Assembly (NCBI GenBank): GCA_947382355.1
Contig: CANCYR010000004.1
Span: 1 to 64,000, forward strand
Reading direction: 5' to 3'
Origin: an uncultured Lachnospiraceae bacterium
GTDB lineage: Bacteria > Bacillota > Clostridia > Lachnospirales > Lachnospiraceae
Length of the DNA: 64,000 nucleotides
The position numbers were made by a program, and so were the translations under genes. Below the pieces are notes generated by a model. That model saw only the letters and a program-made list of their open reading frames with translations, did not search any database and was not told the DNA's origin. How positions within the stretch are numbered: position 1 is the first letter of the stretch; each line of letters begins with the position of its first letter. Of the stretch, positions 1 through 64,000 are shown in pieces.

Positions 1-69
1 TAGAAATCATGTTCTGCCTGCAGCCGGTTCTGATTCCTGTGTGGGAAGGCTGAGGGCTGAACTGTTACG
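1..69. repeat. Partial copy of a long palindromic intergenic element
   Basis: The first ~69 bases match one half (inner edge plus outer arm) of the palindromic element found complete at 59480-59695, read on the opposite strand. Shared stretches include AGAAATCAT and TTCTGCCTGCAGCCG, followed by a related GATTCC segment and a TGAAC-TGTTAC end. The rest of the copy would lie upstream of the window. It is clearly diverged from the 59.5 kb copy. Confidence 0.6.
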
Positions 70-173
70 GTGTATTTGATGAACTGTTTGGGAAGATTGA
101 AGCAGTTGAAAGTATATGGTATAATTTGGGGATACTAAAATAGCAATAAAAAAGTGTGCGGAGGAAGAGAAAA

Positions 174-728
174 GTGGAAGGGATAATAGCAGAAAATATA
201 CAAACATTGACAAAGCAGGATTTTTTGGAGGAATATGAAGTAATTTGGGCCTGGAACCAAAAAAAGCGGAAAAGAGCCAATATTTCATTGATTGTATTTG
301 GGATTTTAGCGGGTCTGATCTGTATGACTTCTTTTATAGCAAACTGGATGTTTTTTGTTAAGCTTTTTTGCATAGTATATATGATTGGCATAGTATATGC
401 ATGTTATATAGTAAACAATCGCAATCCGGAAAAATGGGCCGGAAAGCTATATGGAAATTATTTGATGAAGGCAAATGAAAATCAGGGTAAAAGGATTTTC
501 TATGAGGACAGAATGGAAAAAAAGGAGCAGGGGAGGACTTATACTATTCCGTATGAGAAAATAGCACATATACAATTGACAGAAAACCTGCTCATATTTA
601 TTCTGGAGGATTCTGCAGATGGAAAAACGCAAATGGGATTTGTCAGAAGAGATAGCTTTACGAAAGGCTCTGCAGAAAAGGTTTTGGAGGCGGTAAATGA
701 AAAGAATGGAATAATCCATTCCACATGA
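174..728 (+). CDS. Hypothetical membrane protein, YcxB-like
   Basis: This is a small integral membrane protein of about 184 residues. It has a charged N-terminus, two closely spaced hydrophobic helices (roughly residues 40-85), and a C-terminal soluble part in which a 'YTIPYEKIAHIQLTENLLIF' segment resembles the YcxB-like family, a domain of unknown role found next to paired membrane helices. An upstream in-frame GTG at 156 is possible. I prefer GTG at 174 because an AGGAAGAG ribosome binding site lies about 6 bases before it. The gene is followed by a separate promoter for leuB, so it is probably not part of the amino acid operon. No specific function can be given. Confidence 0.6.
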   Translation: MEGIIAENIQTLTKQDFLEEYEVIWAWNQKKRKRANISLIVFGILAGLICMTSFIANWMFFVKLFCIVYMIGIVYACYIVNNRNPEKWAGKLYGNYLMKANENQGKRIFYEDRMEKKEQGRTYTIPYEKIAHIQLTENLLIFILEDSADGKTQMGFVRRDSFTKGSAEKVLEAVNEKNGIIHST

Positions 729-734
729 AAACAG

Positions 735-763
735 TTGCTATTTGTCGCCATTTGAGATATGAT
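735..763 (+). promoter_or_regulatory. Probable sigma-A promoter for leuB-ilvD-ilvB
   Basis: A -35 TTGCTA (735-740) is followed after 17 bases by a -10 TATGAT (758-763), with a ribosome binding site before the leuB ATG at 808. No T-box, leader peptide or attenuator is evident in the ~45 bases of leader, so regulation of this operon is not explained by the leader. Confidence 0.55.
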
Positions 764-807
764 AAGAAAGGTGTTTTATAAGTTTCAAAAGGAAAGGAAG
801 TAACAAC

Positions 808-1890
808 ATGAATTTGAATATTGGATGTATTGCAGGAGACGGCATCGGACCGGAAATCGTGAGAGAAGCCAGAAAGGTGCTTGACAAGGTGGCTGACAAA
901 TACGGCCACAGCATTACATATACAGATATTTTAATGGGCGGAGCCTCCATTGACGTGCATGGAGTCCCCCTGACAGAGGAAGCCATTGCTCAGGCAAAAG
1001 CTTCCGATGCGGTTTTAATGGGTTCTATCGGAGGAGATACCACAACCTCCCCATGGTATCAGTTAGAGCCCTCCAAAAGACCGGAGGCAGGACTTTTAGC
1101 AATCAGAAAGGCGCTGAATTTGTTTGCCAATTTAAGACCGGCTGTCTTATATGAAGAGCTTGCCGGCGCATGTCCCTTAAAGGAGGAAATAAGCGCAAAG
1201 GGCTTTGATATGATGATTATGCGGGAGCTTACGGGAGGACTTTATTTCGGAGAGCGAAAGACAATAGAAGAAAACGGCGTGAAAAAGGCCATTGACACGC
1301 TGGCTTATGATGAAAATGAAATCCGCCGCATTGCCGTCAAGGCATTTGACATTGCCATGAAAAGAAATAAAAAGGTCACCAGCGTGGACAAGGCAAATGT
1401 GCTGGATTCCTCAAGGCTTTGGAGGGCGGTGGTCAATGAAGTGGCAAAGGATTATCCGGAAGTGACGTTGGAGCATATGCTGGTGGACAATTGTGCCATG
1501 CAGCTTGTAAAGGACCCGGCACAGTTTGATGTGATTTTAACGGAAAATATGTTTGGGGATATTTTATCGGATGAAGCCAGCATGGTAACAGGCTCCATCG
1601 GCATGCTTGCCTCTGCCAGCTTAAATGACAGCAGATTCGGCTTATATGAGCCAAGCCATGGCTCCGCACCGGATATTGCAGGAAAAGGCATTGCAAACCC
1701 CATAGCAACCATTTTAAGCGCATCCATGATGCTGCGTTATACCTTTGATCTGGATAAAGAAGCAGACTCCATTGACCAGGCGGTAAAACAGGTGCTTAAA
1801 GAGGGTTATCGCACCGGAGACATTATGGCGGAAGGATGTACTCAGGTAGGCACGGAGAAGATGGGCGATTTCATCTGTGAAAGGATATAA
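808..1890 (+). CDS. leuB: 3-isopropylmalate dehydrogenase
   Basis: This enzyme oxidatively decarboxylates 3-isopropylmalate to 2-oxoisocaproate with NAD+ in leucine synthesis, in the cytosol. The 360-residue length is normal for the family. Visible family features are the N-terminal AGDGIGPEI segment, the catalytic region with [17 protein letters not shown], the metal-binding aspartates in [13 protein letters not shown], and the NAD-binding loop around [18 protein letters not shown]. It starts at an ATG behind an AAAGGAAAGGAAG ribosome binding site. It heads a group with ilvD and ilvB. leuA, leuC and leuD are not in the window, so leucine synthesis must be completed by genes elsewhere. Confidence 0.95.
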
Positions 1891-1892
1891 GG

Positions 1893-2231
1893 ATGAAGAA
1901 ACGAAAGATACCATTTTTGTTTTTTGTGCTTGGTGTCATACAGTGTATGATAAGGACCATGCTTATTGGAGCCATTGGACTGGTATGCGCCCTTTTGGGA
2001 CTGATTATGAGAAACAGGCTGTCACAGGCGGGTATTGTGATTTCAATTTTATGGCTGTTGATTTCCATTCTGGATGAAATCAGAATCTGCCATACCATTA
2101 AGACTACCAGTGACAATCCACAGGTAAATGAGACTTTTGACAAGCTGTTCGGCGAAGAACAGGTGATGAAGAAAACCCTTGACGAAGCAGTAGAACGTAT
2201 TATAAAAGGAGAGAAGAAAGATGAGAAGTGA
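1893..2231 (+). CDS. Small hypothetical membrane protein between leuB and ilvD
   Basis: A 112-residue protein with two predicted membrane helices (about residues 7-38 and 45-62) and a charged, Lys/Glu-rich C-terminal helix that would face the cytosol. It begins 2 bases after the leuB stop and overlaps the ilvD start by 11 bases, so it is translated from the same message and probably coupled to both. I do not recognise the family. Its conserved-looking operon position suggests a link to branched-chain amino acid metabolism, but nothing in the sequence shows an enzymatic or transport role. Confidence 0.6.
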
Positions 2232-3894
2232 TTCCGTAACAAAGGGAGTGCAGCAGGCGCCCCACAGAAGCTTATTCAATGCATTAGGCTATACAGAAGA
2301 GGAAAGGCAAAGACCACTTATCGGTATCGTAAGCTCATACAATGAAATCGTGCCGGGACATATGAACCTGGATAAAATCGTGGAAGCGGTAAAAATGGGA
2401 GTGGCAATGGCAGGGGGCACGCCGGTGGTATTTCCGGCAATTGCTGTATGCGACGGAATTGCCATGGGACATATCGGCATGAAATATTCCCTTGTAACAA
2501 GAGATTTGATTGCAGACAGCACCGAATGCATGGCAATGGCACATGGCTTTGACGGCCTTGTAATGGTTCCCAACTGTGACAAGAACGTGCCGGGGCTTTT
2601 AATGGCTGCTGCAAGAGTGAATATCCCCACCATATTTGTTTCCGGCGGCCCCATGCTGGCAGGCCGTGTAAAAGGAGAAAAGAGAAGCCTTTCTTCCATG
2701 TTCGAGGCGGTAGGAAGCGTTGCAGCCGGAACCATGACCATGGAGGATCTGGCGGAATTTGAAGAAAAGGTATGTCCTACCTGCGGCTCCTGTTCCGGTA
2801 TGTATACGGCTAACTCCATGAACTGCTTAACAGAAGCATTGGGAATGGGTCTTAGAGGTAACGGCACCATCCCGGCAGTTTATTCTGAAAGAATCCGGCT
2901 TGCAAAGCATGCGGGCATGAAAATCATGGAGCTGGTGGAAAAGGATATAAAGCCCCGTGATATTATGACGGAAAAAGCATTTTTAAATGCCCTCACTATG
3001 GATATGGCGTTAGGCTGTTCCACAAATTCCATGCTTCATCTTCCGGCAATTGCTCATGAAGCAGGAGTGGAATTAAACGTGGACATTGCCAATGAATTGT
3101 CTGCAAAGACCCCGAACCTGTGTCATCTGGCGCCGGCAGGCCCCACTTACATGGAGGATTTAAATGAAGCCGGCGGCGTCTATGCAGTGATGAAGGAGCT
3201 TACCAAAAAGAATTTATTATATACGGATTTGCTGACGGTAACCGGAAAGACCGTAGGAGAAAATATTGCAAATGCAGTGAATAAAAATCCCGAGGTCATT
3301 CGTCCTATTGAAAATCCCTATAGTGAAACAGGCGGAATTGCCGTATTAAAAGGAAATCTTGCGCCGGATTCCGGTGTTGTAAAACGTTCCGCAGTAGTGC
3401 CGGAAATGATGGTTCATGAAGGTCCGGCAAGAGTATTTGACTGTGAGGAGGATGCTATCGAGGCAATTAAAGGCGGAAAGATTGTGGCAGGAGATGTAGT
3501 GGTCATCCGTTATGAAGGTCCAAAGGGCGGACCGGGCATGCGTGAAATGCTCAATCCCACCTCCGCTATTGCAGGCATGGGTCTTGGCTCTTCGGTAGCG
3601 CTGATTACTGACGGACGGTTTTCCGGCGCTTCCAGAGGCGCTTCCATCGGCCATGTTTCACCGGAGGCGGCTGTAGGCGGTCCCATTGCCTTTGTGGAAG
3701 AAGGAGATATCATTTCCATCAATATTCCGGAAAACACTTTGAATGTAAAAGTATCTCCGGAAGAAATGGAAAGAAGGAAAGCAAACTGGACTCCAAGGGA
3801 GCCTAAGATAACTACCGGATATTTAAACAGATATCGTTCTCTGGTTACAAGCGGAAACAGAGGTGCAGTGCTGGAGGTTCCTGCAGAAAAGTAA
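2221..3894 (+). CDS. ilvD: Dihydroxy-acid dehydratase
   Basis: It dehydrates 2,3-dihydroxyisovalerate and 2,3-dihydroxy-3-methylvalerate to the 2-oxo acids in valine and isoleucine synthesis. The 557-residue length is typical. Cysteines in the positions expected for an Fe-S cluster are seen at C119 ([10 protein letters not shown]) and in the [18 protein letters not shown] motif (C185, C188, C191), and there is another at C77 ([10 protein letters not shown]). The C-terminal half carries the family signature around [20 protein letters not shown]. The ATG overlaps the end of the small membrane protein gene, and its ribosome binding site (AAAGGAGAGAAG) lies inside that gene. I cannot tell from sequence whether the cluster is 2Fe-2S or 4Fe-4S. 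Confidence 0.95.
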
Positions 3895-3973
3895 GCGAGG
3901 GACAGGAACTGTCAGTGTAACAGCATTATCGGAATTTTGAAAAATGCAGATACAGAAGGGATGAGTATAAAAC

Positions 3974-5662
3974 ATGCAGTTAACAGGTGCGGAAATTGTA
4001 ATAGAGTGCTTAAAGGAACAGGGCGTGGATACCGTATTCGGCTATCCGGGCGGCACGATTTTAAATGTATACGATGCTTTATATAAACATCAGGACGAGA
4101 TTACCCATATTCTCACATCTCATGAACAGGGGGCTTCCCATGCGGCGGACGGCTATGCAAGGGCAACGGGAAAGGTAGGCGTCTGCCTTGCCACAAGCGG
4201 TCCGGGCGCCACTAATTTAGTAACAGGTATTGCAACCGCTTATATGGATTCCATTCCCATGGTTGCCATTACGGCAAATGTAAATCTGCCCCTGCTTGGA
4301 AAGGACACTTTTCAGGAGGTGGATATTGCCGGGGTCACCATGCCCATTACAAAGCACAATTATATCGTAAAGGATGTAACGGTGCTGGCAGATACATTGA
4401 GGAAGGCATTCCATATTGCAGAAAGCGGCAGGCCCGGTCCTGTTTTAGTGGATATTACAAAGGACGTAACGGCAAATCTTTGTGAATATGAGCCAAAGAA
4501 GCCTGTGGAGATGGAGCGAATCAATAAGTTTACAGAAGAAGAAGTGGAGCAGGTGCTTTCTTTTATCCGGGAAGCCGAAAAGCCCTTTATATACTTAGGG
4601 GGAGGCGCCATTCATTCAGGGGCTTCCAAAGAGGTCAGGACCTTTGCGAAGCTGGCAGACTGTCCGGTATGCGATACCCTTATGGGCAAAGGCGCTTTTG
4701 ACGGAAAAGACGAGCTGTATACAGGCATGATTGGCATGCATGGAACAAAAGCCTCCAATCTGGGCGTGGCAAAATGCGACCTGCTCATTGCTCTCGGGGC
4801 AAGATTTTCAGACAGGGTAACGGGAAATCCGAATAAGTTTGCGGAAAATGCCAGAATCATACAGATTGACATTGATGCGGCGGAAGTCAATAAAAATATT
4901 AAAACAGATGCTTCCCTTATAGGGGATTTAAAGGATGTGCTTTCAGAAATCAACCAAAAGCTGGAGCAGCAGGACCATAAGGAATGGACGGATTACATAA
5001 AGGGCTTAAAGGAACAGTTCCCGTTAAAATATGAGGATGATGGGCTTACCTGTCCTTATGTAATCGAGCAGCTTGATATTGCAACAGAAGGAAAGGCGAT
5101 TGTTACTACGGATGTGGGACAGCATCAGATGTGGGCTTCCCAGTTTTATAAGTATACGGAGCCAAGGACCTTTATTTCCTCCGGCGGCCTGGGCACCATG
5201 GGCTATGGTCTGGGAGCATGTATCGGCGCAAAGGTGGGAAGGCCGGAAAAAATCTGCGTGAATATCGGCGGAGACGGCTGTTTCCGTATGAATATGAATG
5301 AGCTTGCAACGGCAAGCCGCTACAACATCCCCATTATACAGATTATTATCAACAATCAGGTGCTTGGCATGGTAAGACAGTGGCAGACATTATTTTACGG
5401 GAAAAGATATTCCCAGACCATTCTTACGGACAAGGTGGATTATTGCAAGGTGGCGGAAGGTCTGGGCTGTAAAGCATTTCGCGTTACTAAAAAGGAAGAA
5501 GTGCTTCCTGTTATACAAAAGGCAATAGAATGTAAGGAGCCAGTTGTAATCGAATGTATGATTCAAAGCGATGACAAGGTATTTCCAATGGTTTCTCCGG
5601 GAGCGCCCATTGAGGAAGTGTTTGACGGGGATGATTTGAAAAAGAAGCCGTTAGGGCAATAA
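3974..5662 (+). CDS. ilvB: Acetolactate synthase, catalytic (large) subunit
   Basis: A thiamine-diphosphate enzyme that joins two pyruvates to acetolactate, or pyruvate and 2-oxobutyrate to acetohydroxybutyrate, at the start of valine and isoleucine synthesis. It has 562 residues in the usual order: an N-terminal ThDP-binding domain with catalytic Glu51 in HEQGASHAADGYARATG, a central FAD-type domain, and a C-terminal ThDP/Mg domain with the GDG...NN motif from about residue 432. It lies 79 bases after ilvD and is probably in the same operon. The regulatory small subunit (ilvN) and ilvC are not adjacent, so either they lie elsewhere or this paralogue works without a partner here. Confidence 0.93.
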   Translation: MQLTGAEIVIECLKEQGVDTVFGYPGGTILNVYDALYKHQDEITHILTSHEQGASHAADGYARATGKVGVCLATSGPGATNLVTGIATAYMDSIPMVAITANVNLPLLGKDTFQEVDIAGVTMPITKHNYIVKDVTVLADTLRKAFHIAESGRPGPVLVDITKDVTANLCEYEPKKPVEMERINKFTEEEVEQVLSFIREAEKPFIYLGGGAIHSGASKEVRTFAKLADCPVCDTLMGKGAFDGKDELYTGMIGMHGTKASNLGVAKCDLLIALGARFSDRVTGNPNKFAENARIIQIDIDAAEVNKNIKTDASLIGDLKDVLSEINQKLEQQDHKEWTDYIKGLKEQFPLKYEDDGLTCPYVIEQLDIATEGKAIVTTDVGQHQMWASQFYKYTEPRTFISSGGLGTMGYGLGACIGAKVGRPEKICVNIGGDGCFRMNMNELATASRYNIPIIQIIINNQVLGMVRQWQTLFYGKRYSQTILTDKVDYCKVAEGLGCKAFRVTKKEEVLPVIQKAIECKEPVVIECMIQSDDKVFPMVSPGAPIEEVFDGDDLKKKPLGQ

Positions 5663-5733
5663 GAAAATAGTTACCATATTTTTAGACAAACAGCAATATA
5701 CTTTAGAGATGAAATGGGAATTCAGAAAGAAAC

Positions 5734-7140
5734 ATGAAGAAAAGGCTGAAACTTATACTATTTATTTTTTGCATAACACCTATCATAATGTTTGGATTGA
5801 TTTACATAGGGCTGACTGCATATTATGCAGACAGCTTTATGTTTGGTGTGTTTATAAACGGCGTGTATGCCACCGGAAAGACTCCGGAGGAAATCAATGA
5901 AAAGCTTTTGGAACGGGAAAAAGAAGAACCGCTTATTATTGAAGATAAGTTTGATAATTCCATAAACTTTCCTTTAGAACAGATTGACTATCAGATAACC
6001 TATCTGTCCGGCCTAAAGAAAATACATCATAAGCAGAACCCGTTTCTCTGGTTTAAAGGACTTTCCGGTGAGTATGCCAATTATTCCGTAGAACCGGAAG
6101 GCATATTTGATGAAGAAAAGCTGAAAAAAAAGCTGTTTGAAACCTCTTTTATCAAAGCAGCCGGTGATAAGAGCAAGATTAAGGTGGAAATAGAAAAAAC
6201 AAGAGAGGGCTATCAGCTTATCGATACTACCAAAAACCTGCTGAATAAGGAACGGGCTTTAGAGGCAGTTTCGGAGGTTTTGCAAAAAGGCGGATGCCAT
6301 ATTAATCTGAAAGAAAAAGAGTGCTATGATGAGGTGGAATTTACCGGGGAAATGAAGGAGACTCTTGCCCTTTGGAATAAAATTGAACGGTTCCAGTCGG
6401 GAAAGATTACTTACCGGATGGAAGACGGACAGGAAGAAATTGTGGATGCGTCCGTAACAAGCGACTGGATTCTTATAGATGAAGAAGGAGAATTTGTTTT
6501 TGATGAGAAAGGTGAGCTTCAGTTAGATGAAAAGAAGCTGAAGGAATTTGTAGAGGAGCTTTGCAGCAAATACGATACCACAAAAAAAGACAGAGAGTTT
6601 CGGGCAACAAGAGGGGATATCGTTACCGTTCCGGCAGGTACTTATGGCAATAAAATTGACAAAAAAGCAGAGACGGAGTATCTTATGGAAGCATTTGCTT
6701 CCAAGAAAGAGGAGGTGCGCACTCCCGTTTATTCCCAGAAAGCATGGGGAGAAGGGGAGGATGATATTGGAGATACTTATATTGAGGTGGATATGTCGGA
6801 ACAGAAGCTCTATTACTATGTGCAGGGACGACAGGTCTTATCTGCATCAGTTGTTACCGGCTGTACCGGAAAAGGAAACGGCACACCTGCCAGAGCATGT
6901 TATATTTACTTTAAGCAGAGAAACCGTGTGCTCCGTGGAGAAGATTATCAAACTCCCGTGGATTTCTGGATGGCGGTTTATGGAAATATCGGAATCCATG
7001 ATGCAAAATGGAGAGGGAAGTTTGGAGGAACTATTTATAAGCACAACGGTTCCCATGGATGTATCAACACACCTTATCAGGAAGTGAAAAAGCTTTATGA
7101 TATGGCGGAAGAAGGCACGCCTGTGATGATTTTTTATTAA
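5734..7140 (+). CDS. L,D-transpeptidase (YkuD) with peptidoglycan-binding region
   Basis: A 468-residue membrane-anchored cell wall enzyme expected to form 3-3 cross-links or attach groups to peptidoglycan stem peptides. It has an N-terminal signal-anchor (about residues 7-27), a long extracellular region resembling the putative peptidoglycan-binding domain that accompanies Clostridia YkuD proteins, and a C-terminal YkuD catalytic domain (about residues 345-468). The catalytic histidine region GNIGIHDA and the SHGC motif with nucleophile Cys443 are present, so the enzyme looks active. It starts at an ATG behind GAATTCAGAAAGAA, a weak ribosome binding site. It follows ilvB by 71 bases but has no functional link to it. 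Confidence 0.88.
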   Translation: MKKRLKLILFIFCITPIIMFGLIYIGLTAYYADSFMFGVFINGVYATGKTPEEINEKLLEREKEEPLIIEDKFDNSINFPLEQIDYQITYLSGLKKIHHKQNPFLWFKGLSGEYANYSVEPEGIFDEEKLKKKLFETSFIKAAGDKSKIKVEIEKTREGYQLIDTTKNLLNKERALEAVSEVLQKGGCHINLKEKECYDEVEFTGEMKETLALWNKIERFQSGKITYRMEDGQEEIVDASVTSDWILIDEEGEFVFDEKGELQLDEKKLKEFVEELCSKYDTTKKDREFRATRGDIVTVPAGTYGNKIDKKAETEYLMEAFASKKEEVRTPVYSQKAWGEGEDDIGDTYIEVDMSEQKLYYYVQGRQVLSASVVTGCTGKGNGTPARACYIYFKQRNRVLRGEDYQTPVDFWMAVYGNIGIHDAKWRGKFGGTIYKHNGSHGCINTPYQEVKKLYDMAEEGTPVMIFY

Positions 7141-7144
7141 AAGG

Positions 7145-7173
7145 TTGACTTGTTTTGTAAGACTATGTAAAAT
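7145..7173 (+). promoter_or_regulatory. Probable sigma-A promoter for serC
   Basis: A -35 TTGACT (7145-7150) and a -10 TAAAAT (7168-7173) are separated by exactly 17 bases, ~75 bases before the serC start. It lies just after the stop codon of the L,D-transpeptidase gene, marking the serine genes as a separate transcription unit. Confidence 0.65.
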
Positions 7174-7247
7174 ATAGGTTATGTTTTCATATGGTAAAGT
7201 AATAGAATGAAAATTCAATATAGGAAAAGAAATAGGAGGAGAAAAAA

Positions 7248-8330
7248 GTGTCCAGAGTGTACAACTTTTCAGCAGGTCCGGCAGTTTTACCTGAGGAAGT
7301 ATTAAAAGAAGCTGCAGATGAAATGTTAGATTATAAGGGAACCGGCATGTCCGTTATGGAAATGAGCCACCGTTCCAAGGCTTATGATACCATTATCAAA
7401 GAGGCGGAGGCTGATTTGAGAGAGCTGATGAATATACCGGATAATTATAAGGTATTATTTTTACAGGGCGGCGCCAGCCAGCAGTTTGCTATGATTCCCA
7501 TGAACCTTATGAAAAATAAGGTGGCTGATTATATCGTAACCGGCCAGTGGGCAAAGAAAGCATTTAAAGAGGCTTCCATTTACGGAAAGGCAAATAAGAT
7601 TGCTTCCAGCGAGGATGAGACTTTTTCTTACATACCGGACTGCTCCGATTTACCTGTTTCAGAGGATGCGGACTATGTTTACATATGTGAAAACAATACT
7701 ATTTACGGGACCAAGTTCCATACCCTCCCAAATACAAAAGGGAAAACACTGGTATCAGATGTTTCCTCCTGCTTTTTGTCAGAGCCTGTGGATGTGACAA
7801 AATACGGGATTATCTACGGTGGCGTCCAAAAAAATATCGGTCCTGCAGGAGTGGTAATCGTTATTATCCGTGAAGATTTGATTACGGAAGATACGCTGCC
7901 CGGCACGCCTACCATGTTAAAATACAAAACCCATGCGGATAATGATTCTTTGTATAATACGCCTCCGGCTTACGGCATTTACATTTGCGGCAAGGTGTTT
8001 AAATGGATTAAAAAGCAGGGCGGCTTAGAGGCAATGAAGGAGCATAATGAGAAAAAAGCTGCTGTTTTATACAACTTCTTAGATGAAAGCAAGCTGTTTA
8101 AAGGTACGGTAAGAAAAGAAGACCGTTCCCTGATGAATGTTCCTTTTGTAACCGGAGACGCAGAGCTGGATGCAAAATTTGTTAAGGAAGCAAAGGAAGC
8201 AGGCTTTGAGAACTTAAAGGGTCACAGAACCGTTGGCGGAATGCGCGCCAGCATTTATAATGCCATGCCGATAGAAGGCGTGGAAAAGCTGGTTGAATTC
8301 ATGAAGAAGTTTGAGGCGGAAAACTGCTAA
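7248..8330 (+). CDS. serC: Phosphoserine aminotransferase
   Basis: A PLP-dependent enzyme that transaminates 3-phosphohydroxypyruvate to O-phosphoserine in serine synthesis. The 360 residues match the family's length. The N-terminus RVYNFSAGPAVLPEEVL and the GYGGVQKNIGPAG-type PLP-lysine motif (Lys195) are diagnostic. Translation starts at GTG (7248) behind a strong AGGAGG ribosome binding site. The next gene, 86 bases on, is serA, giving the first two steps of the pathway; the phosphatase serB is not seen in the window. Confidence 0.95.
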   Translation: MSRVYNFSAGPAVLPEEVLKEAADEMLDYKGTGMSVMEMSHRSKAYDTIIKEAEADLRELMNIPDNYKVLFLQGGASQQFAMIPMNLMKNKVADYIVTGQWAKKAFKEASIYGKANKIASSEDETFSYIPDCSDLPVSEDADYVYICENNTIYGTKFHTLPNTKGKTLVSDVSSCFLSEPVDVTKYGIIYGGVQKNIGPAGVVIVIIREDLITEDTLPGTPTMLKYKTHADNDSLYNTPPAYGIYICGKVFKWIKKQGGLEAMKEHNEKKAAVLYNFLDESKLFKGTVRKEDRSLMNVPFVTGDAELDAKFVKEAKEAGFENLKGHRTVGGMRASIYNAMPIEGVEKLVEFMKKFEAENC

Positions 8331-8416
8331 AGGATATTAACAGGAAATAGAAAGAAAAAGAAACTGAAACAATTAAAAAGATATAGAAACAGAAAGAGTT
8401 AGAAAGAAGGAAGAAC

Positions 8417-9580
8417 ATGTTTAAGTATTATTGCTTAAATCCAATTGCCCAGGTGGGACTGGATAAATTCAGGGCAGATTTTGAGAAAACAGAAGATGTG
8501 AATGAAGCGGAAGGTATTTTAGTCCGCAGCGCTTCCATGCACGATATGGAATTATCCGATAAGCTTCTGACTGTTGCAAGAGCAGGGGCGGGGGTGAACA
8601 ACATTCCATTGGAGGAATGCGCCAAAAAAGGAATCGTTGTATTCAATACACCGGGTGCAAATGCAAACGGCGTAAAGGAAATGGTCATTGCAGGCATGCT
8701 GCTTGCTTCCCGTGACATTGTGGGAGGCATCAACTGGGTGGAATCCGCAAAGGACGATGAGAATATTGCAAAGGCAACGGAAAAAGAGAAAAAGAAATTT
8801 GCAGGAACGGAAATTCAGGACAAAAAGCTTGGCATTATCGGTTTAGGAGCCATTGGCGTAAAGGTTGCCAACGTGGCAAAGCATCTGGGAATGGAAGTAT
8901 ACGGATACGACCCTTACGTTTCCGTAGATGCAGCATGGAACTTAAGCAGGGATGTAAAGCATGTGTTAAATGTGGAAGAAATCTATGAAACCTGCGATAT
9001 CATCACCATTCATGTTCCCCTTTTGGACAGCACAAAAGGTATGCTGAATAAAGAAGCCATTGAAAAGATGAAGGACGGCGTCATCATCCTGAACTTTGCA
9101 AGGGATCTGCTTGCAAATGAAGAAGATATACTGGAAGGAATCAAACAGGGCAAAATCCGCAAATATGTAACAGACTTTCCAAACACCACCACAGCAGGAA
9201 AAGAAGGCTGCATTGTAATCCCTCATTTAGGAGCATCCACTGAAGAATCTGAAGACAACTGTGCAAAAATGGCAGTAAAGGAAATGATGGATTATCTGGA
9301 AAACGGAAATATTAAAAACAGCGTAAACTATCCAAATGTTGACATGGGCGTCTGCAGTCAGGCAAGCCGTATTGGAATCTTCCATGAAAACAAAGCCAAC
9401 ATGATAACAAAGTTTACCGGAAATTTCGGTGAGCTGGACATCAACATTACCGACATGGCAAACAAGTCAAAGGGTACGGTAGCGTATACGATGCTGGATT
9501 TGGAAACTCCTGTAACAGAGGAAATCGTGAAAAAGCTTTCGGAAATTCCGGGAGTGTTCAGAGTCAGGGTTATTAAATAA
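8417..9580 (+). CDS. serA: D-3-phosphoglycerate dehydrogenase
   Basis: This enzyme oxidises 3-phosphoglycerate to 3-phosphohydroxypyruvate with NAD+, the committed step of serine synthesis. At 387 residues it is the short form. It has an N-terminal substrate domain, a Rossmann NAD-binding motif (GIIGLGAIGVKVANVAKHLG), catalytic Arg/Glu/His positions (ILNFARDLLANEE; PHLGASTEESEDN) and a C-terminal ACT-like domain (about residues 315-387), which in relatives senses serine. The long, A-rich spacer after serC contains a good AGAAGGAAGAAC ribosome binding site. A terminator and a palindromic element follow it. Confidence 0.93.
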   Translation: MFKYYCLNPIAQVGLDKFRADFEKTEDVNEAEGILVRSASMHDMELSDKLLTVARAGAGVNNIPLEECAKKGIVVFNTPGANANGVKEMVIAGMLLASRDIVGGINWVESAKDDENIAKATEKEKKKFAGTEIQDKKLGIIGLGAIGVKVANVAKHLGMEVYGYDPYVSVDAAWNLSRDVKHVLNVEEIYETCDIITIHVPLLDSTKGMLNKEAIEKMKDGVIILNFARDLLANEEDILEGIKQGKIRKYVTDFPNTTTAGKEGCIVIPHLGASTEESEDNCAKMAVKEMMDYLENGNIKNSVNYPNVDMGVCSQASRIGIFHENKANMITKFTGNFGELDINITDMANKSKGTVAYTMLDLETPVTEEIVKKLSEIPGVFRVRVIK

Positions 9581-9592
9581 AGAACAAATGGG

Positions 9593-9624
9593 AAAGCCTT
9601 CTGCACAGATGCAGGGGCTTTTTT
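9593..9624 (+). terminator. Rho-independent terminator after serA
   Basis: AAAGCC (9593-9598) pairs with GGCTTT (from 9616), with an additional short inner GCA/TGC stem, and the pairing runs into a T-tract (9619-9624). It lies 13 bases after the serA stop. Confidence 0.75.
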
Positions 9625-9630
9625 GCAGCA

Positions 9631-9840
9631 GTTCGGCCAACAGTTCCCTCAACAGGCACCGGGGCAGGCTCTGGACTGAAAATGTTTCTACGTCGCCACG
9701 CTCTCGCTCTGATAAAAACGCAGCAGTGCTAAGCTCGAAAGAACCTTGCTAAGCGCTGGCGTTTTTATAAGGGCTCCTTTAGAAATCATTTTCAGTCCAG
9801 AGCCTGCCCCCGTGCCTGTTGAGGGAACTGTTGGCCAAAC
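9631..9840. repeat. Long palindromic intergenic element, copy 1
   Basis: A 210-base element. The outer arms (9631-9684 and 9787-9840) are complementary at 52 of 54 positions. The ~100-base core holds a second stem (9714-9721 AAAAACGC with 9759-9766 GCGTTTTT), an inner imperfect stem-loop with CTAAGCTCGAAAGAAC (9729-9744), and an unpaired conserved box ACGCTCTCGCTCTG (9698-9711). The same core recurs at 59.5 kb (inverted) and 61.5 kb. It could be a structured RNA, a non-autonomous mobile element, or a REP-like element. It lies between the serA terminator and the ftsK promoter. Confidence 0.85.
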
Positions 9841-9874
9841 TGTTATGTGAACAAAAAAACAAACCTATAAAATA

Positions 9875-9903
9875 ATGACAATTTCCCCAAAAAATGCTAT
9901 ACT
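9875..9903 (+). promoter_or_regulatory. Probable promoter for ftsK/spoIIIE
   Basis: A -35-like ATGACA (9875-9880) and a -10 TATACT (9898-9903) are separated by 17 bases, 39 bases before the start codon of the translocase gene. Confidence 0.6.
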
Positions 9904-9942
9904 TGTAAAAGTGCATTATTTTTTGAACGGAGTGACTTTATT

Positions 9943-12636
9943 ATGGCAGCAAAATCAGGAAGAAAACCTGCGCCGAAGAGAAAGAGAACAACAAAGAAAA
10001 ACCAAAAGGACCAAAGTAATATCAAGCTTGCTCAGGAAATGTTGTTTCTGTTTTATCTGGCATTTACTATATTACTATTTTTATGCAACTTTAAAATTAC
10101 CAATGAGCTGGGAGAAAAGACAAGCATTATCGGCGGCTTCGGCAATGTGCTGAGCCATGTGATGTGCGGTATTTTCGGCATTATGGCATACATAGCGCCC
10201 CTTATATTGTTTGCGGGCATTTTATTTGGCATATCCAATAAGGGAAAAACTACTGCAATGTTCAAGCTGGCTGCAGGAACGGTTTTATTTTTTTTGTGTA
10301 CCATAGTAGCAGCCCTTATAAGCGGTCTGGAGAACTGCGGTGAAACAGCGGCGGAATATTACGAATTTTCCAAGACGGGAAAAGGCGGCGGCGTCATAGG
10401 CGGTGTTCTCGGAAATGGAATGCATTCTATTTTGGGAATGGTTGGAACGGTAGTGATGGTGCTGATTCTTTTCATTATGTGCCTTGTGATTTTAACGGAA
10501 AAATCATTTATGAGGGCAGTGAAGAAAAGCAGCCAGAGAGTGTATGAAACTGCCAGAGACGATGCGGACAGACGGTTAGAGCAGGCAAGGCTTAAAAGGG
10601 AACAGCAGCAGCTAGAGCGGAAGGAAAAGAAAGAAAAAGAGCTTCGCATGAATAAAAAGGTATCCGGAGTGGCAATGGATACCACCCTGAAAAAGGAAGC
10701 GGAGCCTTCACAGAATATTCATGAAATCACCATAAAAGAGGAAGAACAGATGGCGTTGGATGCCCTGAACAACATTAAAATCAAGGGCATTGGATTTGAA
10801 AACCAGCAGACTGCGGAAGAAGCGGAATTATCCGTGGAGGAGGCGCATATTTTAGGAAACGGTGCTTTGGAAAAGGCGGATAGAAAAGAGGCGGCGCCAA
10901 AGCTGCTAAAAGAAACAGCAGAGCCGGAAAAGACAGATATAAGACCGGAAGTAAAGCCGGAAGCAGAGCCAAAAGTAAAATCAGAAGTAAAACCAAGAAT
11001 TGCAGATATGCAGGTATTTTCCGAAAAAAGTCAGGCGGGAGAAAGACAGTCCCTGTCAGGAAAACAGTTTACAGACAGCGCTCCTGTCAAAAAACAGGAA
11101 GAACCAGGCGGAGAGCCGTCAAAGGATAGGATGCAATCTCCTATAAAACCAAATAAGAAATATGAATTTCCTCCTTTAAAGCTTTTGAAAAAGGGAGAAA
11201 ACAACGGCGCCGGGGATACTGCAAGGCAATTAAAGGAAACAGCCCTGCACCTGCAGCAGACACTGCAGACATTTGGGGTAAAGGTGACCATTACCGATAT
11301 CAGTCAGGGACCCTCCGTGACCCGCTATGAGCTGCAGCCTGAGCAGGGAGTGAAGGTAAGCAAGATTGTAAACCTTTCCGATGACATCAAGCTGAATCTG
11401 GCGGCAACGGATATTCGTATTGAAGCGCCCATTCCGGGAAAGGCGGCAGTGGGAATTGAAGTGCCCAATAAGGAAAATTCCACAGTTGCTTTCCGGGATT
11501 TACTGGAATCCAAAGAATTTAAAGAATTTCCCTCCCCTATTTCCTTTGCGGTAGGAAAGGACATTGCCGGAAAAACAGTGGTGACGGATATTGCAAAAAT
11601 GCCCCATCTTTTGATTGCAGGCGCAACCGGTTCCGGAAAAAGCGTCTGTATCAATACATTGATTATGAGTATTTTGTATAAGGCGCATCCGGATGAAGTA
11701 AAGCTAATCATGGTGGACCCCAAGGTAGTGGAATTAAGCGTATACAACGGGATTCCCCACCTTATGATACCGGTGGTGACGGACCCCAAAAAGGCTTCCG
11801 CAGCCCTTCACTGGGGAGTTGTGGAAATGGAGGAGCGGTATAAAAAGTTTGCAGACTTTAATGTAAGGGATTTAAAGGGATATAATAAAAAAGTAGAAGA
11901 GATGGAAGACAACGGCGGTCAGGAGCTTCCTGAAAAAATGCCCCAGATTGTCATTATCGTAGATGAGCTTGCAGACCTTATGATGGTATGTCCGGGAGAG
12001 GTGGAGGAGTCTATCTGCCGTCTTGCCCAGCTTGCAAGAGCAGCGGGCATTCATCTGATTATTGCCACCCAAAGGCCGTCGGTAGATGTTATTACCGGTC
12101 TGATTAAGGCAAATATGCCAAGCCGTATTGCATTTTCGGTTTCTTCCGGCGTGGATTCCAGAACCATTCTGGATATGAATGGTGCGGAAAAGCTGTTGGG
12201 CAAAGGGGATATGCTGTTTTACCCTCAGGGTCTTACCAAGCCTTCCCGTGTGCAGGGTGCGTTTGTTTCCGATGAAGAGGTTTCCAATGTGGTGGATTTC
12301 TTAAAGGAGCAGTGCGTGGATACGGGAAATTATGCGGAGGAAGTGGAAGAAAAAATAACCAACATCGGACTTACCGGAAGCGGTATGGCAGCGTCGGGAG
12401 CGGATGGAGGAAATGAACGGGATGCATATTTTGAAGAAGCGGGGAAATTTATAATAGAAAAAGAAAAAGCATCCATCGGCATGCTGCAGAGAGTATTTAA
12501 GATAGGCTTTAACCGTGCCGCAAGAATTATGGACCAGCTATCGGATGTAGGCGTGGTTGGAGAAGAAGAAGGAACCAAGCCCAGAAAGGTCTTAATGAGC
12601 ATGGAGCAGTTTGAACAATTATTGGAGGAGCTATAG
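9943..12636 (+). CDS. ftsK: DNA translocase FtsK/SpoIIIE family
   Basis: An 897-residue hexameric, membrane-anchored ATP-driven DNA pump that clears chromosomes from the division or sporulation septum. It has a basic N-terminus, four membrane helices (about residues 25-190), a long charged and low-complexity linker (about 200-420), an alpha/beta motor domain with Walker A GATGSGKS (about residue 557) and Walker [14 protein letters not shown], the [20 protein letters not shown] segment, and a C-terminal gamma winged-helix DNA-reading domain (about 825-890). In Clostridia the same gene is often called spoIIIE, and sequence alone does not separate the two roles. Its stop codon overlaps the fhs start by one base. 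Confidence 0.93.
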
Positions 12637-14312
12637 TGGAAATGAAAACAGATATCCAAATCGCACAGGAAGCAGTGATGGAGCCTATTACAAAGGTGGC
12701 TGCCGGAGTCGGAGTAAATCCGGAGGATTTAGAGCTTTTTGGAAAGTATAAAGCAAAGCTGAATAACGAATATTTGAAAAAAATAGAAGGAAATCCGGAG
12801 GGAAAGCTGATTCTGGTGACGGCTATCAATCCTACTCCCGCAGGGGAAGGAAAGACCACAACCAGCGTGGGACTTGGGCAGGCATTTGGAAAGCTTGGGA
12901 AAAATGCAGTGATTGCCTTAAGAGAGCCATCTCTGGGACCATGCTTTGGCATAAAAGGGGGAGCAGCCGGGGGAGGCTATGCCCAGGTAGTTCCCATGGA
13001 AGATTTGAACCTGCATTTTACCGGGGACTTTCATGCCATTACCTCAGCCAATAATCTGCTGGCGGCACTGTTGGATAATCATATTCAGCAGGGAAATGAA
13101 CTGAACATTGACACAAGACAGATTGTCTGGAAGCGGTGTCTGGATATGAATGACAGGGTGCTTCGCAATATTGTAGTGGGACTTGGAAATAAAACCGACG
13201 GAGTGGTAAGGGAAGACCATTTTGTCATTACCGTTGCTTCTGAAATCATGGCGGTGCTCTGCCTTGCAGAGAATATGGCGGATTTAAAGGAACGATTAGG
13301 GAAAATCATCGTGGCATATAAGGTGACCGGTGAGCCGGTTACCGCAAAGGATTTGAACGCAGTAGGTGCCATGGCTGCATTGTTAAAGGACGCCATGCTG
13401 CCAAACCTGATTCAGACCTTAGAGCATACCCCGGCGCTTGTGCACGGAGGTCCTTTTGCCAATATTGCCCATGGCTGCAACAGCGTAAGGGCCACAAAGG
13501 CTGCTTTGAAAATGGCGGATTATGTCATAACGGAAGCGGGATTCGGAGCTGATCTGGGGGCGGAAAAATTCTTTGACATTAAATGCCGGCTGTCAGGCTT
13601 AAAACCGGATGCAGTGGTACTGGTTGCTACCATCCGGGCATTGAAGTATAACGGCGGTGTTTTAAAGGCAGATTTAAATAAGGAAAATCTTGAGGCATTA
13701 AAGCAGGGAATCGGCAACCTGGAAAAGCATATGGAAAATATACAAAAATACGGCGTTCCTGTTGTGGTTACCTTAAATTCCTTTATTACCGATACGGAGG
13801 CGGAAACGGAATTTGTAAAGCATTTCTGTGAAGAAAGAGGCTGTGAGTTTGCACTTTCTAAAGTTTGGGAAAAAGGAGGCGAGGGCGGCATTCCTTTGGC
13901 GGAGAAAGTATTGGAAACTCTTGAGACAAAAGAAAGCCATTTCAGGCTTTTATATGAGGACAGTTTGTCCTTAAAGGAAAAAATCGAGACGGTGGCAAAG
14001 GAGATTTACGGGGCAGGAGCAGTTAACTATGGGCCTGTGGCTTTAAAGCAGCTGGCAAAAATAGAAGAGCTGGGATTTGGAAATCTTCCTGTATGTATGG
14101 CGAAAAACCAGTATTCCCTGTCAGACGACCCGACACTGTTAGGACGTCCGAGGGATTTTGAAATCAGTATCAGGGAAGTGTATGTTTCTGCAGGAGCAGG
14201 GTTTGTGGTGGTATTAACCGGAACAGTCATGACTATGCCGGGGCTTCCGAAGAAGCCAGCCGCATTTTCCATTGATGCAGGGGAGGACGGCAGGATTACA
14301 GGGCTGTTTTAA
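12636..14312 (+). CDS. fhs: Formate-tetrahydrofolate ligase
   Basis: It ligates formate to tetrahydrofolate using ATP, giving 10-formyl-THF for purine synthesis or the methyl branch of the Wood-Ljungdahl pathway. The 558 residues match the family. The P-loop region [17 protein letters not shown] and the [20 protein letters not shown] motif are family signatures. I choose the GTG at 12636, which overlaps the ftsK stop (TAGTG), because a GGAGG ribosome binding site sits 7 bases before it; an ATG at 12642 is the alternative. The overlap implies co-translation with ftsK. folD follows 125 bases downstream. Confidence 0.95.
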
Positions 14313-14326
14313 AATGGAATATCTGT

Positions 14327-14398
14327 GCAGGCACGTCTGTCCGGCGAATGCCTGCTGAAGCTTAGGCGAAGCATTGCAGAATGTCTTGCAATTAGCTA
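14327..14398 (+). other. Cluster of small hairpins between fhs and folD
   Basis: GCAGGCA (14327-14333) pairs with TGCCTGC (14349-14355), followed by a GCTT/AAGC stem and a TTGCA/TGCAA stem. There is no T-tract, so this is not a standard terminator. It may stabilise or process the fhs-folD message. The function is a guess. Confidence 0.3.
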
Positions 14399-14437
14399 TA
14401 AGCTTATCTATAAAAAAAGGAAAAAAGGAGAATGGAT

Positions 14438-15274
14438 ATGGCGCAGGTAATTGACGGAAAGGCGATTTCCGCACAAATCAAAGAGGAATTAAAGGAAAAG
14501 GTTGCAAAGCTTAAGGCGGAGGGAAAGGAAATTTCCCTTGCAGTGATTCAGGTGGGAAATGACCCGGCTTCCAGCGTATATGTGAATAATAAAAAGAAAG
14601 CCTGTGAATTTATCGGCATTCGTTCTCTGGCATATGAACTGGAAGAGAGCATTTCAGAAAAAGAGCTTGTGGAGCTGATTGAACAGTTAAATGAAAAAGA
14701 GGATGTTCATGGAATTCTGGTGCAGCTTCCTCTGCCGGCGCATATCGATGAGGATAAAATTATTAAGACCATTTCTCCTTTAAAGGATGTGGACGGCTTC
14801 CATCCTCAAAGCGTAGGCGCCCTCTGCATCGGACAGAAAGGCTTTGTTTCCTGTACTCCGGCAGGAATCATACAGCTTTTGAAGCGTTCCGGCATTGAAA
14901 TTGCCGGAAAGGAATGCGTGGTAATCGGCAGAAGCAATATTGTAGGAAAGCCAATGGGCATTTTAATGTTAAGGGAAAATGCCACCGTCACCATTGCCCA
15001 TTCCAAAACAAAGAATTTAAAGGAAGTGTGCAAAAGGGCGGATATATTAATTGCAGCAGTGGGAAAGCCAAAAATGATTACAGGCGAGTATGTAAAAGAA
15101 GGTGCAGTGGTAATCGATGTGGGAATTCATCGGAATGAAAATAATAAGCTGTGCGGGGATGTGGATTATGAGGATGTATACCCACATTGTAGCGCCATCA
15201 CTCCTGTGCCGGGAGGAGTTGGTCCCATGACTATTGCCATGCTGATGAACAACTGTGTGGAAAGTGTGCAGTAA
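14438..15274 (+). CDS. folD: Bifunctional methylene-THF dehydrogenase / methenyl-THF cyclohydrolase
   Basis: It interconverts 5,10-methylene-THF, methenyl-THF and 10-formyl-THF. The family length (about 278 residues) and motifs are present: the substrate and catalytic region with the YVNNKKKACEFIGI lysine, the VQLPLPAHI segment, the NADP site VIGRSNIVGKPM, and the C-terminal ITPVPGGVGPMTIAMLM signature. An ATG at 14432 is only 1 base after AAGGAG, so I place the start at the ATG at 14438 (MAQVIDGKAIS), giving a 7-base spacing. With fhs just upstream, the two genes cover formate to methylene-THF. Confidence 0.95.
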   Translation: MAQVIDGKAISAQIKEELKEKVAKLKAEGKEISLAVIQVGNDPASSVYVNNKKKACEFIGIRSLAYELEESISEKELVELIEQLNEKEDVHGILVQLPLPAHIDEDKIIKTISPLKDVDGFHPQSVGALCIGQKGFVSCTPAGIIQLLKRSGIEIAGKECVVIGRSNIVGKPMGILMLRENATVTIAHSKTKNLKEVCKRADILIAAVGKPKMITGEYVKEGAVVIDVGIHRNENNKLCGDVDYEDVYPHCSAITPVPGGVGPMTIAMLMNNCVESVQ

Positions 15275-15331
15275 GGAAACGGAAGTTCCTGATTATTTAT
15301 ATCGGGGAGAGTAGAATATAGAGGTGTTTTT

Positions 15332-16810
15332 ATGGAGTGTCCATTTTGCGGCGGACAAATGAAAGAAGGACAGGTCTTTTGTGAACACTGTGGAAAAGAA
15401 ATGCAGTTTGTACCGGTTTTTGAGCCGGAAATCGAGGAAAGTATAAGGGAAAGCTTAAGCGGTTTGATAGACCGTGTGGATGAGGATACCGAGACAGAGG
15501 GTTCACTGGAAAAAGAGTTTGAGGAAAGGGAAGAAAAACAAAATAAGAAATCAGGAAAAAAGGGACTTTTTGACAGAATTTCCAAAAGCGAACATGCAAA
15601 GGCCATATACGCGGGGATGGGAATAGCCGGAGTTCTTCTTTTCCTGTGCCTGATTTTTGGAATTTTTTATACAGTTAATTATAATTCCTATGATTATCAG
15701 ATGAAAAAGGCAGGCAGCGCTTATGCGCTGGATTCTAAAGAAGGTTATGAGGAAGTAATAAAATATGCGAAAAGAGCCATTGAAATTGCTCCGAATTCCT
15801 CAGATGCAAAAATGCTGTTGTCCAGCGCTTACCTGAAGCTGGAAAGACAGGAAGAAGCGGTGGACATGCTGGAAGAAATTGTGGAAACGGATAATTCTTA
15901 CATAGAAGCTTATAAAAAACTGATAGGTATTTACGAAGAACAAAAAAAATATGAGGCCATTAACCGCATCTTAAAAGCATGTACGGACCTTTCCGTGGTG
16001 GAGCAATTTCAGGAATATGTGGTACAGACTCCGGAATTCAGTGAAGAGGAAGGGGAATATGACAGGGTCATTTCCTTAAAGCTTCTGGCAGGAAGCAACT
16101 GCACCATTTATTATACGCTGGATGGCTCTGTTCCCACGGAGGAAAGTGAAATGTATTCGGTTCCCATCCGACTTGAAAAAGGGGAGCATGTGGTTTCAGC
16201 CCTTTGTGTTAATCAATACAACTTAACCAGCGATGTAGTACAGAAAAAATTTACCATAGATATTTCAGTTCCGGATGAACCGGAAATCAGTGTAGATTCC
16301 GGAGAATATTCCAGTCCCCGGATGATTTTCAGTGATTTGATCGAGGGATATGAAATGTTTTATACAACAGACGGTTCCACGCCCACAAGGGACAGCATTC
16401 CTTATCTGGCGCCTATTCCGATGCCCTTAGGACGCAGTGTGTTCCAGTTTATTATGTTTGATGAAAACGGAGTTGCCAGTGAAATCGCAAAGCGGGAGTA
16501 CCACCTGGTTTTAGATGCTGCTGTTACAGTGGATGAAGCGTATATTATACTGAAACAGGCATTAATCGGAAAAGGTGATATTCTCGATATACAGGGACAT
16601 ATGCCCAATATGGAAGGAACAAAGGAGTTTGTATGCGATTCGGCATTTATGGAAAATGACCAGATATTTTATCTGATAACCGAGTATTATGTGGAGCCGG
16701 GCGGCAGCCGCTCCAAGTCAGGAAATGCCTTTGCGGTGAATGTGCATACAAGAGAGTTGTACAGAGCTTCGGCTAATTATGCGGGGTATTATAGGGTGGA
16801 GGCATTTTAA
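15332..16810 (+). CDS. Zinc-ribbon, TPR and chitobiase-C-like membrane protein
   Basis: A 492-residue protein with an unusual domain order. It starts with a four-cysteine zinc ribbon (CPFCGG...CEHCGKE, residues 3-23), then an acidic linker, one membrane helix (about residues 92-115), tetratricopeptide-like helices (about 130-225), and two beta-sandwich modules resembling the chitobiase/beta-hexosaminidase C-terminal domain (YYTLDGSVPT and FYTTDGSTPT segments). The C-terminus is unassigned. The zinc ribbon would be cytosolic and the rest extracellular. Zinc-ribbon membrane proteins of this kind are common and mostly uncharacterised in Clostridia. The role is unknown. Confidence 0.75.
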   Translation: MECPFCGGQMKEGQVFCEHCGKEMQFVPVFEPEIEESIRESLSGLIDRVDEDTETEGSLEKEFEEREEKQNKKSGKKGLFDRISKSEHAKAIYAGMGIAGVLLFLCLIFGIFYTVNYNSYDYQMKKAGSAYALDSKEGYEEVIKYAKRAIEIAPNSSDAKMLLSSAYLKLERQEEAVDMLEEIVETDNSYIEAYKKLIGIYEEQKKYEAINRILKACTDLSVVEQFQEYVVQTPEFSEEEGEYDRVISLKLLAGSNCTIYYTLDGSVPTEESEMYSVPIRLEKGEHVVSALCVNQYNLTSDVVQKKFTIDISVPDEPEISVDSGEYSSPRMIFSDLIEGYEMFYTTDGSTPTRDSIPYLAPIPMPLGRSVFQFIMFDENGVASEIAKREYHLVLDAAVTVDEAYIILKQALIGKGDILDIQGHMPNMEGTKEFVCDSAFMENDQIFYLITEYYVEPGGSRSKSGNAFAVNVHTRELYRASANYAGYYRVEAF

Positions 16811-16814
16811 ATAC

Positions 16815-16843
16815 TTGCCTTTTTTCCCGTTTTCCTTTATAGT
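16815..16843 (+). promoter_or_regulatory. Probable sigma-A promoter for nfnA-nfnB
   Basis: A -35 TTGCCT (16815-16820) and a -10 TATAGT (16838-16843) have a 17-base spacer, 63 bases before the nfnA start. Confidence 0.6.
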
Positions 16844-16906
16844 AAATTACAGTGTGAGAAAAAATATCATTTAGATACGAACTATATTATCTTTAGGAGG
16901 AGTACC

Positions 16907-17788
16907 ATGTATCAGATTTTAAAAGCAGAAGAACTTACCACAAATATTTATTTATTTGAGGTAGAAGCAAAAAGAGTGGCAAAGTCCTGTGAACCGGGAC
17001 AGTTTGTCATTGTCAGACTGGGAGAAGAGGATGAGCGGATTCCCCTTACCATCAGTGATTATGACAGGGAAAAGGGAACCATTACAATAGTCGTACAGAC
17101 AGTGGGAGCAGGAACCTGGAAAATGAGAAGCTTAAAGGCAGGAGACAGCTTCCATGATTTCGTGGGACCTCTTGGAAGACCTTCTGAATTTGTGTCAGAG
17201 GATATAGAAGCTTTAAAGCAAAAGAAGATTATATTTGTTGCAGGGGGACTTGGCACTGCACCTGTTTATCCTCAGGTGAAATGGCTGCATGAGCATGGAA
17301 TAGAGGCGGATGTAATCATCGGAGCCAAAACAAAAGACCTGCTTATCTATGAAGAGGAAATGGGCAAAGTGGCCGGCAATCTTTACATAACAACGGATGA
17401 CGGCTCCTATGGCAGAAGCGGCATGGTAACACAGACATTAAAGGACCTGGTGGAAAAGGAAGGCAAATCTTATGACACCTGTGTGGCAATCGGTCCTATG
17501 ATTATGATGAAATTTGTCTGCCTTACTACAAAAGAATTGAATATTCCAACCATCGTTTCCATGAATCCCATTATGGTGGACGGAACGGGCATGTGCGGCG
17601 CCTGCCGTCTGACTGTAGGCGGCGAAGTGAAATTTGCCTGTGTGGACGGACCGGAATTTGACGGACATTTAGTAGACTTCGATCAGGCAATGACCCGCCA
17701 GCAGATGTATAAGACAAAGGAAGGCAGGGATTTGTTAAAGGAGCAGGAAGGGGATACCCACCACGGCGGATGCGGTCACTGCAGCTAA
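16907..17788 (+). CDS. nfnA: NfnA-type ferredoxin-NADP reductase, FAD/2Fe-2S subunit
   Basis: The small subunit (293 residues) of the NADH-dependent reduced ferredoxin:NADP+ oxidoreductase, also annotated as sulfide dehydrogenase or dihydroorotate dehydrogenase electron-transfer subunit. It has an FAD-binding barrel (about residues 1-95; RIPLTISDYD), a NAD-binding part (about 100-215; IFVAGGLGTAPVYPQ), and a C-terminal 2Fe-2S site (DGTGMCGACRLTVGGEVKFAC). A Cys/His-rich tail (HHGGCGHCS) is extra. A strong AGGAGG ribosome binding site precedes the ATG. The partner nfnB is the next gene, so the electron-bifurcating complex is a better reading than glutamate synthase or dihydroorotate dehydrogenase. 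Confidence 0.88.
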   Translation: MYQILKAEELTTNIYLFEVEAKRVAKSCEPGQFVIVRLGEEDERIPLTISDYDREKGTITIVVQTVGAGTWKMRSLKAGDSFHDFVGPLGRPSEFVSEDIEALKQKKIIFVAGGLGTAPVYPQVKWLHEHGIEADVIIGAKTKDLLIYEEEMGKVAGNLYITTDDGSYGRSGMVTQTLKDLVEKEGKSYDTCVAIGPMIMMKFVCLTTKELNIPTIVSMNPIMVDGTGMCGACRLTVGGEVKFACVDGPEFDGHLVDFDQAMTRQQMYKTKEGRDLLKEQEGDTHHGGCGHCS

Positions 17789-17809
17789 ACAGTCAAGAAC
17801 CTGGCAGAA

Positions 17810-17863
17810 GCTTCGGGCAACAAATCCGAAGCGCCGCAGGACGGGGGATTTGCCCCTTGCGGC
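17810..17863 (+). other. Two adjacent hairpins between nfnA and nfnB
   Basis: GCTTCGG (17810-17816) pairs perfectly with CCGAAGC (17826-17832). Directly adjoining, GCCGCA (17833-17838) pairs with TGCGGC (17858-17863), with an inner GGGG/CCCC stem. There is no T-tract, so it is more likely an intercistronic stability or processing element than a terminator. It sits in the 137-base gap of an otherwise tight two-gene unit. Confidence 0.5.
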
Positions 17864-17925
17864 AGAGGCTAAATGCCTGCAGGAATCAAAGATAAATACA
17901 GCTATGAAAAGGAAAGGATGAAAAA

Positions 17926-19311
17926 ATGGACGTATTAAAGAAAGTGCCTGTCAGGGAACAGGAACCGGCAGAAAGAGCAAAGAACTTTGAAGAGGTATGT
18001 TTAGGATATAATAAAGAAGAAGCAATGTGTGAGGCAGAAAGATGCATTAACTGCAAAAATGCCCAATGTGTCAAGGGATGTCCGGTATCCATCGATATTC
18101 CCAAGTTTATCAGTGAAGTAAAGGAAGGAAATATAGAGCAGGCTTATCAGACTATCAGCCAGTCTTCCGCCCTTCCGGCTGTATGCGGACGCGTGTGTCC
18201 ACAGGAAAGCCAGTGTGAAGGAAAATGTATCAGGGGCATAAAGGGCGACCCCATTTCCATCGGAAAGCTGGAGCGTTTTGTAGCTGACTGGGCAAGGGAA
18301 AACGGAATCAAGCCTGCAGGGGCAAAGGAAAAGCTTGGAAAAAAAGTAGCAGTCATCGGTTCGGGTCCGGCAGGACTTACCTGTGCAGGAGATCTGGCAA
18401 AGCTTGGCTATGATGTAACTATTTTTGAAGCCCTTCATGAAACCGGCGGCGTTTTGGTATATGGCATTCCGGAATTCCGTCTGCCAAAGGAGCGTGTTGT
18501 AAAAGCAGAAATCGAAAATGTAAAAGCTTTAGGTGTTCATATTGAAACAAATGTAGTAATCGGTAAATCCACCACCATTGATGAGCTTATGGATGAAGAA
18601 GGCTTTGATGCAGTATTTATCGGTTCCGGTGCAGGACTTCCCAAATTCATGGGAATTCCGGGAGAGCAGTCAAACGGTGTATTTTCCGCCAATGAATATT
18701 TAACAAGAAGCAATCTGATGAAATCTTTTGATGAAAGCTCCAACACCCCCATTATGCATGGAAAGAAGGTTGCAGTGGTAGGCGGCGGAAACGTGGCAAT
18801 GGATGCGGCAAGAACTGCGCTGCGCTTAGGCTCTGAGGTACATATCGTGTACAGAAGAAGTGAAGAAGAGCTTCCTGCCAGAGTGGAAGAAGTCCATCAT
18901 GCAAAGGAAGAGGGCATTATCTTTGACCTGCTGACAAATCCGGTGGAAATTCTTGCAGACGACAAGGGCTGGGTAAAGGGAATGAAATGCGTGAAGATGG
19001 AGCTTGGCGAGCCGGATGAATCCGGAAGAAGAAGGCCGGTTGTAAAGGAAGGCTCAGAATTCGTGCTGGATGTGGATATGGTCATCATGTCCCTTGGAAC
19101 TTCTCCAAATCCGCTGATTTCCTCTACCACGGAAGGACTTGAAGTGAATAAGTGGAAATGTATCGTAGCCGATGAAAATAACGGAAAGACAACAAAAGAG
19201 GGCGTATATGCCGGCGGCGATGCGGTAACGGGAGCGGCAACCGTCATTCTTGCAATGGGTGCAGGAAAGGCTGCAGCACAGGGTATTCACGAATATCTGT
19301 CCAATCATTAA
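17926..19311 (+). CDS. nfnB: NfnB-type NADPH:ferredoxin oxidoreductase / GltD-like subunit
   Basis: The large subunit (461 residues) of the Nfn transhydrogenase, a homologue of the glutamate synthase small subunit and often annotated gltA. Two N-terminal cysteine groups (CINCKNAQCVKGCP; CGRVCPQESQCEGKC) would bind 4Fe-4S clusters. They are followed by an FAD-binding VAVIGSGPAGLTCAGDLA motif and an NADPH-binding VAVVGGGNVAMDAART motif. The C-terminal FAD-closing segment (EGVYAGGDAVTGAATVILAMG) is intact. No glutamate synthase large subunit is nearby, which supports the Nfn assignment. The complex couples NADH and reduced ferredoxin to NADP+ reduction. Confidence 0.88.
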   Translation: MDVLKKVPVREQEPAERAKNFEEVCLGYNKEEAMCEAERCINCKNAQCVKGCPVSIDIPKFISEVKEGNIEQAYQTISQSSALPAVCGRVCPQESQCEGKCIRGIKGDPISIGKLERFVADWARENGIKPAGAKEKLGKKVAVIGSGPAGLTCAGDLAKLGYDVTIFEALHETGGVLVYGIPEFRLPKERVVKAEIENVKALGVHIETNVVIGKSTTIDELMDEEGFDAVFIGSGAGLPKFMGIPGEQSNGVFSANEYLTRSNLMKSFDESSNTPIMHGKKVAVVGGGNVAMDAARTALRLGSEVHIVYRRSEEELPARVEEVHHAKEEGIIFDLLTNPVEILADDKGWVKGMKCVKMELGEPDESGRRRPVVKEGSEFVLDVDMVIMSLGTSPNPLISSTTEGLEVNKWKCIVADENNGKTTKEGVYAGGDAVTGAATVILAMGAGKAAAQGIHEYLSNH

Positions 19312-19333
19312 ACGGGAAAGGAAGAGGCTTTTT

Positions 19334-19633
19334 ATGGTACATCATATTGTGTGCTGGAATTTTAAGGAAGAGCTTTCAAAAGAAGAAAGAATTGTTGCAG
19401 GAAATACTATAAAGGAAAAACTGGAATCCATACAAAACTGCGTGGAAGGAGTGATTTCCATTCAGGTGAAAGTCAATGAACTGTCCTCAAGCAATAAGGA
19501 TGTGGCTTTGATTTCAAGCTTTGAGACGTTAGAGGCATTAAATGCCTATCAGGTGTCGCCGGAGCATGTGGAAGCAGGAACCTATATTAGAAGCGTAGTA
19601 TGTGACAGAGCCTGCTTTGATTATCAGGATTAA
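19334..19633 (+). CDS. Dabb (stress-responsive alpha/beta barrel) domain protein
   Basis: A 99-residue protein starting at MVHHIVCWNFKEE, with the layout of the dimeric alpha/beta barrel (Dabb) family: an N-terminal strand with paired histidines, a central ISIQVKVNE strand, and a C-terminal YQVSPEHVEAGTYIRSVV strand-helix. The ATG at 19334 follows a GGAAAGGAAGAGG ribosome binding site. An upstream reading extension lies inside nfnB and is not believable. Dabb proteins have diverse or unknown functions. It starts 23 bases after nfnB and is followed by a terminator, so it may be the last gene of that operon. Confidence 0.82.
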   Translation: MVHHIVCWNFKEELSKEERIVAGNTIKEKLESIQNCVEGVISIQVKVNELSSSNKDVALISSFETLEALNAYQVSPEHVEAGTYIRSVVCDRACFDYQD

Positions 19634-19636
19634 ATG

Positions 19637-19675
19637 AAAAAAGGATTGCTTCTGGAACAGGAGGCAGTCCTTTTT
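19637..19675 (+). terminator. Rho-independent terminator after the Dabb gene
   Basis: An A-rich 5' arm with AAAAAGGATTGC pairs, with G-U wobbles, with GGCAGTCCTTTTT, ending in a T-tract at 19671-19675. It begins 4 bases after the stop codon. Confidence 0.75.
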
Positions 19676-19798
19676 GTGTAGGAGAGACAATTGCGAAATA
19701 CCCTGCTTGTGATTTGTCTGTCCTGTAAGGCAAAATTATGTCCGCAGGGTGTTTGGCAATTGCCTGCTTCAGGCAGGAAAGAAAAGGAGGAGAAGCGT

Positions 19799-20632
19799 AT
19801 GCCATGGTGTCCGGTATGCAAAAATGAATATAAGGAAGGAATTTTACGCTGCGCCGACTGCAACGTGGAGCTGGTGGAACAGTTAACGGAAGAGACAAAA
19901 GCCATATACTTCGGGGAGCTGGAAAAGCTGGAAACAATCAATGACTTTTTAAAGGAAAACGGAATTGAAAGCGGTAAAATTTCATTTGAACAGGAAGAAC
20001 AGGTGTATGAGCTGGCTGTTTTAGAGTCGGAGCATAAGAAAGCCGCCCGGATTCTCGGGGTCTTTTTGAAGGAAGAAAGCAAAAAAGCAGGCAGCCATAT
20101 GGAAGATGAAAACGAAGAGCAGGAAGATACGGAACAAAAGAAACAGGAGCCGGCTGCCGTTTATGTGGATAAAAAGTATAGGGCTGATGAATATAAAACA
20201 AGTGCCTATACGTTATTTTTTGTAGGCGTTCTGGGAATTGTATTTCTAATTTGTGTGGCATTTGGAATACTGCCTGTTTTTCATCTGGGAACCACTACCA
20301 AAATCATGATGTATGTTGTGCTAGGGGCATTGTTTCTGGTATTTTTGGGATTTGGCATTTATTCCATGAAAGCATATAAGAAAATTCTGGCAGAAAGTCA
20401 GGAAGAAGAAGACCGGATAAAAAAAGTAGAGGAATATTTAAACAAAACTCTTACAAAAGAAGTGATTCATGCATCTTTTGCTGAAAAAGAGACAGAAAGT
20501 GAAAATCCGGAAGATAAGTATTTTGAAGTAACCGCCATTATTGAAGCGGAAATGAAAAAAGCTTTTCCAGATTTGGATGAGGCTCTTTTGGAAAAGCTGA
20601 CAGAAGACCATTATACAAGGCTGTATGAGTGA
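19799..20632 (+). CDS. Zinc-ribbon and DUF2007-like membrane protein
   Basis: A 277-residue protein. It has an N-terminal zinc ribbon with two CxxC pairs (CPVCKNEY...CADCNVEL), a DUF2007-like 'putative signal transducing' segment (about residues 38-85, IYFGELEKLETINDFLKENG), a charged linker, two membrane helices (about 137-195), and a C-terminal coiled or helical part. I place the start at ATG 19799, 8 bases after AAAGGAGG; an upstream in-frame TTG at 19691 is unlikely. It shares the zinc ribbon plus membrane-helix plan with the gene at 15332. The biochemical role is unknown. Confidence 0.75.
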   Translation: MPWCPVCKNEYKEGILRCADCNVELVEQLTEETKAIYFGELEKLETINDFLKENGIESGKISFEQEEQVYELAVLESEHKKAARILGVFLKEESKKAGSHMEDENEEQEDTEQKKQEPAAVYVDKKYRADEYKTSAYTLFFVGVLGIVFLICVAFGILPVFHLGTTTKIMMYVVLGALFLVFLGFGIYSMKAYKKILAESQEEEDRIKKVEEYLNKTLTKEVIHASFAEKETESENPEDKYFEVTAIIEAEMKKAFPDLDEALLEKLTEDHYTRLYE

Positions 20633-20649
20633 CAGAAAAGGAAGATTTC

Positions 20650-21129
20650 ATGAAGATTACCATTGTTGCGGTAGGAAAAGTAAAGGAAAGCTATTTCAGG
20701 GATGCCATTGAAGAATATAAAAAAAGGCTGTCCAGGTATTGCAGACTTGAAATCATAGAGGTGCCTGATGAAGAGACCAAGGAGCATGCCAGTGATATAG
20801 AAGAAGAGCTTGTAAAGGAAAAGGAAGGGGAACGGATAGGAAGGCATTTAAAGGATGATGCTTATGTAATAGCTCTTTCCATTTCAGGACAAAAGCTGGA
20901 TTCCGTTAAGCTTTCAGGGAAGCTGGAAACGCTTGGGGTGCAGGGCTGCAGCCATATTCAGTTTGTAATAGGGGGCTCGTTAGGTTTACATAATAGTGTG
21001 CTGAAAAGGGCGGATTATGAGCTGAGCTTTTCAGATATGACGTTTCCCCACCAGCTTATGCGGGTGATTTTACTGGAACAGATTTACAGGGGATATCGGA
21101 TTATGAATGGGGAGCCGTATCACAAGTAA
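20650..21129 (+). CDS. rlmH: 23S rRNA pseudouridine-1915 N3-methyltransferase
   Basis: A SPOUT-class methyltransferase that methylates pseudouridine 1915 in helix 69 of 23S rRNA in assembled 70S ribosomes, using S-adenosylmethionine. It has 159 residues, exactly the family size, with the knot and SAM-binding region FVIGGSLGLHNSVL and the C-terminal FPHQLMRVILLEQIYRGYRI...YHK signature. The ATG at 20650 gives the canonical MKITIVAVGKVKE start; an upstream GTG at 20629 overlaps the previous gene and has no better ribosome site. Confidence 0.96.
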   Translation: MKITIVAVGKVKESYFRDAIEEYKKRLSRYCRLEIIEVPDEETKEHASDIEEELVKEKEGERIGRHLKDDAYVIALSISGQKLDSVKLSGKLETLGVQGCSHIQFVIGGSLGLHNSVLKRADYELSFSDMTFPHQLMRVILLEQIYRGYRIMNGEPYHK

Positions 21130-21227
21130 TGATGAATTTTCCTGTGCATGAAGTAATATGGGAGAACTAGGGAAAACAAATAATATAATGAGAAAAAACT
21201 AAAAAAACTAAATTTAAAAAATAAGTA

Positions 21228-21257
21228 TTGACAAATGTTTCCACAAACTGTTATAGT
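21228..21257 (+). promoter_or_regulatory. Probable promoter for the mini-RHS / surface protein genes
   Basis: TTGACA (21228-21233) and TATAGT (21252-21257) with an 18-base spacer. The predicted start of transcription is ~275 bases before the first gene, giving a long leader. Confidence 0.65.
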
Positions 21258-21350
21258 ATAATTATTATTATACAATTACATTGTTTACATAATTTTCAAT
21301 TTGCAGTGTAATTGAAAGGAATACGAATGAGAAAGCAGGGAAATAATTTG

Positions 21351-21444
21351 TTTTACAGAAATGATGAGCGCAAAGGCCGGACATGATGTCTTCTGGTTTT
21401 TTGTGCTCTTTTTTGCGTTTTGATTTACAAAGATGATTGTAAAA
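21351..21444 (+). promoter_or_regulatory. Leader with an internal terminator-like hairpin
   Basis: Within the 21265-21542 leader, GAGCGCAAA (from 21366) pairs with the region ending in TTTGTGCTC (21408), around an inner CCGG/CTGG and GACAT/ATGTC stem. The stem is followed immediately by six T (21409-21414). This is terminator-shaped yet sits 130 bases before the start codon. Flanking TTTTACA (21351-21357) and TGTAAAA (21438-21444) could pair around it. The arrangement suggests attenuation or a ligand-controlled terminator. It does not match a riboswitch class that I can recognise. Confidence 0.5.
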
Positions 21445-21542
21445 TACCTGCTTGTAATATTGTTTATTTTGCAAGGTGGAAATGTGGCGATAGTAAGTTT
21501 TGCAATTGCCTGCTTTAATTTAATTTACAAAGGAGAAAAAGA

Positions 21543-22268
21543 ATGAATAAGTGGAAGAAAGTGATGATATGCACATTAACAGCAGCTTTATTAATGGAAA
21601 CCTGCTTACAGGTTCAGGCAGACACCTATACTTATGATGAACTGAACCGTTTAAAAAGCGTTACTTATGAGGACGGAAGCAAGGTGGAATATGAATATGA
21701 TGCCAATGGAAATATGAAAGAATCTAGGGTTTATGATAAAAAGAAGGCAGAAGAGGAAGCAAAGAAAAAAGCGGAAGAGGAAGCAAAGAAAAAAGCGGAA
21801 GAGGAAGCAAAGAAAAAAGCGGAAGAGGAAGCAAAGAAAAAGGCAGAAGAAGCAAAGAAAAAGGCAGAGGAAGAGGCAAAGAAAAAGACTGAGGAAGAAA
21901 AGAAGAAACAGCAGGAGGAAGCCGGGAAAAAAGCAGAGGCAGTCAGTCAGGCAGAGGCAGCCCGGAAAAAGAAAAAGCTGGAAAAAATTCAAAAAACAGA
22001 ACAGAAAGTCATAAAAGCAATCAGTAAAGATAAAAAAATCAAAAAGAAGGTCTCCAAGAGAACTTATGGAAAAGTAAACAGAAAAAAGAAATTAAAGAAA
22101 GTAGTCTATAAGGATAAGAGCTATATTACATGCAAATACAACAAACAGGGACAGCTCACAAAGCTAGTGGCAAAAAAAGGAAAGAAATCCAAAGTGAAGC
22201 TGAAAAAGACCACAGCTTATAAGCTTGCGGCAAAATGGAATAAAGTGTTGAAAAAGGCACACAGGTAA
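21543..22268 (+). CDS. Secreted mini-RHS protein with Lys/Glu/Ala repeat
   Basis: A 241-residue protein. A signal peptide (about residues 1-27) is followed by a single RHS/YD unit (YTYDELNRLKSV and VEYEYDANGNMKES), then a strongly charged helical repeat of KKAEEEA type (about residues 67-150) that would form a long coiled coil or single alpha-helix, then a very lysine-rich C-terminal domain. It uses the same YD-repeat motif as the giant RHS protein 5 kb downstream. It may be an accessory surface protein rather than a toxin, since it has no RHS core and no tip. Function unknown. Confidence 0.7.
   Translation: MNKWKKVMICTLTAALLMETCLQVQADTYTYDELNRLKSVTYEDGSKVEYEYDANGNMKESRVYDKKKAEEEAKKKAEEEAKKKAEEEAKKKAEEEAKKKAEEAKKKAEEEAKKKTEEEKKKQQEEAGKKAEAVSQAEAARKKKKLEKIQKTEQKVIKAISKDKKIKKKVSKRTYGKVNRKKKLKKVVYKDKSYITCKYNKQGQLTKLVAKKGKKSKVKLKKTTAYKLAAKWNKVLKKAHR
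21744..21896 (+). repeat. In-frame 24-base tandem repeat (AEEEAKKK)
   Basis: Four near-identical 24-base units encode AEEEAKKK-type heptad/octad repeats, followed by degenerate units. The near-identity of the first units at the DNA level suggests recent expansion, so copy number may vary between strains. Confidence 0.8.
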
Positions 22269-22274
22269 TGCCAT

Positions 22275-23546
22275 ATGAAAAAGAAAAAACGTAAAGGCAT
22301 GTTCCTGTTAAGGTATATTCTTACATTTTTATGTACAGGCGCTGTCTGCATGCTGCTTTTGTTTTTGGCTTCCTGTTTTCCGCAGGCATGTATACAGACC
22401 GGAAGTGAAAAGTCAGCAGAGTATTTTATGGAGCAGGAATTATTTCCCTGTCTGGAAAAAGGAAAGCAGAATACTAAGTATGATAACTATGCGGACTGCC
22501 TTTTGTTTCATATTGCTTACCAGATGGATGCAAAAAAGCCTTTTTCGTCCATGGTAAAAGCAGTTTATTACGATTATTCCCGGGGGCGGGTAAATGATGA
22601 TTATTATGCTTCCGTATTTCAGGGAAAAAGGGCAAATACAACTTATTTCCGCTATTGGCACGGAGCCGTCTGCCTGATAAGACCTTTACTTTGTATCTGT
22701 GGCTTAGGGGAAATACGAATGGCATCAGGTATTTGCCTGTTGGTGTTAAATGTGATATTGGGGATTTTGTTATGGAAAAAGAAACAAAGGGAACTTTTGG
22801 GTTTGTATTCCTTCAGTTTATTGTTGATAAAAATATGGGTTGCAGTATTTTCCATTGAATATATTATGGCATTTATCCTGATGACGGCAATGCTAATCTG
22901 CTTTGTTGTTTATGAAAGGGCGGAAAAGGAAAAAATCTTTCAGCTTAGCATTATAAGCGGGGTTTTAACCTGCTTTTTCGATTTCCTTACAGTGGAGACA
23001 GTTACCATAACGGTTCCTTTGCTGTTTCTGTTTGTAATAAAGCAGAATGGGGGAAAGCTTGGAGCATGGAAAAAGGAATTTGGTTTTATGATGGCTTCCT
23101 GCTTTTTTTGGATTTTTTCTTATGGAGGAATGTTTTTGGGAAAATGGCTGCTTGCGGCAAAGCTTATGGGAAGCCGGGTGTTTGGCGAGGTTTTTGATAC
23201 GGCAGGCTATCGAATCGCACATGGCGGAAATGCAGGGATGTTTTCAAGGCTTTATCATGCAGCTGCATATAACATTTCCTGCCTGCTTGGAACCAGAGAA
23301 ATTTCTGTCTGGGCATTAGTTATTTGTCTGGCAGTTATGGGAATCCTTTTCTGGAAGGGTGGAACATTCCGGCGGCTTTTACTATGTCTGGGAATGGTTC
23401 CTTATTTACGGTATCTTGTGTTAAGCGGACATTCCATGGAACATTATTTTTTTACATACAGGGCACAGATGATAACAATCATGTCAGTAGGAATGATTGT
23501 TTTGCACGAAGGGAAAACGGCTTTGAAAGAGAGGAAACACATATGA
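22275..23546 (+). CDS. Polytopic membrane protein, possibly GT-C-type
   Basis: A 423-residue protein with about nine or ten hydrophobic helices. The first lies near residues 12-35 and is followed by a ~100-residue extracellular loop with many Tyr/Trp (YYDYSRGRVNDDYYASVF, YFRYWHG). A C-terminal GHSMEHYFFTYRAQ motif resembles a conserved motif of multi-spanning membrane proteins in Firmicute surface-polymer loci that look like GT-C glycosyltransferases. I cannot identify catalytic acids with confidence, so 'possible glycosyltransferase' is only an inference. It lies 6 bases after the mini-RHS gene, and its stop codon overlaps the next start (ATGA), indicating translational coupling with a large secreted protein. 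Confidence 0.6.
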   Translation: MKKKKRKGMFLLRYILTFLCTGAVCMLLLFLASCFPQACIQTGSEKSAEYFMEQELFPCLEKGKQNTKYDNYADCLLFHIAYQMDAKKPFSSMVKAVYYDYSRGRVNDDYYASVFQGKRANTTYFRYWHGAVCLIRPLLCICGLGEIRMASGICLLVLNVILGILLWKKKQRELLGLYSFSLLLIKIWVAVFSIEYIMAFILMTAMLICFVVYERAEKEKIFQLSIISGVLTCFFDFLTVETVTITVPLLFLFVIKQNGGKLGAWKKEFGFMMASCFFWIFSYGGMFLGKWLLAAKLMGSRVFGEVFDTAGYRIAHGGNAGMFSRLYHAAAYNISCLLGTREISVWALVICLAVMGILFWKGGTFRRLLLCLGMVPYLRYLVLSGHSMEHYFFTYRAQMITIMSVGMIVLHEGKTALKERKHI

Positions 23547-26500
23547 GGAAAAAAGTAAAACGTATCAGCTGTATATTACTGGCGCTGGCAGTATGGATTG
23601 CCGGGCTGCAGGTACCGGTTATGGAGGTGAATGCCTCGGAGGAGGAATGGGAATATAGCGAGCAGCGCATCGGCACCTTTGTGGCTTACGGAAACGGCTG
23701 TTTTGTAAGCGTTGGGGATGGAGGAAAGGTATGGGTTTCCCAAAACGGGTATACATGGAAGCAAAAGGGGCGCATAGCAGTAGAAAGCAGGATAGGGGGA
23801 CTGGATTACTGCGGAGAATACTTTTTTGTATATGGTTCATTGGGGGAAGTGTATCTGTCTAAGGATGGGTGTAAATGGAGCAGGGTTTCCATTGGCAGGG
23901 GCTGTATCTTAAAAATTGTTTACGGAGAAGGAAAATATGTGGCAAATGTAGGGCTTCACGATATTGTATCGGGAAGTATGTGGGAATATGACGGATTCGG
24001 CATATATGAATCGGATAACGGAATAAACTGGCAGTTTTCCGAGTCTGTTATAAATAACAAAATGATGGATATTGCCTATGGAAACGGCTGTTTTGTGGCG
24101 GTTGGAGAAGATAATATTCTTTCTAAGAAAAAAGGAAAAGATTACTGGGAAAAGCATTTTATGCCGGAAGTAATGTTTGAAGGAGTTACGTATGGAAACG
24201 GAATGTTCATGGCAACTACGGAGTATAAAGGATTTTTCAGCTCTGTGGACGGAGTGAACTGGAAACAGGAAACAGGTTGTTATGGGGAAAAAATTGCTTA
24301 CTATAATTCCTGTTTTTATGTGTGGAATCCCTCAAGTTATTATGGAAACTGTTTATATGTAAAGGACTATATGGACAATCCGGAAGGAGAATGGATACAG
24401 GAACTGGACAGGACGCAATATGGGCAGATAATGGATGTAGCCTGTGGACATGGGAAAATAGTAATAGTTACAGATACAGGTGTGATTATTCGTGAAGAAG
24501 CAGAGTCTCCGGAGGCAAGGCTGTCTTCTTTGGGCATAAAACAGGGAAATCTGGACTGTGCATTCCAGCCGGATAAAGCATCCTACAGGGCAACCGTCAG
24601 CCAGACTCTAGATAGTATTGAACTATCTGCAAAAGCAATGGAAGCCCATGCATTGATTACTGTAAAAGGACCAAATCAGGTTTCAAGAAAGCTTATTAAT
24701 GGAGGCAGTATTTCTCTTGGACTTGAGGAAGGTGATACAGTTTTTGAAATAACAGTTCTTTCCGAAGATAAATTAGAAACAGAGACATATTTCCTGACTG
24801 TGGTAAAAAAGCCCCAATATAAAGTTTCCGTAAAAGAGGCGGTGGGCGGCTATGCCACAGGAGCTGCCTATGTGGAAGAAGGTGGAAGCGCCGCTTTAAC
24901 GGCTGTCCCCGGGGAAGGTTTTCAGTTTGTCTGCTGGGAGGAAGAGAATACGGAAATTTCCCGAGATGATGAACTGATTTTAACAGATGTACAAAATGAC
25001 AGGGAAATTTTGCCGGTATTTGAACCAGTTCCGGATTGCAGAATTTCGTTTGTGCCAAAGGAAATATCAGCAGTCAGGGGAGAAGAATTCATATTAAAAC
25101 TGGATACCACAGAAGAGGAAGAAGGATATCATGATTATAGATGGAGATTACTGAATGGCTCCAATTCTGCTATTAAGGAGCTATGGTACGAAGAAGAAAA
25201 TGGAGTACAAGTTACAGTAGGAGAAAAAGAAATAGAAGATACCCTTTATATTCAGTGCTATGAATATTTCTATAATTATAACGGTGAAAATGTCAGTGAG
25301 GAGGACCGCAGCATTTGTACTGCTGTTATATCAGTAGTACAAGATCAGAAAACCTATCAGATAACCGCTGCTTCCAGTGATGAACAGGCGGGAACGGTTA
25401 CTGGCGGAGGCAGTATGACAGAAAATGAAAATATGCTGCTTACAGCAAAGGCAAATCCCGGATATTACTTTGTGGAATGGCAGGAAAACGGAAGCAGTTA
25501 CAGCAGGGAAGAATCCCTGATTCTTTCCGGGATTACAGAAGACATGAGCCTTACGGCAGTATTTGAACAAAAAAAGCTGGAATCCGTGCAAATTGCAAGA
25601 AAACCGCTTAAGTGTTCCTATAAAGCGGGAGAACAGTTTGATACAAAGGGAATGCTGGTAAAGGCAGTTTACAATGATGGAAGCTGGAAATTTATAGCGG
25701 ATTATGATTATATCCCGAAAGAAGCTCTGACCGTCGGTGACAGCCATGTGCAAATTGTTTATGAGGATGCGGGAGTAAGAAAAGCAGCAAGAGTTACTGT
25801 TAAAGTGTCCGGTGATGAAAAGTCTGAACAGGACAGGGAAGACAGCAGAGCAGAGGACAATCAGCAGCCGGGTGGTGATAAGGAAGAAGACAATAACCAG
25901 TCGGATGATGATAAGGAAGGAAATAATAACAACCAGCCGGATGGCGATAAGGAAGGAAATAATAATAACCAGCCTGACGGCGATAAGAAAGAGGATAATA
26001 AGAAGCCGGGTGGTGGCGAGGCGGAAGACAATCAGCAGCCGGAAGACGGAAAGGAAGAGAATAATCAGCAGCCGGATGAAGGCAAAGAAGCAGACAAGAA
26101 AGAAGACAATAACCAGCCGGACGGTAACAAGGGTGAAGACAATCAACGACCAGACGACGGGAAAGATGAGAAAGAGGATAACAACCAGTCCTATGGCGGT
26201 GAGGAAGAAGACAATCAACGACCAGATGATGAAAAGAAAGAGAAAGAAGATGACGATCAGCCGGATAATGGCAAAGAAGAGGATAATCAGCAGCCGGGTG
26301 ACGACAAGGAAGAAGACGACAAGGAAGAAGACGACAAGGAAGAAGACAACAACCAGTCGGATGATAATAGAAATGAAGAAGATATGCAGCCCGGTGATGT
26401 CAGGGAGGAAGACAACAGCCAGCCGGAGGGAGAAAAGAAAGGGGAAGAAAATCCAACGAATAACCCTGCTCCGGACAAAACAGCTCCAGTTCCCGGCAAC

Positions 26501-26992
26501 AGTAAAGTACAGGATGAGAAAAAGCCGGAAACTAATACAGGCTCTAAAAAAATATTTGCAGGCGCAGCAGTACAATCCGGCAATTATAAATACAAAATAG
26601 TAAAAATAGAGAAAAACGGTAACGGACAAGTGCATCTGACAGGAGCAAAGAAAGCTCTCGTTACGGTAAAAGTGCCGGAAAGCATAAAACTTAACGGAAA
26701 GACTTTCAAGGTAACAGGAATTGGAGAGAATGCTTTTAAAAACCAGAAAAAGCTGAAAAAGGTAATCATTGGGGGAAATGTGCAAAAAATCGGAGCAAAG
26801 GCATTTTATGGATGTAGCAAACTCACATCGATTACTGTCAAAGCAAAAAATTTACAGAAAATAGGCAAAAAGGCTTTTCAAGGGACACCTAAAAAGATAG
26901 TTGCCGATGTGCCGAAGAAAAAGTATAAAAAATATGTAAAGCTTTTGAAAGGAAAGGGCTTTAAGGGCACAATAAAGATAAAGAAAAAATAA
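23543..26992 (+). CDS. Secreted multidomain surface protein with BspA-like C-terminus
   Basis: A 1149-residue protein starting at ATG 23543 in an ATGA overlap. In order: signal peptide (about 1-33); a beta-propeller-like region with repeated YGNGCFV(A/S)VG and YGEGKYVA units (about 40-310); a cadherin-like beta-sandwich (about 325-415); two InlB B-repeat-like modules with (T)AVPGEGF..CWEE and AKANPGYYFVEWQE cores (about 420-500 and 605-680); an Ig-like domain (about 680-755); a ~220-residue acidic Asn/Gln/Pro/Asp repeat of EDNQQPGGDKE type (about 765-980); and a BspA-like leucine-rich repeat (IGENAFKNQKKLKKV) with a lysine-rich end. This is an adhesin or wall-associated protein. It has no LPXTG anchor. 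Confidence 0.75.
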   Translation: MRKKVKRISCILLALAVWIAGLQVPVMEVNASEEEWEYSEQRIGTFVAYGNGCFVSVGDGGKVWVSQNGYTWKQKGRIAVESRIGGLDYCGEYFFVYGSLGEVYLSKDGCKWSRVSIGRGCILKIVYGEGKYVANVGLHDIVSGSMWEYDGFGIYESDNGINWQFSESVINNKMMDIAYGNGCFVAVGEDNILSKKKGKDYWEKHFMPEVMFEGVTYGNGMFMATTEYKGFFSSVDGVNWKQETGCYGEKIAYYNSCFYVWNPSSYYGNCLYVKDYMDNPEGEWIQELDRTQYGQIMDVACGHGKIVIVTDTGVIIREEAESPEARLSSLGIKQGNLDCAFQPDKASYRATVSQTLDSIELSAKAMEAHALITVKGPNQVSRKLINGGSISLGLEEGDTVFEITVLSEDKLETETYFLTVVKKPQYKVSVKEAVGGYATGAAYVEEGGSAALTAVPGEGFQFVCWEEENTEISRDDELILTDVQNDREILPVFEPVPDCRISFVPKEISAVRGEEFILKLDTTEEEEGYHDYRWRLLNGSNSAIKELWYEEENGVQVTVGEKEIEDTLYIQCYEYFYNYNGENVSEEDRSICTAVISVVQDQKTYQITAASSDEQAGTVTGGGSMTENENMLLTAKANPGYYFVEWQENGSSYSREESLILSGITEDMSLTAVFEQKKLESVQIARKPLKCSYKAGEQFDTKGMLVKAVYNDGSWKFIADYDYIPKEALTVGDSHVQIVYEDAGVRKAARVTVKVSGDEKSEQDREDSRAEDNQQPGGDKEEDNNQSDDDKEGNNNNQPDGDKEGNNNNQPDGDKKEDNKKPGGGEAEDNQQPEDGKEENNQQPDEGKEADKKEDNNQPDGNKGEDNQRPDDGKDEKEDNNQSYGGEEEDNQRPDDEKKEKEDDDQPDNGKEEDNQQPGDDKEEDDKEEDDKEEDNNQSDDNRNEEDMQPGDVREEDNSQPEGEKKGEENPTNNPAPDKTAPVPGNSKVQDEKKPETNTGSKKIFAGAAVQSGNYKYKIVKIEKNGNGQVHLTGAKKALVTVKVPESIKLNGKTFKVTGIGENAFKNQKKLKKVIIGGNVQKIGAKAFYGCSKLTSITVKAKNLQKIGKKAFQGTPKKIVADVPKKKYKKYVKLLKGKGFKGTIKIKKK

Positions 26993-27089
26993 GGAAATAC
27001 ACAGCGGTAAAAGAGATAAAAAAGGAAAAAAGATAACAAGCGATAATCTTTAAAGAACAAAAGAAGATATGTTTTGGAGGGGAAAACCT

Positions 27090-30000
27090 ATGAGAAAGAC
27101 TATAAAAAGATTAATGGCAGCCTGCCTGATAATATGTCTGCTGCCCTTTGCGGATTACTCCACAGCGCTTGCGGCTGGAAATGCCGGAGTGGTAAACACC
27201 GGAGCAGGAAATAATGAAACTGGAAATGCCGGAGCGGTAAACTCTGGAGTGGAAAATAGCGAAGCGGGAAATATTGAAGTTGGAAATACCGGAATTGAAG
27301 AGAAAAACGGCAGCAACAATGGAGAAGAAGCAGGCAGTCATAGCGGGACAGAGGAAAACGGCGGCAATCAGGAAGCGGCAGAACCTGACGGAAATATGGC
27401 ACCAACAGAGGACAGCACTGACGATATATACATAGAACCGGCAGGCGCCGGCAGTACGGAGTCTTTCGCCTTATCGGAAAATAATACAGGAGACGATGGA
27501 CTTCTTCCGGAAGCAGGAAAAACTGACCGTACAGGAGAAAGTGCTGACTGTAATATGCAGATTCATGCTCAAATCCATAAAAAGGGATATGTTGAACTTT
27601 GCTGGCAGGAGTTTGAAGAAGGTGCTTCCGGTTATCGGATTTATCGAAATGAGCAGCTACTGGCAGAAACAGAAGAAACGGAATTTCAGGATAGAGAGCC
27701 GGAAAGGAATGCGGTTTATGCTTATAAGGTTGCCGTGCTGGATGAAGAGGGACAGGAAATTGTACAGGACTATAGTACACAAATAGAGATTCCGGATAAT
27801 TATCAGATGGACTATAATAGCTCGTTGATATTGAATGAAGACATGATAGTGTATGACCTGAAGGCTTCAGGAGAATTAGATTTAAATGGGCATAGTCTGA
27901 CGGTGCTCAATGCTGCAAATTTAAACGGCAGAATTTCCTTTCACGGAGGTTCCCTGTTAGTAAATCATGATGTACAGATAAACTGTTCCGGATTTGAAAT
28001 GACTGCAGAAGAGGACTATCTGTATGCAGGTGGAAACGTGTCATGGAATGCATGGTCATACGGTTATTACGATGGTAGGGTTATTAATCTGCAAAAGGGA
28101 ACTATGGAAATCAAAGGGGATTTTCTGGCAGGTGAAACGGATACTTTTTTGGCTTCCGGGGATTTCTGCACTATATTTAACGGAGAAGAAAAACAGACCA
28201 TTGAACTTTATAAAGGAGAAGCGGCTTTTGGAAGGGTAGAGCTGGCAAACAACAGTGAGGAAGGGGTATATGCCAGGGAGCCCTTTGTCTGCAGTGAATT
28301 CATTCAAAATGATACAAGGCTGGTAGTGGGAGCTGATGAGGTCACAAGCGGTTTTGAACTGGAAGAGGACATGGTGATGGAGGGGGACTTCTGCCTTGGA
28401 GGAGGCATATTGGATCTTGCAGGGCATACACTGACAATTCAGGGAAGCCTGATTCAGACCGGCGGAACGGTATTTGTAAACAGCGGAAGGCTTGTGATAG
28501 AAGGAGACTACCGAATCCAGTCCAGAATGGATAACGAAGATGAAAATACGTTAGAAGAATATCAGTATGGAAAAAGCGCCGGCATTCTGAATATGACCAT
28601 GGACGGAGATGAGGTGCTTGTAAAAGGAGGGTTTTATACCGATTCCAAAATGGACCATCAGGGAATGTTGGCAAAAGGAACTCTGGAAGTAAAAGGGGAT
28701 TTTTATGAGTATGCACAGTCCTCCTTTGGAAACTTTATTGCCACGGATGAGCATAAGGTAATTTTATCCGGAGAAGGAAAACAGACCGTAAGCTTTGGGA
28801 TAAACAGGGCTTCTGCATCAGGATTTTCCAATCTGGAGCTGCGGAATGCAAGTGAAGAGGGTATTTTATTTGTAAACCGTCCCTATGTGGCAGGAGAGTT
28901 AAACGGAAATGACACCCGGACGGAAGGAGAAGTATCCGTAGGAAGCAGAACTGTTTATAAGAATGGTTGTTATGGGGGCGATATTTATGTGATTGGCAAT
29001 TTCGCAGTGAGAGAACCCTTGACGATTGGCGGTAATGTAACTGTTGCCAGCTATCTGTCTCTCTATGACCGTATGACGGTAGAGGGAAATGTAACGGTAC
29101 AGAAAAATTGTCTTACCTTTATGGGCGGAGAACTGATTGTAAAACAAAACTTTTCCGTGCTGGGAGGAAGCGCAAATTATGGCATTAAGATGACAAATGA
29201 AACAGACAGACTTTCTGTTTCTGGTGATTTCTACTATGAAGCGGCAGGCTCCATGAGCAAAGCGGCAGGGACCATTGAGGTAAAGGGCAACGTGGAGATT
29301 GTAAAGGGTTTTATTGCGGAAGGCTCCCATGTGTTTTTGTTAAACGGCGATGGAAAACAGGAAGTGAGCATGAAGGAAGGAAATGCCTTTTATGAGCTTT
29401 GGGTGGAAAATTACAGTGAGGAAGGCGTCCATGTTTTAACGGATATTATTTTTGATTCCATAAAAGAAAACGGCTGCAACATTACCTATTTTTCCGGAAT
29501 GCTTTCTAAGGATGAAACGGTAGACGGAGATTATGAGCTGACCGGGGAAAACTTTAATTTCAATGGGAAGACATTGACTGTCAATGGGGACTATATCCAG
29601 AGACAGGGGATTTTGAAGCTGAATAAAGGAAAGCTGGTGGTAGAAGGGGATTTTATTCTTTCAGAAGGAACCGTTCAGATGACAGGCGGAAGCATAATTG
29701 TAAAAGGAAGCCTGATTCAGGAAGGCGGAACCATACAGGTGGAAAACGGAAGCCTGACAATAGAAGGGGATTACCGGCTGCAAAAGCGGAGCGGGCAGGA
29801 AGCTGATTATAGCTATGAAGCCTGCAGCGGAATTTTACAGATGACAAAGGAAGGAGGCAGGGTTTTGGTAAAGGGCGATTTCCATACTGCTTCCACAGCG
29901 GACCATACCGATTGTTTTACTAATGGAATTTTGGAAATAAAGGGAAATCTGGTTCAGGAAACAGGAGGAAATGAATGCAATCTGGTATTCAGTATGGAAC

Positions 30001-33000
30001 ATCTGCTTTTGTTAAGCGGCACGGAGAAGCAGACTGTCAGCTTTTTACCGGTAAAATTGGAGAAAGATAAATTATATTACCAGAGAATGTCCTGTATTGC
30101 TAATTTGGAGGTAACTAATAAGGGCAAAGAAGGAATTGAATTTATTAATGAACCGGTTGTAAATGGAAGAATAAATGATAACCACAATAAAATCACCGGT
30201 GCCATATCTATTATAAATATAAACTGGAACAAAGCTATATTTGAGGATGGATATTACGGGGGAGATATAGCTCTTTGGTGTGGAAGGCTGGGTTATGGTT
30301 ATAAGGATGAAATACATATTGCAGGTGACGTACGAGCTTATTCAGGTCTTTCTGCCTCAAATAATCTGGAAATCGAAGGGGATTGTGTGGTTATAGAGGG
30401 AAGTATGAATCCGGATAAATATTGCATAAGCGTTGGGGGAAATCTGACTATAAAAAATACCTCTTATGGATTGTATTTTTCTAATAGCGGAAAGGTAGTC
30501 GTAGAGGGGAATCTGGATTATCAGCCGGACAAATATAGAGAAGGATATTTGGAAAGCGGCACTCTTGAAGTAAAAGGAGATGCTCTTATTAGCGGCAGTT
30601 TCCGCACATCCGGAACTCAGGTAATATTCAGCGGAGAAAAAAAGCAGATGATTTATGCCGGAGCTGCTTTATTTAAAAGACTGGTACTTTCCAACAACAG
30701 TGAAGAAGGGGTTATTGCCAATATGCTGTTGAATTATTCTGATTTGGAAACAAATGGATGCCGAATTGTGTACGGCATGGAAAATGATTTGGAATATGCC
30801 GTTACGGGCTTTACCCTGCAGGAGGATTATACTGCAAAAGGCGACCTATATCTTATGGATGGGAATATGGATTTAAACGGGCATACGCTGACAGTGGAAG
30901 GCGACCTGATTCAGGCTTCAGGTGATATGAACATAAACGGGGGCGCCCTGATTGTAAAAGGCAGCTATCGCATGCAATACCGTACCGGATTAGAGGGAAG
31001 CTATAAATACGGAAGCGGTAAAGGCGGGCTGGTCATGACCGGGGAAAAAGACAGGGTGCTTGTTTGCGGAGATTTTTATTGCAGTACCTTAAAAAATATG
31101 AGTGGTCTTTTAACGAACGGGACAATGGAAGTGCGGGGTGACTTCCGGCAAAATGCAGCAGAAAATTTTATTGCCACGGAAAATCATACGGTTGTTTTAG
31201 GAAGAAAACTGGATGAAAACGGGAGCGCTTTTGTGCAGACGGTTTTTTTTGAAAGAAGTCCCGGAATTACCAGATTCCATAAGGTGGTCTTGACAAAACT
31301 AAATGAAACGGGATATGTATTTAAAAATGACATATCCTCTATTAGTGATGAAGTTCTTTATGATTATTGTGACGAAGAGCCGCCCAGTGCAGTGACGAAG
31401 ATTTCTGTAACAGGGGCAGAATGCAGTTCTATTACGATAGCATACGAGGGGGCTGTGGATAATGAAAGGATTCTGGGTTATGAGATTTACAGGGATGGCG
31501 TGAAGATTGGGGAAACAAGCGCCAAAAGCTTTAAGGATTCAGGATTAAAAGCAGATAAGGAATATACATACCAGGTATTTGCTTTTGACGGCTATCGGAA
31601 TGTTGCAAAGACTTCACCGGAATGTGCAGGAAGGACTTTGGTGGATTTGGAAGCTCCTGAGGCAGTAAGGGGATTAAAGATAAAGTCTGTCACCGGTTCT
31701 TCTGTAACTATTGTATGGGGAAGAAGTTCGGACAATGTAGAAGTAACAGGATATAAAGTATATGGCGATGGGAAGGAATTAGCTACGGTTAACGGTGAGT
31801 GTATTTATAAGGATATGGGACTTTCGGAAGGTAAAGTACATACATATCAGGTAACTGCCATAGATGAAAGTGGAAATGAATCGGAAAAAAGTGAAGAAGT
31901 AAAAGCTTCGGCAAAAATGCCGGAATTTCTTCATATACTCCCAAATAATGACAATAGTATTGGCGGAGAGAATGTTACACTTTCTGCATTTTACGGAGGC
32001 GAATACAAGACGGGTGATTGCAGCCTTGATATAGAATACTATGACCAGGAAAAAAAGGAATGGACTTCTATTGTGCAGGGACTTTCAGGAGATTCTTATA
32101 TAAGTCCCCAGTGCTATTGCCTATATTATAAGTGGAATATTTCAGAATTTCCAGAGCAAAAGCTGAAGGTGCGTTTTATGCTGTCTGATGTGGACGGAAA
32201 CACAACAACAAAAGAACAGTCTTATTATATAGACAGGACACCTCCCAAAAAACCGGTTGGTGTGATTGCAAAGGATCAGGAGGGGACGATTGCTGTTTCA
32301 TGGAATCCGTCCAGTGATAAGGATTGCAGTTATTATAATGTATTCCGAATCGAACGTAAGACTGGAGAATGTAAAAAGATAAAGGTCTTATTTGGAATTG
32401 ACAATAATTCTTGTATTGATAGTTCTGTAGTGGCAGGAAAACAGTATGAATATTATGTACAGGCTGTGGACAATTTTGGACAGGAAAGTATCTTATCGGA
32501 TTCAGCGTTTGTATTTGTCAGCGAAGATACTCAGGCTCCGGAACTGCAAAGCATACAGGTTCCCCAAAAAGTAAATAAAATTGCAAATATTAATGTGTAT
32601 GCCAGAGACAATCGAAAGATTTCGGAAATTGCCCTGTATTATAAAGCAGAGAGGGAGGAAACATATCGCTTATTAGAGAAAAAAAGCAGTGCAAGGACTA
32701 TTCAAAGGTTTGAATGGGACACTACAAAAGAAAAAGACGGAAACTATATATTAAAAGCAGTTGCGGTGGATGAAGCCGGAAACTGTTCTGATTCGCTTAG
32801 TGTAAGGACGGTCCGGTGTCAGGTAGACAATACAGGAGTATCACAGGTAAAGATTACCGGCAGTACTGTTACAAGTACAGAGGTGCAGCTTACATGGAGT
32901 GATTTAAAAGAGAAGGACAGAGCAGGTTTTCAGGTAGTGCGTATAGAGGGAGAAAAAAGAATTCCAATGACTTATGAAAAGGCATTAGGAGCAAACCTGA

Positions 33001-36000
33001 AATATTTAAAACCAAATACGGAATACACATTTGTAGTTATCGGCTATGATGACGTCGGAAACCCGGGACCGGAGTCAGAGCCATATAAGGTTACGACTCA
33101 GTCCGATACCATTTCGCCGGTGATATCATATCTGTATGCAAGATGTAGCGGAAAAAAACATAATATTCAATTAAGCTATAGGGTTATAGATAATGATGCT
33201 GTTGATAAAATTATGTTCAGCTATTCAAGAGATAACATCAATTATGAGGAAATCTGCACTGTGTCGTCAGATGGCAACAGAGTGTGTGAAGATAATGTAT
33301 ATTGGGACATTACAGATGTGGAGGAAGGGAATGTTTATGTAAAAGTATCCGCATATGACCAGAGTGGAAATATGACGGAAACAAGTGAAAATGATGCAGT
33401 CCAGTTCCCTATTGACAAAACAGCTCCCAATCCAGTCAAGAACCTTCATATCCTTGACGATAACAGTACTTTCACATGGGATAAAGCAGAAGAGGAAGAT
33501 TTTAAAGAATATAAGATTTATCGTTCTTATTTAAATGCAGATATGTTTCGGTATATAGGAAAAACCAGTACAAATTCCTTCTGCGATAGAACCGCTGCAG
33601 AGAGTCAGACCTATTATTATAAGGTTACGGCAGTAGATTTATATGATAATGAAAGCGATGAATCAGATATTATCATATGGACCAGCGTAGCAGACAGAAT
33701 AGCTCCAAAAGTCACCGGATTTTCCATTGGAAATGGTAAAACAGCAGGGAGAAATCCGGAGTTCCATGTTATTTCAACAGACAATTTTGCCCTGTCTGCC
33801 ATTAGTATGGAATATAGAAAAAAAGGTACGGACAGCTGGCTGCCTATCGGGGAATACCAAGTGGAAGGAGATGTGGCAGAGCTTAAGGAAACATGGAGTA
33901 CAGAAGGACTTGTAAGCGGAACATATGAAATACGTATTGCCGCAATTGACAAGAGGGAAAACTATAGTGATTATTATACGGTGGATTTTTATCTGGATGT
34001 GGATGCACCAAAGACTCCTGCTATAACTGCAGAAGAAATAGAAGGAAAAGTCCATATTTCGTTTTCTGAAAATACGGAAGAAGATTTTACCGGATATAAA
34101 CTGTATAAAAAGGAAAATAGCAGTGACCGTTATGAATGCATTATGGAAGGAACGGAAAATGAATATTCTGATGAGGAAGTGGCATTAAGTACAAAATATC
34201 TATATTATGTGGAAGCATATGATCAAACAGGAAATTATTCCAGTTCAGAAGAAGCGGTTATTGTTACAGACGATGTTGATAAACAAGCGCCTAAGGTAAC
34301 CCTTGGGAGTTTTGAACCAATAGAGGGGAGAGAGATGGAATTTTTCCCGGAAACAGAGTGGGATAATGTAGAAATCGTAAAATATATCTGGGATTTTGGG
34401 GATGGTGAAACTTCTACAGCCAGAAATCCCAGACATACATTTAGAGAGCCCGGGAAATATACAATCACCCTGAGCGTGGAAGATGAAGCAGGAAACAGGA
34501 AAATGGCACAATCCCAGGTGGAAGTGGCTCCAAAAGGCACAAAAGGGGTACATAAGCTCTTTGTAAGGGATGAAAACGATCAGCCTGTGAAAAATGCAGC
34601 AGTCATTTTATATTTATCCGATGATAATCAGCCCATGTATTATACCGATGATTCAGGAACCGTTTCCATCACAGGTGAAAAAGGCATTTTTCAGGTGGCT
34701 GTTAATGCGGAGGGTTTTTCCATCCAGGAGGGAACTGTGACCATAGACTCAGAAAGGGATACGGAAAGCAGGATAATATTAAAAAACGGTCTTCCGATTA
34801 TGGGAAATATTGAGACGAAAAAGCTGTCTTTGGAAGAATTAAAGGATTTAGGCGTAGACTTTACAGCCACAGATAATTTCTCCAGATATACATTTTATGG
34901 TGAGCTAACATTTGTCAGACAAGGAGTGAAAACGGAAACTATAAGGATTTCTGCCGGAAGCCAGGGAAGCAGCGGAAGCGGCGGAAATTATGGAGGAGGT
35001 TGCGGCTTTTCCAATGGGAGAGGCGGTACTGGCACCATTACACAATTGAGAGATTCTGAAGAGCCTGTTTTTGCCTATTTTTATATGGAACCAACAACGG
35101 TTTCCTGGCTAAAGGATATGTATCAGGTGCAGTTTGCCATTTTAAATATGGCGGACGAAAAATATCCAATTGAAAATGCCAAGGCTGTTCTTGAACTGCC
35201 TAAAGGGCTTTCTCTGGCAAAATTAAAGACAGCACAAACCCTGTCAAAGGAAATAGGAACCGTAGGCGGTAATCAGGAAAGAGCCACAAGCTGGGTAGTA
35301 AAGGTAGATGCAGCAGGAGAGCATACTGTAAACGTAAACTTTCAGGGAATCCTGCAGCCATTTGGGACAAAAGTAAAACAGACATTTTCTGCAACAGGAC
35401 GATATACCTCCACAAACGGAAAGGGACTGCACCTCTATATTTATCCGGAAAAGACTGCCCATAATCTGGAAACATACTATGTTCAATACCAGCTGGTAAA
35501 TGAGGCGGACATAGACTGCAATTATGTGACCGTTAATTTTGGAAAATATGAAACTCCGGAAAAAGTGGAAAAAGTATACAGCTATTTGAACGGGGAATTG
35601 CACAATGTGATCGAAAAAAGAAGCGGCATCCGATATTATATGCCCTCAAAGGGTGTGGACGGACAGCTGCCAATCCTCAGTAAAGGAGATTCCCTTACGG
35701 TGGAGACGCTGAAGCCGGGACAGAGTATTTACGGAACCTATGCAAGAATCTTTCAGGGATTGGGAAAGCCGGAAGAAACTTATTATAAGCTATGCAGCGT
35801 CATGGTAAAGGAAATCAAATCAGAAACAAATGCAAACCTGAAGGTAACTGTCCAGCCTAAAGAAGGACATCTGGAAAAAAGCCGGCTGTTCGTTGATATC
35901 AATTTAGGCAGTTATACAAATGATCTGATCTCCGCCCTGAAAAATGTACTTAACACCTTGTCTGAAAGCTTCACACCAAAAAAATGCAGCGGAGATCCGG

Positions 36001-39000
36001 TAAATATTATGACAGGCGGATTTGAAAGCTCCCAGACCATTATGCAGGCGGCAGGCATAAACAAGCTTGACTTTACCATTTCCTATGATTCCCGTAATAC
36101 TGAGGAAAAAGGGGATATGGGCTATGGCTGGTATCATAATTATGAATCCAGAATTGAAGAATGCGGAAACGGCATACGTGTCTACTGGAATCCAAACAGC
36201 TATGCCACCTTTGCAAATAAAAATGCCATGAATTCCATTGTGGAAGGAATCTATCAGGATGGCACCATGTGGCTTACCGATACCCTGTCTGAAAACAACG
36301 TGCCAAAGGAAGAGCAGAAGCAGACAAGGAATGCCGTATCGGAAAACAGTGTGTTGGAAAACAGTGTTTCAAAAAACAGCATTTCGGAAAAAGATATTTA
36401 TAGCTATTTTTCCGGGAATTTCGGACAGGACTATGAGCAGGATGAAAATATAATAAGCCGGGAAGGTTCGGACATAGGAATGGAGCAGATAGAGGAGGGG
36501 AAAAACACATATCTGCCTACAAGTGAAGGCATGAAAGGCTGCCGTGTGTTAAAAACGGAGGAAGGCTACTGCATGTATGCTGCGGGAGGAGAATGCTTCC
36601 GCTATGACACGGAGGGAAACCTTGCCAGCGTGGAAAACCAAAAGGGACAGAAAATTACCTTTACAAGAAGCGGCAGCTGCATGGTAATCGCAGACGAAGG
36701 CACGGACAAGAGCATTACGGCATACTATGATGAAAACGGAAACATTACAACACTTCGTGATAACGGCGGAAATCAGGCAGTGTTTACTTATGATGGAAAC
36801 AATAACCTGACTGCCGTAAAAAGCAAGGGAGGAACCACTACTGCATACCAGTATGATGAAAACCACCGGATTCTGTCCGGAAAAGACACGGATGGAAACC
36901 TGTTCGTGGAAAACACCTATGACGAGAAAGGAAGGGTGCTGACACAGGATGACGGGGACCAGACTACGGAGCTTATGGAGATTTCCTATGAGGATGATGA
37001 AGAAAGCGGAAGGACCACTATTTCCGTCAAAAACACCAATGGCGGAAGGGAAACGGTTGTGGCAAACATGTTCGGGGAAGGCCTGACCTATACGGATTCC
37101 CTTGGAGCCGTGACACAGTGGGAATATGACGCAGAGGGCAGGGTAACTGCCTTCCGGGAAGGAGACGGGAACAGCGGCAGGATTGCCTATGACGAAAACG
37201 GAAATATCATAAGCCAGACGGAATCGGGCGGAAAGACCACCGCCTATACCTATGACGAAAACAACCGGCTCTTGTCCCAGAACTGCAATGATGGCACCAG
37301 CCTGACCTATACCTATGGTGAAAATAACCAGCCGGTCTCCATCACTTCCGGAAACGGGGCAACAGTCCGTTACGAATACAATGAAAACGGGCAGGTTACA
37401 AAAGAAACCGTAGAAGGTCTTGGGGAGACTGCCTATGAGTATTCAGGAGGGTTAATAACACAGATAACAGACTCTAATGGAAACGTAAGCAAATGCCTTT
37501 ACGACTCCATAGGCAATGTAGTACAATGTATTAACGGGAAGGGCATCGTCACTGACTATGAAATCGCAACAAACGGAAAGGTGTTAAAGGAGACCGTTAC
37601 CCTTGCGGATGGAAGCAAAGCAGTCACATCCTATGCCTATGACGCTTATGGAAATCAGACAGGGAAGACGGATGCCAACGGCAATACCACTGCATATACC
37701 TATGACAGAAATGACCGGCTTGTAAAAGAAACCCGTGCAGACGGCAGCGCCATTATTTATGAGCGGGATGTGGACGGCAACATCACAAAGATTACCTATC
37801 CCGACGGAATGACCACCATAGAGGCAGCTTATGACACAGCAGGGAACCTGCTGACATTAAAGGATGCTTTGAAATCCACCATGGTACAGAATTTTAACAG
37901 CGGAAGCCAGCTTATGGGTACGGCACTGGCAAACGGTGGACAGATTACTTACAGCTATTATGACAACGGACTTTTGAAAAGCGAGACGGATGCCATGGGC
38001 AATACCACTGCCTATACCTATGACGGTGCGGGAAGAGTAACCGGAATTACCGACAAAATGGGCAATACCACATCTTATGGCTATGACAGCGCAGGGAATG
38101 CGACTACTGTTATAAAACCGGAGGGGGAAACGGTTACTATTGCCTATAATCAATACCGCCAGGCAGTTTCCACCACGGATGCCAAAGGGAACATCATCCG
38201 GTATGAATACGATGGGATGGGTAACTGTGTCCGTATGACAGATGCTTTGGGACATGTAACGGAATATGAATACAATGGCAGCAATGAGATTGTAAAAGTT
38301 ATCCGGAAAGGTGAAAACGGACATGACGACATTATCCTTACCTATGCCTATGACCACCTTGGAAACGTCACATCCGTCACAGACGGAGAAGGAAATACTT
38401 ACCGGATGGACTATGACAAAGTGGGGAACCTGAAGGCTGTTTATGATGCCTATGGCACGGCAGTGGAAAGCTACAGCTATGACAAGGTCTACAACCAGAC
38501 CTCTGTAAAGGATGCCAAAGGAAATGAGACCGAAATGTCCTACGACTCCCTTGGCAACATGGTAAGCATGCTGAACAAGGCAACAGGCAGCGCCACTACC
38601 TATGCCTATGTGGGCGGGCAGCTCCTAAGCTCCTCCACGGATGCCCTGGGCGGAAAAGTGACTGCAGAACATGACGCCATGGGCAATATAAAGCGCTTCA
38701 CCAATCCAAACGGCGGCGTGACGGAATACACCTATGACCTGAACAAGCGGGTAACAGGAGAGAGCATAGGAAGCGAATATAAGCATACCTATGAATACAA
38801 TGCCAATGGACAGGTCATAAAGAAGACCAACTCCAGGGGACAGGTGACGGAATATACTTATGACAAAGCAGGAAGACTCACAAGCCTTACAGACCAGCTT
38901 GGAACCATCCGCTATGCTTATGATAAAAACGGAAATGTGCTGACTGTAGCGGATTCTCAGGGAACCATCACAAGGGAGTACGATGCCCTGAACAGGGTGA

Positions 39001-40583
39001 CTTCTTATACGGATGCCAGAGGAAATACTATCCGGTATGATTATGATGAGTTTGGGAACCTGACAGAGCTTACCTATCCAAACGGGGAAAAGGTAATTTA
39101 TACACATGATAAAAACGGAAATAGAAAGAATGCAACAGACTGGGAGGGCAGGACGACAGCCTATGAATATGACAGGAACTCCCGGCTGGTAAAAACCATC
39201 CGTCCAGACGGCACGGTGGAGACAAGGACATATGATAAGGCAGGACAGCTTTTAACCATTCTTGACAAGAAGGGAAGCCAGACAGTTAACAGTCAGGAAT
39301 ATGCCTATGACATAAGCGGGAATATTACGGAAGTGAAGGCTTCACAGAAAGGTGAAATGCAGGTAAGTGGTGATATTGCCAATACCAGTATGGAGTATGA
39401 CAAGACCAACCGCCTGATTAAGTACAACGGGAAGGAAGTGAAGTATGATAAGGACGGAAACATGGTATATGGTCCTCTTAACGGAGAGATGGCAGGCTTT
39501 GTCTATGACTGCCGTAACCGATTAGTGCAGGCAGGGACTACGAAGTATGAGTATGATGCGGAGGACAACCGGACGGCAGTTATCAAGAATGCAGGGACGA
39601 GAGAGGAAGTAAGGATAGAATATGTAGTGGATTCCGTGGAAGAGCTTAGCAGGGTGTTGATGGCGGTTGAAAAGAAGTCCGGGAGTAAAACTTCTGGAAA
39701 CAGCATGGAAAGCACAACTGACAACGGAATTACTGGAAGCATAACAGCAGGCACGACAGCAGGTACGACAGGCAATGAAGCATTCCAGACTACTTATTTC
39801 TACTATGGAAACGGACTGCTTGCACAGGAAAATGAAAAAGAAGGTTACCTGACCTATCATTTCAATAACGTGGGAAGCACTAATGCAGTAACGGATGAAA
39901 ATGGAGCGGTGAGGTATACATATGCTTATAATCCATACGGAGAGTTGACGAAAGGAAGCTATGGGCAGGTTATGTTCCTGTTTAATGGGCAGTATGGGGT
40001 TGCTTCAGATGATAACGGACTGTATTACATGCGTGCAAGGTATTATAATGTGTCCATTAAGCGGTTCATCAATCAGGATGTAGTGACTGGAAGCATAGCA
40101 GAAAGCCAGAGCCTGAACCGGTATGCGTATGTGGAAGGAAATCCGGTTAACTATTTTGATCCGTTTGGGTTGGAACCGTTGTTGACGGATGAATTGCATG
40201 AGTTTGCAAGTGGTTTGTCAGCAGCAGGTGCAGTGGCTGGTTTTCTTAATCCATCGGTCGGATTTTTTATAGGAGAAATTGCATTCTTTTTTGATACAGG
40301 AGTTTATATTAATGATATTTTTACTTCTAAGTTTGATGGTGATGTTATTAAGAAAGCGTTATCAAATACTGTATTTAATGGACAACTTTTTACTGTAGGT
40401 ACTATGGCATATTTGGGTAAGCTTGGAGACGTGAGTAAAATTATAGGGGATATATCTTCAATAATAACTATAGGCACGACAAAAATGAATCTAGAGCAAA
40501 AAATAGTTAAAAAGATAATAGAAAAAGTTAAAGAATATTTAGATGAAAAAAAATCAAAGGAAAAAGGAGACATAAATGACTAA
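27090..40583 (+). CDS. Giant secreted RHS-repeat polymorphic toxin
   Basis: A 4497-residue protein starting at ATG 27090 behind TTGGAGGGG. Approximate domains: signal peptide (1-32); Asn/Gly-rich repeats (33-110); FN3-like (152-235); ~1190 residues of repeated short beta units of LxVxGDxxx type, probably a beta-helix (235-1420); several FN3/Ig-like domains (1430-2395); PKD (2424-2477); carboxypeptidase-regulatory-like (2481-2563); a Gly/Ser segment; DUF6531 (about 2967-3053); about 1000 residues of YD/RHS repeats (3150-4130); Ser/Thr linker; RHS core (about 4231-4361) ending in NYFDPFGL; and a 136-residue variable tip. The plan resembles WapA-type RHS toxins, in which the RHS shell encloses the tip. 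Candidate immunity gene A1 overlaps its 3' end by 8 bases. Confidence 0.88.
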   Translation: MRKTIKRLMAACLIICLLPFADYSTALAAGNAGVVNTGAGNNETGNAGAVNSGVENSEAGNIEVGNTGIEEKNGSNNGEEAGSHSGTEENGGNQEAAEPDGNMAPTEDSTDDIYIEPAGAGSTESFALSENNTGDDGLLPEAGKTDRTGESADCNMQIHAQIHKKGYVELCWQEFEEGASGYRIYRNEQLLAETEETEFQDREPERNAVYAYKVAVLDEEGQEIVQDYSTQIEIPDNYQMDYNSSLILNEDMIVYDLKASGELDLNGHSLTVLNAANLNGRISFHGGSLLVNHDVQINCSGFEMTAEEDYLYAGGNVSWNAWSYGYYDGRVINLQKGTMEIKGDFLAGETDTFLASGDFCTIFNGEEKQTIELYKGEAAFGRVELANNSEEGVYAREPFVCSEFIQNDTRLVVGADEVTSGFELEEDMVMEGDFCLGGGILDLAGHTLTIQGSLIQTGGTVFVNSGRLVIEGDYRIQSRMDNEDENTLEEYQYGKSAGILNMTMDGDEVLVKGGFYTDSKMDHQGMLAKGTLEVKGDFYEYAQSSFGNFIATDEHKVILSGEGKQTVSFGINRASASGFSNLELRNASEEGILFVNRPYVAGELNGNDTRTEGEVSVGSRTVYKNGCYGGDIYVIGNFAVREPLTIGGNVTVASYLSLYDRMTVEGNVTVQKNCLTFMGGELIVKQNFSVLGGSANYGIKMTNETDRLSVSGDFYYEAAGSMSKAAGTIEVKGNVEIVKGFIAEGSHVFLLNGDGKQEVSMKEGNAFYELWVENYSEEGVHVLTDIIFDSIKENGCNITYFSGMLSKDETVDGDYELTGENFNFNGKTLTVNGDYIQRQGILKLNKGKLVVEGDFILSEGTVQMTGGSIIVKGSLIQEGGTIQVENGSLTIEGDYRLQKRSGQEADYSYEACSGILQMTKEGGRVLVKGDFHTASTADHTDCFTNGILEIKGNLVQETGGNECNLVFSMEHLLLLSGTEKQTVSFLPVKLEKDKLYYQRMSCIANLEVTNKGKEGIEFINEPVVNGRINDNHNKITGAISIININWNKAIFEDGYYGGDIALWCGRLGYGYKDEIHIAGDVRAYSGLSASNNLEIEGDCVVIEGSMNPDKYCISVGGNLTIKNTSYGLYFSNSGKVVVEGNLDYQPDKYREGYLESGTLEVKGDALISGSFRTSGTQVIFSGEKKQMIYAGAALFKRLVLSNNSEEGVIANMLLNYSDLETNGCRIVYGMENDLEYAVTGFTLQEDYTAKGDLYLMDGNMDLNGHTLTVEGDLIQASGDMNINGGALIVKGSYRMQYRTGLEGSYKYGSGKGGLVMTGEKDRVLVCGDFYCSTLKNMSGLLTNGTMEVRGDFRQNAAENFIATENHTVVLGRKLDENGSAFVQTVFFERSPGITRFHKVVLTKLNETGYVFKNDISSISDEVLYDYCDEEPPSAVTKISVTGAECSSITIAYEGAVDNERILGYEIYRDGVKIGETSAKSFKDSGLKADKEYTYQVFAFDGYRNVAKTSPECAGRTLVDLEAPEAVRGLKIKSVTGSSVTIVWGRSSDNVEVTGYKVYGDGKELATVNGECIYKDMGLSEGKVHTYQVTAIDESGNESEKSEEVKASAKMPEFLHILPNNDNSIGGENVTLSAFYGGEYKTGDCSLDIEYYDQEKKEWTSIVQGLSGDSYISPQCYCLYYKWNISEFPEQKLKVRFMLSDVDGNTTTKEQSYYIDRTPPKKPVGVIAKDQEGTIAVSWNPSSDKDCSYYNVFRIERKTGECKKIKVLFGIDNNSCIDSSVVAGKQYEYYVQAVDNFGQESILSDSAFVFVSEDTQAPELQSIQVPQKVNKIANINVYARDNRKISEIALYYKAEREETYRLLEKKSSARTIQRFEWDTTKEKDGNYILKAVAVDEAGNCSDSLSVRTVRCQVDNTGVSQVKITGSTVTSTEVQLTWSDLKEKDRAGFQVVRIEGEKRIPMTYEKALGANLKYLKPNTEYTFVVIGYDDVGNPGPESEPYKVTTQSDTISPVISYLYARCSGKKHNIQLSYRVIDNDAVDKIMFSYSRDNINYEEICTVSSDGNRVCEDNVYWDITDVEEGNVYVKVSAYDQSGNMTETSENDAVQFPIDKTAPNPVKNLHILDDNSTFTWDKAEEEDFKEYKIYRSYLNADMFRYIGKTSTNSFCDRTAAESQTYYYKVTAVDLYDNESDESDIIIWTSVADRIAPKVTGFSIGNGKTAGRNPEFHVISTDNFALSAISMEYRKKGTDSWLPIGEYQVEGDVAELKETWSTEGLVSGTYEIRIAAIDKRENYSDYYTVDFYLDVDAPKTPAITAEEIEGKVHISFSENTEEDFTGYKLYKKENSSDRYECIMEGTENEYSDEEVALSTKYLYYVEAYDQTGNYSSSEEAVIVTDDVDKQAPKVTLGSFEPIEGREMEFFPETEWDNVEIVKYIWDFGDGETSTARNPRHTFREPGKYTITLSVEDEAGNRKMAQSQVEVAPKGTKGVHKLFVRDENDQPVKNAAVILYLSDDNQPMYYTDDSGTVSITGEKGIFQVAVNAEGFSIQEGTVTIDSERDTESRIILKNGLPIMGNIETKKLSLEELKDLGVDFTATDNFSRYTFYGELTFVRQGVKTETIRISAGSQGSSGSGGNYGGGCGFSNGRGGTGTITQLRDSEEPVFAYFYMEPTTVSWLKDMYQVQFAILNMADEKYPIENAKAVLELPKGLSLAKLKTAQTLSKEIGTVGGNQERATSWVVKVDAAGEHTVNVNFQGILQPFGTKVKQTFSATGRYTSTNGKGLHLYIYPEKTAHNLETYYVQYQLVNEADIDCNYVTVNFGKYETPEKVEKVYSYLNGELHNVIEKRSGIRYYMPSKGVDGQLPILSKGDSLTVETLKPGQSIYGTYARIFQGLGKPEETYYKLCSVMVKEIKSETNANLKVTVQPKEGHLEKSRLFVDINLGSYTNDLISALKNVLNTLSESFTPKKCSGDPVNIMTGGFESSQTIMQAAGINKLDFTISYDSRNTEEKGDMGYGWYHNYESRIEECGNGIRVYWNPNSYATFANKNAMNSIVEGIYQDGTMWLTDTLSENNVPKEEQKQTRNAVSENSVLENSVSKNSISEKDIYSYFSGNFGQDYEQDENIISREGSDIGMEQIEEGKNTYLPTSEGMKGCRVLKTEEGYCMYAAGGECFRYDTEGNLASVENQKGQKITFTRSGSCMVIADEGTDKSITAYYDENGNITTLRDNGGNQAVFTYDGNNNLTAVKSKGGTTTAYQYDENHRILSGKDTDGNLFVENTYDEKGRVLTQDDGDQTTELMEISYEDDEESGRTTISVKNTNGGRETVVANMFGEGLTYTDSLGAVTQWEYDAEGRVTAFREGDGNSGRIAYDENGNIISQTESGGKTTAYTYDENNRLLSQNCNDGTSLTYTYGENNQPVSITSGNGATVRYEYNENGQVTKETVEGLGETAYEYSGGLITQITDSNGNVSKCLYDSIGNVVQCINGKGIVTDYEIATNGKVLKETVTLADGSKAVTSYAYDAYGNQTGKTDANGNTTAYTYDRNDRLVKETRADGSAIIYERDVDGNITKITYPDGMTTIEAAYDTAGNLLTLKDALKSTMVQNFNSGSQLMGTALANGGQITYSYYDNGLLKSETDAMGNTTAYTYDGAGRVTGITDKMGNTTSYGYDSAGNATTVIKPEGETVTIAYNQYRQAVSTTDAKGNIIRYEYDGMGNCVRMTDALGHVTEYEYNGSNEIVKVIRKGENGHDDIILTYAYDHLGNVTSVTDGEGNTYRMDYDKVGNLKAVYDAYGTAVESYSYDKVYNQTSVKDAKGNETEMSYDSLGNMVSMLNKATGSATTYAYVGGQLLSSSTDALGGKVTAEHDAMGNIKRFTNPNGGVTEYTYDLNKRVTGESIGSEYKHTYEYNANGQVIKKTNSRGQVTEYTYDKAGRLTSLTDQLGTIRYAYDKNGNVLTVADSQGTITREYDALNRVTSYTDARGNTIRYDYDEFGNLTELTYPNGEKVIYTHDKNGNRKNATDWEGRTTAYEYDRNSRLVKTIRPDGTVETRTYDKAGQLLTILDKKGSQTVNSQEYAYDISGNITEVKASQKGEMQVSGDIANTSMEYDKTNRLIKYNGKEVKYDKDGNMVYGPLNGEMAGFVYDCRNRLVQAGTTKYEYDAEDNRTAVIKNAGTREEVRIEYVVDSVEELSRVLMAVEKKSGSKTSGNSMESTTDNGITGSITAGTTAGTTGNEAFQTTYFYYGNGLLAQENEKEGYLTYHFNNVGSTNAVTDENGAVRYTYAYNPYGELTKGSYGQVMFLFNGQYGVASDDNGLYYMRARYYNVSIKRFINQDVVTGSIAESQSLNRYAYVEGNPVNYFDPFGLEPLLTDELHEFASGLSAAGAVAGFLNPSVGFFIGEIAFFFDTGVYINDIFTSKFDGDVIKKALSNTVFNGQLFTVGTMAYLGKLGDVSKIIGDISSIITIGTTKMNLEQKIVKKIIEKVKEYLDEKKSKEKGDIND
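37760..39664 (+). repeat. 1.9-kb duplicated block, copy within the full-length RHS gene
   Basis: This block reappears at 41548-43452 with a constant offset of 3788 bases. I see no difference by eye, and the translations in several frames on both strands are the same. Differences start sharply at 39665/43453. Upstream, homology continues but is diverged. Confidence 0.9.
40173..40583 (+). other. Variable C-terminal tip of the RHS protein (toxin candidate)
   Basis: The 136 residues after the PFGL end of the RHS core are unlike the rest of the protein. Two hydrophobic glycine-rich stretches (around SAAGAVAGFLNPSVGFFIGE and LFTVGTMAYLG) are followed by a Lys-rich helical end (IIEKVKEYLDEKKS). Base composition drops to AT-rich exactly here. 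No nuclease or deaminase motif is visible. A membrane-active or membrane-delivered toxin is an inference, supported by its partner being an integral membrane protein. Confidence 0.6.
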
Positions 40584-41130
40584 AGTATTATGGTTAATAT
40601 TATTAGTAATCATGCATTTTGCTGTATTAAGTTTTTTTGATGAGTATTTAGTTGCTAGGCATCTGCTGTTTCGTTGTAAAATAAAAGTTGCAAAAATTAT
40701 AGGTTTTGGAAAATCTAAACTATTTGATACAATGTACTTTTATACAATTATTAGTTATTGCGAGCAAAAACAAGGGAGTGTGGTAAAAATATCACGGAGC
40801 AAGGATGACGAAATAGGTAAGGAGATAATGGTAGCAGTTAAAGCGGATGGGAAATTAGCTGTAAGATATGAAAAAAATAATTGGTATGGCAAGTTATTTT
40901 ATAACTTGGAGGGAACTAGCCTTGGGAGTGGATTGGGTTTGAAAGGATATATATGTGCGTATGTATTTTTAAATAGTATAATGGCTTGTTCATGTATATT
41001 AGAACCTGAAGGGGCAATGAGATTATATCAAATATATCTATTAATTGTTATAATACATTATTTGCTAATGCCGCAAATAGTTGAAATTAGAAATTATTTA
41101 TACGAGAAGAATAAAGTTGAGGATATGTAG
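40576..41130 (+). CDS. Family A membrane protein A1, candidate immunity protein
   Basis: A 184-residue membrane protein with an N-terminal helix (about 3-22), a soluble central domain and two C-terminal helices (about 133-170). Its ATG lies 8 bases inside the RHS stop, so toxin tip and this gene are translationally coupled, as expected for a toxin-immunity pair. Motifs shared with A2-A5 are FFDEYLVARH, IGFGKSK, KISRSKDDE, VKADGKLAVRYEKNNWYG and IHYLLMPQIVEIRN. I do not recognise the family. The immunity role rests on position and paralogy only. Confidence 0.7.
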   Translation: MTKVLWLILLVIMHFAVLSFFDEYLVARHLLFRCKIKVAKIIGFGKSKLFDTMYFYTIISYCEQKQGSVVKISRSKDDEIGKEIMVAVKADGKLAVRYEKNNWYGKLFYNLEGTSLGSGLGLKGYICAYVFLNSIMACSCILEPEGAMRLYQIYLLIVIIHYLLMPQIVEIRNYLYEKNKVEDM

Positions 41131-41276
41131 TAATAAAAAAAGTATGTATTGTATATCGCCATTTCGAGTGATGGAAGGTTAAAAATACATAGACTAACAA
41201 AAAAAGAAAGTAAGGAGAACTGGTATGATGTGAAATATTGAGCAAAGTAATATTTCAAAAACAGGAAACGATGTAG

Positions 41277-43978
41277 TGTCCGTTATAAATATAACGAAAA
41301 CAGGCAGGTTACAAAAGAAAACGTGGAAGGCCTTGGGGAGACGGTTTACCCCATTTCAATGGGCTGCTTACACAGGTGACAGATTTCGATGGAAATGTAA
41401 GCAAATATGTTTATGGCTCAATAGAAAATATAGTATATTATATTGATAGGAAGGGCACCATCACCGACTATGAAATCGCACTAAATGGAAAAGTGTTGAA
41501 GGAGACCGTTACCCTTGCGAATGGAAGCAGGGCAGCGCCATTACCCATGAGCGGGATGTGGACGGCAACATCACAAAGATTACCTATCCCGACGGAATGA
41601 CCACCATAGAGGCAGCTTATGACACAGCAGGGAACCTGCTGACATTAAAGGATGCTTTGAAATCCACCATGGTACAGAATTTTAACAGCGGAAGCCAGCT
41701 TATGGGTACGGCACTGGCAAACGGTGGACAGATTACTTACAGCTATTATGACAACGGACTTTTGAAAAGCGAGACGGATGCCATGGGCAATACCACTGCC
41801 TATACCTATGACGGTGCGGGAAGAGTAACCGGAATTACCGACAAAATGGGCAATACCACATCTTATGGCTATGACAGCGCAGGGAATGCGACTACTGTTA
41901 TAAAACCGGAGGGGGAAACGGTTACTATTGCCTATAATCAATACCGCCAGGCAGTTTCCACCACGGATGCCAAAGGGAACATCATCCGGTATGAATACGA
42001 TGGGATGGGTAACTGTGTCCGTATGACAGATGCTTTGGGACATGTAACGGAATATGAATACAATGGCAGCAATGAGATTGTAAAAGTTATCCGGAAAGGT
42101 GAAAACGGACATGACGACATTATCCTTACCTATGCCTATGACCACCTTGGAAACGTCACATCCGTCACAGACGGAGAAGGAAATACTTACCGGATGGACT
42201 ATGACAAAGTGGGGAACCTGAAGGCTGTTTATGATGCCTATGGCACGGCAGTGGAAAGCTACAGCTATGACAAGGTCTACAACCAGACCTCTGTAAAGGA
42301 TGCCAAAGGAAATGAGACCGAAATGTCCTACGACTCCCTTGGCAACATGGTAAGCATGCTGAACAAGGCAACAGGCAGCGCCACTACCTATGCCTATGTG
42401 GGCGGGCAGCTCCTAAGCTCCTCCACGGATGCCCTGGGCGGAAAAGTGACTGCAGAACATGACGCCATGGGCAATATAAAGCGCTTCACCAATCCAAACG
42501 GCGGCGTGACGGAATACACCTATGACCTGAACAAGCGGGTAACAGGAGAGAGCATAGGAAGCGAATATAAGCATACCTATGAATACAATGCCAATGGACA
42601 GGTCATAAAGAAGACCAACTCCAGGGGACAGGTGACGGAATATACTTATGACAAAGCAGGAAGACTCACAAGCCTTACAGACCAGCTTGGAACCATCCGC
42701 TATGCTTATGATAAAAACGGAAATGTGCTGACTGTAGCGGATTCTCAGGGAACCATCACAAGGGAGTACGATGCCCTGAACAGGGTGACTTCTTATACGG
42801 ATGCCAGAGGAAATACTATCCGGTATGATTATGATGAGTTTGGGAACCTGACAGAGCTTACCTATCCAAACGGGGAAAAGGTAATTTATACACATGATAA
42901 AAACGGAAATAGAAAGAATGCAACAGACTGGGAGGGCAGGACGACAGCCTATGAATATGACAGGAACTCCCGGCTGGTAAAAACCATCCGTCCAGACGGC
43001 ACGGTGGAGACAAGGACATATGATAAGGCAGGACAGCTTTTAACCATTCTTGACAAGAAGGGAAGCCAGACAGTTAACAGTCAGGAATATGCCTATGACA
43101 TAAGCGGGAATATTACGGAAGTGAAGGCTTCACAGAAAGGTGAAATGCAGGTAAGTGGTGATATTGCCAATACCAGTATGGAGTATGACAAGACCAACCG
43201 CCTGATTAAGTACAACGGGAAGGAAGTGAAGTATGATAAGGACGGAAACATGGTATATGGTCCTCTTAACGGAGAGATGGCAGGCTTTGTCTATGACTGC
43301 CGTAACCGATTAGTGCAGGCAGGGACTACGAAGTATGAGTATGATGCGGAGGACAACCGGACGGCAGTTATCAAGAATGCAGGGACGAGAGAGGAAGTAA
43401 GGATAGAATATGTAGTGGATTCCGTGGAAGAGCTTAGCAGGGTGTTGATGGCAGTTGAGAGGAAGTCTGGGAGCGAAACTGTTGGAAGCAGCATGGAAAG
43501 CACAACTGACAACGGAATTACTGGAAGCATAACAGCAGGCTCGACAGCAAGTACGACAGGCAATGAAGCATTCCAGACTACTTATTTCTATTATGGGAAT
43601 GGACTGATTGCACAGGAAAATGAAAAAGAAGGTTATTTGACCTGTCATTTTAATAATGTAGGAAGCACCAATGCAGTAACGGATGAAAATGGTGTAGTGA
43701 AATATACATATGCTTACAATCCATATGGAGAATTAACAAAAGGAAGCTTCGGGCAGGTTATGTTCCTGTTCAATGGGCAGTATGGGGTTGCTTCGGATGA
43801 TAACGGGCTGTATTACATGCGGGCAAGGTATTATAATGTATCCATCAAGAGGTTCATTAATCAGGATGTAGTGACTGGAAGCATAGCAGAAAGCCAGAGC
43901 CTGAACCGATATGCGTATGGATCTGCTACATTTATTTTTTATGATAGGGTTTCATTTTATAACAATGAGTTATTATGA
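41277..43978 (+). pseudogene. Truncated second RHS 3' region lacking a toxin tip
   Basis: Homologous to 37365-40135 of the full-length gene. The first ~260 bases are diverged (about four in five bases alike) and lack any start. A 124-base deletion relative to the full-length gene then shifts the frame near 41536. From 41548 a long intact frame runs for ~800 codons through the RHS repeats and most of the core, ending LNRYAYG at the exact place where the full-length protein goes on to VEGNPVNYFDPFGL. After the junction it runs out of frame into family A gene A2. It has no signal peptide and is probably silent, acting as a donor of sequence for recombination. Confidence 0.85.
41548..43452 (+). 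repeat. 1.9-kb duplicated block, copy within the truncated RHS
   Basis: Second copy of 37760-39664, offset 3788 bases with no insertion or deletion and no visible substitution. Both edges are sharp: CCCATGAGC here against TTTATGAGC at the left edge, and a run of substitutions from 43453 at the right. Confidence 0.9.
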
Positions 43979-44471
43979 TGAATTTTTGGTTTCAAGGCAT
44001 CCTTTATTTTCCAGTAAAATAAAAATGGCAGAAATTATAGGGTTTGGAAAAAGTAAAAACTTTCATGGTGCAAGAGGTGCTGCGATAGGATATTATACAA
44101 AAATCAGCTATTATGAACAAGATAAAGAATATATGGCAAAAATATTTAGAAGTATGGATGATGAAGTAGGTAATAAAATAGCAGTGGCGGTTGAAGCAGA
44201 TGGCAAATTAGCAACTAGGTATAAAAAGTGTAATTGGTATGGTGAGGGATATGGAGCGAAAAGGGGAGGGGCGCCTGGATTGATAATGGACATGTGTATG
44301 TATGCGTTTATTCATATAATAACGGCTTGTTGGCTTGTCCTAAATTTTGAAGCTTCATGGAAAATATATTTTATATATATTCTGACTGTAATATTGCATT
44401 ATTTATTTTTACCACAAATAGTTAAAATAAGAAATCTTATATGGGAAAAAGAACAATTTAAAGATTTGTGA
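43911..44471 (+). CDS. Family A membrane protein A2, candidate orphan immunity protein
   Basis: A 186-residue paralogue of A1 with the same layout and motifs (YYDEFLVSRHPLF, IGFGKSK, KIFRSMDDE, VEADGKLATRYKKCNWYGE, LHYLFLPQIVKIRN). The apparent ATG at 43911 lies inside RHS core codons (the sequence for NRYAYG), in a different frame; ATG 43917 is an alternative. A deletion or recombination that fused the RHS core directly to the immunity gene removed the toxin tip. No independent promoter or good ribosome binding site is visible, so expression is uncertain. Confidence 0.65.
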   Translation: MRMDLLHLFFMIGFHFITMSYYDEFLVSRHPLFSSKIKMAEIIGFGKSKNFHGARGAAIGYYTKISYYEQDKEYMAKIFRSMDDEVGNKIAVAVEADGKLATRYKKCNWYGEGYGAKRGGAPGLIMDMCMYAFIHIITACWLVLNFEASWKIYFIYILTVILHYLFLPQIVKIRNLIWEKEQFKDL

Positions 44472-44533
44472 GGGTAAAAGACAGTTTTACATATGGCGCA
44501 TACGACAAATATTACAGTACTAAAGGATTTATA
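44472..44533 (+). other. Short gap after A2
   Basis: AT-rich spacer of about 60 bases. No gene, promoter or terminator is recognised in it. Confidence 0.4.
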
Positions 44534-44534
44534 G

Positions 44535-44786
44535 ATGGATGAACTGCAAGCTAATGGTGTGCTTATTTCCGCAAGCAACGAGCCAAGTGATTGTGTGCAA
44601 GCATTTGGTGATTGCCGCAAGGGTCAAATCCTCCGCCCCTTGGGGCATTTCAAGTTTGGTGCCGCACTGCTTGTGGCGGAGTATTTGATTTCAACCATGC
44701 AAAAGGACTGCTTGCATAGAAGAAAGGATGGGTATCTGACGTATCCTTTTAATAATGTAGGAATGACCAATGCAGGAACCGATTAA
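44535..44786 (+). pseudogene. Composite remnant ending in a degenerate RHS core
   Basis: An 83-codon open frame. Its first two thirds (QANGVLISASNEPSDCVQAF...) are GC-richer than the surroundings and of unknown origin. The last third (CLHRRKDGYLTYPFNNVGMT) is a degraded copy of the RHS-core segment KEGYLTYHFNNVGSTNAVTD, ending at a stop. It reads as scar tissue from an earlier RHS cassette rather than as a working gene. Confidence 0.55.
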
Positions 44787-44833
44787 AAAGGAGCAGAGAA
44801 GTATGTATTGATAAATAAAGGATGGGTAAAAAA

Positions 44834-45454
44834 ATGAATAGCTGGATTTGGGCAAGGGACAACGTAAGTAAGAGGACATTATTTGATTTTAGAAACGCAT
44901 TTGATGCAGGGGTAATATTGCTTTTAATCAATACTGTGGTTTTGATTTCTATGACTGGAAGATATATTTTTAATTTCATTTTGTTATTTTACATATATCC
45001 AATTATTAGTTACTGCTTTCTTATAAATAAGACTGTTAAGTTTAATGAATTGGTGGAATGTGGGAGACTTATTATATGTCAGATAGAAAAACAGTATACT
45101 TGTTATAAGGCAATGTACAGGTCAAAAAGGCGAACAATGTATTGTAGCTGGTTTGATGCGGAAAAAAATAAAACATTATTATTTCGGGCGGACAACATGC
45201 TTTACTATTTAAACGGCAAAAACAGAAGCGGAGGAAATCTTGATGAGATTTTGCATGTATATGTAATGTTTGACCCGAACAATCCAAAAAAGTATTATGT
45301 CTTTCATGATGAATTGATGATGGAATCAAGCACTTGCCTGGAAGGTGCTTCATCTTCAAGTTTATCAAAGTTATTGTTTGGTGCAGATATCATTCTGCTA
45401 ATTATTGTATGTGGGGTGATATGGATAGGTAAAAAGAATATAATATTTTTATGA
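44834..45454 (+). CDS. Family B membrane protein B1
   Basis: About 206 residues (start at ATG 44834; ATG 44822 is an alternative). It has two N-terminal hydrophobic helices (about 22-66), a central soluble domain with a CQIEKQYTCYK segment and a PNNPKKYYVFHDELM motif, and a C-terminal membrane helix (about 180-200). The central part resembles B2 at 49943 (VVVNPRNYHEYIVLFEDVLL). It lies directly after an RHS-core remnant, the same relation that A1 has to the RHS tip, so it may be an orphan immunity gene. I do not recognise the family. Confidence 0.6.
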   Translation: MNSWIWARDNVSKRTLFDFRNAFDAGVILLLINTVVLISMTGRYIFNFILLFYIYPIISYCFLINKTVKFNELVECGRLIICQIEKQYTCYKAMYRSKRRTMYCSWFDAEKNKTLLFRADNMLYYLNGKNRSGGNLDEILHVYVMFDPNNPKKYYVFHDELMMESSTCLEGASSSSLSKLLFGADIILLIIVCGVIWIGKKNIIFL

Positions 45455-45615
45455 AAAAGAAGGGATTGCAGAAGTACTGGGAGTTGTTGTAGGAGCGCTT
45501 GCATTATTGCAATATTGTATATATTGAACATCAGGTAAAAAGATACTTTGAATTTAATTTGAAAGCCAACTATACAGGCGAACTTAAAATGGTTCTTCAA
45601 GAAATATTAAAATAA
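45455..45615 (+). pseudogene. Unassigned short remnants between B1 and C1
   Basis: Two short open stretches without plausible starts (EGIAEVLGVVVGALALLQYC followed by a stop, then VKRYFEFNLKANYTGE... followed by a stop). The first is hydrophobic and could be the tail of a membrane protein or toxin tip. Both look like decayed coding sequence. No origin can be assigned. Confidence 0.35.
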
Positions 45616-45660
45616 TAAAGAACCCTCAAAGCAACTAACCGTTTAGAAGAGGAAAAATGT

Positions 45661-46287
45661 ATGAAAATTGAAACAACTCTAACCTATGAGCAGTTTAAAG
45701 AAAAATTTGAACAGCATGTGATGCCTGAAAACAGCTATCAGTATAAATACCGAAAGCAAATATATTTTTTAGGAACTCTTTCAAATGAATATATGTCAAT
45801 TAGATGCTTTATGCCAAACCAAAGTTGTACTGGCAATGGAATAACAGGCAAAGTTGTGGAAGAAATGGGAAAGTGTACGATTACATATAAGATGAATCGA
45901 CCTGATTGGCTACATCAGTTAGGTATGATAATGATGTGGATTCCGGCTGTTTTTACAGTTCTTTTGCTTACTGTATTTGGAGTTACAATGGGATTCCTCC
46001 CAAGTATATATAAGAATGATATTTTCATAAATACATTAGCAATGCTTTTCTTAATTTTAGTTATAGGCGGAATATTCTTTTTGTGTTGTGGCTATGCGCT
46101 TGGAATACTGAGCAAAAAAGAGGGAGAATGTTGCAAAGCAGAATTGGAAGATATTATTAACAATGGTCCGGTAAAAAATGATTTTAAACGGCCAGACAAA
46201 AAGGACATGTTTCAAAAAAGAATAATAGAAATCACATTTAGTATAATAATTTTTGTTATAATTATATTGTCTAAAATCTTGTTATAG
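45661..46287 (+). CDS. Family C membrane protein C1
   Basis: 208 residues, starting with MKIETTLTYEQFKEKFEQHV. It has a soluble N-terminal domain (about 1-80), two central helices (about 88-115 and 125-152), a KKEGECCKAELEDIINN segment, and a C-terminal helix. The LTYEQFKEKFEQH start and the KKEGE-C motif recur in C3 and in fragments C2 and C4, defining a third paralogous family in the array. It starts at an ATG behind AGAAGAGGAAAAATGT. Role unknown; candidate immunity protein by context. Confidence 0.6.
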   Translation: MKIETTLTYEQFKEKFEQHVMPENSYQYKYRKQIYFLGTLSNEYMSIRCFMPNQSCTGNGITGKVVEEMGKCTITYKMNRPDWLHQLGMIMMWIPAVFTVLLLTVFGVTMGFLPSIYKNDIFINTLAMLFLILVIGGIFFLCCGYALGILSKKEGECCKAELEDIINNGPVKNDFKRPDKKDMFQKRIIEITFSIIIFVIIILSKILL

Positions 46288-46309
46288 CCATATTATGTAA
46301 GATTCCCTT

Positions 46310-46671
46310 ATGACTGCCACAAATGTTTGCTACAGGCAGGGACTACAAAGTATGATGCATCTACTATGGAAAGGGACTGCTTGCACAAGAAAATGAAAAA
46401 GAAGGCTCTCTGATGTATCATTAATGTAGGAAGCACCAATGCAGTAACGGATGAAAAGGGAGCAGTGAAGTATACATATGCCTATAATCCATACGGGGAG
46501 CTGACGAAAGGAAGCTATGGACAGGTCATGTTCCTGTTTAATGGACAGTACGTGAGTAAAAATGTCGGAAATATAAATTCAGGAATAATAATTGGAGTGA
46601 CAGTAGTTGATTGGATAAAAAAGAAAATTAAGGAATGTATTGATGAGAAAAAGAAGAAAATGAAGAGGTAA
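46310..46671 (+). pseudogene. RHS core remnant with a short tip remnant
   Basis: The first ~130 bases are a degraded RHS core, with frameshifts, corresponding to the CRNRLVQAG...YGNGLLAQENEKEG segment. From 46465 a 68-codon frame reads MKYTYAYNPYGELTKGSYGQ and ends abruptly at FNGQY. It then passes into VSKNVGNINSGIIIG and a Lys-rich end (IKECIDEKKKKMKR) that resembles the end of the full-length tip (KVKEYLDEKKSKEK). It is thus the collapsed 3' end of another RHS-toxin cassette. Confidence 0.7.
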
Positions 46672-46682
46672 TGTGGCTGGAT

Positions 46683-46847
46683 ATGAATGAAAAAATATTA
46701 CTATTAGGAATTATAGAGATGCATTTTTTAATAATAAGTTATTTTGACGAATTTTTAATTGCAAGGCATCCACTATTTCATTGTAAATTAAAAATGGCAA
46801 AAATGATAGGATTTGAAAAATGTATCATTATACAATGGTGCAGGTAA
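46683..46847 (+). pseudogene. Family A fragment A3 (N-terminal part)
   Basis: A 54-codon frame beginning MNEKILLLGIIEMHF and containing YFDEFLIARHPLFHCKLKMAK, clearly the N-terminus of family A. Homology stops after IGFEK and a stop codon follows. It directly follows the collapsed RHS tip at 46671, preserving the toxin-immunity order of the intact pair. Confidence 0.8.
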
Positions 46848-46987
46848 CTTTTTTATATCTTCTATAATTGTTACATAAATAAGTGCAAATGCAGAAAAAA
46901 TAGTAACGACTATTGAAATAAAAATAATTTAGCGATAAAATGGAATTACCAAAATTCGTGTAATGCACAAAAACAAGGAGTGACATT

Positions 46988-48241
46988 ATGGAAATTAAGA
47001 GAGATTTATACCTTGAACAGTTAAAGATAAGAAAAGATAACGAAATGATTAAGATTATCACAGGAATTAGGAGATGCGGCAAATCATTCCTGTTATTTGT
47101 ATTGTTTAAGAAATATTTATTGGAAAGTGGTGTAGACAATGACCACATCATTGAGATTGCATTAGATGGCATTGAAAATGAGGAGCTGAGAGATCCAAAG
47201 AAGTGTTATCAGCATATTAAAGATGTAATGAAAGATGACCAGAAGTATTATCTGCTTTTGGATGAAATACAGTTTATGCCACGATTTGAGGAAGTGTTGA
47301 ACAGCTTGCTTCGTATCGGTAACATTGATGTGTATGTAACCGGCAGTAATTCTAAATTTTTATCCAGTGATATTGTAACTGAATTCAGAGGCAGAGGAGA
47401 TGAAATCAGAATTTATCCGTTGTCCTTTGCAGAGTTTTATGCGGTTTTTGATGGAGATTATGATGATGCTTGGGAGGAGTATATGATATACGGTGGGTTG
47501 CCACAGGTAGCACAATTTTCCGTGGAACGCCAAAAGGCTGAATATCTTAAAAATATTTTTACCAATGTTTATATAAAGGATGTAGTAGAGCGAAACAGGA
47601 TTCAAAATGTTGATGAAATCGGAACCTTGGTAGATATACTGGCTTCTGCCATTGGAGCACCTACCAATCCGACAAAAATATCAAATACTTTCAAAAGTGA
47701 GAGAGGTATCAATTACAGCAATAAAACTATATCCAACCATATTGATTATCTGGCAGAGGCATTTTTGATTTCTAAGGCAGACAGATATGATATTAAGGGT
47801 AGAAAATATGTAGGAGCAAACCTGAAATACTATTTTTCGGATGTAGGACTCAGAAATGCCAGACTGAACTTCAGACAGCAGGAGCCTACCCATATTATGG
47901 AGAACATTGTTTATAATGAGCTGCTTGTGCGTAGTTACAATGTGGATGTCGGCATTGTGGATGTATATGCAAAGAATAGTGAAGGAAAGAGGGTTCATAA
48001 GCAGTTAGAGGTTGATTTTGTAGTAAACCAGGGCAGTCAGAGATATTACATTCAGGTAGCTTATGATATGACTTCTGAGGAAAAGCAGACACAGGAACTT
48101 AATTCACTCCGCAATATTCCGGATTCATTTAAGAAGATTGTTATAGTAAATGGAACGAAAAAGCCTTGGAGAAATGAGGAAGGATTTGTAATCATGGGAA
48201 TGAAATATTTTCTGCTCAATGTGGATAGTTTGGAGTTTTAG
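46988..48241 (+). CDS. AAA ATPase with DUF4143
   Basis: A 417-residue protein of the widespread AAA_14/DUF4143 group. The ATPase domain carries Walker A GIRRCGKS and Walker B LLLDEIQ (about residues 24-100), followed by VTGSNSKFLSSD and GRGDEIRIYPLSFAEFY. The C-terminal DUF4143 part is PD-(D/E)XK-nuclease-like (LEVDFVVNQGSQRYYIQV). It has its own AAGGAGTGACATT ribosome binding site. Members of this group are often encoded in mobile or variable regions, and their function is unknown. Here it sits inside the immunity array, flanked by family A fragments A3 and A4. It is unrelated to these by sequence. Confidence 0.85.
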   Translation: MEIKRDLYLEQLKIRKDNEMIKIITGIRRCGKSFLLFVLFKKYLLESGVDNDHIIEIALDGIENEELRDPKKCYQHIKDVMKDDQKYYLLLDEIQFMPRFEEVLNSLLRIGNIDVYVTGSNSKFLSSDIVTEFRGRGDEIRIYPLSFAEFYAVFDGDYDDAWEEYMIYGGLPQVAQFSVERQKAEYLKNIFTNVYIKDVVERNRIQNVDEIGTLVDILASAIGAPTNPTKISNTFKSERGINYSNKTISNHIDYLAEAFLISKADRYDIKGRKYVGANLKYYFSDVGLRNARLNFRQQEPTHIMENIVYNELLVRSYNVDVGIVDVYAKNSEGKRVHKQLEVDFVVNQGSQRYYIQVAYDMTSEEKQTQELNSLRNIPDSFKKIVIVNGTKKPWRNEEGFVIMGMKYFLLNVDSLEF

Positions 48242-48270
48242 TCCGAAAAATGAAATGGTTTATAGATTAG

Positions 48271-48534
48271 TGGGTAAGTACAATAGAATATAATTATGCT
48301 GCCAAATATGGAAAGTGCAGAATATATAATGAACATGAATATGAAGATAATGGGAACAGAAGTGGAATGTTTTGCGCATTTGTATTGATTTCATTAATCA
48401 TAATGGATATTTGGTTTGGAAAAATTAAAGAAGCATGCCTGATTTTAATAACATTGATGTGTATTCATTATTTGCTTATGCCTTTGAGTATTCAATTGAG
48501 AAATAGCATATGGGGAAGTTCACAAAGAAAGTGA
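48271..48534 (+). pseudogene. Family A fragment A4 (C-terminal part)
   Basis: An 87-codon open stretch without a start. It contains AAKYGKCRIYNEHEYEDNGN, then two membrane helices and MCIHYLLMPLSIQLRNSIWG, corresponding to the C-terminal half of family A (compare YGKCNWYNEEDG and MIHYLCLPFIIRLRNSLW in A5). A3 and A4 could be the two ends of one gene split by the ATPase gene, with the middle part lost. Confidence 0.8.
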
Positions 48535-48559
48535 ATGAAGTATGATAAGAACGTAACAT

Positions 48560-48649
48560 ATGGATAAGCGATTTATAATAAATACAAAAAAGGAAGGAGA
48601 AATCTGCACAGAAAAGTTAGAAGAGATTGCGGAAAATCAACATATTTAA
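48560..48649 (+). pseudogene. Family C fragment C2 (C-terminal part)
   Basis: A 29-residue frame (MDKRFIINTKKEGEICTEKL... EEIAENQHI) matching the NTKKEGEYCKKKLKEIIAD segment of C3 and the SKKEGECCKAELEDI segment of C1. Only the tail survives. Confidence 0.7.
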
Positions 48650-48684
48650 AAATAGTACTAAATGTGCTGTGAGGAGTGTGCACT

Positions 48685-49403
48685 ATGAATTATTCAATTA
48701 TTGAAACGGATTTATCATATGAACAATTCAGAGCAAGATATGAAAAGCATGTAGAAGTGAATCTGGTTGGTGGCAGGAAAAGAGAATTGGATAAAGAGTC
48801 ATACTTGGGAAATATAAATAAAAATAGCTTTGTGCTGGGCTGTGAATTGCCATTATTGCGCGGTGCAGCAAATTGGATGACCGGAACAATAGTGGAAGAG
48901 GATGGAAAGTGCATTTTAATGTATAAGATGACATTTCAAGATGATTTCTATAAATGGGGCAAAAAAGTTTTTTAGCAGTATTTTTACTTAATGCTATTAT
49001 TTTGCTGATTTCCTCATATTGGAAGGGAATTCCGGCAGGTTTTTATATGTGCTGCTTTATGTTATCCCTATTTGCTGTAATGGCTGGAATCATGATTTGC
49101 AATACTAAAAAAGAGGGTGAATATTGTAAGAAAAAATTAAAAGAAATTATTGCCGATGATTTAAATAGGCGTGAAGAAAACTCTTTTAAAGAAACCAGAA
49201 AGATTCAGGCAAAAGTAATTATGTTGGATAATTTTCATAATCCGAAGTTACTAGTCTGTCAGGAAACACGGGAGGATGGAGTGCAGGTTCAATATTATAA
49301 AGACAAAGAAAATGAATGCTTTATAGAAAAGCCTGGTGATTTTGTTACTGTAGAAATAGATATGTGGGATGAAAGTAAATATAGAATTTTCGAGGAAAAA
49401 TAA
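48685..49403 (+). pseudogene. Family C gene C3 with a one-base frameshift at a T-run
   Basis: Two open frames together form one family C protein. The first (from ATG 48685, behind GAGGAG) reads MNYSIIETDLSYEQFRARYE... to FYKWGKKVF and stops at 48973-48975. The -1 frame continues LAVFLLNAIILLISS with two membrane helices, NTKKEGEYCKKKLKEI and a C-terminal extension not seen in C1. The break lies in A6-G-T6 (48961-48973); adding one T restores the full frame of about 240 residues. This is either a mutation, a sequencing error, or a slip-prone site. Confidence 0.75.
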
Positions 49404-49404
49404 G

Positions 49405-49836
49405 ATGCGGAAAATGAATATTGCTATTTTAGTCATTATCATGATTGGCGCTTTAAGCGGTTGTGGGGCAAATTTATTAAAAGATGAAAAATGTGATGCA
49501 TATTTGGAGCAATCCATTGAGGCAATTGCAGGGAAAGATAAGGAAACCTTTCAAGGATTATTTTGGAAAGAAATTATGGAAAGCAGCGAAACAGATTGGG
49601 ATGAAGCCACCAATGATGTCATGGAAAACTGGAAAGGGAGTCTGGAAAGCTATGAAATGACTGGAAAAAATGTCAATGTAAATAGCAAGAATTTTAATAC
49701 CAAAACATATGTTTGATGCACATATCGTGTTGTTACCACAGAGGAGACTTATAATGTTGTAATAGTCAGAGTAGAGGATAAGGAAGGGCTTGATGCCATG
49801 AGTAGATTTTACTTTGAAAAAAATTATGAGAAATAA
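49405..49836 (+). pseudogene. Lipoprotein gene interrupted by an in-frame TGA
   Basis: It starts one base after C3 and encodes a lipoprotein signal peptide with lipobox LSGC (MRKMNIAILVIIMIGALSGC). The frame stops at TGA 49714-49716 after 103 residues, but continues open in the same frame to a TAA at 49834-49836 (143 codons in all), and the continuation (TYRVVTTEETYNVVIVRVED) looks like normal protein. The simplest reading is a nonsense mutation. Family not recognised; small lipoproteins of this size also serve as immunity proteins in some systems. Confidence 0.65.
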
Positions 49837-49942
49837 TCAGGTGAATTAAAACGGTGCTCATGAAAATCAGGCTTAAAAGACGGATGTATTATTGATTGAC
49901 AATACTAATAGAAGATAAATTCAAATAACAGGGAGAAGTAGC

Positions 49943-50578
49943 ATGTATGGCATGGCAGATAGCGTTTTATGTGTAAGAAAAAGAGGAATATGGAAGGAAA
50001 AAGAAATATATCTTACGATTGTTTCAATCATTTTCCTAATCTATGCCATTGCAGGATACGGAATGAATTTTGAACTGAATATAAAAACCTTTAATTATGC
50101 AAGCATAGTTTTCATAATTGCCTGTTTATGTTTTATAGCGGCATTAACGATTAATATTCGTGTAAACAAAAGAAAAAATCAATTGCTTGTTTCAGGAGAA
50201 GTTATCTTCGCAAAAATTGATAGAAAGCATTCATGGATAATGCCAGATGAAGCAAAAATAAAATGCAGTTACATAAAAAGCGGCGTTTTATGGATTTTTG
50301 AAGCAAGGCATATAGAAACAGGCGTAGGACTTCATACATCTGATAGATTTTATGATACAGATGTTATGCCAGTCGTAGTCAATCCCCGGAATTATCATGA
50401 ATATATAGTGTTGTTTGAAGATGTGCTGTTAAGTTCCAGAAAAGGAATAAACAGACCTATGTATTTTACGAAGGTGATAAGAAAAATAGGCCTAAACAGC
50501 CAATTGGCTCCGTCAGGAACTAATGCTTCATCAATAGCAGCAAAGAGAGAAGAAAATGAAGAAATTAACGATTATTAA
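49943..50578 (+). CDS. Family B membrane protein B2
   Basis: 211 residues with two N-terminal membrane helices (about 24-44 and 52-75), then a soluble domain containing LLVSGEVIFAKIDRKHSW, a histidine-rich segment and VVVNPRNYHEYIVLFEDVLL, ending in a polar tail. The overall plan and the NP-[KR]-x-Y motif link it to B1, although identity is low. A GGGAGAAGTAGC ribosome binding site precedes ATG 49943. It overlaps fragment C4 at its 3' end. Candidate orphan immunity protein; function unknown. Confidence 0.6.
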   Translation: MYGMADSVLCVRKRGIWKEKEIYLTIVSIIFLIYAIAGYGMNFELNIKTFNYASIVFIIACLCFIAALTINIRVNKRKNQLLVSGEVIFAKIDRKHSWIMPDEAKIKCSYIKSGVLWIFEARHIETGVGLHTSDRFYDTDVMPVVVNPRNYHEYIVLFEDVLLSSRKGINRPMYFTKVIRKIGLNSQLAPSGTNASSIAAKREENEEINDY

Positions 50579-50684
50579 AACAGATTATATCTATGAGCAA
50601 TTAAAGGAAAGATTTTCTGATTTTATATTCCCGGCTTGGGACTCGTGGTCATTTGAAAACTTCATTTTCACAGATGTGGTTTAG
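50556..50684 (+). pseudogene. Family C fragment C4 (N-terminal part)
   Basis: A 42-residue frame, MKKLTIIKTDYIYEQLKERF..., matching the N-terminus of family C (YSIIETDLSYEQFRARYEKH in C3). It starts within B2 and ends at TAG 50682-50684. The remainder of the gene is gone. Confidence 0.65.
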
Positions 50685-50736
50685 GCAGTAAGAGCAGACA
50701 AAAGCATTTCCAAAATCTTTACAATAGGAGAAAATC

Positions 50737-51261
50737 ATGAGTTTAAAAGCTATATTGACACTAACATTAATAGTATTTTATTATGCCATGCTCACATATT
50801 TTGAAGAATTCCTCACAGCCAGACATCCTTTCTTAAAAAAACATTTAAAAACAGGCATTATTCAGGAATTTGGCAGCTCCAGGATTTTTTATAGATCAGG
50901 GGCAATGAGAGAATTTTATACGATAGTCAAGTATCATGATAATGATAAAGAACATACCGTGAAAATATCCCGCAGTCTGGATGATTGTGTTGACGGGAAA
51001 ATTATTCTGGCAGTAGGAAAAAACAACACTGCTGTAAGATATGGAAAATGCAATTGGTATAATGAAGAAGACGGAGCCTCCTGTTCCGGGAAAACTATTT
51101 TAGCGCTTTTTGTATTTGTAATTATAATCTTTCACATTGTAATAATATGGGCTAATGAAATAAAGCAGGTATATTCCGTTTTTTTACCATTTATGATGAT
51201 ACATTACTTGTGCCTCCCGTTTATTATCAGGCTAAGAAATTCACTCTGGCAATTAAAATAA
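50737..51261 (+). CDS. Family A membrane protein A5
   Basis: A 174-residue, apparently intact family A member with an N-terminal helix (about 3-22), YFEEFLTARHPFL, YTIVKYHDNDKEHTVKISRS, VRYGKCNWYNEEDG, two C-terminal helices and IHYLCLPFIIRLRNSLW. An ACAATAGGAGAAAATC ribosome binding site precedes ATG 50737. It is the most diverged family A copy, and it closes the array. Confidence 0.7.
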   Translation: MSLKAILTLTLIVFYYAMLTYFEEFLTARHPFLKKHLKTGIIQEFGSSRIFYRSGAMREFYTIVKYHDNDKEHTVKISRSLDDCVDGKIILAVGKNNTAVRYGKCNWYNEEDGASCSGKTILALFVFVIIIFHIVIIWANEIKQVYSVFLPFMMIHYLCLPFIIRLRNSLWQLK

Positions 51262-51306
51262 TAAAATTTTCAGCTTAAAATGCAGCACATTGGAGAAAAC
51301 AGATTT

Positions 51307-52911
51307 ATGAAAAAGCAACTTATGAAAAAACAATTTTTGAAAAAACGCCATAAAATACTATTAATCCTGCTTATCCTGTTTCTGGTTTTCAGCTTTTGGC
51401 AGAACAACGACCTGACAACAACAAAATACACCTACTCATCGGAAAAAATCACAACAGAAATGGACGGTTATAAAATTGTACAGATTTCAGACCTGCACAA
51501 TAAGCGCTTTGGGAAAAACCAGACCCGGCTTTTAAAAGCCGTATCAAAGGAAAATCCGGATATCATTGTGGTAACGGGAGACTTGGCAGAGCCCGGACAT
51601 ACTGACCATGCAATGGATTTTATGGAAGGCGCCGCTAAAATCGCACCGGTTTATTATGTGACCGGTAATCACGAGAACTGGATGACTGATGATGAGAAGC
51701 AGAAACTAATGAAAAGTCTTTCGGAAAAAGGAATCATTATATTGGAAAACGAAACAAAAGAAATATCCTGTGGAACAGAAAGCTTTCTGATAGCAGGGCT
51801 TGCAGATGAAAATCTGGGTGATGACACCCTGCACAATCTGCTTGAGGAAACAAATAAGGAATTTGTCCTTTTATTGGCTCATGAACCTCAATATCTGGAA
51901 CGATACAGCAGGGAAAAGGTGGATTTGGTTCTTACAGGACATGCTCATGGAGGACAGTTTCGTATTCCTTTTGTGGGCGGGCTTATAGCTCCGGATCAGG
52001 GATTTTTTCCCAGGTACACTTCCGGGCGGCATGAAATGTCAGATACTGTAATGTTCATCAGCCGCGGGCTTGGCAATAGCGTTATTCCCGTCAGGGTGTT
52101 TAACAGACCGGAGATTGTATCTATTGAATTGAGAAAAAATTCAGCCTTTATTTCTGACATGGATGGACTTGAAATACGGGATTTTGAAGAGCCCCCTTTT
52201 TTGCCTGTATGGATTGTGGAAGAGGGAACAGAAGATAAGACCCGTACGGCAGAGTATAAAAGCCGGGAGGCATTGTTAGCGGAGTTTGGATTTGAAAATA
52301 GCGCTCCTGTATATCAATATTATGACAGGCACAATAATCTCCGGTTAGAATTATATCAGAACGAACCATCAGGACAGTTTTGCGGTATTGCTTATGAATA
52401 TTATGTTAACAGCCAAAAGGAAAAATGTGCGAAGATGTATGGATTTGCCGGGAATACCGTTTTAAAAGAAAAGTGGAAAGGAGAAGATGCCTATTCCAAA
52501 ATATATGAAGAGAAGCCGGATGAGCAAGATTTAGTAAAAGACTATAATGAAATCATGGAATATACATCAGCAGGCAAGCCGGATTATTTTTTGTCACAGG
52601 GACTGTTGGAAGAAGCTTCCGAAAACAGTGAGCCTGAAAAATTAATAGAAATAAAATACGTATATCGGGATGATGGAACTTTATTTTACAGGAGTTATAA
52701 TCACAATCCAAAAGTGTTTGGCACAACACTCTGCGTTCTCGACAGTTATTATGATGAAAAAGAATGCGTAATCTATGAGAGAGGATATACTACTCATGGT
52801 CATTTGGAAAATTATTATATTTATGAAGCCAAGGAAGATACTCCCGCATATCTTTTGGAGCTTGATTATTCCCAGGGATATGCATATCCTTGCATGATAG
52901 AGTATCAATAA
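51307..52911 (+). CDS. Membrane-anchored metallophosphoesterase with a novel C-terminal domain
   Basis: A 534-residue protein. I prefer ATG 51307, behind GGAGAAAACAG, to ATG 51280. A signal-anchor (about 14-34) is followed by a calcineurin-like phosphoesterase domain (about 50-280) with all metal motifs: QISDLHN, VTGDLAEPGH, VTGNHENW, LAHEP and LTGHAHGGQFRIP. It is closest to the YkuE-like group, whose members act outside the membrane. The last ~240 residues have no recognised domain but contain Tyr-rich beta segments (VYRDDGTLFYRSYNHN). It begins 45 bases after A5 on the same strand and may be co-transcribed with the array. Confidence 0.82.
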   Translation: MKKQLMKKQFLKKRHKILLILLILFLVFSFWQNNDLTTTKYTYSSEKITTEMDGYKIVQISDLHNKRFGKNQTRLLKAVSKENPDIIVVTGDLAEPGHTDHAMDFMEGAAKIAPVYYVTGNHENWMTDDEKQKLMKSLSEKGIIILENETKEISCGTESFLIAGLADENLGDDTLHNLLEETNKEFVLLLAHEPQYLERYSREKVDLVLTGHAHGGQFRIPFVGGLIAPDQGFFPRYTSGRHEMSDTVMFISRGLGNSVIPVRVFNRPEIVSIELRKNSAFISDMDGLEIRDFEEPPFLPVWIVEEGTEDKTRTAEYKSREALLAEFGFENSAPVYQYYDRHNNLRLELYQNEPSGQFCGIAYEYYVNSQKEKCAKMYGFAGNTVLKEKWKGEDAYSKIYEEKPDEQDLVKDYNEIMEYTSAGKPDYFLSQGLLEEASENSEPEKLIEIKYVYRDDGTLFYRSYNHNPKVFGTTLCVLDSYYDEKECVIYERGYTTHGHLENYYIYEAKEDTPAYLLELDYSQGYAYPCMIEYQ

Positions 52912-52924
52912 CCATTAGTTCACA

Positions 52925-52956
52925 TGGAAAATCCTGATTCTGGAAAATCCTGATTC
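52925..52956. repeat. 16-base tandem duplication
   Basis: TGGAAAATCCTGATTC occurs twice in a row in the convergent gap between the phosphoesterase and chromate-transporter genes. No other function is visible in this 123-base gap. Confidence 0.85.
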
Positions 52957-53034
52957 TAAAAATTTAATTATATAGAGATAATCTGATTTGAAATTCATAT
53001 CAATAAAAATTTATAATATAGCATATTTCAAAGT

Positions 53035-53589
53035 CTACAATACAGCATATATCAACGTCCCCACCACCCCGGTACCGAAAATAACCTGAATGGCATTTAA
53101 ATGATATTTCCGAATCAGAAAAAAGCCTGCCAGAAATAACACACATTCCACAGGCCGAAGATTTCCAAAAGCAGCCGGAGCATCCCCGAAAATCCCCAAA
53201 AGAAGAATGGATAATCCGGCAGAGGCAATTAAGGCTACAACCGCAGGCCGCAGCGCTGACAACACCTTTTGTACTTCATCTAACTGCCGGTATTTATAAT
53301 AAAAGTGGGCAAGCACAAGGCAGATAAAAAAAGAAGGCAGAATACAGCCCAGAGTACAAATCAGAGCGCCCGGAATACCGGAAAGCCTTGTTCCCACAAA
53401 GGTTGCCGAGTTTATGGAAATAGGGCCCGGCGTCATTTCCGCAATAGTAATCAAATCAGTAAATTCTTCTAAAGACAGTAATTTATGAGTTTCCACAATC
53501 TGATTCTGAATCAGGGGAATAGCAGCATATCCACCCCCTACGCTGAACAGTCCCACTTTAATAAAACTAAAGAACAATCGCCATATCAT
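53035..53589 (-). CDS. Chromate transporter family protein, second half-size subunit
   Basis: A 184-residue membrane protein of the CHR family, short (single-domain) form. The N-terminal GLFSVGGGYAAIPLIQ motif and the EMTPGPISINSATFVG motif are characteristic, with about five hydrophobic helices. In Firmicutes two short CHR proteins encoded side by side are thought to form the heterodimeric transporter. The start overlaps the stop of the partner by 4 bases. The substrate is predicted from family name only; physiological substrates in anaerobes are not clear. Confidence 0.88.
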   Translation of the reverse strand: MIWRLFFSFIKVGLFSVGGGYAAIPLIQNQIVETHKLLSLEEFTDLITIAEMTPGPISINSATFVGTRLSGIPGALICTLGCILPSFFICLVLAHFYYKYRQLDEVQKVLSALRPAVVALIASAGLSILLLGIFGDAPAAFGNLRPVECVLFLAGFFLIRKYHLNAIQVIFGTGVVGTLIYAVL

Positions 53590-54176
53590 AATTTACCGGT
53601 CTCCTTTTTCCCTTTTTTCCGTGCCAGTGAAATCAAAACATCCGTCATGCCGATTCCAAGACAAATAAGTATAATCAGCATTGCATTTACATCAAAAATT
53701 GCAGCAGCCACAAATGCTATGACCATCATTCCGATGTAGAAGGATTTTTTTGTATTCCAGACGTTTTTGGCAAGATTTAAGACTACATCAAAAATAACGG
53801 CGGCAACTCCAACCCTCATGACCTGTAATGCAGTTGCAATTATCTGATTTTCCCGAAACTGGCTGTAAAAAACAGAAATCAGGGAAATAATCACCATCGG
53901 GGGTATGGCAGTCCCTAAAATGGCAACGATTGTTCCCATAATCCCGGCCATGCGGTAGCCAAGGATTACCGAGGCATTAATGGGAATGGGACCGGGAGAG
54001 GACTGGGCAATAGCCGTAATATCCAGCATTTCATTTTCATCCAGCCATTTCAGCTCTTCCACGAACTTCTTTTTCATAAGGGAAACAATAACGAAGCCTC
54101 CGCCAAATGTAAACGCGCTTAATGTAAATGTGGCCCAAAACAGCTGCAATAAAATTTTAGACTTATTTTCTTTCAT
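53586..54176 (-). CDS. Chromate transporter family protein, first half-size subunit
   Basis: 196 residues, first gene of the pair, with ATFTLSAFTFGGGFVIVSLM and AQSSPGPIPINASVILGYR as the CHR motifs and about five hydrophobic helices. An AAAAGGATAAAAAG ribosome binding site precedes the ATG on the minus strand. The pair is divergent from the BlaI-type regulator, with the operator array between them, so repression of the transporter genes by that regulator is possible. Confidence 0.88.
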   Translation of the reverse strand: MKENKSKILLQLFWATFTLSAFTFGGGFVIVSLMKKKFVEELKWLDENEMLDITAIAQSSPGPIPINASVILGYRMAGIMGTIVAILGTAIPPMVIISLISVFYSQFRENQIIATALQVMRVGVAAVIFDVVLNLAKNVWNTKKSFYIGMMVIAFVAAAIFDVNAMLIILICLGIGMTDVLISLARKKGKKETGKL

Positions 54177-54329
54177 ATTCTTTTTATCCTTTTCAATAAA
54201 ATCATATTTTGTGAGCTGATATACAACAGGCTGTTAATAGTATGGCATATATTGCTTTTTTTATGTGTTTCTGCCTGTGGTGGAACTGATGACTGAATTG
54301 TAAACAAAATCCCAAAGAAAATCAATGAA

Positions 54330-54402
54330 AAGACTGCAGTAGTGTATTGATATTTCTATAAGACTGTGGTAGTGTGTAATCAGGTAAACTACTGCAGTCT
54401 TA
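54330..54402. promoter_or_regulatory. Operator array and promoter of the BlaI-type gene
   Basis: AAGACTGCAGTAGTGT (54330-54345) is repeated as AAGACTGTGGTAGTGT exactly 30 bases later (54360-54375), and an inverted copy, AAACTACTGCAGTCTTA, lies at 54386-54402. The promoter TTGATA (54347-54352), 17 bases, TAGTGT (54370-54375) overlaps the second site. ACTGCAGT is self-complementary, and ACTAC/GTAGT matches the core of known BlaI/MecI operators, so autoregulation is likely. Confidence 0.7.
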
Positions 54403-54419
54403 TGAGAGGAGCGATTGCT

Positions 54420-54779
54420 ATGGATATAAAGTTATTTGATTCGGAGCTAAAAGTTATGGATGTGATATGGCGGGAGGGAGATACAACGGCAAAGCATATT
54501 TCAGACGTGTTAAAAGAAGAGGTGGGCTGGAATATGAATACCACCTATACGCTGATTAAAAGGTGCATAAAAAAAGGAGCAATCAGGCGCTATGAGCCAA
54601 ACTTCATGTGTCATGCCCTTATTCCGAAGGAAGAGGTGCAGGAGGCTGAAACAAACGAACTCATTAACAAAATATTTGACGGCTCTGCCGATAAGCTGTT
54701 TGCCTCCCTTCTTAACAGGAAAAAGCTTTCACCGGAACAAATTGAAAAGCTGAAACAGATTGTGGGGAATTTAGAGTGA
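54420..54779 (+). CDS. BlaI/MecI-family transcriptional repressor
   Basis: 119 residues starting at ATG 54420, with a GAGAGGAG ribosome binding site. The N-terminal winged helix (FDSELKVMDVIWREGDTTAK; NTTYTLIKRCIKKGAIRR) and the C-terminal dimerisation helices (LFASLLNRKKLSPEQIEKLK) fit the BlaI/Penicillinase-repressor family. The usual partner, the membrane protease BlaR1/MecR1, is absent, and no beta-lactamase is nearby, so the inducing signal is unknown. It is divergent from the chromate-transporter pair. Confidence 0.88.
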   Translation: MDIKLFDSELKVMDVIWREGDTTAKHISDVLKEEVGWNMNTTYTLIKRCIKKGAIRRYEPNFMCHALIPKEEVQEAETNELINKIFDGSADKLFASLLNRKKLSPEQIEKLKQIVGNLE

Positions 54780-54889
54780 GACAGGCAATGTAACATGCAA
54801 TGCAACTGAAATGTTACATATGGAAATTCAAAATTGGTAGAAGGTTTACCGAAAAAAGATTAGGATGAAGAAAAAACAGGAGGTGCCTT

Positions 54890-55336
54890 ATGGCAATAGG
54901 AAGTAAAATTGCAAGTGCAAGAAAAGCAAAAAACCTGACCCAGGAACAGTTAGCGGAAATAATGAATGTTACAAGACAGTCTGTATCCAGATGGGAATCG
55001 GAACAGTCCTATCCGGAAATGGATAAGATAGGCTTTCTGGCAGAAGCATTAGGAGTAAGCTGTGACTACTTATTAAGGGAGGCGCAGGAAACCGCAGATA
55101 CAAAAACAGAAAGCTCAAATTCGGTTACACGCCTGTTATATGCGGCAAAGGGAAAAAAGGTGAAGCTTAATTTTTATGATGATTTAGACGCAGAGCTTTT
55201 GAACGAAACCTGTGTCATTACGGATTTTGACGGTCAGTGGATGAGCGTGGAGTATAATAAAGGAAAGAAACAAAAACAAAAGCTGATTCCCATATCATCC
55301 CTTATGTCCGTTCAATATGTAAAGGAGGGAAAGTAG
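54890..55336 (+). CDS. XRE-family regulator with a C-terminal small beta domain
   Basis: 148 residues. An N-terminal helix-turn-helix (IASARKAKNLTQEQLAEI; VTRQSVSRWESEQSYPEMDK) is followed by a ~60-residue C-terminal domain (KKVKLNFYDDLDAELLN...WMSVEYNKGKK). That second domain also makes up most of the next gene's product. A strong AGGAGGTGCC ribosome binding site precedes the ATG. A ~110-base gap separates it from the BlaI-type gene. Confidence 0.85.
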   Translation: MAIGSKIASARKAKNLTQEQLAEIMNVTRQSVSRWESEQSYPEMDKIGFLAEALGVSCDYLLREAQETADTKTESSNSVTRLLYAAKGKKVKLNFYDDLDAELLNETCVITDFDGQWMSVEYNKGKKQKQKLIPISSLMSVQYVKEGK

Positions 55337-55339
55337 GAT

Positions 55340-55657
55340 ATGGATACATTGGCATATATGGCAGCATTTATTGCCTTTCTCTGGTGCTGCAGCCTTTCGG
55401 AAAGAGTACATAAGCTGGAAAGAAAACTAAAGGCGGCGGGAATCGGTACAAAGGAAAAAAGCTCCTTGAAGGGAATTTTGGAAAAGAGCAAAGGAAAATC
55501 CGTAAAGCTTGAGTTTGAAAACAGCATGGAAATCGTAGACAGGTACAGTCTGGTTGAAGATGTGGATGAAGAGTGGATTTTAGTGAAAGAGGAAAAAGGG
55601 GAATTGGAAAAACTCATAAGAATTGATGATATAAAAAATGTGCAGTTTAAAAAGTGA
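55340..55657 (+). CDS. Membrane-anchored partner of the XRE regulator
   Basis: 105 residues starting 3 bases after the XRE stop. It has an N-terminal hydrophobic helix (about 5-20), a short coiled segment, and a domain (KSVKLEFENSMEIVDRYSLV...EEWILVKEEKG...IRIDDIKNVQF) that parallels the C-terminal domain of the XRE protein. The pair therefore looks like a DNA-binding protein and a membrane protein that share a domain, which could hold the regulator at the membrane or bind the same ligand. Function not known. Confidence 0.65.
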   Translation: MDTLAYMAAFIAFLWCCSLSERVHKLERKLKAAGIGTKEKSSLKGILEKSKGKSVKLEFENSMEIVDRYSLVEDVDEEWILVKEEKGELEKLIRIDDIKNVQFKK

Positions 55658-55730
55658 CCATCTTGCAGAAAATCCTTCCAAAGCTTATAATAAAAAAGAA
55701 ATGCTGACAGGGAGCGAGGAGGAAGGGAAA

Positions 55731-58403
55731 ATGAAAAAATGTTATAAGTTTCTATTTTTGTTTGTTTTTTTCATACTGTTGAACGGCAGTTTCACAGCAG
55801 AGGTTTTTGCCGGAACAACCATGAAATTATCGGAACTTACAGAAGAAGAGCGATATGATTCCAAATATTATCAGCCGCTCCATACAAAAACTGAACAACG
55901 TCAGCTAAACAGTAAGGCCGGTACAGCACATACTTTGGAAGACGAAATTATAAACGGCTTGCGGCAGCGGAAAGAAAGCATAGATGTACAGGACTTTCAA
56001 CTGTATGCCAACGATATCAGTACCTGTTATTATCAGATTTTAAATAATTATCCGGAATTTTTCTTTGTGGCATCCAGATTCCGTTATATGCAAAAGGATA
56101 ATGGAGAAGTTATTTCTATTCTGCCTGTCTACGCCATGGATGAACAGGAAACCAAAATAATTACAGGGCAGATGAATGCAGCGGCAGCAAAAGCTACAGC
56201 GCATATTACAGATGATATGACCGATTATGAAAAAGCCCTGCTTGTTCATGATTGGCTTGCGGTATACTGCGAATATGATTATGAAAGATATTTGTCAAAT
56301 TCCATACCGGCCGAATCCCATACGGCATATGGCGCCCTGACAAAGCAGTTGGCCGTATGTGATGGTTATTCAAAGGCGTATCAGTATATTATGCAGAACA
56401 AGCTGGGCATTCCCTGTTACCTTACAAGCAGCAGCGAAATAAATCATGCATGGAATATTATTTTTATTAACGGGCAGTATTATCATGTTGATGTTACATG
56501 GGACGACCCGGTATGGGATCAGATTGGAAGGGTAAAGCATACAAATTTTCTGCGAAGCGATGCCGGAATTAAGGAAACGGAACATACCGGATGGGACAGC
56601 ACCCTGAAGGCAGAGGATGATTCTTATAAGAATGCATTGTGGGCACAGTCATCCGGCAGCATAATATATAACGGCGGTTTCTGGTATTATGTGGATGAAA
56701 ACACATTTAAGCTTTATAAAACAGAAGATATTTTAAGAGGCAGCAAAAAGGAATTATATACATTTGACAAATGGTCGGCAGGGGGAAGCAGCTATTATAC
56801 AAGGGCATTTTCCTATCCTCAGATTTATCAGAATAAACTGATTTTTAACGGTCCGAAACAAATATACAGCATGCCGTTTTCCACAGAAAATGTGGCTGTT
56901 TTATATGAACCGGAGGAAATCCTGTCAGATAAAGACAATATTTATGGATTTAAACTGGAAGGGACTACTATACATTATGCCATTCATTCAACGCCCAACC
57001 TTTCCACTTCGCAAAGCAGTTATATAAAATCAACCACTCTGCCGGGAAACCAGTTGCGCGGAACTGTAGAGATAAACGGAGAACTGCGGTATGGCAATAC
57101 GCTGACTGCCACGGCAGCATTAGAGGGAATCAGTGACGGAGTCATTTACCGCTGGTATCGGGACGGGATTTTGGCATTAAACGGAGATGAAAATACATAC
57201 AGGCTGACAGGGAAAGATATAGGCAGGACCATTACAGTACAAGTTATGCATGAGAATTATATCGGAGAAGTGACAAAAGAGGCAGGTATAATTCAAAAGG
57301 CGATTCCAAAACCGCCTGCGGAGCCGGTATTGGTCAAAGGGGCATATGGCAGTACCTTGTCAGAGCTTGTGCTGCCGGATGGCTATGCATGGCAGCATCC
57401 GCAGACTGTTTTATCAAGTCTCGGACAGAAGGCTTATCCGGTAACGTATTGTCCGGACAGTGAATTGTATGAGACGATTGACGGCATAGAAGCCACGGTA
57501 ATAATAGAGTGTATTGCTCACGTATGGGATGACGGAGTAGAAATAAAGAAGGCGGACTGTACAGAGAAAGGAAGCATTTTCTATACTTGTACCATATGTG
57601 GTGAAACAAAGACAGAAGTTATAGAAGCTACGGGACATCAAAATGTGGAAGTAAGGGGGCAGAAGGAAGCAACCTGTATTTCAAAAGGGTATACCGGAGA
57701 CATATACTGCAAGGATTGTGGACAAAAGATTGAAACAGGAAGTGAGATTATAGCAGTAAATGCCCATAACTGGGATGCAGGAAAAATAACAAAAGAACCA
57801 ACCGCTACAGAGAAAGGAACCAGGCTGTTTACCTGCCTGCTGTGCCATGCAGTAAAAACAGAGGATGTGGCGCCCCTTGGCAATGAAGATAACAATACAA
57901 AAGAGGAACAGAATCCATCTGATAAACCATCTGATACGGAATCCGAGGATACTCCCGTAAATAAAATACCGGAAAAGGGAGCACGTTTGTCCCATGGCAA
58001 AATGAGCTATAAGGTCACCGGAAAAGGCCCCCGAAACGGAACAGTGGAATTTGTAAAAACAACTTCTGCTTCAAAGACAATTACCATTCCTGCCACTGTC
58101 ACTGTGGATGGCATTACCTATAAGGTTACTTCCATAGCACCAAGGGCGCTGAAAGGAAAGACAAAGGTGACAAAAGCAGTAATCGGTGCAAACGTTACGA
58201 AAATCGGTAAGGAAGCATTCAGCGGCTGCCGAAAGTTAAAAACAATTACAATTAAATCCACCAAATTAAAAACAATCGGAGCCAATGCAATCAAAAATAT
58301 AAATAAAAAGGCAAAAATATACTGTCCGAAAAAGAAGAGGAATGCTTACAAAAAATTATTTAAGTCTAAAACCGGATTTAAGAAAACCATGACTATTAAA
58401 TAA
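55731..58403 (+). CDS. Secreted transglutaminase-like protein with BspA-like C-terminus
   Basis: 890 residues starting at ATG 55731 behind GGAGGAAGGG. A signal peptide (about 1-27) is followed by a transglutaminase-like cysteine-protease fold (about 130-290) with the Cys (QLAVCDGYSKAY), His (EINHAWNI) and Asp (YHVDVTWDDP) triad regions, a DUF5050-like beta region (about 300-440), an Ig-like domain (about 445-520), and three CxxC repeats of the KGxxxYTCTICGETK type (about 605-720), the last two less regular. A BspA-like repeat (IGKEAFSGCRKLKTI) and a lysine-rich end close the protein. It is probably surface-associated. Confidence 0.8.
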   Translation: MKKCYKFLFLFVFFILLNGSFTAEVFAGTTMKLSELTEEERYDSKYYQPLHTKTEQRQLNSKAGTAHTLEDEIINGLRQRKESIDVQDFQLYANDISTCYYQILNNYPEFFFVASRFRYMQKDNGEVISILPVYAMDEQETKIITGQMNAAAAKATAHITDDMTDYEKALLVHDWLAVYCEYDYERYLSNSIPAESHTAYGALTKQLAVCDGYSKAYQYIMQNKLGIPCYLTSSSEINHAWNIIFINGQYYHVDVTWDDPVWDQIGRVKHTNFLRSDAGIKETEHTGWDSTLKAEDDSYKNALWAQSSGSIIYNGGFWYYVDENTFKLYKTEDILRGSKKELYTFDKWSAGGSSYYTRAFSYPQIYQNKLIFNGPKQIYSMPFSTENVAVLYEPEEILSDKDNIYGFKLEGTTIHYAIHSTPNLSTSQSSYIKSTTLPGNQLRGTVEINGELRYGNTLTATAALEGISDGVIYRWYRDGILALNGDENTYRLTGKDIGRTITVQVMHENYIGEVTKEAGIIQKAIPKPPAEPVLVKGAYGSTLSELVLPDGYAWQHPQTVLSSLGQKAYPVTYCPDSELYETIDGIEATVIIECIAHVWDDGVEIKKADCTEKGSIFYTCTICGETKTEVIEATGHQNVEVRGQKEATCISKGYTGDIYCKDCGQKIETGSEIIAVNAHNWDAGKITKEPTATEKGTRLFTCLLCHAVKTEDVAPLGNEDNNTKEEQNPSDKPSDTESEDTPVNKIPEKGARLSHGKMSYKVTGKGPRNGTVEFVKTTSASKTITIPATVTVDGITYKVTSIAPRALKGKTKVTKAVIGANVTKIGKEAFSGCRKLKTITIKSTKLKTIGANAIKNINKKAKIYCPKKKRNAYKKLFKSKTGFKKTMTIK

Positions 58404-58446
58404 TATCTTTGGGAGAAAAAACTATTAAATATAAAGGAGAAATAAA

Positions 58447-59433
58447 ATGAGCATAAAAATTGGAATTTTAGGCTACGGCAATTTGGGAAGGGGCGTGGAA
58501 TGCGCTATCAGGCAAAATCCGGATATGGAGTTAGCCGCAGTATTTACCCGGAGAAATCCAAAAGAAGTGTCTATCCTGACAAAGACCGCAAAAGTCTGTC
58601 ATGTGGAGGAAGCGGCAGAATGGAAGGATAAAATTGATGTAATGATTTTATGTGGCGGAAGCGCAACAGATTTGCCGAAGCAGTCACCGGAATTTGTAAA
58701 AATGTTCAATATCGTGGACAGTTTTGATACCCATGCAAATATTCCGGAGCACTTTGCCAATGTGGATGAAGCGGCAAAGCAAGGGGGCAGGGTAGGTATT
58801 ATTTCAGTGGGCTGGGACCCCGGTATGTTTTCTTTAAACAGAATGTATGCCAATGCCATCCTGCCGGAAGGAAAGGATTATACTTTTTGGGGAAAGGGTG
58901 TCAGTCAGGGACATTCTGATGCCATCCGCCGGATTTCAGGGGTGAAAAATGCAAAGCAGTACACCATTCCGGTAGAATCTGCATTAGAGGCAGTGAGAAA
59001 GGGAGAAAATCCAGAGCTTACCACCCGTCAGAAGCATACAAGAGAATGCTTTGTGGTGTTGGAAGAGGGAGCGGATGCAGCCAGAGTGGAAAATGAAATC
59101 AAGACTATGCCGAATTATTTTGCAGACTACGATACTACCGTGCATTTTATCACCGAAGAGGAGCTGCAGAAAAACCATAGCGGTATCCCCCATGGAGGCT
59201 TTGTGCTTAGAAGCGGCAAAACCGGCTGGCAGGAAGAAAACAGTCATCTGATTGAATACAGCATAAAGCTGGATTCTAATCCGGAATTTACATCCTGTGT
59301 CATTGTTGCTTATGCAAGAGCCGCTTATCGCCTCTATACAGAAGGACATACAGGCTGCAAGACAGTATTCGATATTGCGCCTGCATATTTAAGCGCAAAG
59401 GATGGAGCAGAGCTTCGGGCTTCTATGCTTTGA
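58447..59433 (+). CDS. ddh: meso-Diaminopimelate D-dehydrogenase
   Basis: 328 residues, family length. An NADPH-dependent enzyme that reductively aminates tetrahydrodipicolinate to meso-diaminopimelate in one step, feeding lysine and peptidoglycan synthesis. The N-terminal Rossmann motif IGILGYGNLGRGVE, the SFDTHANIP and VGWDPGMFSLNR active-site segments, and the GKGVSQGHSDAIRRI motif are all present. The ATG follows AAAGGAGAAATAAA. It is followed by a palindromic element and a terminator. Confidence 0.95.
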   Translation: MSIKIGILGYGNLGRGVECAIRQNPDMELAAVFTRRNPKEVSILTKTAKVCHVEEAAEWKDKIDVMILCGGSATDLPKQSPEFVKMFNIVDSFDTHANIPEHFANVDEAAKQGGRVGIISVGWDPGMFSLNRMYANAILPEGKDYTFWGKGVSQGHSDAIRRISGVKNAKQYTIPVESALEAVRKGENPELTTRQKHTRECFVVLEEGADAARVENEIKTMPNYFADYDTTVHFITEEELQKNHSGIPHGGFVLRSGKTGWQEENSHLIEYSIKLDSNPEFTSCVIVAYARAAYRLYTEGHTGCKTVFDIAPAYLSAKDGAELRASML

Positions 59434-59479
59434 TAGATATATTCTCATACAAGGTTGCATGATGCTGTACCTCATGTAA

Positions 59480-59695
59480 CCGTTCAGTCCTCCGTTTTTC
59501 CATCCGGGAATCGGGAGCGGCTGCAGGCAGAAAATGATTTCTGAAGGAGCCCTTATAAAAACGCCAGCACTTAGCGAGGTTCTTTCGAGCTTAGTACTGC
59601 TGCGTTTTTATCAGAGCGGGAGCGTGGCGACGCAGAAACATTTTCTGCCTGCAGCCGCTTCCGATTCCTGAATGAAAAAACGGAGGACTGAACGG
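59480..59695. repeat. Long palindromic intergenic element, copy 2 (inverted)
   Basis: A 216-base element. The arms (59480-59536 and 59639-59695) are complementary at 53 of 57 positions. The core is the reverse complement of that of copy 1: GTTCTTTCGAGCTTAG at 59579-59594 corresponds to CTAAGCTCGAAAGAAC. The arms differ in sequence from those of copy 1 except for the innermost AAAATG, but share CTGCCTGCAGCCG with the partial copy at 1-69. It lies between ddh and the terminator at 59700. Confidence 0.85.
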
Positions 59696-59699
59696 CAAC

Positions 59700-59742
59700 T
59701 GCCACACAATTGTTTATACGCAATTGTGTGGCATTTTTTTTT
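59700..59742 (+). terminator. Strong rho-independent terminator
   Basis: TGCCACACAATTG (59700-59712) pairs perfectly with CAATTGTGTGGCA (59721-59733), followed by nine T. It would end transcripts from ddh that pass through the palindromic element. Confidence 0.9.
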
Positions 59743-59802
59743 CCGGCATGTTACAATATTCAAGAATAGCAATTCAAGGGATTCTGCAACGGGAGAAAAC
59801 AC

Positions 59803-60480
59803 ATGAAACGAAATATTGACTTAAAAGAAATATCCGATGGAAGACTTTATGGATTAAATGATATGGTAAAAGCAGGCTGCAGTGATTGCAAGGGCTGTTC
59901 TTCCTGCTGTAAGGGCATGGGAAGCTCTATTATTTTAGACCCTTTGGATATCCACAGGCTCACATGGAATCTGGGACTGACTTTTGATCAGCTGTTGGCG
60001 GAAGAACCGGGGAAGATTGAATTAAATGTAGTGGATGGCATTGTACTTCCTAATTTAAAGATGACAGACGAAACAGAAAGCTGTGTATTTTTAAATCAGG
60101 AAGGCAGATGCAGCATTCATTCCTTTCGTCCCGGCATCTGCCGGATTTTTCCTTTGGGAAGATACTATGAAAACAACTCATTCCGATATTTCCTGCAGAT
60201 TCACGAATGCAAAAATCAGAACAGAGTCAAGATTAAAGTGCGAAAGTGGGTGGACACCCCCGATATCAAAGCATATGAAGGCTTTGTGGCGGAATGGCAT
60301 TTCTTTTTAAATGATACCGAACAGCTTATTGCCGGTCTGGAAAGGGAGGATGCCATAAAATCCATGAATCTTTATATACTGAATCAGTTTTACAGAAAGC
60401 CCTATGATAAAAATGAGGATTTTTATGTGCAGTTTCAGGAGCGGCTGAAGGAAGCAAAAAGCTGTATGAAAGCTATATAA
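59803..60480 (+). CDS. YkgJ-family cysteine-cluster protein
   Basis: 225 residues. The N-terminal CSDCKGCSSCCKGMG, the middle CVFLNQEGRCSIHSFRPGIC and a later histidine-cysteine (QIHECKNQNR) form the metal-binding pattern of the YkgJ family (zinc- or iron-chelating domain; some relatives are annotated as Fe-S oxidoreductases). The RPGICRIFPLGR motif is typical. The C-terminal ~80 residues are helical. No substrate is known. It stands alone after the terminator, with a GGGAGAAAACAC ribosome site. Confidence 0.85.
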   Translation: MKRNIDLKEISDGRLYGLNDMVKAGCSDCKGCSSCCKGMGSSIILDPLDIHRLTWNLGLTFDQLLAEEPGKIELNVVDGIVLPNLKMTDETESCVFLNQEGRCSIHSFRPGICRIFPLGRYYENNSFRYFLQIHECKNQNRVKIKVRKWVDTPDIKAYEGFVAEWHFFLNDTEQLIAGLEREDAIKSMNLYILNQFYRKPYDKNEDFYVQFQERLKEAKSCMKAI

Positions 60481-60549
60481 AAAAGATATATTTCGCAATT
60501 ATCTGTCAAAAACAGAAAAGAAAAAACAGAAAAGAAAAAGGAGAAAAGA

Positions 60550-61482
60550 ATGGAAGAAAAAAGATTTGCCCTGCTGATTGATTCGGATAACATTTCAGCA
60601 AAGTATGTGAAAAATATTCTGGATGAATTAACAAAATACGGAGTAGTCACCAATAAAAGAATTTACGGGGACTGGACGAAAACAGAGACAAGCTCATGGA
60701 AGGATGTATTATTAAAGCATTCCATCCAGCCCATGCAGCAGTTTGCCTATACAAAAGGAAAAAATGCCACCGATTCCTTTATGATTATCGATGCCATGGA
60801 TATTTTATATTCCAATACGGTGGAGGGCTTTTGTCTGGTAACAAGCGATAGCGACTTTACAAGGCTGGCGGCAAGGCTGAGAGAGGCCGGGAAAATGGTA
60901 GTTGGCATGGGAGAAAGCAAGACGCCGGAGGCTTTTATTTCTGCCTGTGACAAATTTACCTACCTTGGAAATATAAGCGGCGAAGACGAGCTGGAAGACA
61001 ACAGCAAGAAGGAAAAGAAGCATACAAGGAAAGTGGGAGAAATAGAAAATGCGATTTTGACCATTTTAGACGAAAAAGAAAGCATAGACGGAAAAACCAA
61101 AACCGATATTGGCGAGGTGGGAAGCAGGCTTGTAAAAATGTATCCGGATTTTGATGTGCGTAACTACGGGTATACTAAATTTTCCACCTTCTGCGAAGGT
61201 CTCAAATCCATTAAGCTTTATAAAACCGATAAGAGCATTTTGATTTCCCTGGCAAATAAAGATGAAGAGGAGACCTTAAAACTTCTTGAGGAAATCGTGA
61301 AACAGGCGGGGGCAAACGGGATTGATTTAGGTACGCTGGGACAGAAGCTGAAAGAAGCTGACCCGACTTTCAATGTGAAAAAGTATGGGTTTTCGCAGTT
61401 TAAGAAGTTTATTAAGAGTGTTTCGTTTTTGAAGATTACGGTGGATGATAAGAAGAATAGTAATATGGTTATTTTGAAGTAA
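60550..61482 (+). CDS. NYN-domain ribonuclease-like protein with two OST-HTH/LOTUS domains
   Basis: 310 residues. An N-terminal NYN (PIN-like, LabA/DUF88) domain (about 1-145) has the acidic residues expected to bind metal: FALLIDSDNIS, TDSFMIIDAMDIL and LVTSDSDFTRLA. Two OST-HTH/LOTUS-like repeats follow (about 160-235 and 240-305), each with a V[RK]xYGxxxF core (VRNYGYTKFSTF, VKKYGFSQFKKF). OST-HTH domains bind RNA, so an RNA-directed nuclease is the likely activity. An AAAAAGGAGAAAAGA ribosome binding site precedes the ATG. Confidence 0.87.
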   Translation: MEEKRFALLIDSDNISAKYVKNILDELTKYGVVTNKRIYGDWTKTETSSWKDVLLKHSIQPMQQFAYTKGKNATDSFMIIDAMDILYSNTVEGFCLVTSDSDFTRLAARLREAGKMVVGMGESKTPEAFISACDKFTYLGNISGEDELEDNSKKEKKHTRKVGEIENAILTILDEKESIDGKTKTDIGEVGSRLVKMYPDFDVRNYGYTKFSTFCEGLKSIKLYKTDKSILISLANKDEEETLKLLEEIVKQAGANGIDLGTLGQKLKEADPTFNVKKYGFSQFKKFIKSVSFLKITVDDKKNSNMVILK

Positions 61483-61498
61483 TAAGTCAGGGTGTGAG

Positions 61499-61639
61499 GG
61501 ATACTTGGATGTGCTTGTCTTCTGATGGACACGCTTTCGCTCTGCTTAACACGTAGCGGTACTAAGCTTGTAAAGAACACAAGCTAAGTGCCGACGTGTA
61601 CGCCAAGGTCCTTCAGAAGACAAGCACATCCAAGTATCC
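61499..61639. repeat. Long palindromic intergenic element, copy 3
   Basis: A 141-base element 16 bases after the NYN gene. The arms (61499-61525 and 61613-61639) are perfectly complementary over 27 bases and differ from those of the other copies. The core keeps ACGCTTTCGCTCTG (61531-61544) and CTAAGCTTGTAAAGAAC (61562-61578). The stem next to it is ACACGT/ACGTGT (61549-61554 with 61594-61599), where copy 1 has AAAACGC/GCGTTTT: paired changes that keep the stem. The rest of the gap to 61837 shows only the ribosome binding site of the next gene. Confidence 0.85.
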
Positions 61640-61837
61640 TGCCAAATGTTATTTATACAGCGAAAGTGGATGTTACTTTTTTATTAACAGCTTCAGCAGT
61701 TTGGAGATTCTTGATTTGTATGGCGGATATTTCAGGATAAAGAGACATATATTTTAAAAAAGTGTGAGCTATAGATGTAATTATTTCTGGTTTTATGTAG
61801 GGGGATTTGTGTCAGGGAAGGAGGATAACGGGAAGCT

Positions 61838-63145
61838 ATGAGGATGTATGACTTGATTTTAAAGAAAAGGAACGGGGGAGCGCTTTCGGGAGATGAGATT
61901 CGCTTTATGGTGAAGGGATATGTGGCGGGGGAGATTCCGGATTATCAGATGTCCGCCATGATGATGGCGGTTTATTTCCGGGGGATGAATAAGGAGGAAA
62001 CCCTTGCCCTTACTATGGAGATGGCTCATAGCGGGGAACTGCTGGATTTGTCCGGGATTCATGGGATAAAAGTGGATAAGCACAGTACCGGGGGAGTGGG
62101 GGATAAAACCTCTCTGGCGCTGGCGCCTATGGTGGCTTCATGCGGGATTCCGGTGGCAAAGATGAGCGGCAGGGGGCTTGGGCATACGGGAGGAACCATT
62201 GATAAGCTGGAGAGCTTTGAAGGGTTCTGCACTGCCATGGACACAGAGCAGTTCAAGGAGCAGGTGAACCGGATCGGGATTGCCATTATGGGGCAGACGG
62301 CTTCATTGGCGCCGGCGGATAAGCTGCTTTATGCTTTAAGGGATGTGACGGCAACAGTGGATAACATGTCTTTGATTGCCAGCTCCATTATGAGCAAAAA
62401 GCTGGCTGCAGGGGCGGATGCCATTGTTTTGGACGTGAAAACCGGAAGCGGGGCATTTATGAAAAAAGAGGCGGATGCATTTGCCCTGGCGGAAGAAATG
62501 GTTGCAATCGGAAATGGCGCCGGAAGGAAAACCGTTGGAATCATTACGAATATGGATGAGCCCTTAGGCTATGCGGTGGGTAATTCGCTGGAGGTCATAG
62601 AGGCAATTGAAACCTTAAAGGGAAATGGTCCAAAAGATTTTCTTACCCTTTGCCTTACCCTTGGCTCCCATATGATTGTAAAGGGAGGAAAGGCGGAAAC
62701 TCTGAAAGAAGCGGAAGAAATGTTAAAAGAGGCAATTTCCGGCGGAAGGGCTTTGGAAAAAATGGCGGAATTCATTGAAGCCCAGGGAGGCAGCCGGGAA
62801 TGGGTATATGATACCTCCCGTTTTAAAAAGGCGAAATACAAGGAGGAAATTTTTTCCGTGGAGGAAGGCTATGTGTCCCGGATTATCTGTGATGAAATCG
62901 GTATGTGCTCCCTTATGTTAGGCGGCGGAAGGGAAACGAAGGAAAGCTCCATTGATTTATCTGTTGGGCTTGTTCTCCACAAAAAAACCGGCGACCCGGT
63001 AAAAAAAGGAGAAAGCCTTGCCACCATGTACGGCAATGACAAGGCAAAAATGCTGGCGGCAAAGGAACGGTTCTTAAAGGCATATTCCTTTTCGGTACAT
63101 AAAGTGGAAAAGCCCCTGATGATAAAGGGCGTGGTGGGGGCATAA
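61838..63145 (+). CDS. pdp: Pyrimidine-nucleoside phosphorylase
   Basis: 435 residues. It phosphorolyses uridine, deoxyuridine and thymidine to the base and (deoxy)ribose 1-phosphate for salvage. The N-terminal helical domain, the glycine-rich phosphate-binding signature (SGRGLGHTGGTIDKLES) with VDKHSTGGVGDKTSLA before it, and the C-terminal domain are all present. ATG 61838 lies 10 bases after GGAAGGAGG. An alternative ATG at 61844 is less well spaced. It precedes the sporulation pair yqfC-yqfD by only 7 bases. Confidence 0.93.
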   Translation: MRMYDLILKKRNGGALSGDEIRFMVKGYVAGEIPDYQMSAMMMAVYFRGMNKEETLALTMEMAHSGELLDLSGIHGIKVDKHSTGGVGDKTSLALAPMVASCGIPVAKMSGRGLGHTGGTIDKLESFEGFCTAMDTEQFKEQVNRIGIAIMGQTASLAPADKLLYALRDVTATVDNMSLIASSIMSKKLAAGADAIVLDVKTGSGAFMKKEADAFALAEEMVAIGNGAGRKTVGIITNMDEPLGYAVGNSLEVIEAIETLKGNGPKDFLTLCLTLGSHMIVKGGKAETLKEAEEMLKEAISGGRALEKMAEFIEAQGGSREWVYDTSRFKKAKYKEEIFSVEEGYVSRIICDEIGMCSLMLGGGRETKESSIDLSVGLVLHKKTGDPVKKGESLATMYGNDKAKMLAAKERFLKAYSFSVHKVEKPLMIKGVVGA

Positions 63146-63152
63146 AGGCAGC

Positions 63153-63464
63153 ATGCCCTTCATACAATACAGTATGAATAAAAATAAAAACCGCGTAATA
63201 AAAACTGCAAAAGAACAAATGGTGGATTCCTTAAAGCTGCCAAAGGATTTGGTCATGGGCGTTTCCATGCTGTCCATTACCGGCTGTGAGGAGGCATTTA
63301 TTGAAAATTATAAGGGGATAATCGAATGCAATCCTTGCTCCGTTATCGTGCAGACGAAAAACTGCCGCATGAATTTTACAGGCTGCAATTTATCCGTAGA
63401 TTATTATACCAATGAGGAAATGAAGATTTCAGGAAAAATCAGACAGATCAGTTTTTTTGATTAA
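63153..63464 (+). CDS. yqfC: Sporulation protein YqfC
   Basis: 103 residues with the YqfC pattern: a LPKDLVMGVSMLSITG start of the conserved domain, EAFIENYKGI and a C-terminal DYYTNEEMKISGKI. yqfC and yqfD are adjacent in most spore-forming Firmicutes, and in Bacillus are under mother-cell (sigma-E) control. An ATG at 63174 is an alternative start that lacks a clear ribosome binding site; the ATG at 63153 has a weak AAAGG before it. Confidence 0.85.
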   Translation: MPFIQYSMNKNKNRVIKTAKEQMVDSLKLPKDLVMGVSMLSITGCEEAFIENYKGIIECNPCSVIVQTKNCRMNFTGCNLSVDYYTNEEMKISGKIRQISFFD

Positions 63465-63473
63465 GGAGGAAGT

Positions 63474-64000
63474 ATGCTTTCTTTTTTTCGTTTCCTAAAA
63501 GGCTATTTATGGATACGGGTGTCCGGTTTTTCCACGGAACGGTTCATGAATTTATGCAGCAATCACGGAATCATGCTCTGGAACATCACTCCCGGAAAAG
63601 ATTATTATGAAATGTATATCAGCCTTTCCGGTTTTTACCGGCTGAAGCCTATTGTAAAAAAGACAGGAACAAGGGTTCAGGTGAAAAAAAGGGCAGGGTT
63701 TCCTTTTGTATGGGCAAAATGGAAGAAAAGAAAGGTGTTTCTTCTGGGGCTTTTGGCGTGTATGGTTTCCCTTGTCATATTATCCAGATTTGTATGGGCA
63801 ATTGAATTAAACGGCAATCAGATGCTGACAGAAGACATGTTTTCCGATTTCCTTGTAAAAAATCATATTGAGCAGGGAATGCTCAGAAAGGATGTGGACA
63901 TTGACAGCTTTGAAAAGGCTCTCCGGAACGAGTATAATTTTATTACATGGACATCAGCGAGAATTGAAGGGACCAAGCTGGTAGTATCAGTAAAAGAAAA
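63474..64000 (+). CDS. yqfD: Sporulation protein YqfD (5' part, runs off the window)
   Basis: The first 175 codons of the gene, open to the window edge. It starts at ATG 63474, 5 bases after AAGGAGG and 9 bases after yqfC. The N-terminal domain (FFRFLKGYLWIRVSGFSTER), a single membrane helix (about 84-105) and the following FVWAIELNGNQMLTEDMF segment match YqfD. It is a membrane protein of the sporulation programme, paired with YqfC. Confidence 0.9.
   Translation, partial: MLSFFRFLKGYLWIRVSGFSTERFMNLCSNHGIMLWNITPGKDYYEMYISLSGFYRLKPIVKKTGTRVQVKKRAGFPFVWAKWKKRKVFLLGLLACMVSLVILSRFVWAIELNGNQMLTEDMFSDFLVKNHIEQGMLRKDVDIDSFEKALRNEYNFITWTSARIEGTKLVVSVKE

Follow-up and report, generated by a model that had tools for sequence, protein, structure and literature searches.

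Organization of the RHS locus

The 64,000-nt window analysed here, i.e., the whole stretch of DNA from this Lachnospiraceae bacterium, carries a main RHS gene of 13.5 kb (4504 codons as called, with the ATG at 27090 probably being the true start), the core of which is followed by a toxin tip and by the putative immunity gene A1 (Table 1). Further downstream lies a second copy of the core, which ends in A2, a homologue of A1. The region 3' of A2 is an array of further small genes, interspersed with fragments of cores, tips and A-family genes.

Two of the small genes in the array (44822-45454 and 45661-46287) code for membrane proteins, lie between core remnants and are related to proteins encoded in these arrays in other genomes; they are possibly immunity genes of other tips. 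The window also contains two palindromic elements of approximately 215 bases each (9629-9842 and 59480-59695), which are 91% alike over 136 bases and possibly represent a small mobile repeat.

Table 1. Coordinates of RHS, tip and A-family features in the 64,000-nt window
Feature	Position	Strand	Basis or remark
Main intact RHS gene	27069..40583	+	ORF list; RHS_repeat and DUF6531 matches
Core copy 1 (partner in the duplication)	37743..40131	+	Self-BLAST, 98.1% identity over 2389 bp
Segment absent from copy 2: core end VEGNPVNYFDPFGL and toxin tip	40132..40583	+	
Tip residues of the main RHS gene	40173..40580	+	
A1 Shine-Dalgarno site AAGGAGA, inside the final tip codons	40564..40570	+	Duplex -8.9 kcal/mol
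A1, putative immunity gene of the intact tip	40576..41130	+	8-base overlap with the RHS stop
Left flank of the orphan module, older and diverged	41278..41529	+	78% to 37365-37617, self-BLAST
Core copy 2, orphan core without N-terminus	41531..43919	+	41547-43452 identical to copy 1
Junction: final core-shared base / initial A2-derived base	43919..43920	.	
A2, immunity-type gene, A1 homologue	43911..44471	+	Candidate ATGs 43911 and 43917; no Shine-Dalgarno site
Stop codon of the truncated RHS frame, within A2	43976..43978	+	
Small core fragment, decayed	44719..44804	+	Self-BLAST
Decayed core fragment of another cassette, internal stops	46344..46551	+	
EPLLT-type tip C-terminal remnant, directly adjoining the core fragment	46552..46665	+	Residue match and reading frame
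Broken A-family gene, AGAGG upstream	46683..46826	+	Closest DNA relative of A2: 79% over 115 bp
Another intact A-family gene, own ribosome-binding site	50737..51261	+	34-37% to A2

The junction between core and A2

The identity of core copy 2 to copy 1 runs up to position 43919 (equivalent to 40131), and the very next base is A2 coding DNA in another reading frame. Beyond this point copy 1 continues TGGAAGGAAATCC..., and the orphan copy 2 continues GATCTGCTACAT... The intact copy proceeds with TGGAAGGAAATCCG (VEGNP...), and the truncated RHS frame reads ...SLNRYAYGSATFIFYDRVSFYNNELL*, ending 19 codons past LNRYAY. A first-pass annotation of this DNA had described an RHS core joined directly to A2 with the tip absent, and had placed the A2 start inside core codons. 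Both descriptions are borne out, since the two candidate ATGs of the 186-residue A2 frame lie within bases common to the intact core. A fused RHS-A2 reading frame was rejected, as the two frames are not in register and that of RHS terminates at 43978.

In the intact locus, 452 bases separate the same point from the end of the RHS stop codon (444 bases from the A1 ATG), in line with the approximately 450 bases of core end and tip that had been estimated previously. This segment comprises the core end, the DPFGL motif and the 136-residue tip, and is followed by A1. The TIGR03696 core model is matched over positions 1-64 of 76 in copy 2 and along all 76 in the intact copy.

Within the duplicated core, 1906 bp are exactly identical (37759-39664 and 41547-43452), with a few differences at the left edge. 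The last 467 bp of the core copies differ at 43 positions (31 synonymous and 12 not; 9.2% divergence), and therefore, the junction is located in copy-specific sequence rather than where the exact repeat ends. Given a duplication of 2389 bp, the junction is not a chance match.

The two core copies thus share an exact tract of 1906 bp, the flanks of which differ by 9-22%. This mosaic structure points to an older module whose central part recently underwent exchange or conversion.

Intact cassettes and comparable losses within the genus

We compared 13 close core ends, counting copy 2, across six genomes of the genus. The motif VE(G/C)NPVxYx(D/E)PxGL is read through in all 12 other core ends, leaving copy 2 as the sole exception. 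In each of the four intact cassettes with an EPLLT tip (the main gene of the window, two on contig C2 of genome G002 and one in G003), the tip is followed by an A-family gene, which starts between 8 bases before the end of the tip frame and about 40 bases past the tip stop.

The relic at 46344-46826 retains the order of the intact cassettes (core, C-terminal part of the tip, start of the A gene), and has lost the stretch from core position 165 of 210 to residue 110 of 160 of the tip query. It is a second internal tip loss within the array of the window. The order of this relic and the pairing of EPLLT tips with A genes in four of four cassettes suggest that the piece missing before A2 is likely an EPLLT tip. 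The relic sits after gene 45661, just as the A gene of genome G001 sits after the orthologue of that gene.

The closest full-length relatives of A2 are found in G001 and G002 (55-56%), and neither adjoins an RHS core end or a tip. The G001 gene abuts an RHS fragment derived from before the core, the G002 gene a different, unrelated upstream sequence. Both keep a common leader of approximately 37 bases that includes a Shine-Dalgarno site. The losses in G001 and G002 spared the ribosome-binding site, while the loss at A2 did not.

The A family was found in no other genus; it is present in five of the six genomes of this one, and a family-wide search recovered it in 2 of 299 genomes, both of this genus. 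An alignment-based scan of genome contigs yielded five loci, all in Lachnospiraceae or Robinsoniella MAGs, and a single-sequence scan of genome contigs for A2 relatives gave no match. Neither plasmids or phages carrying A2 relatives nor a relative combining the same A2 allele with an intact tip were found. In relatives, the A-family genes at two loci (L065, 9983 onward; L066, 8403 onward) encode an extra C-terminal portion of approximately 145 residues, which is absent from A1 and A2.

Properties and classification of the tip and A proteins

The tip is predicted to be all-helical, at modest model confidence (68.4), and its first half is moderately hydrophobic. The A proteins are modeled (pLDDT 80.7) with a hydrophobic N-terminal helix, a beta domain and two hydrophobic C-terminal helices, and by hydropathy they possess the transmembrane segments of membrane-type immunity proteins. 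These features suggest that the tip may be membrane-acting and that the A protein may be a membrane immunity protein. Structure searches with A2 and the tip returned no match at E 0.001 (for the A protein, no significant PDB match), and searches of A1, A2 and the tip domain itself against Pfam and NCBIfam returned no family above the cut-off.

The segment 41278-43919 matches 37365-40131, lies downstream of the main gene in the same orientation and lacks an N-terminus and start signals, as do orphan cassettes. Its core stops before VEGNPVNYFDPFGL, and the DPxGL boundary and subsequent toxin domain of such cassettes are absent. The module is thus best classified, judging from its sequence, as a derivative of an RHS orphan cassette rather than a complete one. 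A2 itself is 50% identical to A1, which adjoins the intact tip, and zero tip bases intervene between core and A2; by sequence criteria A2 qualifies as an orphan immunity gene, with a putative neutralising role.

The A2 start site and the missing Shine-Dalgarno sequence

In intact cassettes the Shine-Dalgarno sequence of the A-family gene lies inside the end of the tip or within approximately 40 bases after it. The A1 site overlaps the codons of the last tip residues (KEKGDIND), and in other family members the site is located just before the start, past the tip stop where a tip is present. The A2 start pairs with the 16S tail at -2.1 kcal/mol versus -5.8 to -12.5 kcal/mol for 10 of the 11 other A-family starts scored, by a simple duplex score that does not weigh spacing. 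The exception (G001b, -3.6 kcal/mol) was scored at a misplaced start, and AAAGGAG precedes its likely ATG. For 83% of the 96 ATGs inside the RHS core, the upstream stretch matches or exceeds that of the A2 start in pairing with the 16S tail.

The conserved [DEQ]E[FY] motif is preceded by 21-23 residues in family members and by 20 or 22 in A2, counted from the ATG at 43917 or 43911, respectively. By this count, the endpoint of a deletion would lie 0-3 codons from the original A2 start. An in-frame ATG is offered within three codons by 11% of core endpoints and within 20 codons by about 31%, and therefore, the fortunate start of A2 needs no special cause, and the in-core ATGs alone are no proof of a working arrangement.

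The first-pass annotation had held that relatives in which A2 starts at a separate upstream site, with no RHS junction, would argue against a scar. Such relatives do exist in G001 and G002. Taken literally they count against the proposal, yet since the closest relatives of A2 start with a site of their own, the in-core start of A2 is derived, an accident of the scar, and the separate starts are consistent with the scar rather than a refutation of it.

Constraint and expression of A2

A2 carries the invariant residues of the family, and compared with the same relative (G001), its dN of 0.34 and dS of 1.16 are similar to those of A1 (0.35 and 1.33), with dS near saturation. A2 has thus been a constrained gene; these values reflect a long history and have little bearing on the period after the deletion.

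Between the main gene and A2, four terminators were found versus 3.8 expected, none of them convincing; as this does not exceed chance, read-through transcription into A2 is possible. A local promoter was also considered, and a scan just upstream of A2 yielded no more sites than shuffled sequences. The start region of A2 folds at -15.4 kcal/mol versus -8.8 kcal/mol for A1, with a z-score near zero, which indicates composition rather than a selected structure. Expression of A2 is probably low, and weak at best, unless read-through transcription and weak initiation suffice. As a counterpoint, a frame that is intact and constrained may indicate continued production of A2.

A possibility compatible with a deletion, which we consider doubtful, is that selection maintains A2 as a functional immunity gene, which is translated from the in-core ATGs and provides resistance to tip-bearing siblings or rivals. 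The intact 186-codon frame, a deletion endpoint so close to the expected start, a dN well under dS and the lack of a convincing terminator are in its favor, and orphan Rhs immunity proteins can protect (PMC3967940; PMC10539506). However, the Shine-Dalgarno sequence is lost, the start region folds more strongly than that of A1, the orphan core has neither a start nor a signal peptide, and the in-frame ATGs are expected by chance at 11-31% of endpoints.

Origin of the junction

The deletion of a tip from a displaced RHS cassette is the best reading of the locus (probability roughly 75%), because 12 of 12 other core ends keep the motif and four of four EPLLT tips precede A genes; the event itself is reconstructed from paralogues. 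An illegitimate deletion of approximately 450 bases would have eliminated the terminal portion of the core domain, the tip, the A2 Shine-Dalgarno sequence and possibly the first 1-3 A2 codons. It would have fused the core to A2 at a point where the core by chance offers in-frame ATGs. A2 would thereby have been left, with its coding sequence intact, as the orphan immunity gene of a hydrophobic, probably membrane-acting tip. The earlier proposal of a toxin-deletion scar with retained immunity consequently stands in part: the intact core-tip-A cassettes and the comparable losses support the deletion, but only the coding sequence of A2 was kept and its Shine-Dalgarno sequence was lost. That the two closest full-length A2 relatives also lack an adjacent core end or tip is a counterpoint to a deletion, and a one-step fusion, whereby a core recombined straight onto a lone A2, is only partially separable from it.

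Displacement by illegitimate recombination is an unlikely origin. Incoming core-bearing DNA would have paired with older core on the left and, through a chance join to the beginning of an immunity gene that was already there, would at the same time have displaced the old tip. While the mosaic core (78% left flank, 1906 bp exact, 467 bp 9.2% divergent) documents that recombination acted at the locus and such a model has been published (PMC5361080), under the published model a new effector-immunity module, not a bare core end, should contribute its 3' end to the join, and the 467 bp beside the junction look older than the exact 1.9-kb tract, indicating that the recent exchange did not create the junction. 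Least probable of all is a misjoin of two places in the repeated core by a short-read assembler: the draft genome does comprise 107 contigs and an exact repeat pair within 6 kb, but the junction lies 467 bp past the exact repeat amid 43 copy-specific differences, a path A-R-B-R-C through a direct repeat permits a single order, and the source genome holds no second A2 locus to supply the join.

Relation to known systems and implications

In Salmonella and other Enterobacteriaceae, a main rhs gene and its immunity gene are followed by orphan rhs-CT/rhsI modules, i.e., immunity-linked core fragments without start or export signal (PMC3967940). The module described here resembles these in its long shared core, which permits recombination with the main gene. 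In contrast to the Salmonella modules, its orphan fragment is tip-less, such that recombination with the main gene would disarm rather than switch the toxin; moreover, the genus of the host is Gram-positive (Lachnospiraceae), and no Pfam family matches the immunity proteins.

The Rhs loci of Snodgrassella from the bee gut also harbour orphan immunity genes, which outlast the lost toxin, and core fragments without toxin domain (PMC5727410). An immunity gene persisting after toxin loss and toxin-less core fragments are thus common to both. In Snodgrassella, however, the lost toxins appear pseudogenised and two toxin-less Rhs genes have no adjacent immunity gene, whereas in the present locus the absence of the tip is clean and A2 directly adjoins the core. 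In V. cholerae, arrays of type VI secretion system (T6SS) immunity genes arise through effector displacement with retention of the old immunity gene (PMC5361080). The loss of an effector and the retention of its immunity gene are shared features, but the Lachnospiraceae locus is not a T6SS, and what adjoins the immunity gene is a bare core end rather than a new effector-immunity module. As in polyimmunity loci (PMC3482391), several immunity-like genes of the same orientation lie 3' of a toxin gene; yet those loci are free of interrupting toxin cassettes, and here core and tip remnants intervene, such that the array is not an uninterrupted tandem of immunity genes. For firmicute type VII secretion systems, recombination among immunity paralogues has been described (PMC9484751).

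A2 is therefore an orphan immunity gene within an RHS array, a type of remnant described before, and the addition made here is a ribosome-binding site lost together with the tip. A role of the tip-less module as a disarming cassette is highly unlikely; recombination over the 1906 bp would swap tip and A1 for a bare core end and A2. If this were true, a lineage would lose its weapon in one step, and A2 would be translated behind a full-length RHS message from its in-core start.

The A2 junction provides a base-exact example of tip loss with a surviving immunity frame. Where the ribosome-binding site of an immunity gene resides in or beside the 3' end of the tip, deletion of the tip can silence the immunity gene despite an intact-looking frame. 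Counts of orphan immunity genes that ignore the loss of ribosome-binding sites would hence overstate protection.

Follow-up and report, generated by a model that had tools for sequence, protein, structure and literature searches.

The window, the whole stretch of 64,000 nucleotides that was analysed, comes from an uncultured Lachnospiraceae bacterium and encodes a main Rhs protein with a tip of 136 residues behind its junction. The tip is followed by a family A gene, its predicted immunity gene, and further downstream lies an array of immunity-type genes of families A to E, together with a second copy of the RHS core (cassette 2), scraps of core and the collapsed remains of a third cassette (cassette 3). 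The positions of all features are given in Table 1.

Table 1. Features of the Rhs locus and the downstream gene array (positions in the window).
Feature	Position	Strand	Remarks
Main Rhs protein, 4504 aa	27069..40583	+	ORF; RHS_repeat and Rhs_assc_core matches in the last part
Main Rhs junction NYFDPFGL and tip	40149-40172 (junction); 40173-40580 (tip)	+	
A1, family A, predicted immunity gene of the intact tip	40576..41130	+	Overlaps the end of the tip gene by 8 bases
Cassette 2, RHS core copy	41278..43919	+	41531-43919 98% to main core, 41278-41535 78%
A2, orphan family A gene	43911..44471	+	Abuts the cassette 2 core
RHS core scrap ahead of orphan B1	44688..44804	+	
B1, orphan predicted immunity gene, family B	44822..45454	+	
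C1, orphan predicted immunity gene, family C	45661..46287	+	
Cassette 3, RHS core remnant	46309..46550	+	Internal deletion, frame broken; blastn
Cassette 3, tip remnant	46552..46671	+	Final 39 residues and stop; tblastn, shuffles
Cassette 3, A3, N-terminal remnant of a family A gene	46683..46847	+	Sequence matches
AAA_14/DUF4143 ATPase gene	46988..48241	+	Flanked on both sides by family A remnants
C-terminal remnant of another family A gene (G268:C2 subtype)	48289..48531	+	
C2, family C gene	48676..49403	+	Two overlapping frames
E1, lipoprotein-like predicted immunity gene	49369..49716	+	
D1, orphan predicted immunity gene	49943..50578	+	81% to the gene after open tip G399C9_4053
A4, orphan family A gene	50737..51261	+	

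Several of the immunity-type genes in the array are open, have no tip and are related to genes that are found next to tips. For each of the families A to E, an open tip elsewhere in the genus is immediately followed by a related gene, in the case of family B a weakly related one (B1, 26%, E 6e-8). The dN/dS values of the array genes ranged from 0.10 to 0.57 in all 10 pairs that were compared. Searches of the window found no tip between the core of cassette 2 and A2. The core scrap ahead of B1 is perhaps another collapsed cassette, its tip being gone. The two frames of the family C gene (region 48676-49716) probably reflect a frameshift, and the lipoprotein E gene comes next; C2 is likewise followed by E in G268:C4 (L031) and, in a decayed form, in G397:C56 (L033), where an A gene is next. 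A metallophosphoesterase gene is located 3' of the array in the window and in three of the eight loci that were fetched (L031, L033 and L036). As L036 carries a core scrap and an A-like gene beyond it, the array does not end strictly at the metallophosphoesterase gene.

The original prediction had placed an RHS core remnant, a tip remnant and the N-terminus of a family A gene at 46310-46847. These coordinates were right, and blastn and tblastn recovered all three pieces, in one orientation and in the same order as in the intact module upstream. When 46270-46990 was compared with the window by blastn, the core remnant matched the main gene in two blocks: 46309-46355 with 39504-39550 (81%, E 2e-6) and 46360-46550 with 39799-39994 (88%, E 3e-67). 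The core sequence between the two blocks is absent, and the second block contains a 5-base gap. A tblastn search of the window using the intact tip as a query (E up to 1) returned the tip itself and 46552-46665 only (47% over 45 columns, E 4e-5). What had been described as a 40-residue tip remnant consists of the last 39 residues and the stop codon and is the counterpart of 40431-40565 only. Its stop codon TAA (46669-46671) is 11 bases away from the ATG of A3 (46683-46685). Against the 13 tips of the genus sample described below, none of 500 shuffles reached the score of the tip remnant solely for the window tip (78) and for G268C2_4846 (57), a tip of the same type. The A3 frame comprises 54 codons and is ended by a TAA (46845-46847); its residues 1-46 match A1 (52%, E 5e-13), and its DNA is 79% to A1 over 106 bases and 79% to A2 over 115.

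As in an orphan module, a fragment of the main-gene core is located 5' of the tip, downstream of the main pair, and a gene that is tip-specific, judging by the covariation over 13 tips, follows directly 3' of the tip remnant. The tip junction was not found in cassette 3 by searches of the window, so the tip is incomplete, and so is the immunity gene, given the early end of the A3 frame. Cassette 3 was filed as a decayed remnant rather than as a module, because only the C-terminal part of the tip is left and the junction was not found. Neither a whole tip nor a whole family A protein can be made from it. The remaining tip cannot act as a toxin, and A3, of which one helix and some of the beta domain are left, is very probably unable to protect.

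The toxin-to-immunity order of cassette 3, shared with the intact pair, had been taken as support for family A being specific to this type of tip, and an alignment of tips and adjacent genes had been proposed as the check. We examined six genomes of one genus. Out of 38 core-end rows collected, 13 tips at the ends of RHS cores of a close type were used. Two window remnants (tipless or truncated) and 23 rows with other, partial or broken cores, among them G399:C9:654, were left out; no contig with a family A proper match carries any of these 23. The next gene was defined as the first frame of at least 100 residues, and next genes were classed as family A proper (E 1e-28 or better) or as distant A-like (1e-10 or weaker). 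One type of tip starts with EPLLT right after the junction. The four open EPLLT tips (the window, G268:C2 twice and G398:C48) all have a family A gene next, in the order of the intact pair, and among the 13 tips from the six genomes family A proper follows none of the nine tips of other types. The genes next to these nine are family B (two), D (one), C (one), lipoprotein E (one), distant A-like (two) and other genes (two). The chance of four A genes falling on exactly these four of the 13 tips is 1/715, or 1/330 without the two tips that are short (40 and 37 residues). A looser count, in which A-like next genes occur at six of the 13 tips, gives a chance of 0.02. The similarity of the tips was strongly correlated with that of their next genes (Mantel r 0.94, 0 of 20,000 permutations), a figure that concerns 13 tips and permutations that ignore shared ancestry. 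A full-length Rhs gene carries the EPLLT tip in the window only; the RHS frames with the other three tips are open but shorter (573, 299 and 211 residues). A profile made from the four EPLLT tips found no further tip below E 0.1 among the 13. A profile made from the four A genes, which themselves score E 5e-76 or better, found distant A-like next genes at G400C36_13910 (E 4e-11) and G268C4_234 (E 1e-9).

The reverse test covered 23 A-type rows, two of them with less than 700 nt of upstream sequence (641 and 322). Five rows have an EPLLT tip or remnant at most 700 nt upstream, and all five are family A proper or A3. Another four are distant A-like genes after other tips or a scrap of a B-type tip (G268:C4:666, G400:C36:14290, G398:C48:60421, with a gene between, and G399:C9:394), and the remaining 14 were counted as orphans. 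The orphan G268C4_5551 has 14 residues of an E-linked tip 658 nt upstream, ahead of an E gene, and the orphan G397_45980 has 23 residues of EPLLT tip (E 2e-4) inside a C1 relative, which was taken as chance. The case of G399:C9 (L036, 125-824, minus strand), where a distant A-like gene comes after scraps of a core and of a B-type tip, is an exception to strict matching. The four distant A-like genes at other tips place the specificity at the level of the subfamily. Thus, the comparison of sequences supports the proposed tip-type specificity for family A proper within the genus, but not for the distant A-like genes, which occur at other tips. We infer that family A would neutralise the EPLLT tip.

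The agreement between tip and immunity gene was also followed at the level of subtypes. The tip remnant of cassette 3 scores 78, 57, 29 and 22 with the tips of G000, G268C2_4846, G268C2_8180 and G398C48_54789, and the N part of A3 scores 58.5, 45.1, 28.9 and 33.1 bits with the respective A genes. The ranks agree for the two best partners and disagree for the two weakest, with 39 and about 46 residues being compared. The best matches of A3 overall are two orphans, at 61.6 bits. The A gene located after tip G268C2_4846 (L032, 3447-4436, minus strand) continues into a family C-like C-terminal part (C2b), and the immunity modules appear to be fused there. A 142-residue frame, which may resemble an IS200-type transposase, is located 1220 nt past the stop of the same tip, inside the Rhs array of G268:C2 (L032).

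A-type matches were found in all six genus genomes examined, although G400 has distant or decayed ones only, and every family A match of the source genome falls inside the window. Family A was detected in two of 397 sampled genomes of the family, both belonging to this genus, and in none of the other 395 (best 8 candidates per genome). The named records with family A matches are two Lachnospiraceae MAGs and one Robinsoniella MAG. A search of viral contigs with the family A alignment gave 53 stretches that fit a pattern and no relatives, and a tblastn search of plasmids using A2 gave no match. Outside the genus, the tip profile, which includes the shared junction, had three matches in two genomes (G330, E 3e-11; G112, E 2e-5 and 2e-4). 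By eye, these tips have a loose hydrophobic pattern alone in common, and their next genes encode other small membrane proteins. Neither G330 nor G112 has a family A match.

Pfam searches with the four EPLLT tips and seven A genes gave matches far under the cut-offs only, as did NCBIfam searches with the window tip, A1, A2 and A4. For A1, A2 and A4, Pfam gave no match to DUF443 up to E 1, and D1 has a weak one under the cut-off (E 0.0085). Family A might be taken to resemble DUF3592; Pfam reported no such match for family A, and the literature search returned no paper containing both 'DUF3592' and 'immunity protein'. The structural model of family A (about 180 residues, pLDDT 79) is predicted to contain a helix, a small beta barrel, two long helices and a short one. 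No Foldseek match to this model was found at E <=0.001, and the best hit in a fold search had a Z of 5.2, a value in the range described as common; the hits included many small beta barrels. When solved structures were searched by sequence, the best matches had E 0.35 (tip) and 0.59 (family A). The fold model of the tip was set aside (pLDDT 43). A hydrophobic segment at the threshold of 1.6 is predicted in 10 of the 13 tips and in all 13 next genes; the window tip is one of the three tips without such a segment (maximum 1.48). Judged by these segments, a membrane target is likely for some of the tips. For the window tip it is a guess, since the tip model is unusable and no segment reaches the threshold.

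Taken together, 46309-46847 is very likely a displaced, decaying Rhs tip/immunity module within an array of orphan immunity-type genes. Cassette 3 would once have formed the end of an Rhs gene similar to the main gene. By recombination at the shared core, a new tip and immunity gene would have been set ahead of it, whereby the old end moved downstream, and later deletions would have removed part of the core and approximately the first two thirds of the tip, with A3 then being left without its C-terminal part. The orphan immunity-type genes A2, A4, B1, C1, D1 and E1 are probably of similar origin. Repeated tip replacement fits with the 98% core copy, the shared metallophosphoesterase gene and the existence of counterparts after open tips for families A to E; the similarity of the cassette 2 core to the main core is as expected from a recent recombination or duplication. 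The protective-type genes have probably been kept while the toxin parts were lost, as suggested by the range of dN/dS values, the lack of a tip before A2 and the mere 39 residues before A3. The open orphans would most likely shield the cell from siblings or relatives with matching tips, whose toxicity would perhaps be exerted at the membrane. As several of the open tips are found on short RHS frames, they need not be in use.

Other explanations for the scrap can be considered. Its tip remnant is short and Lys-rich, and a chance resemblance in an AT-rich, Lys-rich stretch might be suspected. This was rejected, and has a negligible probability, given the E value of the tblastn match (4e-5), the outcome of the 500 shuffles at two EPLLT tips, which was not seen at the nine tips of other types, and core and A3 matches far past chance level. 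The scrap could also be a stored donor cassette from which the main Rhs gene could be supplied with another tip. Orphan fragments in Salmonella are described as recombining onto the main gene (PMC3967940), and the scrap still has a 191-base stretch of core that is 88% identical to the main gene. However, no whole tip could be loaded from 39 of 136 residues behind a frame-broken core, and A3 is truncated too, which makes a donor function very improbable. The original prediction did not include the C-terminal family A piece at 48289-48531, past the ATPase gene. This piece and A3 lie on either side of the ATPase gene, with the order and strand that a split gene would have, and an insertion of this gene (46988-48241) into a single A3 gene was the explanation that we favoured at first. 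It was dropped, and is now considered unlikely, because the two pieces belong to different subtypes: the N-terminal piece is of the A1/A2 type (79% DNA), whereas the C-terminal piece is 86% in DNA to G268C2_7752 and 27-32% in protein to A1/A2. Furthermore, about 40 residues are missing between the pieces, and no exact repeat of more than 8 bases was found between the two borders. The difference in subtype makes two decayed A genes the simpler reading, and on sequence similarity the piece at 48289-48531 more probably derives from a separate A gene than from the lost end of A3. Of the five other genus genomes, four carry relatives of the ATPase gene, on other contigs; one of these relatives, located at a contig edge (G398:C95), is 98% identical over residues 183-417.

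With regard to function, family A might, instead of being an immunity protein, travel with the tip as its specific chaperone or delivery partner. Covariation by itself would suit any tip-specific partner, and the family A model, a small beta barrel between helices, names no function. Nevertheless, open A genes persist under constraint with no EPLLT tip near them, as exemplified by A4 with G268C4_5551 (dN/dS 0.25) and G268C4_8421 with G397_45450 (dN/dS 0.57), and such orphans fit better with immunity than with a delivery partner. Toxin followed by immunity gene is also described as the usual order in such systems (PMC3482391). A role as chaperone or partner therefore seems improbable.

Decayed orphan modules and immunity arrays are of a kind that is already well known. 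Orphan cdiA-CT/cdiI and rhs-CT/rhsI modules have been described behind CDI and Rhs loci (Poole 2011, PMC3150448; Koskiniemi 2014, PMC3967940), and these accounts include orphan fragments without the junction motif (PMC3150448), orphan modules disrupted by mobile elements (PMC3150448, PMC3967940) and an orphan tip recombining onto the main gene (PMC3967940). Cassette 3 resembles these orphans in having a core scrap, a tip fragment and an immunity gene downstream of the main pair. It differs from them in that its tip consists of the C-terminal 39 residues, its immunity-type gene is truncated and its host belongs to a Lachnospiraceae genus. For strings of immunity genes it has been proposed that each gene is likely a leftover of a past tip replacement (Zhang 2012, PMC3482391), which is the same history as proposed for the window array. 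In relation to the families of that study, the comparison was made through Pfam and NCBIfam, and the window tip and family A stay below the cut-offs of both. The tspA/tsaI locus of the Firmicute Staphylococcus aureus is described as having a toxin that depolarises membranes, followed by an array of membrane immunity genes in which a toxin fragment is embedded (PMC9484751). The window array likewise has a toxin fragment within an array of immunity-type genes. In contrast, TspA is presented there as a type VII secretion toxin, and TsaI is a DUF443 protein, a domain for which A1, A2 and A4 have no match. Ionophore CDI toxins with hydrophobic CdiI proteins, two-helix hairpins of 72-100 residues (PMC11630599), and the pore-forming Rhs toxin Tse5 (PMC10684867) have a hydrophobic toxin end in common with the tips considered here, and the CDI toxins also have a membrane immunity protein. 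Family A proteins are longer than these CdiI proteins, and in their model helices flank a beta barrel.

The EPLLT tip and family A may constitute an undescribed pair. Among the papers found for Rhs in Lachnospiraceae and for orphan immunity in Firmicutes, none describes it by its title or the start of its abstract, which is no proof that the pair is unpublished. It is possible, though we would put it at somewhat under even chances, that the pair represents an undescribed membrane-acting toxin and an immunity protein of new architecture (a helix, a small beta barrel and two helices), both diversifying in parallel within one Lachnospiraceae genus, the arrays serving as a genus-wide immunity library against the tips of sister species. 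This reading is held more weakly since short frames carry three of the four EPLLT tips, which may also differ in their position in the genome. The scrap itself represents ordinary decay. As a further pairing, however, it joins the four open ones in linking a family without a curated name to one type of tip. Such pairings predict which orphan genes would protect against which tips, and they yield candidate cognate pairs for tests of immunity specificity in this Lachnospiraceae genus.

Outside the array, imperfect palindromes of about 215 bases are located at 9629-9842 and 59480-59695 of the window, with a mutual inverted match of 95% over 116 bases. A related stretch is present at 2-68, and the set is possibly a small mobile element.
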